Source: Saccoglossus kowalevskii (taxonomy: Eukaryota > Hemichordata > Enteropneusta > Harrimaniidae). From it: DNA of 64,000 nucleotides. This document shows, piece by piece, positions 1 through 64,000 of this stretch; position 1 is the first letter of the stretch; the number at the start of each line of letters is the position of its first letter. The DNA lies in contig NW_003148770.1 in NCBI RefSeq assembly GCF_000003605.2, positions 686,973 through 750,972 on the forward strand, read 5' to 3'. The notes below the pieces were generated by a model. The model searched no databases. It saw only the letters and a list, made by a program, of their open reading frames with translations, and was not told the origin of the DNA. The position numbers were made by a program, and so were the translations under genes.

Positions 1-240
1 CTGTTCAGTGTAGACAGGTGTAAACTGCTGTTCAGTGTAGACAGGTGTAAACTGCTGTTCAGTGTAGACAGGTGTAAACTGCTGTTCAGTGTACACAGGT
101 GTAAACTGCTGTTCAGTGTACACAGGTGTAAACTGGAGTTCAGTGTACACAGGTGTAAACTGCTGTTCAGTGTACACAGGTGTAAACTGGTGTTCAGTGT
201 AGACAGGTGTAAACTGCTGTTCAGTGTACACAGGTGTAAC
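1..240. repeat. 27-bp minisatellite beside the TMTC2 3' end
   Basis: Nearly nine head-to-tail copies of a 27-bp unit (CTGTTCAGTGTAGACAGGTG followed by TAAACTG). Copies differ mainly at TAGACA/TACACA and CTGCTG/CTGGTG or CTGGAG. The array runs off the left edge of the window and stops about 22 bp from the TMTC2 stop codon, so it probably lies in the 3' UTR or just beyond it. No TMTC2 polyadenylation signal is visible inside the window. Confidence 0.95.
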
Positions 241-262
241 TATCTCAAGTATGCAATACTAC

Positions 263-3200
263 CTAATTTCCACTGTTGTTTTTTTGTTTGCTTCTATTTA
301 TCATTGTACGAACTTTTCTCAAGTTATCTTTTGTCATTTGGTCGTCTGGTTTCAGTTTAAGTGCTCTAGTGTACTGGAGTTCTGCCTCTAGTAGTTTACC
401 ATTGACATGCAGCATTGCACCCAGATTCATATACGCATTAGGTTCCTGGTAAACAAACAAATATAAACAAATCAAAATATAAATAGTGATCATGTAAAAG
501 TCTAAAATATTCACTGGCTTTCACTTTCTCTGAACTTCATTTTGCCTCTTTCGTTATATTTCATTTTGCCTCTTTTGCATTTTGTGATATTTATGTTGTT
601 TTTCTGCTTTTTTCATTGACTCTAAAATGTGTAAAACTGAAAAAAAAAAAAAAAACATTTTTGTGCATTCCCAATCTCAGGTAGTATGCATAACTTTGAA
701 AACAAAAGATAACTGCAGCTTAACTATAGAGGGTGCTAATTATTCCTGCATGTTGACTTGCATACCTCTGGACTAAGCATGACAGCCTTCCAGTAATACA
801 TCTCTGCGTCTGCATTCAAACCAGCCTGCCTGTGAGCATTTGCACCATTGAACATGATTTCAAAATCATCCGGCCGTAATTTGATGGCTTTACGATACAT
901 GTCGGCAGCTTCTTTGAACTTAGCAATTTCAGCGAAATGTTGACCTTTAAAAAGAATACGTAAATGTTGTAGTAAAATGTGTATATGGAGGGAAAGCTAT
1001 TACTCCCTGAGATTGAACCATGGAAATATGGGATACCACTGATATGTGTATTGCATTCTACTATAATTTAAATTCAATGAATTTATCTTAATAAATTAAT
1101 TTTAATATACATCTGTCTCCTTAACGCCATAATTTAGAGCGTGCCGTAATTTTGTGGAATTTTATGGGGAATTTTCATCCTACCATATTAGGAAATGTGA
1201 ATTCCAAATATTCTGCCCTTATCATCCCGTCCATTTTATTTTGACAGTACTAGGGGGTCTTATCCCCCAGACAAACATATCTACAATGTATCTGAGAAAC
1301 AAAACATAGAAACTCAGTGAGTGTCGATCATTCAATTGTTGGTCAGATAATTCTCATTACACACCCACAATCACATTTGATGGTGTATATATTGGACTAG
1401 GATGATAATACCTCAGAGATTTGAAAAGAGGGAATGCAAATTTAAGTAGCTAGAAGTTTAGAAGATTTTTTTCAGCGAAAAAAGCAGTCTGTTTCATTTT
1501 GTGATGTAAGCAACCATTCGAAGCATTACTAAGCATGGCATAATGAATGCCCACTCACCGTAATGTTGATAAACGCCAGCATTTTCCGGTTCCAAGTCCA
1601 AAGCTTTGTTCAACATATCCGTGGCTTCAGTGTGTCTACCCTATGGGAATAACATTATTTTTGTTTTACATAAAGAGAAAGTTACACCACACACTGTAAT
1701 GTTGACTCTGAAAAACACTGTGAACCGATTAATTTTCACTGCAAGAATTTCATTCATGATTTCAAAAAATTTCATGATTTTATGGCATTTATGAAGACAA
1801 AACTTTGTGAAAGTCACTGATAATCTGTCATAAAACTCCTGAGGAATTTGCACTGCTATAAAATTTTGTGATTTTTATTGACTGTGAAATTTGCGAAAAT
1901 TTGCCTCTGGTGAAATTAAAGTAGTCTACAGTAATTTTTACTCTCTGCGCCAAGGTCATTCGGTCATGTGATATGACTACCTCCAATCTAGACAAACATA
2001 GGTTAATACTGTAGATGAAGTAATATTTACTGGGCAGCCTCCTAAGTGTATTATCTGTAAAAGTGATGGTCGTCATGGTAATGTTATTTGTTATCAAAAT
2101 GGCAGCCATTTTGAAACATTTAATCTTCAACAAAGTTGTGTGCAATATAGTTAAAGTGCAAACAGGATTAGTACTTACTGTTATGTCAAGAAGATGTGCA
2201 TATGTTAAATACGCAGGCACATGGTCTGACTTCACTGACAGTGATTTCAAAAACCAACTCTCCGCTTCCTTGTATTGACCAAGTTTTGACAATGAGTCCC
2301 CTAAGTCCATTACAATATATTTCATGCAATTAGCAAAACAAAACAGTAAAACACAAAGAGCAGACGTAATCGCTAGTTGATTTTTTAATGTATCATTTCT
2401 ACAAAAAAGATCAAACCCATTTCCGTCATGATTCTTTATTTGAAGTGAACATTTTTCTAAATGTCAAAAATTATGAAAAGTGGTCAGATTTGAGCATTTT
2501 TTATGCAACATTCTGGTTATTGACATGCAACATTCACAATTATGAACATCGAACAAAAACAATATTGAACAACATAAGAGACATTTGTTGTTGTTAATAA
2601 AAGCTAAATATTAACAGCATTTCAGAAAACTTACAATATTAATGATAGAACATAAAATAGCAAGATTAAAGTGCATGAACAGCCATTATTTCCAGCGTGA
2701 ATGAAAAGCTTTAATACACAGATATGTTGTTATATTCTTTTGATTGTTGAGACTATGCCCATATATGGACTTTACATTTTTTGAATGATGTCTCAGACAC
2801 CATTGTCAATATATTTTTTTTTTTTGAAAAATGGAAAAGTATTTATAGCGGTTCACATAGGCAACTATGAAACCACATTTACTAGTTAAAAACTTACTAA
2901 AATTATTTTTAACACTTCAAGACATTAAAAAGTTTTTTGTAAGACACTATATTTTTTTTCACCAAGCAAAATTTTGAGATATGTTCTTGTCATAGGTAAA
3001 ATAGGCCATAAAACAGATGAAAAGAAAAATGGATTTGATTGATCATTTTCTGAGTCGAGTACTGTGATCCAATTTCTTTGGACTGAATAATAGTGACTCA
3101 TGTTTTCATTTTTTCCTCCTCCTAAATCCTTATATAAAATAAAGAAAATTGTAATTTTTTTATTTTTGTATAGTGTTCTATCTTTTGTATCGTTCTATCT

Positions 3201-6200
3201 TTCTATATGTCTTGCTCTCAAATTAGAATGTTCAATAAAATATTCATATTTATATTTATAATTTTATGATTGCGTTATTGCATAACCTTGTTAGATCACA
3301 GAATGTTGTTCTATTACATACAGTGGCCATGAACTGAACCAGCTGACTTTGTGAACAATAAGCATGTGTTATTCAGGATGTAAAAAATTGTGAGTGAAAC
3401 TCAAAATATAAACGAAATAAAATGTGAAATGAATGTACTATCTTACATTATAATGTTGCCGGCATGTCTTGGCATAGAGTGGCATATGTGTACCTGCACC
3501 AGGGCTCAAGCAAGCCCCCCCCCCCCCCCCCACACACACACACATAGTTAGATTATCATAGTATGGATTCCTCACAGTGTTATATCAGATTCAGAAATGA
3601 TTCCATAATTTGACAGCTACAAATATGGTACATATGCATAAACTAAAGGTAATGAAGGCAATGCTTATTAAAATATTAACATTATTAACCCACCAGGGTC
3701 TGGCATGTTGCTATGCCTTACTTACCCAACATATTGTACAAACTTTGCGGAGGGTAATAATCTGGTCGTCGTCTTATCGATTCCTTGAATGCCTCAACTG
3801 CTTCCTGTGAATAAATTTAAAGCAATCAGTGAGAATGGAAAACCTTTGCAAGGATGAAATTGATAAATAAATGAGGAGTGAAATGCTATTTATTGGAATT
3901 GAAAAAGAATTGGAATTGAAAAAGAATTGGAATCAAATTCTTCCTTACTCAAGTTTTGAGACAAAACATTAAATTATATCATACCTGCATTTTAATTATC
4001 TGAAAACATCGTTCTGATTAGAGTGTGTTTTTAAATATGCAAACCATGGTGAAATAGACAATATACCAGGGTTTTTCATATATTTAGAAGTAGGCCCAGA
4101 GCATGAAAAAAACATGAAAAGTTAAATCATTCTGTCAACAGAAATCAGCAAAAATAATATTGCCTTAGGTATTTCAGGTTCAAAAGAAAAACATGGGGAA
4201 TATAAATTTACAGAATTACGCAAACAATTTATCTATAATTGATGTATGCTAGTTCCAGGGCCAACTTCACTTAACCATGGTTGCGAGTACTAAGTTTTAG
4301 ATACTGCATCACTGTATCTTGGGATGGTTGAACATGTACACATGTCACATTTAATATAGGCTCCAACCACATTTTTTTTTTAAATTCTTCTTGAGATATG
4401 ATACCAACAAAAGATGAACAATGGCAAATAAAATATTGAATACAAAATTTAAATTTTTTCAGTGGTCGAATTATTAGATTGAGTTTAAGTTTACATGATT
4501 GTGAGATTAAAGATGTGGTTGTACTTTTAAACAGAAACATGGAAACAAACACAGAAAGATTAAAATTTACCAGGGTATATCAAATTGCACTTCTTGTCAA
4601 AATCAAGGTGGACTGATAGAATGAGAAAGTGGTCACTTTAAGTAGCTAGACAAAAATAATAAAATTATGTTTTCAGGCAAAATCCCTTTAATTTAGGGGG
4701 TGCAACAAGCAGATCTCCTGTACACTGACCTCATATTTTTTTTGATCATGTTTAAGTCTTCCCAGATTATAAAGAGCAGAGATGACAGCATTATTGTGGG
4801 TTTTAGGATCCTTTAGACCTGTATCATCTAGAGTCGCGGCATGAAGATACACTCTTTCTGCATCATCATCACGACCAACCGCAACCAACGTGAGACCAAG
4901 ATTCAAGTGAGCCACTGTAAAAAAAAAATATATTAGAGATAAAAATGTGCGGGAAGGGAAGGTTCGGATCTTCTCAGTCACGGAAGTGAAAACTGAAACG
5001 AACACGTCATGTAAACTAGAACTCAATCTTGTTTATTCATCAACAACAGCGTAATACAGATGTTAACTCATAAACAACTGGAAAGCAACTGCTCAAAACG
5101 AGCGCAAAAACATACAATGTTGCCATAGATCGCGTCAAGTAACAATTTGTAGGGCGGGAGGCGTTCCCATTGCCCGATTACGAATACGGTGTTTACTCCG
5201 ACGTTCGAAACAAATATTGGCCAAATTAAAACTGGGTGTGCTAGTTTCTCATAGCATTACATGCAAAAAATGAAATATGAAGAAAATATGGTTATGAATA
5301 AATGATCAATAATTCAAATGAATCTCCCCCACAAAGATATCATCACAAAATGGATTTTTAGAAAGCGTGACGAAATATAAACTATCGTATTGGAAGTGCA
5401 CATAAACCCCAAATTGTATTTATTGTATTCTGGGTCATTATAATATTACTCATCCAATTTGGATGTACGTGTAATATAATTTGTTTTGATCACACACATT
5501 CCATGTTTTGTTGTACATTACAATGTAGGATACTGGCTGAGATTCATTCACTATAAACGAATGCGACTTTGGGGGAACCTTGCTTAAGGTCCGCAGGTGC
5601 TTGTCTTCGACCTGGTTGATGCCAGGATAGCGCATTAAAATTGCCATTTGATAGAAAGATGATCACACAGCCCTGTCATGTTGTCCCAAACAGGAAATGA
5701 CTAGTGGCAAAATGCACTATGTGTTAGCACTAACAATTGCAATTTGCACTTACAAAATAAAAAAAAAATTCAGGAACTGTCGCCTGGCACAAAAACATTT
5801 AAAAAAAAAAAAATGTAGGATAATGTCTGGCATCTGTGATAATGTACCATATTTATTCTATTATTGTGCTTGGATAAATGACAGAAGGATGTTTATTGTA
5901 CATGCCTTCACTTTTACACAAATTTAAAACATGGCTGAATTTAGAATACTGTGGGCCAGTGAAGAATGTATTAACTACAATACATTAGAAAGGGAAATTT
6001 TCACTTTAGTAACTTGTTGACTATACTTTGTTTATATTTCATCATTTCTGTGGTTTTATAGTACAAACTACCGGTAGTAGACTTACTTGCAAGTCGAGGT
6101 CTATATCTTATAGCATTGTGATAACACACAATGGCTTCTTCAAATCGGTCGATTTCTTGAAGTAAAACACCCCTAGAAATAAAAACTTTATTGAAGTGAA

Positions 6201-9200
6201 GTGTTTCTATGAGGTACACAAAGGAGAGTACTTACATATGATTGCTTTTGAACTGTTTCCTTGGTAACCTATTTTAAGTACAAATGCTTCATATTATTTC
6301 CGCTACATATGACAAACTAAAGCACCATTCCAATTTTAATAGTTTAATCTGTGAAAGGCAATGGTACTTTTCACAAAATAAAACTAATATTTTTCTTTAA
6401 AAAATCTCAAATAAAAACCATTCTCAACTACATTTGTACAATGCAATGTAAATGTGTATATCACATGACCCTGAATTAATAAATATTTTTTTACTGGCAT
6501 ATTATTTAAAACTTGTTTTTATCTCAGTGCAATGTTTAGGTGATTTATTATGCATGTTTGTGTACATGATTTCATGGTAAAACTCATAATATCAACTTAC
6601 AACAATTCAATCTTTGGTTCATTAATGCACTGAATTTGTCTATTCGGATTTCTGCTTGTTCTCACTTGTTTGTTATGTAAGTGTTTAGAATTTCACAAAA
6701 TTGTGTACCTTTACCAGCCTGACTGGAATGTTACCTGTCGGAGCATATGGGCTGGCAGTAACATTGGTCATGTGTATTTTGTAATTTTGCCTAATGCAAT
6801 AAAAACGTATAATGACCCTGGCTAATAAGGTTCACTGGCAACAAAGTTGTCAACATGTTATCAAAAATAGGAACTACATGTACCTAGGAGTGGGACACAG
6901 CGATACAGGCAAATTTCTGAATTTGTTATCTTTGTGCCTTAAGCTACTGTGAGTTTCAAGCCCTTGTTATTTCTAGATCTATTATAAGCTGCACATATAA
7001 ATATGTAGTATTTTCGAATTTCAAAACATATTTTTGTGAAATAACAATTAAAGTGCCACCTTATTTTTTTCAACACAATTGGTGTATAAGGACACAATCA
7101 AATATATTTAAAATACTCTTTAATTAATTGTTGACAGAAATACAGTTTAATTTGTAGAAAACGCAAAAACATTGACATTTTCCAGAAACAGGTCAAAGTG
7201 ACCATTGTTCAATTCAATCCCAAAACGTATTTACCCACAAGGCATTATGACTGATGATAATTAAAATTTTCTGGAAAGTTTGTTCCATTTTTTTTTTTCA
7301 AATTTGTATGGCTTATTTACTTAATTAATATTTTTAGAATTTTCTAGAAACACAATTTTCTAACTATGATCATAGCAGAAAAAAAAACACAATTTACTTT
7401 CCCTGATGTGGCACTACTACACAGTGAAAGGTACATGGTATGCAGTGGTAGGAAAGAGACAAACAAACAACTAACACTGCACCCATTGTTATCAAAACCA
7501 GTTAAACTACAAGGTACGGTCTGTTTTATGTTCAGACACGACCTGCCACGGTTCACTGACAATATTTACACACACACTTCTTGTACAGTAGCAGCAACTC
7601 AACTAATTTTGCTACCTACATCTAGTACCGGTACATTATGAGGGACCATTGTCATAATCACATACTCCATGTGACTGACCAAAAGAAAATCAAAAAAAAA
7701 AACTTGGAGTATTTTAAGTTTTCAAATCATATAGTTGAAATTATTTTCAAAATTATATCAAAACAATCAGCAATAGTAGGGGGTAACACTTATAAATAGA
7801 ATAATTACAAAATATTGTTTCCATAGAAACAAGTTATGTTCTCTTTGTTATTTATTTAACGAAAAATTTCATTCATCAAAATATCAAGTAGTTTTTATCT
7901 TTTCCCATTTTCACTACTTCGCATCTATCCCTAATTTTGAAAAAATCAAAACCTCTGAAAAACACAAACTGATTGAGGTTTCACAGGTTAGAGACATATT
8001 GTCAATATTCAAAGACTCAAGTGATTAATAAGATCGAGATGGATATCGCCTCAAAAGTAAGGTCCCCAATTAACAGGATGTACAGTAATAACCATGGAGA
8101 TACTTACAAATTATAGTGCACATCCGCCATATTAGAACGATACTCTAAAGCTTTTCTGTAAGCTGTTTCAGCTTCTTCTATGTTACCCTGTGATTTCAGA
8201 ATATTAGCAAGATTGCCCCACGCTAAAAACATACAAAGTGTAAAGCAGACATGCACATAATTTTAATATTCACAAAAACATGCAGTACACACACTAGGAT
8301 TATGCAGAGCCACTGGAATACTAACCATTTCATTTACAGACATATTCACTAATAGTATTGCAACTGTATTTATCTTGCAATTATTCAAATCTGTAGTTTT
8401 ATATACATATCTACCTTTCAATTTGATGCATTAACAAGCAGAGTGTCAGCTGAAACAGCTCGACATTGTGATATATTGTTGGAATACAAACAAAATAATG
8501 GTGGGTTGCCAATGGGTTTTTTAAAAATAAGTTGAAAATATAAAGATGATGCTGATAACAGATAATGACAAACAATCAGTAGCTCAAAAACAAAAAAAAA
8601 CACTTTTTTTTTACCTTTTGGTGGGTTGATTTTAATGCCACTTCTGTACAACGATTCCTCAGTTTGCCAGTCTTGGTTTCTCAGTACTGTACGTACACTG
8701 AACAACACTAATAACACTGATATCGACACATGTAAATACTTGTGATGTGATTTCTTTATATTGTTGTGTATGACGCATATTCCAAGCGAAACAAGCAACG
8801 TATAACCCATGCTCGGAATGTACAAGATGCGTTCGGCGACAACAAATCCAACGTAGAAGAATATATTTGTTGCTGGTATGAACGGTAAAACCAAAATTGA
8901 CAATGCAACAATCGCCACATGTACGCTTTTAAACTGTTCGCATGTTTTATACCGATAATCATAATGCGCGAGGTCTACACTTCCATTGGAGTGCTTTGTC
9001 AATTTTTGGAAGTCAGCGTTTCTATGCATTTGACGTAAACAATACCAAGTGAAAACTACTAAACTGATGAACATCAGCACTGTTGCAAGGTTACGAAAAT
9101 CTTGTACATTTTCTATCAAAGGAATGGCTTCCATCGACCAATCAAAACTCAGTAGATATGGGTTGAGCAGCAGCCAGAGATTAAAAGCGGGCAGAAAGTT

Positions 9201-12200
9201 AAAGGTCAATGACCTTGTTAGTACACTGCTGTGATTGGATGCTGGATTATCCGCTGGTGCAAACTCCGGAGGGCTACTCCCCATAATAGAGACTCTGGTT
9301 GTCAGGACAACAATACCCCATAAAGCTGAACATAATAGACCAAGAAAAAGAGAACGGTGTTTTACCTGCAACAGAATCAAGTGTAAATATGAAGAAGACA
9401 ACCCTAATAAAGCTAAGAAAATACTGGTAAAAATATTTTTGGTAAACTTCAAAAATTTATGCACATGTATGCCTTTTTTATTTTCATTTTGAAATTGTCA
9501 TCAAATTTAAAAATTTTCAAAAAAAAAACTTTTTTTTTATCATTTTTTCTAAAATTTTGACAAACAAATCAGTAATGCAGCAACCAGTAACATGAATATT
9601 TTGGGAATGACTAACTGAGTTTTAGTTTATGATGTGTGAACTGATATAACAAATTAAAACATTTAAGGGACGACGTCAAAAGATCGATGTCGGATAAAAA
9701 ACTTAATTGAATTCCTTTAGTTTTTTTCCAAACCCCCCTACCCCCCACTGAAACTTAATTGATAAATATTGGTCATGGCGTCAGACTACATTCACCATTA
9801 AATACAAATTGATAATAGGACAGTAGTATTGCATAGCAGTTGGTTGTCGGGTGGGTGTAAAAAGAGTTTACAAATGCATCTCATTTGATGCACAGATTTA
9901 CCGGTACACTCGAACCAAACCATTTTTCTCTTGTTTTTTTCCCTTTTCGGTTATTTCTGTCCATGATTGGATAGAACTACAAATTTTTTTGACTTCATTA
10001 AAAAATAAAATCGTTTTTGTAGGATGGAAACTTTTTGAGGTCAAAACCCCCCACCCCCAAACTAAAGGAAATAAGTTTTTTATACGACATCGATCTTTTG
10101 ACGTTGTCCCTAAGGGGATTAACCATTAAAAACTCTAGGATGGGAAATGGAAGAAATGTGCAAATTATTTTTTTCTTCTCTTAGTTTTGAGTTAGTTTTT
10201 TTTTTCATGATGATGTTGTTATTATTTTTTTTTGCTTTTCTCTATAAAATGGGTCTAGATTTATTTTTTTTTCAATTTTTTTTCTGTGATGGTATTTTCC
10301 CCCAAATTCCTGATACTCAACCCACAATGCGAAGATATATACACTATCTTCACTCATCACAGATTACATACACTGTAATGTGGACTTATGGTACACATTT
10401 GTTGAAACATAAAAACAGTCTAGTTTGGGTACAAAGTGTGCTTTCTTTACGATTAGTATAAGAACTTTCAGAAGCCAATTCATAAATTATTTTGAGTGTC
10501 TGGATCAATACAGTAGTGTGAAAATGTATGTAAACCTGTCCCAGTCTGCTTGTATACTGTTTCAGGATGGCTAGCGGCAATAAACTGTCTCCTTAATATG
10601 ATTTACAACATACTCTAGTCACATACCACACACTATATATCAACTTAGGTGACATGTTGGTATTTTGCAAGTCACTGATGCCCCCCCCCCCAAAAAAATT
10701 ATCTTATTAAAATATATCAAATATCATCATTGCTTTTTTTTGTAAACAACCATCGCTGGCAAAATTATAAATTATTAATCTGGAATTCAGTAAATATAGA
10801 CATATTAATTACTGTAGAACTTTTTATTTTTGCTTAGAATTAATTTTCTCTATTTTCGCTAAAGGAATGATTCAGTGAAAATAAAATCTATCGAATATAC
10901 CTTTTTTCCTATATTTTACGTTCAACTTGTCAAAAATCATTGAAAATGAATTCCACACAAAACGCCCAAAAAGTCTTTTCAGTAAAAATTAATTCCAGCT
11001 AAAATTAAGTATTTTACAGTAGACAGGCATAGTAGCCACGTAGCATCTGTTTGTATCACATGTTATGTAAACATACAATATATTGTACCCGTTTTATTCA
11101 TCGCATTTCACTCCAAAATGACACCGTGCAGACTGTGACATTTTAACTTTGTAAAATCAATCTGTGGTGACAATGCGAGAGGCCATTCTCGACTTTACTT
11201 TCACTCACCTTGTAAAAGACTTGGAAAATATTGAGTGGAGGAATTTTATTCCAAACTAAAATATCATATACAACATTGACAGCCAGTACAGTGATTCCCT
11301 GTTCTTTCCATAGCATACTACATGCTGCACACACTAAACTTAACACTAAGTTACGCCATGCAGTCGCTGTGAAGTGTCGCCGGCTAATGGGATCGTGTAC
11401 CTGCAGCCAAGCGGCATCTCTACTTTGGCAATACTTGATATACATCAGGAAGGATAAAAGAAAGAACATTGCAGCACCAATTTCTGCTCTTCCAACAATC
11501 CCTGCAACAGCTTCAGTATGAATTGGATGAGTCGCGAACATGAGTCCACACAGAAAACCTTGTTTTTTAGATTTTAGTAAAAACTGAGACAGTGAAGTAA
11601 ATAGCGCAACAACAACACCATGCATGATGACATTGGTGAGGTGAAACCAGAATGGATTGAGTTCCCCTTGTAGGTAGTTGAGTCGGAATGATAAAACACA
11701 CAGAGGACGATAAGATTTGTGACTCCCGCTGTGTGTAAGCGGTGTTCCCCAAAAGTCATCCATAAAGATGTTCTGCCATGGTGTCTCCGGCAACAGATCT
11801 TGGTTCTTTTGAATTGCACGACTGGAATGTGAACAGAAAGTTAATTTCATTATAAATTTGTGACACGTTGCCATGGAAACTGTTTAATATTCTGTTGTGA
11901 GACTAAAAAATGTTAAATTAAATCTGAGATACAAGTTTTCTAATTTGTTTTAACAATCATAAAAATTTAACTTTTTAAAATTAGTACCAATGTGATGACT
12001 TACAAATATTATTTACAAATTATCATACTTCCCAAATTTAAATAAATTTGAATATATTTTTGTTATTTTCACCCCCCTCCACTACAATTTACATATTGTT
12101 TGACTTGAAGCATTTAATGAAGGAAATTTTGTTGAGTTTCCACAGTAATTTTGTTTTTTAATTATTTGTTCTCCAAATGACAAATAATTTTCATAATACA

Positions 12201-13545
12201 TGTAACATCAAATTCGCATAATAATGTGTATCTTCTTAAGATAGAAATAATTAACATAACAATAACATCTATTGTTCCAGAAAGGTCAAGTGTGCTGCTT
12301 GAATTGCCAAGCAAGATAATTAGGTAATGAAGAACAATGTGCTGCCAAATGTTAATGAAAAGAAAAAGACAGGAATGTGCAAATGAGTGTGAAAACGCAA
12401 ATCATTCAAACCTTACTTTGTATTAAAGGACAAAGCAGAGTCTTTTACATCAACGCCCAAAACGTTGACAAATGTACTGTGTGGTTAGTGCATTTCAATT
12501 AGGTTTAGAATGGTCAGAAGGAACATGCAAAAACACACAAGGTAATTTATCCTATCACAACATTCTAGGATAAAGTACACATACGTAATTAGAGCAAAGT
12601 AGACTATAGAAAACGATTACTTTCTATGGCCTGCCATTAGAGAAACTACAACGATACAATGGTTGACTAGTCATGCATAATCTACAACAGAATTCACTCA
12701 ATTCACTCCATAATGTTCAGGCCCACACACAAAAAATATTTCTGATCAGTATGCAAGCCAGTTAAAAATGTACATTTCCAGTTTGTTTTTTGGGGGGGTT
12801 TCAGAAAAACTAAAACTAAAATTCAGTTCTTATTAAAAATAATAGCATATGCATTGACGTTGAAAAACAATTTGTCCAGAAACTTTTTTGTGAGCTTTCA
12901 GATATTGTGAGTGGTGACTAATTTTTTTTTTTAGAAAGTAAAAAAAGTTTGTTATAATATTCAAATGCATTATTTAAACAATAGTCAAAGTAAACAATTT
13001 GAAATCTTCCAACTATTTGAACTTTAGAGATAAATAATTAGATTCAGTTTGATTGTTTAACTGTTAACTGATTTACATGTGATTATCTAATAATAATTGC
13101 ATAAACAAACACGACACGCGGGTGTCACACTCCATTATGCGTTGTTGTTTTTTGAGGTGTATAAAATGGTGGTACTTTTGTCTATTAACTTTAAATAGCC
13201 ACTGAACCCTGGGAGCTAGCAAGCATGAACTTTCCCCACAATAACCTGCTTCTTTGAAACAGACCATGCATACACATTGAATAAAATAGTTGGCAAAAAT
13301 CAGTATAGGTAAAAAATAGTAAGAGATGTTTGCTTTGACATTGGCAGCGTGTACACGCCAGCGCCACGTTAAATTGAACAGGCAAAGATTCCTGGTAAAG
13401 CACACACACGCGGCATTGTGAATAAGTGACTAACAACTCTTAAGTGACCGTGGCTACATTACCTATCATCGTATGCGAAGTCGGCCGACAACGTGTTCAA
13501 ATACACGGCCGATCCGACAAACGCACAAGCCAGAGGTAGAAACAT
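263..13545 (-). CDS. TMTC2: Protein O-mannosyl-transferase TMTC2, 11 coding exons, 825 aa
   Basis: ER multipass enzyme of the TMTC1-4 family, which transfers O-linked mannose to cadherin domains. It has an N-terminal GT-C type membrane region and a lumenal C-terminal TPR array. Coding exons read from the sequence (minus strand, 5' to 3'): 13463-13545, 11209-11821, 8615-9365, 8108-8222, 6087-6172, 4730-4914, 3726-3804, 2179-2300, 1559-1640, 766-944 and 263-445. Every junction is GT-AG and the phases agree, giving 2478 nt including TAA; human TMTC2 is about 836 aa. Visible landmarks are YLNTLSADFAYDDS (about residues 15-28, with the first-loop Asp pair D26-D27), NDFWGT-like DDFWGTPLTHSGSHKSYRPL, HPIHTEAVAGIVGRAE, KEQGITVLAV, FDWSMEAIPL and VAERILYIPSMGY. 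TPR repeats run from about residue 483 (AWGNLANILKSQG) to the end (MNLGAMLHVNGKLLEAE). LTHSGSHKSYRPL, SADFxYDDSRAI and SGIKxNP favour TMTC2 over TMTC1, 3 or 4. GRAE replaces the more usual GRAD. Several introns carry MITEs. It is divergent from RIOK1. Confidence 0.95.
9663..10113. mobile_element. Inverted-repeat MITE, about 450 bp, in TMTC2 intron 2
   Basis: The ends are long inverted repeats. The left end reads TTAAGGGACGACGTCAAAAG and continues through ATCGATGTCG; the right end is its reverse complement with few mismatches (CGACATCGATCTTTTGACGT then TGTCCCTAA). Flanking TTAA/CTAA suggests a TA or TTAA target. The core shows no protein. A second inner inverted match (ATAAAAAACTTA against AAGTTTTTTATA) extends the arms to about 40 bp. 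Confidence 0.8.
10810..11022. mobile_element. TACTGTAG palindromic MITE, copy 1 (TMTC2 intron 2)
   Basis: An AT-rich element of about 212 bp that starts TACTGTAGAA and ends TTTTACAGTA, with subterminal inverted segments (ATTTTCGCTAAAGG near the left, AATTCCAGCTAAAATTAA near the right). A clearly homologous second copy lies at 51172-51383. The shared core includes GAATGATTC-GTGAAAATAAAAT and ACGCCCAAAAAG. The TA at each end may be the target duplication. It is non-coding. Confidence 0.8.
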
Positions 13546-14270
13546 TGTTGTTTACGATAACCAACTGTCCCCAGGTTGACGAGAAACTACACATTTCTGG
13601 TCATCGGGTACTGTCAACTTGATTTACGACCACTAAGGAACGACCTTTGGCATGCGGAAGTCGTTTAGTGTACACATCTCGGTTGTATAACTATTTCAGT
13701 TATTTACAGACTATCGTTTCGCCTTTTCATTTTTCCGGCATGAGTGGAAATAAATCAATGGGTTAAATATTTATTCTTGAACCTAATGTTTATACTTATA
13801 AACAAAATTACATTAATGATATAAACGTTGTTGATTTAATTGCCTATTATTCAATAATTTTTGTAAATATCGAATTGCCGCATTATGAAAATACCGATAG
13901 ATGTGTAGTATGTTGTGCAATATGCAGAGCACATTGATTGCATTATTTCGTTGACAAACACAGAATACGTCGAACTAAAGCAAAGATCTGGTTATACAGA
14001 AACAGGTTAGTGTTTGTAGACAATTTTGAGATGTGATTTTGGTCCATTACACTGTGAAATAAGGTTAAATCGTATGCCCTTTATTGCGATCGGCTCCCGG
14101 TAAACAAATGCACGTGTCCTGTCTTACCATAGATATTTATATTGCAGGGTATGTGGTCGTATAAACTTATCTTCCATGTCAATCGATAATAATGATAGCA
14201 CAAAAATATGTATTTTACAGGAATCGTACACTTTTCAATAATAACAAAAACACTGTGAAGTTCAAAAGAA
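13546..14270. promoter_or_regulatory. Divergent TMTC2/RIOK1 intergenic region
   Basis: The 725 bp between the two start codons must hold both promoters. A likely 5'-UTR intron of RIOK1 can be read: AACAG|GTTAGTG at 14001-14011 as donor and TATTTTACAG ending at 14220 as acceptor, with the exon resuming 50 nt before the ATG. No TATA box is convincing. The donor choice is inference; the acceptor is a good match by eye. Confidence 0.5.
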
Positions 14271-17200
14271 ATGGAAGAACCTGAGCCAGTGGTCCAAACA
14301 ACAGTAGATAACAGTTTATTGAATCAAGGTGAGTTTTTGTGCGTGGGGTTAGTTCCATGGTGACCAAGTACACTGAAAAACACCCAAATATGTTTATTAT
14401 TATAAATAATATTGCTTCCATTAGTCTCATTTAAATCTAAATAAGAGCAATTGGATATGCCACCCCGACTTTCTATTTTATGAAGGACTCCTGATTCTAT
14501 CGTATTAACCCACTAAATCCATGGCATTTCATGTTTTCTAACTTCCAGTTGGCCGAACAACAGATATTCAAGGCCAAAAATGCATACAAATCACACATTT
14601 TCCCCATTTGTGAGAGCTGAACTCAGTAATGTGAGGACAGATGTGGTTGAACACAATTAGAACTTGATGCATGTTTTATTTTTGTCGACCGAAATGAATA
14701 TTTCTCTGACTTCACCTCATGAATATGTTTATCCTTAGTCTCTGAGATATCTATTGACTGGTCATCAGAAGATGATGATGATAGAGATTATGCAGATTGG
14801 GATTGGGAAGATGAAACAGGAGGTAAGTCAACAGGAATTTGTGCTACCAAATGACGATGAATTTTCATAAGATGTGATAAAAATTTGGGGGACTGCTCTG
14901 AGTATAATAAATAGTTACTTGTAGGACTATTTTTGTGAAAGCCATGATACATAGGTTTGTGCGACAGTCATACCATGTTACATGTTGACGAGTGTATAAT
15001 GTAGTACAAGGAGACAACTTTCGTACAGTGTGTACAGTGACTTGGTGTAACGGTCAAGTGCCGGAGCCTCGATCCCACCTTTATTCCAGTAACCCAGATA
15101 TGACATTACGTAAATAATACATAGGAGTATCGATATATAAGTATGATATTGGTAGATACTTGGACATTACAGAGTGATTTACTCATAGTGTGGTAAATTT
15201 CTTGCAGATTTCACCAAGAAGTATAATTCAGTGAAGTCACCAAATTCACAGGTTTGTAAATTTATTATTCTTTTTATTTCAGATCAGCATACCGATTGGT
15301 CAGAATGAGATCATGTGATAGTGAATAAAACTCATTATTTACTCTGGGTCGATAATCAAAATCTACTGACCATGTAATGACGCATGCACCATTGTATAGT
15401 GTTTACAAAAACACAAAATAAATAAACATGCAGTTTAAGTAGCTCTATCATAATAGAGCGTATAATTACCTCACAGTGACAGATTATGGAGCATCCGAGA
15501 AATAAACAGGACACTTTATTGCTTTATTGTATACTCTTTGACCCTGCTAACTTTTGTTATTGTTATTTTTTTCAGTCAAATCCAAATCAACAAATTTCAC
15601 ATAGGAGAAATCAAGTGAGCAATCATCTTTGTTATCTTGCGCATTTTTCCCCCTTTCTATTATTACACTAGAAGGATTTTAATTTTTTTTTAATTTTGGT
15701 TTCAGCCAAATGAAAAAGCATTTGGTAAATACGCAAGTAAAATTCATGTTGAGAAATATGATGGTCCACGGTTGTCATCATCCGCTGTGTCGTCGCTACT
15801 TAGTAGTGATAAAAGAACAGAGGCTGGCAGGTTGGTGGTGTATTTCCTAATACATATATTTCATCCTATATAATGAAGATATCTTGTCAATGGCAAGGCT
15901 GTAATACTTTCAGTGTTTTACAATTGCTCACAACTTTTACTAGTACTATCAGTATATCTTGTGCATTGCTAATATTGGGTTGGGAGAGTTTGAAAACCTA
16001 CAATGTCCACAAATTTAACATTAAAAAGACCAGACTGGTGTCTGGAGTTATCAGTGTATTATGGAAACATTTGAATTTACTGCATTCCGAGGAATTATTA
16101 CCAAAATAAAGTTTGCAGTCAGCAAACAAGCTATGTTTTGCCTTGTAGGAGATTGTCACTCAGTGACATCAGAGTCTCAAATTGTGTGCAAGGACCAATC
16201 AAATTGCTATGAAAAGTATCACATGGCTTTATTTATTACAGGGGTACATGGTTTTTGTATGATACTTTTGATAAACTTTTTTATACCCACATGATTGTAC
16301 ATCAATCCCCTGTGAGTACCACTGTGTTAGATTTCAGGGGATATTGAGTTTGTTTATTTTTGTCTATGTAGGAGTCGAGTAAAAGATAAAGCAGATAGAG
16401 CAACAATGGAACAGGTTTGTGATACAGTCATTATGATTTATTTGATGAACAATAATGGATATTCCACCTGCCAACTAACCCACTATGAATGAAGGTACAC
16501 TATATGATCAATATTTTAGTGACTCAAAAAAACAGAAAAATTAACAGTTGTTCTTCATTCATTCATTCATTTATTCATTCATTTTCTCATTGCTATCTTT
16601 AATGGTGGTAGGTTCTGGACCCTCGTACCAGGATGATTTTATTCAAGATGCTAAACCGACATGTCATATCAGAAATCAGTGGATGTATTAGTACAGGAAA
16701 AGAGGTAAACAATAATTTGATTGCATCATTTGAATTCTCATTATCACAGTGTAATAGAATATTGGTTCATTTGTTTTCTGTTTTGTATTTTTTACCTTTT
16801 TTTAATGTCAGATAAATTGACTTGAGTTTGTAGATTTCAAAACAAGGGCTGGGAAAAAAATCTAAACAAATTTATGGGCAATTTAAAACATATACAGGCA
16901 CACATTTCGATAATTTTATTTTTGTTTTAAAATTTACATAAAAATTGTGTTTTATATATCTGTCCATAACTACAGTAGAAACAAAACTTCTTGTAAGAAA
17001 AAGTTTATTTTCTTAGAAAGTCAGGAACCTAAAATGTAATCACTAGTTAACTGGTGTTTAGTTACTTTGCCTTGGAAAGGATAGTTCTTGGCAAAAATAT
17101 GTGTTGAGGATATGAAACAAAGGAACATCATGAAACACGGTGATAGGCCATATGCATGACCTTCAAAAGGTCACACATCCTGGTACTCAGTGAGATTTTC

Positions 17201-20200
17201 CTCCATAAATGTAAACAGTCGCTAATAAAGTTCCAAAACAGTTAAACATGGCAAAAACTGATGTGCGATACTGGAAGTTATTGCTGTAATAGAGTAATAT
17301 TACCACCTGAAAGTACCAGGATGTATGACATTTAGGGGTCAGAAAATACCAGGATGTAGGAGCTTTAGGAGTCAGAAAGTACCAGGATGTAGGACCTTTA
17401 GGGGTCATAAAGTACCAGGATGTAGGACCTTTAGGAGTCAGAAAGTACCAGGATGTAGGACCTTTAGGAGTCAGAAAGTACCAGGATGTATAACCTTCAA
17501 GGGTCATGCATGAGACCTATTCACTGGTGCATTTCAATTGAATGTTTCTATAAATTTCTTGGAATTGTTATTTTTATAGGCTAATGTTTACCATGCTTCA
17601 ACAAAAGAAGGTAACGACATGGCAGTCAAGGTAAAATACATGTTTATTTATTACCCAAAATATCAAATTGATTCAGGAGTCAATTTTGATTCACAATATT
17701 GTGAATATGGCATCTGGAATCCAGTATAAAACTGTATGGAATGTAATATTGCACTGTATGAAATAAATATGGTAAGTTAGGAAATAGGGCACAATTAAGA
17801 ATCAAGTATATCACCATATGGAATCCATTATGGCACCATAGAATCCAAGATGAGATATTTAGGAATATGTTGTACATGCCTAAAACCTCCACGAATGGGT
17901 AGCACACCTGCTTAATTCTATTTTATAAATTATTTTACAGGTTTACAAAACTTCCATTCTTGTTTTTAAAGACAGGGACAAATATGTAACTGGAGAATTC
18001 AGGTAAAATAATAAAATACATAAACTATTCATAATACTTAAGTCTCCTGTCACCAACATTTTTATTTTCCAGCTTTTCCTAGACCATTGTTTATTTGTTT
18101 GCCAAAAACATCATTAATGTCACTGTGGAGTTCACCTTCATTTATTGTTTACTTATGATCTTAAGATTTCGTCATGGTTACTGCAAGCATAATCCAAGAA
18201 AAATGGTGCAGACGTGGGCCGAAAAAGAAATGCGAAATTTAACAAGGTATGAAAATTATCGTGTTAAATACAAAAAAAAACGCCTTGATAACATGGTAAT
18301 TCTCAGTCCATTTTTGCTGTGTACCTGTATTAAATAAATGAATTTGATATTTCAGAATGTACAATGCAGGTATTCCATGTCCACAGCCTGTTATATTACG
18401 AAGTCATGTACTGGTGATGTCATTCATAGGAACACAAGGATGGTGAGTATTGTGTTTGTTATTGACCTTTGACCTACTGTACTCAAATCACTTTACAGTG
18501 TCGGCCATATTTGATTTTAGCTGCCCAGAATGTTATTCTTTCTGATTTGTTAACCAGCTTGCAACCTACTATAATAAGATTTATATGAATTTTTCTTTGT
18601 AGGCCAGCTCCCAAACTGAAAGATGTAGAACTCAGTGAGTCAAAAGCAAGAGAATTGTATTTAAGTTGTATTCAGTTGATAAGGAAGATTTATCAAGATT
18701 GTAAACTGGTACATGCTGATCTTAGTGAATATAATATGCTGTAAGTTATCATGTTACACTGCTCTCTAGTGGCAGCAAAAAGATTTGATCAACATTGAAT
18801 CCATTAAAAATCTACCTGAGTGAATATTTCTTGTACAGTGATATGTTTTGTTACACTGCCCTCTAGTGGCAGCAAAGTGATTGATCACATGTTGGGAATT
18901 TTGATATTTGATAACCTTTAGATCATTTGAAGAGTTATAGTTTTGTATCATGTGATTTCTATGAGATCCTCATTGAATATGAAAGTTGTATACCCATATT
19001 CATCTTCGCCAGCCAAGGATCATTTATTCGGTCAAAGCCTCAACATTAACCCTTGGCAGATTTCACCACAATTTACTGTATGTCGCATTGTCGAATCTGA
19101 TACAGCAATGCTGATTGGTGACCCAAGATCCTTGGTGTGCCCAATCAAATGACTCAATTTAGCTGCAGTGAAATACAGTTTTTCCTAACACGATCACGCA
19201 CGGGTTCGTGGGCCGGTTATGAATGTCCGGCTTTAGCGAAACCGTGCGATTCTGACGATAACCCATCGATGATCTATCTACTACATCTGTCATTACTAAC
19301 ATTTTGGAGAGGATGCAGTATTATTGATATTTATTACATTAAATCATTTTGTTATATCATTGATTCCAATAATTTCTACAGATACCATGAAGGTGATGTA
19401 TTTTTAATTGATGTCTCTCAGTCTGTAGAGCATGACCATCCACAGGCATTGGAATTCCTCCGTAAAGATTGTACAAATATCACAGGTATATTTATCATAG
19501 TTCTCTACCATATTTGCTCTATTAGATGTGTTTCTATGGCAGAAATAAGTCAATTTTTGATGATTCAGTATACAACACATGTAATTTTTGGTTTTTATGC
19601 GTTTCTTTTAGAGATGCGCTTCTCATTAAGAAAATAGAGTTGTAAAATCATGAATGTTAGATTTCTCCAGCAATGAACAGACAAAACTGACTCCCTCACT
19701 GTGTTTGTTTGATGGAAATCAGTATTGTGGTTTTTACTTTCATATGCTCTTTTAATGAAGACGCTGTTCTGTTTACTGATATAGTGAATAAAAGGAATTC
19801 ATTCTATTAAATTATTAATTTAATAGATTTTAGTGTTGTATGAAAACTTCTCATTTTTGAAATGAATCCACTCTGCATGCATGGATGTCTTACAAATGTC
19901 TCTGCTCAGAATACTGCATTCAATTTCAACAACTCAATATATTTTTTTTTTCAGATTATTTTCGCAAAAACGGTGTCTCTGTGATGTCAGTGAGAGAACT
20001 CTTTGATTTTGTCACGGATTCTGCCATTCATAGAGAAAACATTGATCAATATTTAAGTAAGGTAAGTGACTACATCACTAGACAATGATGTATTATTCAC
20101 CTCCTATAGAACAAATGAATATGTCAAAGGTCAATGTTTCGGCCATTTTGGATCAACTTTATCAACCCTGCTGGGAAGAGATTTGTAGGGTCATATGATT

Positions 20201-21347
20201 GAAATAATAACCTGATAAAATACAATTATTTGTTGAATTGAAACTGCAACATCTTAAGGATACAGTGATGTAAAACAATGAACATTATTTTGTATTTAGG
20301 CCATGGAGATTGCAATCAATAGAACAGAAGAAGATGTAACTGAAGAACAGAAAATGGAAGAAGAAGTAAGTGAAAAATGATTGGTTAAAAATGGTCAGGT
20401 GGTAAAATGCATTGTGGAAGGTGTATACAATCTGAAGATTTCACACCAATTGTGTATTGTTATAACACTATTAACCCATATTCTTATTCGTCATCTTAAT
20501 TAACCTCTCATCAAAGACACTTTAATTAGCTATTTAATTATGCAATATTTTAGGTATTCAAACAATCCTATATACCACGTACCATGGATGAAATAACCGA
20601 CTTTGAGCAAGATGTAAAGAAGGTACAAGAGGGACAATCTGACCAGGTAACCAATGACTACCGTTATGTTGTGAACTTGAAGTAATTTTATACATAAATA
20701 CACAGTTGTGTGTCTTGATGTTACTTTCAAATTATATATGCAGGATATTTTTATCATATAATAATAAAATTTTATTTATTTTTTGTTTGTTTAATTTAGG
20801 TTTATTACCAAGCAGTAATAGGTATGAAAACTGACTTAACTGGAGCACAACAGGTGAGTGACTATACTTCACTCATGTAGCGCCTTCTAGTGTTGACTTT
20901 TCAAATATTGTGCCATATAATTGAGAAATGAGGAAGACTAGCATTATTGGATCAAATAAAAGTTACTTCATCATTGTTTTTGTTTCCTAGCAACCAAAGT
21001 TACTGGAGGATGAGAGCTCAACTGATGATAGTGAAGAGGATGACAACAGCAATGATGAGGATGATGAAAAATCGAAATATAAACGCCAATTACACAGAGA
21101 TGAGTCTCCCAACAGTAGAAGGGTATGTTGTTTTATTCCCTCTGTGTCAATAAAACTCCATCATCTCCATCAATCATTGTTGTCATGGATTTAAACTTCC
21201 ATCTTGTACATTCTTTCATATTGTTATTTGCAGATAAGAAAACAAGCTGTGAAGGAAGCTCAACGTGAAAAAAGGAAAAACAAGACACCAAAATTTGTAA
21301 AGAAACGAAAAGAAAAATTAGCAAGACAGAAAAAGGGCAAAAATTGA
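14271..21347 (+). CDS. RIOK1: Serine/threonine-protein kinase RIO1, 19 coding exons, 524 aa
   Basis: Atypical RIO-family kinase/ATPase needed for late cytoplasmic 40S maturation; in mammals it is also a PRMT5 partner. Coding exons: 14271-14328, 14739-14822, 15208-15251, 15576-15614, 15706-15830, 16372-16414, 16612-16704, 17580-17630, 17941-18002, 18166-18246, 18356-18442, 18603-18740, 19382-19485, 19955-20061, 20300-20365, 20554-20646, 20800-20853, 20991-21122 and 21234-21347. All are GT-AG with matching phases; total 1575 nt with TGA. The kinase features are complete: flexible P-loop ISTGKEANVYHA (about 157-168), ATP-binding lysine K179 (MAVKVYKTS), RIO signature [20 protein letters not shown], catalytic [10 protein letters not shown] (D295, N300) and the metal/phospho-Asp motif [12 protein letters not shown] (D312). 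An acidic N terminus ([18 protein letters not shown]), an acidic stretch near residue 460 and a K/R-rich C-terminal tail match the family. It is slightly shorter than human (568 aa), mainly at the N terminus. Confidence 0.96.
17152..17515. repeat. 33-bp minisatellite inside an inverted-repeat element, RIOK1 intron 7
   Basis: Five to six copies of a 33-bp unit (GGATGTAGGACCTTTAGGAG then TCAGAAAGTACCA) fill 17309-17508. The block is bordered by inverted ends: ATGCATGACCTTCAAAAGG...ATCCTGGTACT at 17152-17187, and the reverse complement AGTACCAGGATGT...CCTTCAAGGGTCATGCAT at 17476-17511. The left arm is an inverted copy of the minisatellite unit. Open frames across it on both strands are a by-product of the 33-bp periodicity and are not a protein. 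Confidence 0.85.
18757..18876 (-). promoter_or_regulatory. Pair of candidate CTCF sites, RIOK1 intron 12
   Basis: Two copies of TGCYCTCTAGTGGCAGC (18760-18776 and 18858-18874) sit about 98 bp apart within a short local duplication (GTTACACTGC...GGCAGCAAA...TTGATC). On the minus strand they read GCTGCCACTAGAGRGCA. This agrees with the vertebrate CTCF core (CCACYAGRKGGCAG or GGTGGC forms) at nearly every strong position. Binding is inferred; CTCF is known in bilaterians broadly. Confidence 0.45.
20878..20897 (-). promoter_or_regulatory. Candidate CTCF site, RIOK1 intron 17
   Basis: TAGCGCCTTCTAGTGTTGA, same orientation as the intron 12 pair, matches the extended CTCF form TAGCGCC-CCTGGTGG at most positions but deviates at the last G/C positions. 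Weaker than the intron 12 pair. Confidence 0.35.
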
Positions 21348-21928
21348 ATTTAAATTTTTTTAAATTGAATATTTAACTAGTAAATTAATTTTGGTCATCC
21401 TAATAGATGGGTTTTCAGTGTGTTATTTTGTCTGAGTACATTGTGCAATAGTCACTGAAATTATCTGCACACCTCTGCATAGCAGGTGAATACTTGATTG
21501 TCTGACAACATAAAATCCTAAAGAATTCATTTGTACATACATGTACCAAAGATGAGACAGTAGCCAGGCATGTTCTGGACCAACTGAATCAAGCATATTA
21601 ATTAGGACAGAATGTCATGGACATGGACACCAGAAGCCTGCTTATGGACCTCATATACTGTAAACTCTATTCAAGTATGAACTTCCCTCGGAATTCTATA
21701 CATACCTGGTATTTATTTATTTACAGTTCATTGCATGAACTCGTCTGCCTAATGTACAACCAAATGTTTGCAATGATTTACTTTAAAACACGTCTTTTTA
21801 ACTACACTGTAGCTTGTTATTTTAGATAATTTATAATTTCGCTAATTAAAGATTTCAAATTTAAAAAAAAAAGTATATTCACACAATGACATTATCGACA
21901 CTTGAAATCTTGCATCAAGTCAAATTCA

Positions 21929-22057
21929 TTAAAGGGCGGTAGTCGTCGTTTAGCATATGTTCGAATTTCATTTAAACAATGTATTTTACACGTGTTGTGT
22001 ACGTCGCTATGAGTCCCATACCGTACAGAAAGCAGTGCCAGGACCATAGCCCTTTAA
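21929..22057. mobile_element. Family A MITE, copy 1 (TTAA-AAGGGCGGTAGTCGTCG ends)
   Basis: An element of about 129 bp starting TTAAAGGGCGGTAGTCGTCG and ending GCCCTTTAA. It shares the core TTCGAATTTCATTTAAACAA, ATGTATTTTACACGTGTTGT and TACGTCGCTATGAGTCCCAT with the copies at 39776 and 58478. It is non-coding and lies in the likely RIOK1 3' UTR. Confidence 0.85.
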
Positions 22058-22843
22058 AATTGCATGTAGCTATTTCAATGTGTTTTACAGTATTTCATTT
22101 CCATGAGTTGTCTTTGTATTTTGTACTTATCCTATGAATACCCTTTTTACTCAGTAACACATGGCCAGTGAATACTTTGTTTTGTACATTGCAAAGTACA
22201 TCTGATGGAGTAAATATGCTAATTATACTCACTGTTGATGACAAGGTGTGGTTATTATTTACAATCCTTGACACTGCAGTGTCCTCTCTATTGGAACTTT
22301 ACTTTTCAGAGAAAGTACTGAAATAAACTATCCTTTGTATACAATTTGTCTCTGTGTTCACTTACTAAACATGCAGCTACAATTTATCCCTCATTATCTA
22401 AATGCTATTAGTGTATGAAGGTCATGTGACCTGATACACTCTGGTCGGCATGCAAGGTCAAGTGACTACGTAAATACTGTTTACTCATTTGGTAAATCAA
22501 CATAATCAAATATTTCAAGTTCTTTACTGTTTGGTATGCTCCACTGTGAACACATTTAGTAAATTTTGCATTTTCAAGTGCCATTAGTATGGCAACAAGA
22601 AGGGTTACAGGTTAAGTCATGTATTTTTGTTTACATAAATTATCAGAAGGCTTTTCTAGATTGTTAAAAAGGAAACCAAACTTGGTTTGAACTCTCGAAT
22701 TCAACTTAGCATATGCTTCCCTGTCAGTGACTCGCTTCTAAAGCAAGAGTTGGCAATTTAAGTTGTCACATAATTTATTTTATATTGTATTAAATTATCC
22801 CAATAAATAGGCTGCAGATAAATCTTGGTGGGTATAGAGTGGG

Positions 22844-22960
22844 TTGAAGGGCGGTTGTCATGGCACCAGGCATGCACAAAATTTGTCTTGACAAACTAAT
22901 TTTCCCACAACCCAATGCACACTCCCACTGGCAATCAAGAGTTTTGATTTGGTTATGTAC
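22844..22960. mobile_element. Decayed family B MITE fragment
   Basis: TTGAAGGGCGGTTGTCATGG, then a stretch matching the family B left half (TTGTCTTGACAAACTAATTT, TCCCACAACCCAATGC). The right end is not recognisable. Confidence 0.6.
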
Positions 22961-24002
22961 ACTAAATATCAATGTTTACGCCCTAGAATAGTTTTATGCA
23001 GTCCAATCATCCTAGCAACCTAACACCTCAGAAGTGTCATTTCTGCACAACAATCAAAATCACATTCTTTTCACCACAAATTTCTTTAGAAGATTGGGTC
23101 AAAAATAGCCAAATTTTTTCAGTAAAATTTACTCAAATTCTGTCTGTTTGTTGGGTACATGCTCAGAAATATTGAAGAATACAAAAAAAATATGCAGAAA
23201 AATTTGGGCGAGAATGTCTGGTGGTGAAAAGACCCACATCTCAAGCATGACGACGACGACGACGAAAACAACCTCAAAACAAAAGGCTAGTGTTATGTCA
23301 TTAAAAAAATACACATTTAGAAATTCAATACTTTATTTACTTTTCATCAAAAATGTACAAATATTCAACTTTTATACAGATTTCGATCACCATGGTAACC
23401 AAATGATTTACCATCCCTCGTCATTTGCTGAACTGTGGTGTAATAATGTCACTTGTGGAAATGCAGTACACAATACTGAATGTGAATGTCTGCCATTATG
23501 GATGGAGACTTCTAGTACTTCTTAGCTAAAATACATAAAAGACATAGGAAATATCAATCTGTTTCAAATATGGAAAATGTTCAAATGAGAGTTGTATTCT
23601 ACAATACATGGACGTAGTTTGAATGCATCTTCATCTTTAGTGGAACTGCTAACATTCAACAAAAAAAGATACTGGCAACATTTAATCAGAGTTTTAGAGT
23701 ACACGTGTACTTAGAAAGCTGCAATTCGAAGGCACTACCAGAAACAATCACTTTTTTTGATATTTTTTGTGAAGCGACTTTTGTAATGTGTGCACTGTTT
23801 TTATTCAGTTACAAAGTGTGTAGCATTGAAAGCAAAGTACAAGAAAAACTGATATGGAGAAAGCACCTGATGATTGCGCTATGCAAATATTAATAGAAGG
23901 AAACAGCAAATATTGAATCATGTCTGCTGCGTCCAGGCAAATGTGAAATTTATAGAGAAATAAAAAAGAAAGAAATTATCATATTCATAAATGAGGGCAG
24001 CA

Positions 24003-27000
24003 TTACAATTCATCGTGGGTTGTTCCTTTCCAGCCAAAGAATGTTGTAGGTCTTTCGTTGATGTCACGTTCACGTTTCACAAATGCAGAGAATGATGATA
24101 CGCAGTTTCCAATGAAGTGATCGGCTTTACCCATGATGTACAAATCTAATTGTGGTTTCTCTGGATCTAAGTGAAACACTTCAATCTGAAAATAAAAGTG
24201 AATATTTGTGTCAGAGCTGTAAAAGTTACCATCAGCTTGCCTATGATTACCCACAATCCTGTGTAGTTTGTACTGAGATATTGGTTGGTAAAACTTTGGT
24301 AACTATCACCTGTACACTGCTGTCTGTGGATATGCTTTGTGCATTCTGAGAACATAGAATAGTTTGGTGTTTTGTTAGAGTAGTACAGTAGTGTTTTTTG
24401 TATGTATTAAAGTATAAACAAACTTTGTTTAAAGCCATAAAATATAATTCTCGAATAACTAATAAATGAAACAGAAATATGCTTATTAGCAGTCAGCTCT
24501 CTTTTCAGTTGCAGTTTTAATTTAAAAAGTAATAAATAACGTGAATTTCAATGTGCTTTCTCCACTTACATTTAGATCCTCAAGTCCGTCAGCAAGGTCT
24601 TCCAACATTGGTTGGTGGTCGGTTGCCACGTAAACAGACTGTGCATGCATCCGTTCAGCAACTTCACGCACCTCCCGCACTACCTGCACCTCAGTCTGCA
24701 TACACATCGCCCTGGTAACTGGGGAAGCTCTGTCTCTATGGTAACCAACACATTGTTGTGAAGACATCAAGTGTGTGTACGTTTTACCATCGGCCATGTT
24801 ACAAGTTGATGACTGAAAAAGTAAAAAACAAATTTATGTTATATGCTGCAGCGCTGAGATATGAACACAAATTGTTATATAAATTGAAATATGCTCCAAA
24901 TCAACTAGTCCGAGACAGATGGTGAATATTCATGAATTGGTTCGAGTTGGACCATTCACTCCAACTGTTACAGAGGAAAATTTCCACAGTCATTTAGGGT
25001 GTTCATTAGCTTCACTGATGTGTCATGGTTTCTATGGCAACCCAACCATTGGTATTCGCGTACCTGAAATGAATCATGGGGAAAAAAACTAAATCCGCAG
25101 GCAATGCGTTAATGACGAATTTTTTAAGATTCTGTCTACATGCAATAAACTTACCCAATCAGCGCCATTTCGTAAATGAATAGCAATAAATGGGCGTTTC
25201 AAATTTTTTTCGATGTAGTCATCACCTTCTTCAACTGTCTCTGGATTCCACTGCAAGTATCTTTGTAGTGGTTCGTTTGCTTCCGTGACTGGGAACTGTG
25301 CTGGTGCCCCCATCATTGTGATCACTGGATGCGACGATGGATCGTACGTGTTTACCCAACCTTTCCTCCATTCATCGTAATCTACGTTGTAATGTAAATC
25401 ATCCCAGATCTCTGATCGATCAAAGTTGATGTCAAAGTATTCCCAAAAATCTTGGAATGGATTACCAGGCTGTTAAAAAAAGCAGTCATAAGTATGTTAA
25501 TTTACTTATTAATAAACAATTTTTTTGGGTGGCCAATAACTGCACATGCACAATGATTAGGCATCCAATATATGCTTTACCCATGATGCAATGTACAATT
25601 CAGAGTTCTTTGTGATGACATACCGGTACTAGTAATAAGTCAAGATTTATAGTTTATGAAATGTTCAAATTAATACACAAAACAGTACCCCCAACAAAGA
25701 TCTAGTTTTAATCAGATTGGCAATATCCAAGTACCAAATCAATATTTTTAAAAAGTTGTGGCAATATTTTTTGACAACCACCTGTTAAGGGCAATAAAAT
25801 AGGCTTTGCTTCTCGTCCTTGCACACGTCAGTTTGAAACCTGTGCCTCACACTTCTAAAAATTGTGCATATTGGTAAAGTGAACCACATATGGTAGAACA
25901 GGAAAAGTTTGTTTTGTTGATCCAAATAAACTGTTGAGGTATGCATTGTTACACACACACCTAGCTTGTTGTGTTGTTCAAATCAAATAATTCCCCACAA
26001 ATTAGAAATCAACTTAAACTCAACTTCATAAATGCTGCTTTTGAAGTACATTATACAGACAATGGTACGCATCCCTCACTACTAATGAAATTAATGAAAA
26101 GTGTTATAAGCTCAACTCACCCTAGGACAGATCCAATCACCGTAAGAATCTTCGTTGAAGTCAGCCGCTTTTCTAGAGCAGTAAGCGATTCTCTGTCCTT
26201 GTGGCCAGTGGTATGGTGCAAGATCATCCATAAAATCCTCCATACTGATCACACTGTGATATTCTTGTACGGCTTCCAAGTCAAAGATGTCAGTAAATGG
26301 AACATAAATCTGAAAATTAATATTTATAACTTTTAGTTTATCAAGTCTCTTCAAAATGTTTATTCCCATGATGGTTTAATCTGTCATTTCCACTTTCTCA
26401 AGGTTATTTCATTCCAGTGAGGGGAGGGCAAATCATAAGGTGGGCTTGGAAAATTCTCAACTCTCAAATAATCAGTTGCTAAATACAGGAAACAAACAAA
26501 AATTCATTGATCATATGCACCATCTTTCAAGCACTATCGAAATTGTCAAATAATCCAATGTAAATTTCTGCAAGGTCAGACTATTCAATTAAAGATGTAC
26601 ATTAAACGCACACCAATTTCAGTGAAAAATATTTTACAACCCAAGTAAAAATGCAACAAAGAGAAAAATTATAAACTAACAAATAAGTCACTAAACGAAA
26701 GAGGTATACAATATAGAGAGTACGCTAGCATCTTAAGGCATTAGACTGATTTGTATTTTATGTCAGTCTGAATATTTTCAAGTGTTAATTAAAGCGCGGT
26801 AGTCGTTGCGCTTCCGCATGTTCAACATTTGTGTTGATAAATATTGATTTTCCCACAATCCAATGCGCTCTTCAAATGGAAATCACAAGTATGAGGTTTG
26901 ACCTGAGCGCGACTTGCACTGAATACCGCTGGTGACTCCTTCGATACTTTCCAATCACATGAAAATTACCTAATTAAAGCTTGGAAACGTGTCAGTTCGT

Positions 27001-29148
27001 ACTCGTTGATCTGCGCAACAGTCAAAGTAGCCATCTTTGCTTATATGAGACCCATAAATCTCGCAACTACCGCACTTTAAATATCTGTTCAGACTTGGTA
27101 ATTGTATGAATAATTGCTTGTTTATTTTAGTTTGAATTTTTTTTCTTGAAACTCATCTCATTAACATAATGTGCAGACATCACTACATTGATGATTAGAA
27201 CTTGATAATTGTACTTTGAGACATGAATAAAGCTGGCAGATTTGAATTTGTTTAAAATTAATTAACCTAATACCTAGAGAGACTCTGCACAAGAAGATTG
27301 AAACAATACATGAATGACAGGAATGTAGGACACGAATGTTTGACAATTGTAGCATTGTTTGGTATTGTTTTAAACAAATTAATTGTTAAGACAAAAAGGA
27401 AAGCAACTTGTCTCTACATGTAATCAAGTCTTTAATATATCTACACTGTTCATCTCGTTCATTTTATCAGAAACAATAGTACAGTTCTGAGTCATGCTTG
27501 AATACTCTTCGGCTGGTTTATTTGTTGGGTTTTTGACCCATTCAATGCTTTATCATTAATTTCCATAACAATATAAAGTTTATCACGACCGTACTGCTTC
27601 ATGAATTATTCATAGTATTTTCAACCAATGGGAATATGCCACACCATGTCAAGTCAGTCTCGGCGTGGGAAGACATGCCAAAGAAAGAAAGTTACAATAC
27701 CCCCTAGGTTACTATTATTTTGAACAAGAACCACGTTAAAAGTTGCAGACATTCCGATGTGTTTCTGAGATTGTTTCAACAATCAGGTGGTTATTTTACG
27801 GAATTAGTATGAAATCTACAAGATTTACGTCACGAAAGGAATGTTCATGTAATCCAACAATCTATGTGTAGCCTAGACAACGGTCACGGTTGTTCGGTCT
27901 ATAATTGCCACTGGAAAACAATTCCCAGATGAATCATATTTTAAAATATAAAATCTTACATTCTTAGCATCATGTCCCAAGTGATGTTGATAAACTATGA
28001 AAGGAGGAGCCACCAGAACGCGGTCTAGGGTCTTGGCAAAGAACAAGGAACCTATGAACTGATCGACCTGGTTACCAAAACGTCCTGAAAGTGAAGAAAA
28101 GGAAAGAAAATTATGCTTACATTTGGCGCTAGGTGGATCGGTAGCTGTATGCCGTGACCGTGAGATTTTTTGCCGCAGGGGTAGTCAATGAACGGAGGAA
28201 TAGCTAGTGTTCGGTTGATCGTTTTAGCGAAGTAAAGTGAGCCAAGGAGTTGATCAACTTGGTTGGTGAAACGGCCTGTTAGTAGACAAATAAAACAGAA
28301 AAGAAACCGTTTAGACGGTGTTAATTTTACTATCAGTCTCTACCAAGTGTGAATAATTGGTGTGTAATGCAATTACTAATACATTCGGCATTTTGTCACC
28401 ATGGCCGATGTCAGTATCTTTACTAGAGACCAAATTGATCTTAACATAAAATAGCATGCATATATTTTCAGAAGGAATATATACTCGTGGATTTTATACA
28501 ATGCACTATTGTAAACATTACAACACCAAATAAAACGATTGTGGATCTGGGAAGCGTACACAACAGGGCGTGTCATCGATCATGGCACAGGTATCGGCGA
28601 AGTTCACAACATTACATGGACAAACGCACGGCTGTGCTACACGATAAGATTGCCGATCTTTCACTTCTAAGCATAGTTTTTAATATATTTCGTAGTATAC
28701 ATTTAAAATTACAATTTAAATTCCAAGATTCAGGTGCGTGTTGCCCCACACCCATTTAGTAGTATGCAAATCGCATCGACCCGTTCAAACACGCCTTGAA
28801 CTGGTAATCAAATTGATATCATTACGTTCGACGCATTTAGCGAAAATATAAGAGGTAATTAATGTTTACATGATGGGGAATGTATCCGGCATAGATATGT
28901 GTACTCTGTGTAATACTGGTAATCAACGAAAATGAAGCCGCTTGCTGTATAGAATCCACAACTCTAACAGCTACCTGAATTACGCCTTCTTCGATTTATA
29001 CACGATGACATTACTACTTACCCATACATGGACAGTATAAAACATAACCTCTTGGATCCCATTCAATGGCTTTGCACACACTGGATGTTGCCATAAACGC
29101 GGCTAATACGAGAACGCTTCGAACGGCCACGCCTAGAACGCACGCCAT
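24003..29148 (-). CDS. POFUT1: GDP-fucose protein O-fucosyltransferase 1, 6 exon positions, 393 aa (403 aa with alternative exon 2B)
   Basis: ER enzyme (GT65) that transfers fucose from GDP-fucose to Ser/Thr of folded EGF repeats, notably Notch and its ligands. Exons (5' to 3'): 29022-29148; exon 2A 27960-28084 or 2B 28121-28275; 26121-26309; 25155-25469; 24570-24812; 24003-24185. All junctions are GT-AG and phases fit. A signal peptide spans about residues 1-27 (MACVLGVAVRSVLVLAAFMA...). Then follow YVLYCPCMG, GRFGNQ (43-48), GAPAQFPV, IHLRNGADW with R247 (human R240 equivalent), [35 protein letters not shown] (354-374) and a C-terminal HDEL (390-393). HDEL is a canonical ER-retrieval signal where vertebrates have RDEF. 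Length is close to human (388 aa). It is convergent with RIOK1. The duplicated exon 2 is described separately. The start codon is the first ATG, and it directly gives the signal peptide. Confidence 0.96.
26789..27080. mobile_element. Family B MITE in POFUT1 intron 2
   Basis: About 292 bp, from TTAATTAAAGCGCGGTAGTC to CAACTACCGCACTTTAA. The terminal inverted repeat AAAGCGCGGTAGT pairs with ACTACCGCACTTT. The core includes TTTGTGTTGATAAATATTGA and TTTTCCCACAATCCAATGCG. It is homologous in reverse orientation to 33688-33970. Confidence 0.85.
27960..28084 (-). other. POFUT1: POFUT1 exon 2A (canonical form)
   Basis: 125 nt, entering with one base carried from exon 1 (ATG G|GA) and leaving in phase 0 (AAG AAT|GTAAGA). 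It encodes GRFGNQVDQFIGSLFFAKTL, then DRVLVAPPFIVYQHHLGHDAKN. It keeps the canonical GRFGNQ loop and the YQHH of vertebrate POFUT1. It lacks the NRT sequon found at the equivalent place in human (N62). The acceptor is CTTCACTTTCAG. Confidence 0.93.
28121..28275 (-). other. POFUT1: POFUT1 exon 2B (tandem alternative copy)
   Basis: 155 nt with the same entry phase (carried G|GC) and the same phase-0 exit (CCA AAT|GTAAGC), and an acceptor CTACTAACAG. It encodes GRFTNQVDQLLGSLYFAKTI, then NRTLAIPPFIDYPCGKK and a longer tail ending LPIHLAPN. It shares 22 of the first 32 residues with exon 2A; 17 of those 22 shared residues use a different codon. The loop glycine is Thr here. It retains the NRT sequon but not YQHH. 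It is not a decayed copy: it is open throughout, with intact splice signals. Confidence 0.88.
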
Positions 29149-31828
29149 GGTTTTTCGGGGCTGAGAGTGTCTGAGTGAAAGTGACAACATGGACGAAGGT
29201 GATATTTATAACAGCCAGCGATGTACCACCTAACTTACTAAATATTATTTATCTATTGTGTAGACTGATTCAGGTACAACAAAAGACACGTCGGCGTGAT
29301 GGATATAAAGGCGACCTTCAAGAAAGGTACACGTCGTCGTACTCGATGATGATGATGGCGTGATAAGTGCAACGAAAGATTGGAGGGCCCAATACTCGGT
29401 AGCGGTACTGAGTTTGGCACTCGACGATGCTCTGCGAATTAATTGAGGCAAGACCAGACTAACCCAGAACAATTACAAAATTAGGCTAGTAAGAGATTAC
29501 TAGACTTACAGTCCCTCTTTATTAGTTGTCTGAGTAGTAGAGTACAAAATAAGGGGTCAGAAATCTGTTTAATCAACATCGACTTCTCACACTAAGCCTG
29601 TCTGCTTTAAATTGATATATACAATTCCGATTGTTCTGTAAAAGTCGGCCCTTCATTTAGTTTCATAAATAATATGTGTCAGATTCAAAGACAATTTCAA
29701 AATTTTATCTCAACACTGACGATCAGTGATATATATTACGGTGTGTAACGTCACAAAAATACAAATATAAAAGTGCCGGATTTACAGGTTATTTTCTTTT
29801 CGTAGTTTGATAGCCAATATTTTGTTGCTGACGTTTTCTATCTCGAGTAGGCACATCCAGATACCGTTACCGTCTGTTGTGGGCCCCGTATATGTATTCA
29901 CTGACAACTACGAACACACAATATACATATTATTTTCGGGTTTTATCAGGAGTTAATACGCCACTGCATTTAAATGCCATGGCTACATTATATCTACTTG
30001 GATGTAGATACAAATATATCAGAATCTTGTAAAGTTCAAGTTGCTGGACTTCTTCTTCCGAAAAAAGGTTATATGTGTCATAAATGATTAAGTGCATTAT
30101 TTAAGTTGCGTTATAATTTACTAATGTCTGTTCAATAGTTGTGATATTGGAACTGTTACGACAGTACCTGTTCCGGAGTCAAGGTTAGTGTATTTATATA
30201 CCTCGTAGACCTGTTTTCTAAAGTATATGGTGTATTCAAGCATAGCAAGCAATACAGTGACCATGATTTGGGCGACACAAACAAACTATAATAAAACTGC
30301 TTACTTTGAACCTTTTCAATAATAAAAATACAATATATAAACAAATACACATTAAAACCGTCTATGTCATTTTTATATAAACATTTTGGGGTGACACTGA
30401 TAGATTCGTTATTTATCGGAAATATGCTTTGAATGGTTGCCATCATAACACCGAACACACGGCATTGTGAATACTATGTCGAATCAAAGTAAGCATGTAC
30501 TGCGTACGTGGCTCGCGTATGGCACCAACTATCTACATGCCATTTCAGCGAATTTGACTCGATGCATGAATTAACCGAATTTTAATTTAGCTGCAGTAAA
30601 AACGATCTCACTTTATTAGTGACATCTTGAATTAGCGAAATTACATATTAGTTAGATTAGCATGCCAGCTAAAAGACACATTTTACAGCAATTTGTTGAA
30701 CTACGCCATCACCAGCGACACACGTTTAGCATCATGATTTTTACTTGCTTGCACCGCGCCACCAACAGTTATCAATTCTCTTACGTTCGTTTTTACGTGT
30801 TTGCGTTAATACGCAATGCAGACAAGAACAAATCTCAAGATTTAATTTTACACGAAGACAACATGTGGGAAATACGTGTATACTTCACCATTTAGAGAAA
30901 TGGGGACAGTCCAGTGGCGTAGTGTGACACCACGTCCTGGGATTTAAAAACAATTATTATGATTTTATTACTAAACTATATTATTTCCAACTCATTTTTC
31001 TTGCGAAGAAGTTTCTCACAGAATATATTGTAATGAGGTACCAAAAGTCTATAAAGTTGAAGAAAAATAATGTTTTATTTTTTTCACGGCAATTAAATAT
31101 GATTTCTTTTCAATCACGAACACAAAATTTAAAATGGCACTTTCATTCAAGTCCAAATAATAATGACTTGTGGCTGAATGGGCATGTTGATAGTACCGAC
31201 GTTGTTTTAACCACGGTTATTATACGAAGGTATCTCAGAGCATATGCATATTTTTTGATATGTTTATTCCACTTAACCCTTATACAAAATGACATATGTG
31301 GTACGTTTTTGTGTATATACATTGCGTATACACAAGTAAATACATCCTCGTTATAAGAATAATTGTTTCCGAAGAAACTCCTGTTTACTCATTTGCCGTA
31401 GCAAAGTTTTTTTTTCAGTGTGGAGTAAAATTATTGGGGTAATGACAGGACACAGAAAACACAGCAGTTTATTGACAGTTGAACAGATTTATTGCAATAC
31501 TAATACAATCATGGCAATGCTAGGCTTATATGCATTCAATTCGGACGGGAAGAGTGTCAATTACATCGTTACCATTCGTCAATTAAGATGCGCTATGACT
31601 GGATACTTTTTACATCCTGTCATATGGAGTTGGTTACATAATTGAGATGTATGATTGGGTGAGAGACCGAAGGCCGTCGTCTGTAATTGGTCTCATAAGG
31701 GAGACTTGTGATTGGGCAAGAAGTTAAATGTCGTATCTGAAATTGTCACCAAGCTTGGTGTTTTTGATTTCCAATATATTTTGGGTCATTATTATTTGAA
31801 ATCTCTTGCCATCGTCTAAATGGAGAAA
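29149..31828. other. Upstream of POFUT1; no gene seen
   Basis: About 2.7 kb of AT-rich sequence. The first few hundred bases must contain the POFUT1 promoter, but no TATA or initiator is convincing. The short open frames here have no recognisable motif and no codon structure that I trust. Confidence 0.5.
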
Positions 31829-32048
31829 ATGAATGGATGAATTGGAATTAATGAATGAATGAATGAATGAATTGGAACTTATGGGACTGAATGAATGAAT
31901 TGGAATGAATGAATGAATGGATGTGAATGAATGAATGAGAATGAATGAGAATGAATGAATGAATGAATGAATGAATGAATGAATGAATGAATGAATGAAT
32001 GAATGAATGAATGAATGAATGAATGAATGAATGAATGAATGAATGAAT
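31829..32048. repeat. GAAT tetranucleotide microsatellite
   Basis: An imperfect start (GAATGGATGAATTGGAATTA) runs into at least 25 pure GAAT units. Open frames across it read (IHSF)n on the minus strand and are periodicity artefacts. Confidence 0.97.
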
Positions 32049-32419
32049 ACTAAAATAACAAGAACCAAAAACGCAGCAGATGATCATTTAAATCTCACAA
32101 TACTTATATAAATCTGTGTGAACACGTACTTTATTTCTTATCACCGTCTTTGAATACATTTAAATAACTGTATGACAATGATTTTTTTTCAGTTATTCAA
32201 GTGATGTACAATCGTCGTATGTACTGTAGCGTAAACGGGACATGTGACCGTTATTGTAAGTATACTTATTTACATATCATAGCCCAAGTCGTGTAACCGT
32301 ACATGATACGTACGTGTCGTGTTTATTAGCAGACTAGTATTTAAAATATTTATTTCCATTTCGTATTCTGTTCCGGGGTTCCGGTTCAGCAGTATTCCAT
32401 GTACTAGTACTTCTGTGTA

Positions 32420-33291
32420 TTAAATAGATTAACGCTGCTCGGACCGATGAATATTATATATAGTAGATAATATTTGGTCATCGTTGTTAAAATAGCGAGA
32501 TGAAACGAATATTATCTACTATCGCCCTCAACGGTATTCAATGGATCGTACTATATCGCCCTCTCTGCAATATGCGCCGACGATATCACAGGAGAGCGAG
32601 CTGCAGATCAATTCGACTATCACAGTCTCAGTTACATAACTGTAGTTGAATGTGTGCTTGTAATTTCAGTAAAGTTTAAACAGAATACATGTAAACATAA
32701 ATATTGATATTATCTGTCTTATATTATCAGTCAAACTGGTGTACTTGCGATGAATAAATAAACGCTACTATAGACATCCTCACACAAGTCGGACATATAT
32801 TGAATACTATCGACGAGACAATCTAAGTACTGGGGTTACCATGTATAGTTATGATTATTATGGTACTTGTCGTGCTATGTAGATCGATCTGAAGCGATGA
32901 CGAAGCGATACTATGCAAGAAATGTACGGAAAATGCCATTAATATACGCTGAACTAATGTAATTATTTTCAATACTTCATGATTCATACCATCGAAAGTA
33001 ACTTATATGCTATTCTACTCTAACACTATGTTGGCGTGAAAGAAATATATATTATTACAAAGCACTGCACTAAAATGACGACAAAAATCCTTTTTCAATA
33101 CTAACAGTCATTCTGCAGTTGACGAACATATATTTTTTTATATAGAAGATAATACACTTTCTTCTATGCTATCGATAAAGAGCCATTGCTCGAAACGTCT
33201 AGCTATTTTTAATAGGTATTTAGGACTACGATTACCAAATATTATCTTCTATATATCATATTTATCAGTCCGAGCAGCGTTTATTTATTTA
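32420..33291. mobile_element. Inverted-repeat element, about 870 bp
   Basis: The left arm (32420-32477) carries AACGCTGCTCGGACCGATGA, ATATTATATATAGTAGATAA and TATTTGG. The right arm (33236-33291) is the reverse complement with few changes: CCAAATATTATCTTCTATAT...TTATCAGTCCGAGCAGCGTT. The arms are about 55 bp. The interior holds further copies of the arm motif (AATAAATAAACGCT at about 32754, AGAAGATAATA at about 33145), so it may be nested or internally duplicated. No protein is seen. Confidence 0.75.
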
Positions 33292-33687
33292 TAAACTACA
33301 ATTATGTATTTTTATAACTTTCTTCATTTGGTAATATGAAACATCATGCAAAAAAGTGTGTGAGAAATATTTCTTTCTCTTCGTTTGGGCATTGATTCTA
33401 TTTTTTGAATATTGTTGGATTTATCATTAAGTGAGTTATGTGCTATTACTCAATGACTGTTCCATAAGAAGCGTGCTAACGGCGCCGCTTATCTCTTGTC
33501 GGTCGAATGGTGAACAACTTACCCGTGAAAGTTTATTCTACTGAGTGTTATCAATCCCCGGGTGATTTACATAGTCTGAACTCCAATGTTTGATAACAGA
33601 AAAGTTGACAGGTGATTTTTTATGCTGAGAGAAAACGTTTGATTTTGACTCAATAGACAAATTCAACAGCACTGCATGTTGATACAT

Positions 33688-33970
33688 TTAAAGAGCGGTG
33701 GTTGTCGCGCCACTCGTGCGTGGAAGATGGATATCATATGAACAAAATGACGATTTTGACTTGCGCACACCAACTGAGACGTTACCAAACCTTGTAAAAA
33801 CTATGTAATTTCATTAGTGATTGGAAGGTAACGAAGAGGTTATCGGTCGCGCCAAGGTAAAAACTCGTACTCGTGATTTTCATTAGAAGAGCGCATCGGA
33901 TTGTGGGAAAATCAGTCTTTATCAACACAAATGTCGCACATGCGCGGCGCGACGACCACCGCCCTTCAAA
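33688..33970. mobile_element. Family B MITE, reverse-oriented copy
   Basis: TTAAAGAGCGGTGGTTGTCG at the left and CGACGACCACCGCCCTTCAA at the right. The reverse complement matches the 26789-27080 copy along its length, including ATTTGTGTTGATAAAGACTG and TTTTCCCACAATCCGATGCG. Confidence 0.85.
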
Positions 33971-34024
33971 GATTTATAGTTTCATGAAGTATAAATGAGC
34001 ATGGAAAAACTGAGACATCTCGCT

Positions 34025-34216
34025 TATATCCGTATGGTGAAGTCGTTATAATACTGACAAAATGGCCACTAAAATACAATCATTATTTGCTGGACAATTA
34101 GGCTGGTGACCCCCAACTCTTTTTCAACTCAATGTCGTTACATTGCCTTGGAGTACAGTGATTACCGTAATGATTCAATTCTGTGTGTTTGCATTTATGA
34201 GCAGGCTTCTACCATA
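34025..34216. mobile_element. Truncated copy of the 49-kb TTAAGGTAGAAGCC element (family D)
   Basis: GTCGTTATAATACTGACAAA, GGCTGGTGACCCCCAACT and ATTGCCTTGGAGTACAGT through to GCAGGCTTCTACC match the reverse complement of the left half of the element at 49062-49534. The other end is missing. Confidence 0.7.
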
Positions 34217-36230
34217 TCTTATCCCTAGATATCCCGGGAGTGGAATTTATTATAAAATGAATAAATTCTGTTTATTTTATTTTATGAGTAGACTTCTTCT
34301 TTATCTTTATTTTACTACTATCAACAGTACAGTCAGATACTAGTATTACACATAAGCATGTCTGAGGTCAAGACCAAGTATTTTCTCTACTATTTATGCA
34401 GACTGCTTTTTGCTGAAGTTAGTTTTTTTATGACAGCCGAAGAAAAAAACAACAACAGAAGATGGTGCAGCGAACTTTTTATAATGCTTTTAAATACGTC
34501 AGTTGCTCAGCAACATAATCCAATATGAGATTGCATATACAGCGATGCATTGTGGGTAATGTCAATATACTCCCGAAATCTATGATGTACGATAAACAGC
34601 TCAATATTCGGTGAATTGGATTAACCCGCACTGATTGCAAGCAAACAAGCGTTATTTTCCGTGATCAGTTTTTTTCGGGATGTGAAAATAAAAAAACATG
34701 GTTATCGTCGATCTCGCAACGCCAAGTAGTCAAGAGTGTTCGCATTCGGGAGGGGAACCCGAGGCGGAGGCGAAGATTACCAGATTTCTGTATTTACTCC
34801 GTTGTAGAACATCAAAGAGAATCAACCAATAGCTAGCAGCTAGTAGTTTGATAGTAAGTTTGATGACATTGTGTAGTACTGTTATGAACACTGGCGTTGA
34901 AGTCGCTATCATAACAGCACACCGCAATACCTAACTCGAAAGTACAAACGAACTGTGATCATTTTACGAATGAGATCATCGTTGTTGTTCAACCACAGAG
35001 GTAAAAATTACGGTTTCCACTGAATGAAATAAACCTCATCTTACGGTTCTCTTTCTCTGACCGTTGAAATGAATCTTCTCTCCGGAGAGATGTCCTGAAT
35101 ATATTCCATTACATGTAGGGTCATGACCTATAGATAACTTTATCCATATAATTACCGTCTTTTGTGCGTGTCTTGTAAACTATGATTGAAAAAGTTGATA
35201 CATTGCGTTTAACATCCTGCATCCAGTAACCATGGCAACAATTATCCTTTGTTCCCCCTAATGTAAGTCGTAAACCCCTATGAGCTCAGATAAGCCCAAA
35301 GAATCGCAAGCATTTTAAAAGATTTATCTACAAATAGATAACGTGAACATGTTCATTCCACGGTCTGCTAACAGCAAATCTATTTATTGTGTCGCATAGA
35401 CGCTGTTTGTAAACAAAGCGTTATGATTGCTAGAGACTGTTTCGTCTTATCAGTCCACTGCTTAACCCTTTTAATATAGCACGATAGAGCGCCACTAATT
35501 ACCATAAATTCAATGTACAACACGTGTATTACAGTAATGATATAACTTTACATATCATATCATTACTACACACTTTTAACTTTATGGCCCAAAGTTTATC
35601 ATCCGTTCATCGCAAGAGCGTTGTGTTACAAATACACCGTTTTACGTCACCGTTTCACGACATTGTTTTGCGTTCATGTTACGTCTTCAAATCAACTCAG
35701 ACCGTTGTAATTACATAGATCGTTTTTTTTTTTTTTTTTTTTTGTATACTGGATTACACACTGCTGTTTTTTTTTTAAATTGTATAATAAATAAAGAGTA
35801 ATAAATGAATAACATATTCCAAGTATAACGTTATTTATGGTGAATGGAACGTAAATGCGAGCTATTGTGAATCAAGTCAATGACGTCATTTACATAGATG
35901 AAGAGGGGTATTTAATTAACAAATTAAGTGGTTTTCAACGAAAAAATCGATATTTGTACCAAGGCAGTGTACATCTTGATGTAAGGGCAATGATGAATTA
36001 ACTTTGTTGGCGTCGGTGCGTATACCGTGTATACAGCGTCAATAATATGGCGCCAATAAATACCCCCGACTGAATACAGACATGTAATAATGTTATGTAT
36101 TATTGTAGTCATAATTGCATTAGACGCATATATCTTCCTTATCTATTTTAGATTTGATTTGTAAAATGGATTTCTAAGCAGGTGTTCCCCAAATTGATAC
36201 CTTGGCTGTCTAGTAAATATATCACAGGTT
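34217..36230. other. Intergenic, no gene seen; 21-T tract
   Basis: AT-rich unique-looking sequence. The only distinct feature is a poly-T run at 35723-35743. Nothing else is supported. Confidence 0.5.
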
Positions 36231-37087
36231 TTTACTTGGTGTATGGAAATACGTCGTACTAGACATTACTTGGTGTATGGAAATACATCGTACTAGACAT
36301 TACTTGGTGTATGGAAATACATCGTACTAGACATTACTTGGTGTATGGAAATACGTCGTACTAGACATTACTTGGTGTGTTGTAAATACATCGTACTAGA
36401 CATTACTTGGTGTATGGAAATACATCGTACTAGGCATTACTTGATGTGTATTAAATACATCGTACTAGGCATTTCTTGGTGTGTAGTAAATACATCGTAC
36501 TAAGCACTACTTGGTGTGTAGTAAATACATCGTACTAAGCACTACTTGATGTGTAGTAAATATATCGTACTAAGCACTACTTGATGTGTAGTAAATACAA
36601 CGTACTAGGCATTACTTGGTGTGTAGTAAATACATCGTACTAGGCATTACTTGGTGTGTAGTAAATACATCATACTAGGCATTACTTGATGTGTATTAAA
36701 TTCATCATACTAGGCATTACTTGATGTGTAGTAAATACATCGTAATAGGCATTACTTGGTGTGTAGTAAATACATCGTAATAGGCATTACTTGGTGTGTA
36801 GTGAATACATCGTATTATGCATTACTTGGTGTGTAGTAAATACATCGTAATATGCATTACTTGGTGTGCAGTGAATACATCGTAATAGGCATTACTTAGT
36901 GTGTAGTAAATACATTGTACTAGGCATTACTTGATGTGTAGTAAATACATCGTACTAAGCACTACTTGGTGTGTAGTAAATACATCGTACTAAGCACTAC
37001 TTGATGTGTATTAAATATATCGTACTAAGCACTATTTGGTGTGTAGAAAATACATTGTACTAGACATTACTTGGTGTCTAGTAAATC
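36231..37087. repeat. 35-bp minisatellite, about 24 copies
   Basis: Unit TACTTGGTGTGTAGTAAATA then CATCGTACTAGGCAT. The first units (to about 36420) are a distinct sub-type, with TATGGAAATACRTCG and AGACAT. Later units carry GTAGTAAATACATCG with GGCAT or AGCACT, so higher-order homogenisation blocks are visible. There are no unique spacers, so it is not a CRISPR. Confidence 0.96.
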
Positions 37088-38583
37088 AAGGTAAAGTGCG
37101 TTATTAACCCATAATGCATCATGGGACTTGCGATGTACTCTCGGGCAACCGCTGATAATTTAAATGCATTCCACGAGAACATGAATTTTGTTACATTCAA
37201 GTTAAGTTCACGAATAGTAACCGACCCTCGGGCAAGACCAATATTTAAAATTTTACAATCTTCGCCGGAAATCGCTGATGGAGCGTGTAGTTGATTCAAT
37301 TTATCCGGCGATATTTTGCAAATTGAGTCGATTATGCTAACTGCTGTTAGTTGGTTGATAAATAGACAGACGAATCGTGTAGCAGTCGTTGTCTGCGTTC
37401 ACGATACTCCGTAATTGGTGCCACGTTAGTACACATGAATAACAACAAACGTTTTGACCATGGACCTTGGGGCGTCAATGTAAAATTAGACTGTAGTTGC
37501 TCTCCTAATTCGCATTAATTTTCTGACTGATTCAAAATTCAAACACTTTGATACAAAATATTGACATGTGAAGAAAAAATACTATTTGACGGATTGCCAT
37601 TAAAGAAAACGCAAAGTTGATAACATTTTAACTGACACAGTGACAGTAACAGTGACGAGTTAATAAACAAGGCTTTTTTTAGCACGCATACAGCTTTCCA
37701 GGACAACAAGTCGAAATATTCAACTCGATGATTTAAAAATCTTTGAAATAGAATACATTCATATGTTTGTTGCCTTGCGTATAAATCTTTCACATGGAAC
37801 TGATTTAATGATCATCGGACTATAGCGTAGCTTATCGTTATCTGATATAATATATTATCGCGCTATTTTGGATAACATTAAAGTACAGACACTGCTGTTT
37901 TTCTCACCGAAAAAAACAACTACTTATCTTTGGTTCCTGACTGAGCTGACAACTTTCCTTGTATTCAACTATCATTTCTATCTGTATAGCTATGCAACAC
38001 ACGTAGTGACCCATTGGGACAAAACAAGCACATATCTCCAACATATCTCCTCGATAAAGATAACAGATTCAGAATTCTCAAATGCTTCGCTTCTTTGTTC
38101 TATGTACCCACGCCGTTCTTAGTTTTAAAAGGACTGCCCTTGCACGCCATGTTCGTGCTTTTTTCGTGTAAACACAGGAAGCATAGGAACTATATTAAAC
38201 TACGCACCTAGCCTGTATAAAGGTGTTGGCTAGTATATAGTGTATAAATAGACAAGGCATGAAGGTTTTACCGAGCACACATTTTTAAACTGGAAAAATG
38301 AACGGATGAAACGTCAAATTAATTTGCTTTCTAAAAAATACTAGTTTTAAAAGTAATATTTGCTCTTCTAAAATTTGCCAACGCCTAACCTTAACCTTAC
38401 TTTACCAATATTGAATATAATATATCAAGAAATTGACCCCATTGACGAATTCTGAGTGGTGTGTGCCGTTTTCCCGGCACAGTTGGAGGCATGTCCTATT
38501 TAGGATTTGTCATGCACCGATCACGAGAATAATTTAGCCACGCACGAATCAGTTAACAATGTACTCATTAACACATACACACA
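37088..38583. other. Intergenic, no gene seen
   Basis: AT-rich DNA between two minisatellites. Open frames at 37539-37793 and 37868-38122 lack recognisable domains. Confidence 0.5.
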
Positions 38584-39147
38584 TTTCAATTCAGTGTTGT
38601 ATTTTTCAATTCAGTGTTGTATATTTCAATTCAGTATTGTATATTTCAATTCAGTATTGTATATTTCAATTCAGTGTTGTATATTTCAATTCAGTGTTGT
38701 ATATTTCAATTCAGTATTGTATATTTCAATTCAGTGTTGTATTTTTCAATTCAGTGTTGTATATTTCAATTCAGTGTTGTATATTTCAATTCAGTATTGT
38801 ATATTTCAATTCAGTATTGTATATTTCAATTCAGTGTTGTATTTTTCAATTCAGTGTTGTATATTTCAATTCAGTAGTGTATATTTCAATTCAGTATTGT
38901 ATATTTCAATTCAGTGGTGTATATTTCAAATCAGTATTGTATAATTCAATTCAGTATTGTATTTTTCAATTCAGTGTTGTATAGTTCAATTCAGTGTTGT
39001 ATTTTTCAAATCAGTATTGTATAATTCAATTCAGTAATGTATAATTCCATTCAGTATTGTATAATTCAATTCAGTATTGTATTATAATTCAATTCAGTAT
39101 TATATAATTCAATTCACTATTGTATAATTCAATTCAGTGTTGTATAT
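38584..39147. repeat. 20-bp minisatellite, about 28 copies
   Basis: Unit TTCAATTCAGTGTTGTATAT with GTGTTG/GTATTG and ATATTT/ATTTTT alternatives. The second half drifts to ATAATTCAATTC. The 20-bp period, with no stop codon in the unit, creates long artefactual open frames (38507-38984) reading (QFSVVYFNSVLYISI)n. Confidence 0.97.
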
Positions 39148-39775
39148 TGTATTAATGTAAGTCGCTATGGTATTCGTACATACAATGAACAACAGTTAAA
39201 TAGAATCGTAACACACTTTGTAAATGTAATGTATGTCTTACGCATCTAGTACAGTTTGGTTTATTAGCGATCCAAATAGGCCTGTTGACAATCAAATGGT
39301 TGGTTAATCCAAATTTACTGAAACCTCCAGTTTAGCCTAATCTAACAGCAAATTTACAACGGACAGATCAGCAGTGTAAACAACATCAACAATGATGAAT
39401 TCCTCGTGTAATCCAAGAAATTGAAAGCTTTCCCCTTTGTAGTAATCTGCCTGACCACCTACACTTTTCAATTACATCCCCAAACCATTGGTAAAATAAG
39501 TTTGCACACGGTACGCTATGCAACCCGCTAGATTATAATCCCAAATAACATTATCATTACTGAAATGCACAGGGGAGAACGAACAAGGGTGTAAATGAAA
39601 TCGTACGCGAAATTATTCACAATTAATTAGAGCAGAGGAATACAGGAAAGTGATAATACGATGACATGTACTCTCGCATATATCAAATTATAGCTAATAA
39701 CAACAGGAAAATGGCAATACCAAGTCTCAGTAAATGAAGCAAATAAAATAGCATCTGTTAACATTTCAAAAATCC

Positions 39776-39908
39776 TTAAATTGCGGCGATTGTCGCGCCG
39801 CGTCCTGTTCGATATGGGACCCAGAGCGACGTACACAACGCATGTAAAATACAATGTTTGTTTACATGAAATTCGAACACGTGCTCCGCGACGACAACCG
39901 CGCTTTAA
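39776..39908. mobile_element. Family A MITE, copy 2 (reverse orientation)
   Basis: TTAAATTGCGGCGATTGTCG at the left, GCGACGACAACCGCGCTTTAA at the right (seen as overlapping shorter motifs). The core is the reverse complement of the 21929 and 58478 copies (ATGGGACCCAGAGCGACGTA, GTTTACATGAAATTCGAACA). Confidence 0.85.
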
Positions 39909-40262
39909 TTTAACTAAACACGAAAGTTTAATTACACTGATGGCACCTGTAATGAATCATGACACACGATGGAAATATTTAATATAGTTATTCCCCACCT
40001 AGTATATGAACATAATTCGAAAATCTTATGTTTCAAAATTATTTTTTTATTTAAAATTATGAACAGGTTTAGAAAATGCGATGATAATATTTGTTTAATT
40101 TGCTTTTTTTTATAATCTCAAATTATTACTGACTTTAATAGTTTTGTCTTTGGTTTCAGAGAATCTCCAAGTATCCCAGCCCACAGCTTACCAAGCCATT
40201 CATTGAGTTACAAAAGCATGTTGTCATAAAATTAAAATTAAATAACAAACAAGCGATTACCC

Positions 40263-40298
<36 letters not shown>

Positions 40299-43041
40299 GA
40301 CACTAAAATAAAACTGCTCAGTCTTGTTCACACAATCTCATAGAATTCTATACGTGCCCGTCATCGTGCGAGTGAGTTGGTGAAGAACTGGCAATTTCCT
40401 AATGAGTGCAAACCCTATAATGATAATACGTTTTCCAAGGTTATCCAACGTATCGCACGAATGTCACCAGTCACGAATCTCACCAGGAAACTCTAGGATT
40501 AGAATTACGTATATTACGTATTGACAATTAAACTATTCACACACACACGTACACATACACATTTATTAACATGTTAAATTTTAAAAAGTTTGCAGTTCGA
40601 CGAGAAAAGAACTTTTCGTCATGATTTTAAAAATGTTTACCAGTCGCTACTCAAGTTCAAGTTTAACGCACACTAGTACAATGGCCTGCGTCTACTTACA
40701 TTGGGGTTGACCATTAGAATTCGGGGAACATTTGGCAATCCCCGACATTAGCTTTTATTTCTTTTTAAATCGCAGAAAAAATAAATTTATAAAAACACGC
40801 GCATAATTTGGTGAAGCTAATCGATAACCTGATCAATAAATACTGAGTGTAGTATCGATTAGTTGCAAATCAATAAGCTATAAGTGAAGTTATCTAAATC
40901 TAAGAGATCGCCTTATTGAATAACCTTACGGGTCACATTTCAATGTTTGTAACTAGTTATAATGTACTAATCGATGTTCGTCTATGAGTTAAAATGAACA
41001 AAATAAATGTATTCCATCAAATTGAAAATGTGTGCAATTTATCAAAAACATTGTTGTTGAAACACTATACTTAGAATGTTTATACCGTAGACTGCATTCG
41101 ATTGAATTCGTTAACAAAATCTAGCAATTACTAGCAATATATTAAAACGTTTTTAAGTATTGCATGAGAATTTTTCCAAAATACATCATAATTTTGTTTT
41201 TTATTGAAATTAACGCTTTAATTTTAATCCTATATTTCAGCATCACAATTGTTTTTATGATTATGTTATAAATTACGTCATAATGACGTGTATATTTAGC
41301 AGTTGAGTATTACGATTTTCAATGTACACAAATTTACTACATACAGAAGAACAGAAGCACACGCTAGGTCAGACCAGTTCAAGTCTGAATGAATCGGATG
41401 AATGCCTATGGTTGTGAGATCGAAATATGTTTCCAACATTCGGATAAACATTCTTTGCTAATCCAAGTCCAAACAACACATCGTATTAAACATGCAGCAT
41501 GGACAAAAAAAGGTATTTCTCAAAATTGTTGTTCGATACCTCCACAGTGTAGACTAAATCGAACTATGATTTGTCATAATCTTTATACTGCGTCTTATCT
41601 GACACACAACAGTATTCGTTGGATAAAAATCAAAAACACGTAATACGCATGTGCAGTGATTTTTATTGTACGTACCAAAACAGCCAGTGCACGTGCGTAT
41701 TAGAATAGACATAAGCTACATGAATAGTGGTTTAGTTCATGATAAATCACAGTCCAATGTATTTATCTAAATACATTATCAAACAATAATTTGAAAAAAT
41801 AAACTTTCTCGTCAAAATTGCATCTTTAAAGTAAAAACTGTCATGCTGAAGATACATGTCGAGAAGGCCTGAATCACATGTCAGTTTCAAAACACATTTT
41901 ATATCAATACTTGTTGAAATTTTGATTCATCAATATTAATATTTGTACCCATTTTTTAGACCAGATAGATGAAAAGGAATGGCAGTACATTCAGCGAATT
42001 CAAGATAACTAAACGATGGTTGGAAACAATATGTACGCATGTCGCTATTACCTATGGCCATGGTTAAAGATGTTGGTCATATACGGCTTGACACACTTGT
42101 TAAATGTTACAAATATATTACCCGAATGAACTTAATTTCAATTATTCAATGGATTATGTGCGTGTAGGATACTTTCGCGTACACACTATGCATCAACCGA
42201 CAACCACACATGAAGTGGTTATTCTCTTTTTCTGTTGTACCTAATTCGAGCATATTAGTTCCAATAAGGCATATACTAGTAATACGCGCATATCCATGGG
42301 ACGGTGATACATGAGACTAATTACATTGGCATAGTTAATGGAATCTGTCAGAAGGTCGCGATGAAAGGGAAGGCTAACTAAATTTGGACATCGTGGAATG
42401 TCAAGTCTTTATATACTACATCAAATTGGAGTACAAATCAATTATTGTGATGAAGCTTCTGTGTCCAATTACTGTCGGAAATGTGGTGTAATGTGTTCTC
42501 AGTTATGTTCACGTATCGTAATTGTATAACACACACACACATACTTGTACTGTGTAATCGCGAACTATTTTTTAATGTATTTGCCCTTTCTCATTTTGAG
42601 ATAATTTGAGTACATTTAGCAAATCAACCCGATCTTAGACAATTTATATTCAACTCATTATGGGCATTGTAATGTTAATTTTGGATTGATTCAATTATTC
42701 CTTTTTTCCGCTCTCACTCTAAGAGTTCATATGCATGGATGAATGCGGCAGTCAATCTAGGGGGCTGCCCACACGTTCCCAACTATACAGTGTTTGAATT
42801 CTGCATCGATCATTTCCGTGTCCCAGCAACACTAACAGTTTGTAATAATAATTATTCATGTCGATGTCGGCGAACTTACTTCAATAATTTCATTTCCAGA
42901 CAGACATGTTGAGAAACAAGCCAACTAAGACTGTTTGTCTTCGTTATTAGCGTCGACTAATCGTTCAGGTACATTGTGAAATGGGTGCCACCAAACTGAT
43001 GTGTCGTCTGTAGTGATGCAACCTGTATACTACACGTCATA
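39909..43041. other. Intergenic, no gene seen; CA microsatellite
   Basis: Contains a (CA)n tract at about 40266-40292 and a hairpin repeat at 41641-41703 (listed separately). No coding region is supported. Confidence 0.5.
41641..41703. repeat. Hairpin repeat, partial second copy at 59287-59330
   Basis: TAATACGCATGTGCAGTG pairs with CAGTGCACGTGCGTATTA. The segment GTACGTACCAAAACAGCCAG plus TGCACGTGCGTATTAG recurs at 59287-59330 as GTACGTACTAAAACAACCAG plus TGCGCATACGTATTAG. It is a short dispersed palindromic repeat of unknown class. Confidence 0.6.
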
Positions 43042-43205
43042 TTAAAGCGGTAGGGTCGTCACCTGCGCATGCGCGGGAATTGAGTCCCAAGCGACGAAAA
43101 CAACACACTAAGTAACGCAAAGGCCCATTGGTAGACGCTTGTTTGAAAACAATGACACGCTATGGCCACCTGACGCATGCGTATGTGACGATTCTGCCGC
43201 TTTAA
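43042..43205. mobile_element. Family C MITE, copy 1
   Basis: 164 bp: TTAAAGCGGTAGGGTCGTCA ... CGATTCTGCCGCTTTAA. The core has CTGCGCATGCGCGGGAATTG, TAACGCAAAGGCCCATTGG, GTTTGAAAACAATGACACGC and TATGGCCACCTGACGCATGC. Homologues are at 48897 and 56181. Confidence 0.87.
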
Positions 43206-46098
43206 CTAATATAAAGTATAAAAGTATAAACACAGTCCCTCTATGTATACATAATACATACATAATCCACATATAATTATACAATATAATCCTCGGTAGA
43301 TGTGAAATTCAATATAATGTTGTTAGTTGCTGTAAACACAGACTGATACGTTAATCTTTTTTCTTGTTTGTAAAACGACTCATCTATGTTCGTTTTTATC
43401 TACTGTGCAACTAAATTGAATCACCATAACAACACATACCCTGCTATTCGTGATCGATCGTTTTATCTAAACTACTTAACTTACTCCATTTATCAAAACT
43501 TGTGGTTATTGAAAAATACGCAAATTCCTGTAATATACATGTAAAAATTTGGAATTCGACTCTCTTGGAAATTGGAAAGAAACTGGTGTATAATTGCAAC
43601 ATATGTATCGGATACTGTTACTATTTCTCCCACTGAATAACGTCTTACTTACTTACTAAAAATCGAATCTAACATTTCTTGACTCAAATAATATTCTTCT
43701 TTAAAAATGGATGTCATTTCGAATGACGTATCGTTATTCAATATTCACTGGGAGTGTTGTGTATCGTGTGCGCCTGTCCTTAGTACTAGTATGCTTCTCA
43801 GCTGTCACGTGACGGTAACTGGTAAACAATGGAATCGTCAACACACTGTAATATATGCCTATGAGAAGGCTTACTTAAACGATAATGAATTCTGATTTAC
43901 CGATTTTCGTTAAAGTTGAATTACAATAACAATCGGATTCCAATAATTTTTCGAAATAAGTGATGTTCGTTGTCACTTACTCTTTTAATCATTATTTAAA
44001 AAATAATGTTCGAAATAATATACAAATGGATATAATATATACACACAAAGGAAACGACTCATCGCCTTTTAATCAACTCTAATAATTTATCATTCAATAT
44101 TGGGTATACATACAGGAAGACGTAGGTACATTTTTGCGACATAATCCAGCTCATATATTAGCAAGCAGCCATATTAAGCTTATAGTTTTATTTGTCATTT
44201 GTAGACCAAGAATAGGATTATTTTTCCCTGACGTGCCACATAAACACGTTGAATAACACCGATGCCAGATGAGCATAATTGGTTGTATTCCAGTTAATCT
44301 TCTAAATATATCAGCTATATTAGAGTGGTGCTCCTATTCACAACGATGCATTATGTTTTATAAAGGCTGGATTAGACTTACAGATTGCAGTCTGCTTGCG
44401 CCAATTGTGGCAGCGATGGGCATAAATGAAATTACGACCTCAATGCAAAACAACACAATTCCTGAGATTTAATATAAAGATTTTGCATTATTTTCAATTT
44501 TCCATATAAAGATCTCTCTACTTATCACATGTATGTCATGTGGTGTAATTATAGACCTAATCAAACGCGATTGTTATCACGTGGTACGTGATAACATCGT
44601 TTGCATTATTGGCCTAAATTTATCTTAAATACCATCGACAAATAATTGCTGATATTCAACAAATTGCGCATCACTGGTGACATCGAGCGAGAAGGTATTA
44701 CACACTTCAGGAACAAATCTGCATGTTATAAAATAATTACATTATAAAGCATTTTCTGTTACTTTGATGCGAATGTTTGAAATGAAATTCGACACATTAC
44801 GCGTTGAATCAACCGGAAATTGCGTGCCTATATGATTCACTTTTGTCGTACTCTATTACACTTGTCATCAGTCGCCGTTGTCATACACGACGGTAAAGGA
44901 CAGGCTTGTATTCGGAAATCCGTTTAAACAAGAATTTAACACGACAGTCTCAAATACTGTTGTTCTAACGCAGTTATTTCGCTTGGAATCTCGTTGACTT
45001 TAATGCCATGGCAACAGTGTCATAGGTCGAACTATTCAGATTGCTGTTATTGGTTGTTTGAACGCTCGGCCGTGACGTCACACAGTTGCAGTTGGCGCAC
45101 TACAACCACGGCCACGATATGTTATAACTTACAAACTTGCGTCCGAGCTTGAGTCATTTATATTCAGTATATGTCCGAGCACATCTCTCATTGCTACTCG
45201 ATACAAATAACGATATTGCGAAATAGTTGAATTGGGAACACCGTATGAGGATAAGATTAATCGATATCATCGCTTCAACTTTTGTGTGCCTTCGAACTCC
45301 TAGGTAAGCCTTATCCGTGGTACATTGATATGCGGGATATGTGCCTAAACACAGGGAATGTGACGTAATGTGTGACGTAATGTAAAACCGAAAATTATTT
45401 AACCGAGGGATATTGAAGGAAACTGCAACATCAACTGATGAAATAAGGCGCTGTGTCTTATATCGAGATCTACGGATTCTTGATTCAATTTGGCTCTGAC
45501 ACGTATCTTGGAGAATTTGTTATAATTGCGATCACTATCACGTAGACTAAAAGTTGAAGGAGAATTGCCGCGTACATCTTCAGTGTGCTAGGTACGTCTA
45601 CGTTGTTTGTAATTGTCCGAAAACGGCGAGCTTGTAGACTAATCGTCTCTAAATCGCGAAATGGACGGTCAGCATGTTACATTACGTTTGCGTGTGTGTG
45701 TGTGTGTGTATGTCGGTAATGTACTAACCTGAACCGGATCAAGCCACTATCGCGTAGTCTTCCAACGTATGTGATGTTACGTTCAACGTGACGCTGCCGA
45801 CAAGGTGTGTTTTGTTTATCAGCACATTGCGAGAATGCAAACACGTTCTCTGTAATGCTGTTTAATAAATCAAAGTCGGCGTGTTTCCACTTGGGAACCT
45901 CAGCTGGACAGGATACGCTTTTAACGGTGATTAGACCTGAATACTGGCTCACCAAATGATTTCATTAAATCCGGTATGAGGTTGACTGTTCAATAAACAC
46001 ACATTTCTCGGTGAAACCAACGCAAAGATTCTGCCAGCAACGACTAGTGAAACGTAACAACTCCAAAATAATTGTTGTGACGTTGACTGAAGAGCGTG
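43206..46098. other. Intergenic region upstream of the GPCR
   Basis: It must include the receptor promoter and any untranslated first exon, neither of which I can place. It holds a GT microsatellite at about 45689-45708 and a palindrome at 44552-44616. No other coding region is supported. Confidence 0.5.
44552..44616. repeat. 65-bp near-perfect palindrome centred on CACGTGGTACGTG
   Basis: TAGACCTAATCAAACGCGAT, TGTTATCACGTGGTACGTGA, then TAACATCGTTTGCATTATTG and GCCTA. The arms pair almost throughout, and the centre carries a CACGTG E-box. It could form a cruciform or be a tiny fold-back element. Confidence 0.7.
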
Positions 46099-47106
46099 AT
46101 GGAAAACCAAACATTTTACGAAGATAATGGCGATACACGAAATATTCTTGAACCGTTGGTTGCATTGATCTTGATATTTTTAACGGTTTTAGGGAACATT
46201 GTTAATATTATAGTAATCACCAAATCGAAGGATATTCCCCAAATACCAAGATATTTCATGATGTCACTGGCGTTCGCCGATTTAGGCGTCGGTATTAATA
46301 CCATATTTGCAGTGTACCCAGCAATATTCGCTCGCTGGCCGTACGGGGACGTATTCTGCTTCATCGTTGGAGTACACTCGCATATCTTCTGTTCAATTTC
46401 CATTACGTCACTGCTTCTCGTAAGTATTGAAAGATACATCTCAATAAACTGGCCACTGCATTACCATAATTACATCACGGATAAGCGTGCAATTATCGTG
46501 ATTATTTCCATGTGGGTGATATTGGAAAGCTATGGATTCCTGTTAGCACTGATTCAGGATTTTAATTTCTATTGGTTTAATCCTGGCGTTCTTACATGTG
46601 TACCTGGATACGGGAAACCGGAATATAGGATCTTCACCGTGGTTGGCCTGGTAGGCTTCCTCGTCATTCCCACCATCATCATCGTTTATATCTATATTCG
46701 TATCATGAAAATTTCACAGAGGCACTCGCGGCAGATCGTCGAAGTGAATACAGCAAAATCAGGAGATTCATCACACACACGCAAACAAACAAGTCAGAAT
46801 CTCAAAGCGGCTAAGATGTTGTTCGTTGTCTCGGGGGCGTTTGATATTGCGTGGTACCCGTATGGTTTAACTGTTATCTACACAGCGGCTTCTGGCGATG
46901 TGCTCCCTCTCTATGTGGACTTTGTAACCACATGGCTTGTCTACTCAAATAGCTTCTGGAACGTTCTTATCTACAGCATTATGAATAAGAAATTTAGAAG
47001 AACCGCGCTGCAATTCTTGCGACAGGCATTTCACTGTGAGAAAACGACAAATAACGTCGTCCATGTTGTGCCAAAAGACACGGACCACAGTGCATCAACT
47101 ATGTAA
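46099..47106 (+). CDS. Orphan class A (rhodopsin-like) GPCR, single exon, 335 aa
   Basis: An intronless seven-transmembrane receptor for an unknown ligand at the plasma membrane. The start is the ATG at 46099; an upstream in-frame GTG is not a start. N-glycosylation sequon N3-Q-T. N1.50 in LGN (N33), LAFAD with D2.50 (D61), C3.25 (C87) and ECL2 C167 as the conserved disulphide, ERY at 111-113, W4.50 (W139), P5.50 (P191), Y5.58 (Y199). TM6 has F248-DIAW-YP, so CWxP becomes AWYP. TM7 has N288-V-L-I-Y292 instead of NPxxY. Position 3.32 is Ser (S94), which argues against an aminergic receptor despite an overall amine/melatonin-like look. The tail is short, with no clear palmitoyl cysteine beyond C-E-K. 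The family is one of the large lineage-expanded invertebrate rhodopsin groups; I cannot name an orthologue. Confidence 0.93.
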   Translation: MENQTFYEDNGDTRNILEPLVALILIFLTVLGNIVNIIVITKSKDIPQIPRYFMMSLAFADLGVGINTIFAVYPAIFARWPYGDVFCFIVGVHSHIFCSISITSLLLVSIERYISINWPLHYHNYITDKRAIIVIISMWVILESYGFLLALIQDFNFYWFNPGVLTCVPGYGKPEYRIFTVVGLVGFLVIPTIIIVYIYIRIMKISQRHSRQIVEVNTAKSGDSSHTRKQTSQNLKAAKMLFVVSGAFDIAWYPYGLTVIYTAASGDVLPLYVDFVTTWLVYSNSFWNVLIYSIMNKKFRRTALQFLRQAFHCEKTTNNVVHVVPKDTDHSASTM

Positions 47107-48896
47107 GACTACACTCTACGCAACATCTTCTACAAACAAACAAACAAATGTCTTCCTCCTTACAATTTCGGATTACCTTTATTAATGCTATATACACTAT
47201 ATGTCTCAAAACTTGGTGGAAACCCGACTTTTGTATGAAACACGCAAAACTCGGCTCAGTCTCGAATCATTTTAGAGACGTATTATCATATGAAACGGAT
47301 ATCGCGTATCCGTTTAACAGTCACTTACTACGCATAATTTCGCTTCAAACTTTCAAGTTCATTCATAACTTATAATTCTGTTCCCAAATATTTTGACGTC
47401 TATTGGTAATGAATCTCTTTTGTCTGTGTGCCTCGTCTGTAAACATGTTATTTGTCTCACTGTAAGAAGAATAAGCAGTCAATTATGATACTAGAACAAA
47501 ACAGTGCTTTCTAGCAACATGTAGTTATTATGACCATGAATAATTCATTTAACCAGAAAAATGTTCTCAAATAATCAAAACAGCTGAATTAGACCAAAAA
47601 CTAACAAAATATTGAACCCGACTAAATATCTACATATATCAGCGATAATATGATCTCTCTCAGTCTTGGGTCGCTCAAGCATATTATCACCCCCGTTGTT
47701 GAGATCACTCAGGGATAATATTATCTCCCTCGTCCTTGGGACCATTCGGGGAGAATATTATCTCCCTCTCTTGTTGGGACCACTCAGATAATATCTACTT
47801 TATCCATGGAGAAAGTACAGTGAAATATTAAGTTGATTAAATATTTTATCTTTCTTTTATTTTAAAATCATATATAATGCATCAAAAAACCATACAAAAC
47901 GTCCACAACTGTCTTCTCACTGAAAATTAATCTACAATATTCTTTAGACACTATCAGCGAATAAATCTTCACTAATGTCATCAAACTCTTACTCATCATT
48001 ACTCTTCTCCTCTTCATCACTAATATCATCTCCCTTTTCATTTGCAATATTTTTATCACCATCATTATCTTATTCTATCTCGTCCCATCATTCCTGCTTG
48101 TTTTTAATGAGATGTTGACAGCTTTGTAAATTTGGAATTTCTGTCAGCTGTTTTAGTTGGTTGTACCGAAATGCCTAGCTGTTTACTTATAATGCGGGAT
48201 ATACTAGTAATTTGTTACCATAAAATTACGTTTGAAATGTGAGCAAGTGTAATTACTTGGTTATTCATTTCACTCGCTGGAAGCTCAACAAATACACAAA
48301 CCACTTTAATGGATGTCTGACTGATTGACCCAAGGAATTGGTATGCAATGTTTTCGGGTTACATATTATATTTTATGCACTTTCCTATACAAATTGTTTC
48401 ACTATATTTTACCATTATTACGAAAGGATTATTTTTTGCCTGCGACGAAGGAACGTGTCCACATTTACACAAATAAAAATAAACTATTCCAATCTGTTTA
48501 ATAAAATATGGTGAAGGTTATTAATAAGATACTACGTTAAAGAAAAAAACTTATTCATTCAAAGATGGTTTTAATTATTTTAAGAACCTGTTTCGTTATT
48601 CTAAGGTACAAGACTATACTCTGCTATAATTTCAGTTATAAACAATGTGCTTCCAAATATACAAGTACACTCTGCCCAGAGGCATAATGTAGAAGACGGG
48701 TGAACTCAATTGTCATGGGATTTGTATCATGCATTCATCGTTACTTCAATCCCAAACTCTCCACGGGTTTACAAAAACGCGATTGTTGTCTTCACATTCT
48801 ATTCCATGTTTTTATGTTTCATTATGTGTTGTCATTATATATTTATACTTCGTTCACCACGACTACATTCTTCTATCTTGTAGAGTACATTCTTTC
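47107..48896. other. Downstream of the GPCR; short ATC-rich tandem block
   Basis: 47640-47800 holds three to four degenerate copies of a roughly 50-bp unit (GATAATATTATCTCCCTCGT, CTTGGGACCACTCAGG), itself partly palindromic. No gene is seen. AATAAA-like motifs near 48472 could serve the GPCR transcript, but that is distant. Confidence 0.5.
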
Positions 48897-49029
48897 TTAA
48901 AACGGGAAGGTCGTCACCTGCGACGATAACAACACACACTAAAAACGCAAAGGCTCATTGGTAGACACTTGTTTGTAAACATTGACACGCAATGGCCACC
49001 TGACGCATGTGACGACTCCCCCCGCTTTA
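48897..49029. mobile_element. Family C MITE, copy 2 (internally shortened)
   Basis: TTAAAACGGGAAGGTCGTCA ... GACGACTCCCCCCGCTTTAT. It shares ACGCAAAGGCTCATTGGTAG, GTTTGTAAACATTGACACGC and AATGGCCACCTGACGCATG. Relative to copies 1 and 3 it lacks about 30 bp after CACCTGCG. Confidence 0.83.
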
Positions 49030-49061
49030 TTGTGCAACAGGATCGTATCTGAAACATTAGC

Positions 49062-49534
49062 TTAAGGTAGAAGCCTACTAATAAATTAAAATGCCCAGAA
49101 TTTATTCATTTTGCAATAAACTGTACTCCAAGGCAATGTAAGGATATTGACATAAAAAAGTTGTGGGTCACCAGCCTTTTTTTCGAGAAATTGATGGTTG
49201 TATTTTAGTGGAAAGTCGCCATTTTGACAATATTATAACGCTTTTACCACAGGTTCCTATGGCAGAGTTATTATGCAATATCTCAAAATCTAGTCTGGTG
49301 ACATAGGCTAAACAAAATCATATATTGTTAATGATGGAGTACTTTTTGTTGTTTTGAATTATTCACAAAATCTGGGTTTTAAAAAGTATCCAAAAACTGC
49401 AATTGTGTTCTATGGAATTGTTCTAAAAATAGCAATTTTCAAGAAATACACAGTTCTCAAAAACCTNNNNNNNNNNNNNNNNNNNNNNNNNNNNNNNNNN
49501 NNNNNNNNNNNNNNNNCTAGGCTTCTACCTTAAC
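49062..49534. mobile_element. TTAAGGTAGAAGCC inverted-repeat element (family D), with assembly gap
   Basis: Left end TTAAGGTAGAAGCCTAC; right end TAGGCTTCTACCTTAA, a perfect inverted repeat of about 16 bp including TTAA at each side. The interior left part includes TTACATTGCCTTGGAGTACAG in reverse and TTGTGGGTCACCAGCC. Its size is uncertain because a 50-N gap lies inside. Relatives are at 34025-34216 and 50570-50650. Confidence 0.8.
49467..49516. other. Assembly gap, 50 N
   Basis: A run of 50 undetermined bases, probably a placeholder length. It falls inside the family D element, as expected if a repeat or hairpin broke the assembly. Confidence 0.99.
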
Positions 49535-51171
49535 GAACCAGTTGTCGCTGTGCATACCTGATATGGGTTCCATGCGACAAATACAAACAGTGCAAAACAC
49601 ATTTTTTTATTTTAAGGAAACTCCACACGCGTGCTGCATGGCGGCTATGGGGATTTGATTTGTCGAGCAAAACAATCAATAAGTTGGCGAAGAATGATAA
49701 ACATTGTGATTTAATAACAGACAGTACAGATAGACAATTCTTGTTGTTTTACATTTTTATTAAGAATAAAAGTGGGAACGAGATTAAAATCGCTTGGGGT
49801 CGTCGTGTAATTTTTATAGATAATTGCCGAGCTCAAAATTGGTGAAAAGTGGCTAATTTATCCATTTAAAAACATTTTCTTTAGTCAAGTACCGCCTCAT
49901 CATGTAGGTATATCAAGGCCACTGATCGTGATGTGGAGTGAAGAGAATTTTCAGTGTAAGTGACGTCATCTGGAACAATTTTGAAATTTCGTCGTTCATA
50001 GCAAATGAAAGAAAATGTTGAGTATGCTGCAAATAACAATGTTGATCACGTGACAACACATTTACGAGAGTAAACTAACAGTGAATTAAAAATAGTATTA
50101 TACGAATATATCTCGTTTTGTTTTGAGTTCAGAGTGACATCAGACAAGGGCGTGTAACTGTTGGCATGAGATGAACATCCTTAAAGTCTAGACGAAAACT
50201 AACAACTAAGTATGTTTGGTTAGTGTTCATCTTTTGTCATTGTGTACAGTCTATATGTGTTTCTCTTCATATGTCCTCATTCATCATCACTGTTTCCGCA
50301 ATTAAGGGTGAAGACAACTCATATTACTTAAGAAAGTTTGTTATAAATCGGACGACAGCGTTCATTGGTTTATTATGTAAATGATGAATCGTCATTCTGG
50401 TGTGTGTTACAGTTCCGTTACTAATATTTTTCAAAAATGGTTATTTTTAAAACAAAATGTTAAACGTTGCAAATATGTATTTTTGTAGCCTTTCAAAACT
50501 TTTGAGACTTTTGAAATAATTCGGGATCACAAAATATATCATTCAGGATATATAACGAGTTTACTCTAAGAGACAATGATATGACATAGGAACCAATGGT
50601 AAAAGCGTTATAATGCTGACAAAATGGCATTCATTCACTAAAATTATTTTTATACTAACCGGAAGTAAAATTTATTGGAACATTTAATAAATTGTTGGTA
50701 TTCACTTGTTACCAATAAGCGTCCACTTTCGAACGACGCATGGTGCTAAAGTTCCAGCCTTTTTTTTACCACGGCGGTCGGTTAGCATGTGTCACAGAGC
50801 TAGAATAAGTCAAAAACATTTGTTGATTTCCTGTGAATACATAAATTATAAGAACTACACATTTTAATTGTACTTGCTGAAAATATTGTAGTACGTATTT
50901 ATCCGAAACATCGCATACTGCAAAGGATTGTCCATTGGCGATGTTTAAGCACTTGGGCGATCTTTTGGTGCCGCGAAAACAAATAAATACCGTGGAAACT
51001 AACGCGGTCGTAAAAATAATGGTTAACAAAGCGGTGTCGGCAGATTTTGCGAGAATTTCAACGACATTGTCGTTCTGATGGGTCTTGTAGAAAATTCACA
51101 GATCTGCCCCCCCCCCAAATAACACTGTGACATTCAAGTTACTTCTAAGATGGACAATACAAAAAAATAGG
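49535..51171. other. Intergenic; partial family D copy at about 50570-50650
   Basis: GACATAGGAACCAATGGTAA, AAGCGTTATAATGCTGACAA and AATGGCATTC recall the interior of the element at 49062 in reverse. No gene is supported. Confidence 0.5.
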
Positions 51172-51383
51172 TACTGTAGAATACTTTATTTTCGCTTGGA
51201 ATTTATTTTCGCTATTTTCGCTGAAGGGATGATTCCGTGAAAATAAAATACAGCGAATATACTTTTTTTCCTATATTTCACATTAAACTCATGAAAAATC
51301 AGTGAAAATAAATTCAAAGCAAAACGCCCAAAAAGCCTTTTCAGCAAAAATTAATTCCAGCGAAAATAAAGTTTTCCACAGTA
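51172..51383. mobile_element. TACTGTAG palindromic MITE, copy 2
   Basis: TACTGTAGAATACTTTATTT ... AAGTTTTCCACAGTA, homologous to 10810-11022. The inverted pair TATTTTCGCTTGGAATTTAT / AAATTAATTCCAGCGAAAAT is better preserved here than in copy 1, so this copy is probably younger. Confidence 0.82.
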
Positions 51384-53250
51384 ATCCTTTTTTTCCAAAA
51401 AAATATATATAATGCAAGTTAAAACAATCCACACGCAAGCATAACTTCAAACTTACGTATCTGAGAGCTTGAGTAAATGCCTTTTTGGCTACACAGCCTA
51501 ACACCTTACAGTCAGGCCAATCAGAGAGAAGTTTATTTTTCTTGACAGTTTTTTTTGACGAATCAATTTTTTTCTTTTATATATGCTTCGACTTAACTGG
51601 AGAGCTTCGTCGATCAAGCAGCTATCCAATGAAAGACGTGAATTTATGCATCGAGTCACTCGTTGCATCAATATATGGTAGCGATGAACTTTCAACAACA
51701 TGCCACTGTCTTTCAAGCTGTCAGAGCGATGTTTTCTAATTCTATTCGCGTAGACTGAATAAATGTTCCAATCTATATGCATTGCTTTGAAGCATTTATT
51801 TCTTGCCTCATGCCCGTAGTAGTGTTTATGTCGTGAGTAAAAAAAGATTGAAGTTGTTGTTGTTTTTACTGTGTGTTGCGATCTTCAATAAGAATTCCAT
51901 GGTTTCGTAAACTCGCTATGTCAAAGGTAACAGGGCGTAACATCAGCGAGTACCAATAGAGGGCTGTCACGTTTTACAAAATTTCTTTTTAAATTGCTTG
52001 GCAATAATAATTTCAGTGCTATGTTCTGCATACAAAGTTTGAAGTTGAACGCGAATTAAAAGGATGCACACTTAGATCGAACTACTGTGTTAGAAATCCG
52101 GTCTCGAACTCCGCACAGTTCAATGGTTTAATGCGCATTACTTATCACTGCACAAAGTCATTTGCATATTCTACAAGACTCTGACGGTTAACAAAGTTAT
52201 GCGTAAGTCACTTGATTACTTTAATTACTTTAATCAGACGTTTCACGTCCTGAAATGAAATGTTCAGTTAATTAGATTACAATATACACGACTTGCGTTA
52301 GAAAAGTGCAATCCTTTCCTAGATGCAAAAGCATTAGATTGTACATTAAATGACTAACTTTATAAACTTACTAGAACCTCTGTGTTCTATAGCTGTTAGA
52401 CGCGCAAAATCGAACCCGTTCAAGCCAGAAATAGTATTGAAATATTGACCAGAATACAAGATGAACTGATTTGTTAGGAAACCCTTTCAGTGAAATTGGT
52501 CTTTAATGTTTCTTTTGCAACTATATACGTTAACAGGACGTTTTTTTCTTCTCAGTTTTAGTGTATCACGTGAGCCATTTCACTACAGTAACATTACCTT
52601 GCAAAACATAGTCCGCGAAAAAATGGTTCGTATTTACGTTTTTACTGATGAGTCTGACATTAATAAATAGTTCGGATGTCACATACGTTTTTTTCCACTT
52701 TTTGTGATACGTTTTCAGATGTAACAGGTACAAAAAAATGGCCGTGCTTAGTGAGGTGATTGACCACAAAATTGAAGGCTGCGTTGATAACAAACGTGGA
52801 TGCGAAACAGATGATTCTAACACAATGTTGAAAAAAAGTTCCAGTGATCTCCCAAAATATGACATATTAACCCAAAACGGGACATGAATTTCTTTCGGAT
52901 AATTATCGTTTACCTGTTTTGGATGTGTTTAAAACTATCGCTAATATTATAGAACCAAACAAGCTGTGACATGCATTAACACTCCGTAATCTATGAAAGT
53001 GTTATTTTTGTTTGTAGCAAAACATGACTACTGATATAATTTGTATATCTGTACCATTCTTTGGATTTGACTGTGACAATTTCAATTTCATGTCATGACG
53101 TGTACACAAAATTCAATGATGCAAATCTACCGTTGCTTGGCAACGAAAACAATGGGTTGCACGTACTATTTATAAACACGTTGAGAGTGCAAACACGTGT
53201 ATTGTAGAGAGTCGGTATGAAGGTATGAAGAAAACGTGTGTTGGGCGAAT
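51384..53250. other. Intergenic, no gene seen
   Basis: No recognisable coding region or repeat that I can define. Confidence 0.5.
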
Positions 53251-54255
53251 ATAGACGAGGCAGGGTACGAAACCTGATTCATATCTTTCAATATACCTGT
53301 AACAGTTGTATCTACACCTCTAAAAGTGTTGCTATCTCACCTTTCTCAATTTCTAACACCTAACAAATATACAATGCAATTATACCCCCCCCCCCCATAA
53401 TGGTCCTGGCAGTTGCATTAGCCTTTTCTCTATATACATATACCTTAGTTTTATAGTAACAAACACTCATCCTTATAGATGTGATGTTATGAATGAAGAA
53501 AACTTTTCCTTGCGAAACTTATTTATATTCAATTATCTTATATAGAAAACAGGAAAATGTGTTAATTTGGGTCTCTCATACAATGCTATTTGTGTTACGT
53601 TCTGAAATGTACACAGAATTGTTAGTATGGTGTATTCGTAATTTACTTATTCATTACTCTCTCGGGTTAAATGCAAATAGGAGTGTGGTAGATCGTATCT
53701 AACTCGATTGTCTTACAGTACTCCATCATGGTTGTCAAATTGATACAAACAATCATAACATATTAGCTTGCATACACAGTAACCATCTGATGAATATGGA
53801 TGAGGAATGGAGTGACGAAAATAGTCAGGTAACAAAAATTCAGCCATGTAAAATAAGGATCCATTTAATGATGGGATACATCAATTCAATATCCCAATGC
53901 AATAACTATTGTGGTTTTCTTCTGGTTGTTTTGAAAGCCAGTGCACATTATCATCGCGATAATCGGGTCACGTGGTGCCATATTATACGCATAAACAACT
54001 TTAATTGATCCATCCAATTTTACTAAAATGTATTAATCAATAAATTAATTATTGATAACTACAACCGACAATCTGTCAGCGTTCATCTTTTCAATTGTTA
54101 TCACCCGTCGATTGATTGATTCAATAACATTTATGTGTTATGAAAAACATGTTTGCTCTAAATGATTTATATACTTTGGGGACATTTGTTTTTGCACGCT
54201 TAGTAACATTAGAGACATAACTTACTCAGTACTGACTAGTAAATGCTATTATTAT
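53250..54255. repeat. Local segmental duplication, unit 1
   Basis: Matches about 54625-56035 in the same order and orientation. Long shared strings include TCTTATATAGAAAACAGGAA, TGAAATGTACACAGAATTGT, CATTTAATGATGGGATACAT, TTATCATCGCGATAATCGGG and CAATCTGTCAGCGTTCATCT. Similarity looks high (roughly nine in ten bases) over the last 600 bp. No protein is conserved between the copies. Confidence 0.88.
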
Positions 54256-54257
54256 AC

Positions 54258-54480
54258 ACCTGTCACCGTAACGACATAAGTGCCGTAATTTTGCGGTATT
54301 GCACTGAGTATTTTCATCCAACCATATAAGGAAACGCGATTTCCAAATATGGAAATCCGTCCTCTAATAATAAATACAAACATGGCTGCCACCAGGGTTT
54401 GACCGGACTCCACACAAAGAAGTTCGCTAAATCTAAACGTTTTGAATTTCGGCATTTCCATGATGTATTTCTGCGAGGAA
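54258..54480. repeat. Dispersed repeat also seen at 1107-1225
   Basis: GTGCCGTAATTTTGCGGTAT, ATTTTCATCCAACCATATAA and GGAAACGCGATTTCCAAATA correspond to GTGCCGTAATTTTGTGGAAT, ATTTTCATCCTACCATATTA and GGAAATGTGAATTCCAAATA in TMTC2 intron 9. The ends are not defined. Confidence 0.6.
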
Positions 54481-54487
54481 AAGATCT

Positions 54488-54600
54488 ATAATAATAATAA
54501 GGTTATTACGAGGATACTGCAGAGTAGGTCGATACTGTCACTGTACTGTCTTCGTGCATACTTTGCAGTATCCTCGTAATTACCTCATATTATAGCAACG
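54488..54600. mobile_element. Fold-back repeat of about 110 bp
   Basis: GGTTATTACGAGGATACTGC (54501-54520) pairs with GCAGTATCCTCGTAATTACC (54565-54584), with TAATA/TATTA-rich flanks continuing the pairing. The central loop is about 45 bp. It lies between the two duplication units. Confidence 0.7.
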
Positions 54601-54624
54601 AACGTGACAATTCTCTACAGCCAG

Positions 54625-56035
54625 TTCCCTCTGAGATGGGTAACCAACCTGACTCGTATTCGTCAATTCACCCCAAAACGTGATGCTACTTCGTATTTCT
54701 CAATTTCTAACACGAGACCAGTGTTAACAATATAATATGCTATTATACTCCCCCATACATGGTCTTGGCAGGTGCATTAGCCTTTTCTCATTATATACCT
54801 TTAAAGTTTTATACATTTGTTATGTGACTTTAAAAGATGGTTTAGTGCTGTAAACTGTTACGTTTTTTTAATGATTAGGCGGGTTATGATCCAGTCTCTA
54901 AAGCACATATAATACATCAGACGTGTATCGTTTAGTAAGGAGTGACATGTAATTAATTTCACTATAAACCAATAGTATCACGTCATCGTTATGCGGGTTC
55001 ATAGCTCTTCTTGTATCAATCTTTAGTCTTTGTGGTAGTATTTCAGTCATTTGTGATACATTTGGTGACACTACATTTGGTATTTTCAGACACTGAGATT
55101 TAATGACACAAAATATACCAGAAATGACTATAATACCATTACAAAGACTATGGGATATGAAGTAATATGGCTATGAAAATAATATAAACTCCTCGAAGAC
55201 TTATCTTATGGATGTGATGTCATGAATAAAGAAACCTTGTTGTGCTTCACTGTGATACTTATTTATATTTAAGTATCTTATATAGAACACGGGAAAATAT
55301 GTAAATTTGGTTCTTTCTAACACTGCCAATTGTGACAACTGTGTTCCTTTCTGAAATGTACACAGAATTGTTATGGTGTAGTCATTACTCTCTTGGGTTA
55401 AATTACAGTGGCAGTGTGGTAAGTAGTTTGTATCAAAAACAACTGTCTTACAGTACTTTATCATAGTTGTTTCAATTCGTCTCTGTGTCGCTTCTGGTCA
55501 AATGCATACAAACGATCATAACATATTAGCTTGCATACTATCTGATGAATATGGATGAGGGATAGAGTGACCCACATCGTCTCACTAAAAGCGGAGTGCA
55601 GGTAACAAAAAGGCAGCCATGTAACTACAACGATCCATTTAATGATGGGATACATCAATACAATATCTCAATGCAATAAATATTGTGGTTTTCTTCTGGT
55701 TGTTTTGCAAGCCAGTGCACATTATCATCGCGATAATCGGGTCACGTGGTGCCGTATTATATGCATCAACAACTTTAATTGTTCCATCCAATTTTAATAA
55801 CATGTATTAATTAATAAATTAATTATTGATAACTACGACTGACAATCTGTCAGCGTTCATCTTTTGAATTTTTGTCAGCTGTCGATTAGTTATTTGATTG
55901 ATTGATTGATTCAATAACAACTGTGTGTTATTTGCTCTAAAAACATTATACACTTTGGGGACATAGTTTTTGTGTACGTATAGTAACACTGGAGACATAA
56001 CAAACTCAGTACTGACTACTATATGCTATTATAGT
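54625..56035. repeat. Local segmental duplication, unit 2, with a roughly 400-bp insertion
   Basis: Homologous to unit 1 apart from about 54800-55195, which unit 1 lacks. That insertion contains an inverted pair (AGTCTTTGTGGTAGTATTTC at about 55025 against TACCATTACAAAGACT at about 55134), so it may itself be a mobile element. The order of units is head to tail. Confidence 0.85.
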
Positions 56036-56180
56036 AAAGTACGTGACAATTCGTTAGTGTTAGTACGTGTTTAGAATTGTGCGTGTATTTGGCGAACACT
56101 GCAGAAATACAAATTAGATTCAATTTCATTTCTGCTGTCTTCATGGCGTTGCTGGAATTGGCCAATTGTTTTATTCTTAT

Positions 56181-56343
56181 TTAAAGCGGAGAGTCGTCAC
56201 CTGCGCATGCGTCAGATGGCCATAGCGTGTCATTGTTTACAAACAAGCGTCTACCCCTGAGCCTTTGCGTTTTAGCGTGGTTTGTTATCGTCGCTTGGGA
56301 CTCAATTCCCGCGCGTGCGCAGGTGACGACTTTCTTGCTTTAA
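56181..56343. mobile_element. Family C MITE, copy 3 (reverse orientation)
   Basis: TTAAAGCGGAGAGTCGTCAC ... GGTGACGACTTTCTTGCTTTAA (read as overlapping motifs). The core is the reverse complement of copy 1: GATGGCCATAGCGTGTCATT, GTTTACAAACAAGCGTCTAC and GGGACTCAATTCCCGCGCGT. TTAA is present at both ends. Confidence 0.87.
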
Positions 56344-58477
56344 GTATGAAATGGTATAATATGCGAAATTGGGTAAAAATGATACAGCTATCTTCGTATT
56401 TTCTAGTTGGTAGTTATAAACCATTTTGTAGTTTATGCATTGCGTTTCAGGCTCTTCAACTATTTCAAATTAGGGAATTTTAGCCGCTAACAATTGCGGG
56501 ATCTTCATTCATGTTTTTCGATATTTTCTTATAAACATTTGAACAATCCATGCTAGAACTGCCTGTGGTGATCTGTACAGATGGCGGGGTTCACGTAGAA
56601 GTCTATTTTAATATAATATTGTCAAAATATTTGAGATATTGCGTCTTTTTGGTTTTGTGTTCTGCCAAATGTAAATGACGATACATACACCTGTTAATGT
56701 ATGTAAATACTATGTAAAATAATGTACATAATCAATGATATGTATGCGTATATTTGTTTTAACTTCACATAACGTATTAGATGATGACATATTAATAACA
56801 GTCAGTCTCCGCGGGCTCATAGTTTAACCATTTTTTTTTTCGATTATATGGCTGAGCTGATTCAGTTTTATCTTGAAAGTGCATTTGTGAATAATCGAGT
56901 AATTACTCCGGCCGAGACAAATGCTTATTTTCAGTTTTGACATTAATTACCCCACGTGGCTATGCTCGTCATAGTTTTGTGTATGACAAATGTTATGTCA
57001 TCCTATGAATACGAAGCTAAGAATAGTTTCAGTGGGATTTATTCCCACTTTTAAAATCAATTATTTACGTAAACCCATTGGTGGTTCACAGTAAAACACT
57101 ACTGATTTTATCAGAATCATTTCCAGAGAGATTAATATGATGGAGATGTAGCACGTGGACTCAATATCCGGGCCATGAATACAGAAAGGTGATTGGACGA
57201 CAGCCTGCATGATGCACTGCGATGATTTCCGAATTAGGCCCTGATTACGAATAGCAAATATTATATTTCTAAAATTGGTCGAGCTGTGTCTTGCGATGAG
57301 ATAACAAATCAAAATCATGGAAATTATAATATAGTAGTTGATGGAAGAGACAAATTATTTATTCCCACACAAAAATACAGGGGATGTTCAATTGGCGATG
57401 ACACGTTTTTTGCGGATACAATAGAAAAAAGATACATTTAGATTTTTTTAGAAAACAATAAAAATGGTTTTCAGATAATTGATACCGCACATGGTATACA
57501 GAATTGCTATGAGCCTCAAAAATAATTCGCAAAGTAAAACAAACCTCGAAAATAACGTAATATAAATATATCTGCAAATATTCCTTACTTTACTCGCAAA
57601 ACACTAGAGCTCACACGCGACCCATCGACGGCAGTATGGGAAACGTTCGAAAACGACAGGGTTATTATTGATGCGGGACTGTGAATCGTAGGTACATAGC
57701 AAAGCTAAAATGCACCGCGAGAGAGACATTATGGAGAAGGCTTAACGTGTAGATTACGTATTAATGTATCATAGTTGTGCACTTCCGCGAAATATAACTA
57801 ATCCATCTGTGATCACGCGTTTCAATCCAAAACAGAAATACCATTACAACCGAAATTACGCCACACCGGTTGTAATTACATTGTGTAATTACAAATTATT
57901 ACAATTAATTGAGGAAAAAAAATTGTACCGTGCCGATGCCCCTGACGGTATGTTGTCAGGGAAATAAAATTTTTAGTCACGTATTTCCTGTACCCTCTCC
58001 TTGACTTTGTGTTCACCCTAACTCGAGTACAATTGTCTCGTCATTAATTACATTCTTACAGTATAAAAAATTGGATCGTGGACGAAAGTATTTTTTTATG
58101 ACAATATGTCACATCGAATTAAAATTACTGGTAGTGCATTGTCGATACAAATTTTCGCTTACATGGAATTGGCGGGACAGGGGGACATATTGATGATTAC
58201 TTTCTACGTTTCGAATTAGTGATACTTGTTTTCCCATCAAAGGGAATGTCGTCCGTGTAATTACATGAACAATAGACGCAATTTCTCGTGAATATCACGC
58301 GGCAGTTGTCGATGTTCGCCGATAATCGCCGAACGAGAGCTTGTAATTACGATTGTCAACTCAACGTTTCTACACCATCTTTTTAAATTTACGCATACAT
58401 ACGTTAAACCCTGGACACTGGTTTCAAGCTAAAATTCCCCGATGAGTTTCAACTGACGTCTTTCCCCGTCGGACTGG
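56344..58477. other. Intergenic, no gene seen
   Basis: AT-rich sequence without recognisable genes or definable repeats. Confidence 0.5.
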
Positions 58478-58610
58478 TTAAAGCGCAGTGGTCGTCGTGC
58501 AGCGCGTGTTCGAATTTCATGTAAATAAACAATGTATTTTACACGCGTTGTATACGTCGCTATGAGTTCCATATCGAACAGGACGCGGCACGACAACTCC
58601 CGCCCTTTAA
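58478..58610. mobile_element. Family A MITE, copy 3
   Basis: 133 bp with TTAA at both ends: TTAAAGCGCAGTGGTCGTCG ... CGACAACTCCCGCCCTTTAA. The core is ATTTCATGTAAATAAACAAT, GTATTTTACACGCGTTGTAT and ACGTCGCTATGAGTTCCATA. Confidence 0.88.
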
Positions 58611-61600
58611 GACTGTTGAATTCCAGACGACAGATTTGGTTGGACCATGAACGTACGAATACATGTGTTTGAACAAATCCTTGTTCGCTGACAGATATTC
58701 ACTGAAAAACAACGAATTACAACGAATATATACATGTAGTATTAAGCTCTTTAGTAACTAGTTACATTTTCTGTCAATTCCTCTAACATATTTATTTCAT
58801 ATGTTGTCGTTGTGGTGCTCCGTGTGCATCATTGAGTCAAACAACGCACTAAGTAACGCGTGGCCGATTTGTAAAGTGTTTCTTATAAATAATAAATGCA
58901 GCCGAGACATTCTTTTTTTAAATAAATAATCATGTCAAAGTACAAAGGTACAATTGTTTCTAACATATATATATATATGATGCAGGTAAGCAGTGGAGAG
59001 ATTTTCACTGGATTGCTCACCGCGCAGAAATAAAAATCGTCAGATTGAGAGTTGGGTTGACATTCTGCTTGACCCCAGACTGGAAGTATAATGTTTGACA
59101 AGCAGTGTTTTTTGCCATCTAAAATATTCAGTTTAAAAAATTGGAAAACGAGTATAAAAAAATAAACTTGGAATAGAACAAATATAAATTCTTGCACCGA
59201 AAACGATACTTTATATTACTGGTTTGGATATCTTGTATTACTAGTTGAACACATTACATTACTGTACTGCTGTCATTAATGATAAAGTACGTACTAAAAC
59301 AACCAGTGCGCATACGTATTAGAGAATAGCCACATTGACAACAGAGCAATTATCGTTGCACAAATTTTAAAATACGTCTAATCTTGACCAACATCATTTA
59401 TTTTTTATTTTTATATTAATCTTAAATTTGTTATTTGCAGAGGTTTATCTCAATTATCCGAATTTATCAAGTATAACTATCAATCTTAGCAGTAATCGTG
59501 AATGCAGTAGCGATATTGATAATATATTTTATAATCTCGTTCAAGAACGCATTTTTCACAAACAGCAATATCATTTCGTTAGTATAAATTGTTTACACTT
59601 CAAAATATTACACAATTTGTTGATTACACCTTTATATATTTATCAATGTATATTATATTTTCAATAATTTATGTGGACGTTATTATATTAGATGAAAAGA
59701 CGAAGATGTTCCAATAACAGTGCAATTCGTTTTTACATAGATTCTTGATCGCGAAGCTAAGAGAGAAATACACAAGAACAAACTCTTGATTTTAATACGA
59801 TACGAAATCTATGCAACCCACATTTGCCAGCTTCCAGGATACCGTTATTATACGTACCTTGTATGCGGCAAATGATATAGATAACTAGTGTGGCGCCGAA
59901 ATAATAAAAACATCGTAATTTGTGCGTATATATGTATGAGTACAGTTATATATTCCTTTGCCGTACATACGCATGATTTGGTTTATAAAAAACGTTTTCA
60001 CTATCTATCGCTTGTGGGATAATTACGTTAGCGATTTCACGATGAATACCACCGTGGTCATTAAAAAAAACGATGGTTTACGCGACTTTGCCGGGTATTA
60101 CGCGTCGGGTTGTTTACGTCTCATTTATTACTCGGGGTTGTAGCTATGCTTAAATGTAAAAGTTTTTGATATGGTTCGGGTCACCGCTATCGGGTATTGC
60201 GTTCTATTCAGTTCGATTACGTTGGAGAATTTTAGGATTGTTCATGACATTCACTTTGACCGCTTCCTACATAACTAATTTTGTCGCACTACATGTTACC
60301 GGGAGTTAACGGGACGTCAAAAATGTAATAGGTGAGTTGTAATTTTGTGTTTAGAACACACCTAGCGTACGGGCGAGGATGAAATAAACGAAAGACTTGA
60401 TGAAGTAATCGGACACGATATAACGTGACATTCTAACCCACAAGTTTCCCATTCAATGTTCCGTGCTTCATTGCGTATACAGTTTCCTCTAAGCTACCCG
60501 TTCGTTACAGTGATATCAGATGAAATAATCTATGACAAGCAATAGAACCAGCTTATTTAAAAATAATTATAGAAACCGAATACAAATACAAAATTTCGTA
60601 GTTGATTATGAGGTGATTCTCCGCACATGTATGCATTATATAGGTGGAGCGGAAAATGAACACGACACAATATTTTAGATTTTCTTGCGGCAGTCATTTT
60701 CAAATGAGCTCTTGTACACACCGCCCACCTCAGGACAACACACACTGTATCTTTTTATCATGGAAACAACTACAATAAGGCTTTAGTTAAACAGTCTCGG
60801 AGTGTTATAATAATCTGGGCATACTATTTGTTTGTTACCTTCATACCTGACATTAACACTGCACAAACACGCTTGTTACGCTGAACACCTCGAAGACAAA
60901 ACTTGGCGTATACTACATGTGAAAGAAGATCTATTGATTCAATATATGCGATAACAGGGATGGTCATTCGATTAAAACGCGCTTAACAAAAATCACCTCT
61001 GGAACTATTTTCACGTTATTGGTGTTAAGAATAGGTTGAACCGATACCTGTATTATACCTAAAGGATGTCATCAATACCCTAAAGTTGTTGCGTTGATTG
61101 GCTTATCCGGGGATGGATGTATATTTTAATTATGTCCACGCAATATTATCAAAATTACCAAAGTCATAATATTTTGTTGATGACTGAGGGACATCATCTT
61201 TTAAGTGATGAAGTAAAGGAGATCGAGCTTGTTTCCATAGAGACACGTGCACATTTACATTATTTCCAAATGTGGATATTGCTAGTAGCACACACATGTA
61301 CATTACCATTACCCTAGAGTCTATGCTAATACCAAGGTGTGTTTGAGTAGTTCTATGGAACTATCCTAATATGTATACGTTTTCAAATTCCATTCAGTCT
61401 CTTTGCTTCGTGCCAGGTTTCCCTGCGTGTGCAGAACGCTAAATGTGTAGTTTCGCTGTGCCATGATATATTATCGTTATGTGTGGAGTGCGCTGTATGT
61501 GTTTCGCTGTACCATGGTGGATTATCGCTACATGTGCATGTAGTCTTCCCAGGGTAGTCATCGTGCTCATTCGATTATACACAGTAATCGGTATTCACAT

Positions 61601-61800
61601 ATAAACAGACAAATTCTGATAAACACGAATAATACACGAGTAATGTGTCTCTAGTATTCCATGCGCAAGATACTAAAGTACTCTGTAGTGCAATTATTCA
61701 TTGGGATCTATTTTCACTCATTTCGCTGATAGCCAAATGTGCCAAATTAAAACCCACTGAATATGCAAAGTTAATGTATTGTTTCTTTCACAACCCAGTT
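58611..61800. other. Intergenic, no gene seen
   Basis: Contains a short fragment resembling family C (AACAACGCACTAAGTAACGC at about 58840), an AT microsatellite near 58965-58978 and the partial hairpin repeat at 59287-59330. No coding region is supported. Confidence 0.5.
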
Positions 61801-62419
61801 ATTTAAAATCTAGTAAATATCTCTACAACGTCGAATTTAAGCACAGGTAATGTTTCCCTTTCTACAAAAAAAATAATGTACGCTTACGTGATACATATTA
61901 TGAATTTAAAACCTAGTAAATATCCATGTAACGTCGAATCATTAAACACAGGTAATATTTCCCTTTCTACAAAAAATAAGGTACGCTTACGTGATACATA
62001 TTGTGAATTTAAAACCTAGTAAATATCCATGTAACGTCGAATTATTAAACACAGGTAATATTTCCCTTTCTACAAAAAATAATGTACGCTTACGTGATAC
62101 ATATTGTGAATTTAAAACCTAGTAAATATCCATGTTACGTCAAATTATTAAACACAGGTAATATTTCCCTTTCTACAAACAAATAATGTACGCTTACGTG
62201 ATACATATTGTGAATTTAAAACCTAGTAAATATCCATGTTACGTCGAATTACTAAACACAGGTAATATTTCCCTTTCTACAAAAAAATAATGTACGCTTA
62301 CGTGATACATATTGTGAATTTAAAACCTAGTAAATATCCATGTTACGTCGAATTATTAAACACAGGTAATATTTCCCTTTCTACAAAAAATAATGTACGC
62401 TTGCGTGATACATATTGCA
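61801..62419. repeat. 103-bp satellite-like tandem repeat, six copies
   Basis: Units begin ATTTAAAACCTAGTAAATAT, continue with CCATGTAACGTCGAATTATT, AAACACAGGTAATATTTCCC, TTTCTACAAAAAATAATGTA and CGCTTACGTGATACATATTG. The first copy is the most divergent and lengths vary only in the A-run, which points to recent amplification of units 2-6. Confidence 0.95.
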
Positions 62420-64000
62420 TTTCAGTGCCGTGATGTTTCTAGAGCATCGTATTCAAATATTTCACTTAGATAATAAAGTTTACATTTTCTGTGTTATTTA
62501 TTATTAGATTAAACTGTGTGACTATCACAAACAAACATACATACATAAATTCGTCGATGTTATTTTGTCATAATTTGTATATTAATATCAAATTCAGAAA
62601 TTATTCGTTCGTCCAGCCTGTGTTTATAATTGACTAAAATTCTAATATCGGTGAATCTTGTGTTGCCCTAACATTTTTACTGTTTTTTTTTTATATTTAG
62701 GCCGTTCTGACTAATCAATCTAATAACGTGTGGATACCGAGTAGGTCATGGGAAATCAATTTCATTGCACGCATGAACAGTCAGATAATCGAAAGGCAAT
62801 GTGGGGTAATCATTTGGGAATGTACAATAGTGTATATGCGATACTCCTTTTACAATCGGATCCAAGCTTTTGAAGAACGTGTCTACATGCAATTAGACTT
62901 TGGAGCATAGAGTTGTTGACCAGAGATGGGATTTAACGTTTAGTAAATGTGGACTCACCCCGGGGTGTTGTCCATTGTATACGGGTAATTTTTAAATTTG
63001 ATTAGAAATGCACACTTTATTGTTGACTGGTACAATATCACTATCATGTTTCAATAGATGGTAAATGCACATAACATTCATTGCACGAAGACACAGTGTA
63101 TATCAACCACGTGACGTCCGTAATACACGTAGTTTTATACTGTATATCAAAGCTGTTCCGATAATTCTTCATGATTTTGAACTCAAAATGACGCCAATCA
63201 GTTAGTTCACGTGTGTAGCCCGTTAACGCAAACACTAACACAAACAATATGTAATCACAAAACAGGAAGTAAAGAACGCAATGTCTTTCGTTAGAAAGTC
63301 GTCGTATGTACCTACCCTTGAACGTAACGAGGCGGGAAATGGTCATCATTTCGGAAAAGAGTCAAGTAGTTTAAGGTTACCATGGTGACGAATCAGGAAT
63401 AAGTATTCTTAGACTGATTGACTTCCCAAACACCGCTGTGTGACATGCAGCTTATCAAAATACATTTATACTGAAGATAATAACAAATCATTTCGATTAT
63501 AAATGAGAAATTGTGAATGAACATAGATATTTATTTAATAAACATATTCATTTTAGCTAGCTCAATTTGCATATTATTTGAGCTTTATAAAAATACATTA
63601 TCTGAAAGAGTCTTCTATGGAAGTCCATATATACACATCATATAGTACATTTTAATCTGTCGAAGGCATATGTACATTACTCATAACAAGACCACTAATC
63701 AAGTGACTCCCGTAACCACAATTATATACGGTAAACTGGACTGTAAAGTCTCTTTTTATGAGAGACTTCTTTTCTTCTTTGAATGAACGTTTTTCAGGTC
63801 AGATTGAATCATTTTATTTTCAAGGATTGTTTAGGTTAATACTATTAAACAGAAAGGAAATCGTTGTTTCATGTATGTATACTATGTATATGTGTGTATG
63901 GTTTACTGTGTTGTGTGCATTATGCGTGTTCGCATCAACATCCTCGCTGTTGACCATAAATATATGGTACGGCTTATCTGAATCATGTGGATTGTTATAA
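62420..64000. other. Right edge, no gene seen
   Basis: AT-rich sequence. A good polypyrimidine-AG (TTTTTTTTATATTTAG ending at 62700) precedes an open frame to 62910, but the translation has no recognisable motif. I do not call an exon. Confidence 0.45.

Follow-up and report, generated by a model that had tools for sequence, protein, structure and literature searches.

In a survey of human genes, 377 of 629 mutually exclusive exon clusters (60%) were classed as frame-shifting and 57 (9%) as potentially steric (PMC5740500). In alpha-tropomyosin (PMC6692369) and in exons 4a/4b of OGDH (PMC7969005), exclusion is described as being enforced by the distance between donor and branch site. Among protein O-glycosyltransferases, Drosophila pgant9 has alternative versions of one exon, 8A and 8B, which give rise to two enzyme specificities; that exon belongs to the lectin domain and alters a charged loop near the site (PMC6115407).

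POFUT1 is the enzyme that adds fucose to proteins of the Notch type. It has been described as a single-copy gene in animals, and its exon layout as conserved across vertebrates (PMC12449317). A combined-term search of the openly licensed literature returned no mutually exclusive exons in a glycosyltransferase, and the titles and abstract starts of that literature held no description of a POFUT1 exon pair of the kind reported here, which agrees with a first-pass annotation that knew of no alternative exon at this place in the gene. The POFUT1 and POFUT2 splice variants reportedly described by Loriol in 2006 are said to be vertebrate transcripts, not products of a duplicated exon 2. To our knowledge, splicing that rewrites the catalytic pocket of a Notch-acting glycosyltransferase is rare, and an ancient pair of exons with exchangeable donor loops would be such a case.

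Here, we describe such a pair in a window of 64,000 nucleotides of Saccoglossus kowalevskii. Two adjacent copies of exon 2 of POFUT1, termed 2A and 2B, are interpreted as a mutually exclusive, tandemly duplicated coding exon, a reading to which we assign a probability of about 0.84 and under which either copy would be used. The pair resembles the human exons that arose by tandem duplication (PMC5740500) in being adjacent homologues of equal phases, with lengths that are not multiples of three and a short donor-to-branch distance; unlike the exons of that survey, which are supported by splice-junction reads, it is predicted from the DNA sequence. In the terms of the same survey, it would be frame-shifting and, likely, steric as well. 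As in alpha-tropomyosin (PMC6692369) and OGDH 4a/4b (PMC7969005), the donor-branch distance would enforce exclusion; unlike in those genes, the whole intron measures 36 nt and no unusually distant branch point is needed. With pgant9 the locus shares alternative exon versions in a protein O-glycosyltransferase, whereas exon 2 of POFUT1 encodes the donor-binding part of the catalytic domain (PMC6115407). The mechanism would be of a known kind (mutually exclusive exons); what is new to us is its place in the donor pocket of an enzyme that modifies Notch.

Gene layout and assignment to POFUT1

The window belongs to an assembly of 572 Mb in 4830 contigs. The gene occupies its minus strand, with all exons present and a coding span from 29148 to 24003. 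The coding part of exon 1 (29022..29148; WDPRGYVLYCPCM) contains the start codon, encodes an N-terminus that appears signal-like by eye, and ends in ATGG|GTAAGT, which leaves a one-base carry (G) for the next exon. Exon 2A (28121..28275, 155 nt; GRFTNQVDQLLGSLYFAKTINRTLAIPPFIDYPCGKKSHGHGIQLPIHLAPN), with the acceptor CTACTAACAG and the donor AAT|GTAAGCAT, encodes GRFTNQ and has an open frame of 52 codons. Exon 2B (27960..28084, 125 nt; GRFGNQVDQFIGSLFFAKTLDRVLVAPPFIVYQHHLGHDAKN), with the donor AAT|GTAAGATT, encodes the canonical donor loop GRFGNQ. Between them lies an intron of 36 nt (28085..28120), probably too short for splicing. Both copies start in phase 1 and end in phase 0, each with the donor AAT|GTAAG, and both acceptors have a pyrimidine tract; our splice-site reading thereby confirms what had been claimed of the shared one-base carry and the phase-0 ends.

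Exon 3 (26121..26309, 189 nt) is in phase 0 at both ends. Exon 4 (25155..25469, 315 nt) encodes IHLRNGADW, which corresponds to the donor-binding region H238-R240, and is followed by exon 5 (24570..24812, 243 nt) and by exon 6 (24003..24185), which contains the stop codon, the SSF of the S357-F358 region and a C-terminal, ER-retention-like HDEL. The remaining introns, calculated from exon coordinates, measure 746, 1650, 651, 342 and 384 nt. The predicted proteins comprise 403 residues with exon 2A (form A) and 393 with exon 2B (form B).

Human POFUT1 is matched end to end by both forms (E 4.4e-116 for form B, 2.5e-111 for form A), with identities of 52.3% (179/342) for form A and 51.7% (178/344) for form B; the corresponding values for Caenorhabditis elegans POFUT1 are 37.1% (129/348) and 38.2% (133/348). 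The Pfam O-FucT profile is matched at 2.6e-69 (form B) and 2e-66 (form A). When the three donor-binding regions R43-N46, H238-R240 and S357-F358 (human numbering, PMC7352195) were located, form B was found to have RFGN, HLR in exon 4 and SSF in exon 6, and form A the same except for RFTN in the first. By end-to-end similarity and family profile, the gene product is assigned to POFUT1, a member of GT65 (Pfam O-FucT).

Two further POFUT1-like loci, both interrupted by gaps, are found in the assembly on contigs C2358 and C1, making three in all, although a single copy is what has been described for animals (PMC12449317); only the gene in the window has all exons present. The C2358 locus (72.7-52.5 kb) has exons 1-3 at ~72.7-70.4 kb, a gap of 12.8 kb and C-terminal exons at ~54-52.5 kb, and the C1 locus has C-terminal exons at ~571-572 kb, downstream of a gap. 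Over the C-terminal part, identity to human is highest for the window gene (53.7%, 66/123), against 43.0% (55/128) for C2358 and 45.4% (54/119) for C1. In exon 2, by contrast, C2358 (27/32 identical to human) is nearer human than either window copy. Within the gap-free stretch from its exon 1 to exon 3, C2358 has a single exon 2, the phases of which, read by eye, match those of the window gene. Separately, 29 of the 37 O-FucT profile matches in the assembly fall outside the three loci, in divergent O-FucT open frames; the eight of these that were read have a G(G/P)xNxQY-like motif instead of GRFGNQ.

Reading frame and the consequences of exon choice

Five exon combinations were translated: 1-2A-3, 1-2B-3, 1-2A-2B-3, 1-3, and both copies with the 36-nt intron retained. 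The frame is open in 1-2A-3 and in 1-2B-3. In 1-2A-2B-3 the downstream copy is out of frame and its 11th codon is TAG; in 1-3, from which both copies are skipped, the frame shifts and then meets a stop; and the retained intron adds 12 open codons, which lead to the TAG identical to the one reached by double inclusion. An mRNA with both copies or with neither cannot encode the enzyme. The first-pass annotation had held that skipping both copies shifts the frame and that exactly one is needed for a full-length product, and these translations bear it out on both points. Its TAG after ten codons likewise stands, but the misread copy, which it labelled 2A, is in fact the downstream GRFGNQ copy, here 2B. 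The mutually exclusive architecture that it proposed draws support both from this frame logic and from the 36-nt intron, which it did not mention.

The 36-nt intron

Intron sizes elsewhere in the genome were estimated from adjacent profile matches, 23 from myosin heads (56 match rows) and 5 from ABC transporters (23 of 42 rows); a pair was accepted when its profile gap fell between -20 and 12 positions and its span was <20 kb. The ABC transporter sample began as 11 pairs, of which 6 were dropped by this rule (the smallest dropped estimate being 147 nt), and some contigs with multiple matches were left out. The smallest of these 28 other introns was ~108 nt, in a sample that is small and compatible with rare short introns; the median of the 23 myosin-head introns was ~794 nt.

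The distance required between donor and branch site has been given as ~50 nt, and an E1A pre-mRNA in which the branch site lies 35 nt from the 5' splice site is reported to have assembled no early complex (PMC6692369). A length of 36 nt is not an absolute bar to splicing, because human introns of 43, 49 and 56 nt do get spliced and 22 conserved human ultra-short introns are listed over a range of 37 to 65 nt (PMC4463651). Since the intron lies far below all others sampled, splicing of 2A to 2B is probably, not certainly, blocked sterically too.

The only yUnAy in the intron sits 8 nt from exon 2B, and a branch motif at that distance is, as a rule, too near to the exon. Guessing by eye, we would place the branch site of 2B at CATAAT, next to the donor, or within 2A. 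At the acceptor of 2A (28278-28284, minus strand) we observed TACTAACAG, which we take to be a yeast-type branch motif; it ends directly before the AG, as a rule too near to serve that acceptor.

Homology, age and selection

The claim that the two adjacent exons are versions of one segment is upheld by the alignment of 2A with 2B, in which 22/32 residues are identical (BLASTP E 1e-16, a figure for one single comparison), a similarity far beyond chance. The first 32 codons align without gaps, and the tails differ by 10 codons (exons of 155 vs 125 nt). Over the 32 codons the synonymous difference is saturated (pS 0.97; 23.0/23.7 sites) and the nonsynonymous difference is low by comparison (pN 0.19; 14.0/72.3); differing codons are used at 17 of the 22 identical residues, and the differences at codon positions 1, 2 and 3 number 8, 6 and 23 of 32.

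As a control, 2A was evolved without selection 1000 times for each distance. At least 22/32 residues were kept in 46.3% of the runs at 0.2 changes per site, in 0.8% at 0.4 and in none from 0.6 upward; a stop within the 52 codons arose in 57.1% of the runs at 0.2 and in 75.7% at 0.4. The observed silent divergence exceeds 0.4 changes per site. Taken together, the saturated silent sites and the control argue that the copies split long ago and were both constrained for most of the time since. We therefore regard 2A and 2B as old and as having been under long purifying selection, a result that is averaged over their whole history and hence is not evidence of present use.

Of 22 positions that are invariant among human, C. 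elegans and the C2358 paralogue, 2A keeps 17 (changed at G4, F10, A15, L20 and E31) and 2B keeps 18 (changed at L11, A15, T23 and E31), with A15 and E31 changed in both copies to different residues. Over the 32 residues, 2A has 22 identities to human, 20 to C. elegans and 19 to C2358, and 2B has 21, 23 and 22. Import of 2A from the paralogue is not favoured: V7, Q9, T19 and F29 are common to 2A and 2B against human and C2358, with the limit that V7, Q9 and F29 (not T19) are also present in C. elegans and that 32 sites cannot settle the matter. An alternative first exon was likewise rejected, as neither copy has an ATG upstream within its own open stretch. A scan of 26310-29148 on both strands and in every frame, for which the queries were five exon-2 sequences including the two copies themselves, showed no third copy of exon 2; the two copies scored 125.6 and 122.8, and the next best place 0.4.

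What exon 2 contributes

Counting along human POFUT1 places R43 to N46, N62 (in an NRT sequon) and Y73 in exon 2, and N62 is presumably one of the two conserved N-glycosylation sites. As shown for the bovine enzyme, two such sites are required for solubility and full function (PMC7352195). In C. elegans POFUT1 the donor site is formed by the beta1-alpha1 loop and alpha1. Contacts to the ribose come from Arg40 and Phe41; the alpha-phosphate is bound through the backbones of Gly42 and Asn43, and the fucose through the Asn43 side chain, with N43A having 25-fold lower activity (PMC3180450). For the human enzyme, donor binding is assigned to R43-N46, and contacts with the EGF repeat to Y73 as well as to M41, G42 and N46 (PMC7352195).

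The site residues Arg, Phe, Asn and Tyr (Y73) are kept in both copies. Form A has GRFTNQ, in which Thr replaces a loop glycine that is conserved in human, C. elegans and the C2358 paralogue. NRT is its only sequon, and its tail exceeds that of form B by ten residues and includes one more cysteine, just past the EGF-contacting Tyr (11 cysteines vs 10 in form B). Form B has GRFGNQ, with DRV at the sequon position and no sequon anywhere in the protein; this absence is not by itself unusual, because C. elegans and C2358 also have Asp there. As we read the two copies, each retains one classical feature that the other has lost.

Proposed explanation and alternatives

Under the mutually exclusive reading, the 36-nt intron would have no room for U1 on the donor and U2 on the branch site at the same time; 2A would therefore not be spliced to 2B, and the frameshift stop that follows any double inclusion would act as a second safeguard. 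As for function, we see an even chance that both proteins are enzymes and diverge in the functions to which exon 2 contributes, a view that follows from the retention of the key Arg, Asn and Tyr in both. The likeliest effect would be a tuned difference between forms A and B, as fucosylating enzymes, in donor affinity and EGF-repeat choice. More tentatively, splicing might choose the active-site module of POFUT1, with differences in donor loop, N-glycan and acceptor-side loop directing the two forms to different sets of EGF repeats or giving them different donor demand; if this were true, splicing would give the animal a switch that acts on Notch and on other EGF proteins. The pair offers two natural, frame-matched enzymes with which the role of the donor loop in donor use and EGF choice can be tested.

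The strongest rival on function, which we consider possible, is that form A is a catalytically weak or dead POFUT1 that still binds EGF proteins and helps them to fold, or competes with form B, with splicing setting the active dose. Form A could be inactive because the conserved loop Gly is changed and because 2A has fewer matches than 2B to C. elegans and the paralogue; the Gly-to-Thr change affects the loop that binds the alpha-phosphate through its backbone (PMC3180450), and in Drosophila an enzymatically inactive Ofut1 is reported to have partly rescued Notch secretion (PMC11990869). Against this, 2A keeps the site Arg, Phe, Asn and Tyr and 17/22 invariant sites, and a change in the donor loop need not kill activity, because R43H in the same loop raised that of human POFUT1 (PMC7352195).

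It is unlikely that the locus, in addition to its two coding forms, yields an RNA containing both copies (in the simplest case by retaining the 36-nt intron) that serves, through nonsense-mediated decay, as a regulated means of lowering POFUT1 dose: double inclusion and intron retention do reach one common early TAG, but retention would require splicing of exon 1 to 2A and of 2B to exon 3 within one RNA. Slightly less probable still is that 2A, once an alternative exon, was recently lost from splicing and persists as an intact fossil. The selection test, which averages over the whole history, accommodates such a loss, whereas the 52-codon open frame, the acceptor with its pyrimidine tract and the GTAAG donor speak against it. 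An assembly artefact, or two alleles set in tandem, is very improbable and was rejected on the saturated silent sites, since although the assembly has gaps elsewhere, the sole N run in the window is at 49467 and none of 13 direct-repeat families in 25500-29500 pairs the two exons.

Other features of the window and the mitochondrial contig

At 8418-9497 the minus strand carries an exon for a TMTC protein O-mannosyltransferase (PF08409, 1.3e-29), and at 4688-5032 it has weak TPR matches below curated cut-offs; the two perhaps form a single same-strand gene downstream of POFUT1. An uninterrupted frame for a rhodopsin-family receptor (7tm_1, 2.3e-42) occupies 46087-47106 on the plus strand. Minisatellite arrays are present at 36232-37086, 38583-39148 and 61801-62417, with units of 35, 20 and 103 bases.

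Both the genetic code and the gene order of the mitochondrial contig point to Saccoglossus or a near relative. Its codons were compared with human mitochondrial sequences. Among aligned codons of CYTB, ND1 and ND2, TGA stands for Trp (22/24), AGA for Ser (3/3) and AAA for Lys (16/18), and ATA falls at human Ile sites in 13 of 30 cases (Leu 7, Met 4, others 6); in COX1, nine ATA codons comprise 5 at Ile, 2 at Leu, 1 at Val and 1 at Met. AGG is absent from five genes. The code read here matches that reported for the S. kowalevskii mitochondrion (PMC3121625). COX1 is inverted relative to the rRNAs, CYTB, ND1 and ND2, ND2 precedes ND1, and tRNA-Lys has the anticodon TTT; starting from the Balanoglossus gene order, that of S. 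kowalevskii has been derived by inverting COX1 and transposing ND1 or ND2 (PMC3121625).
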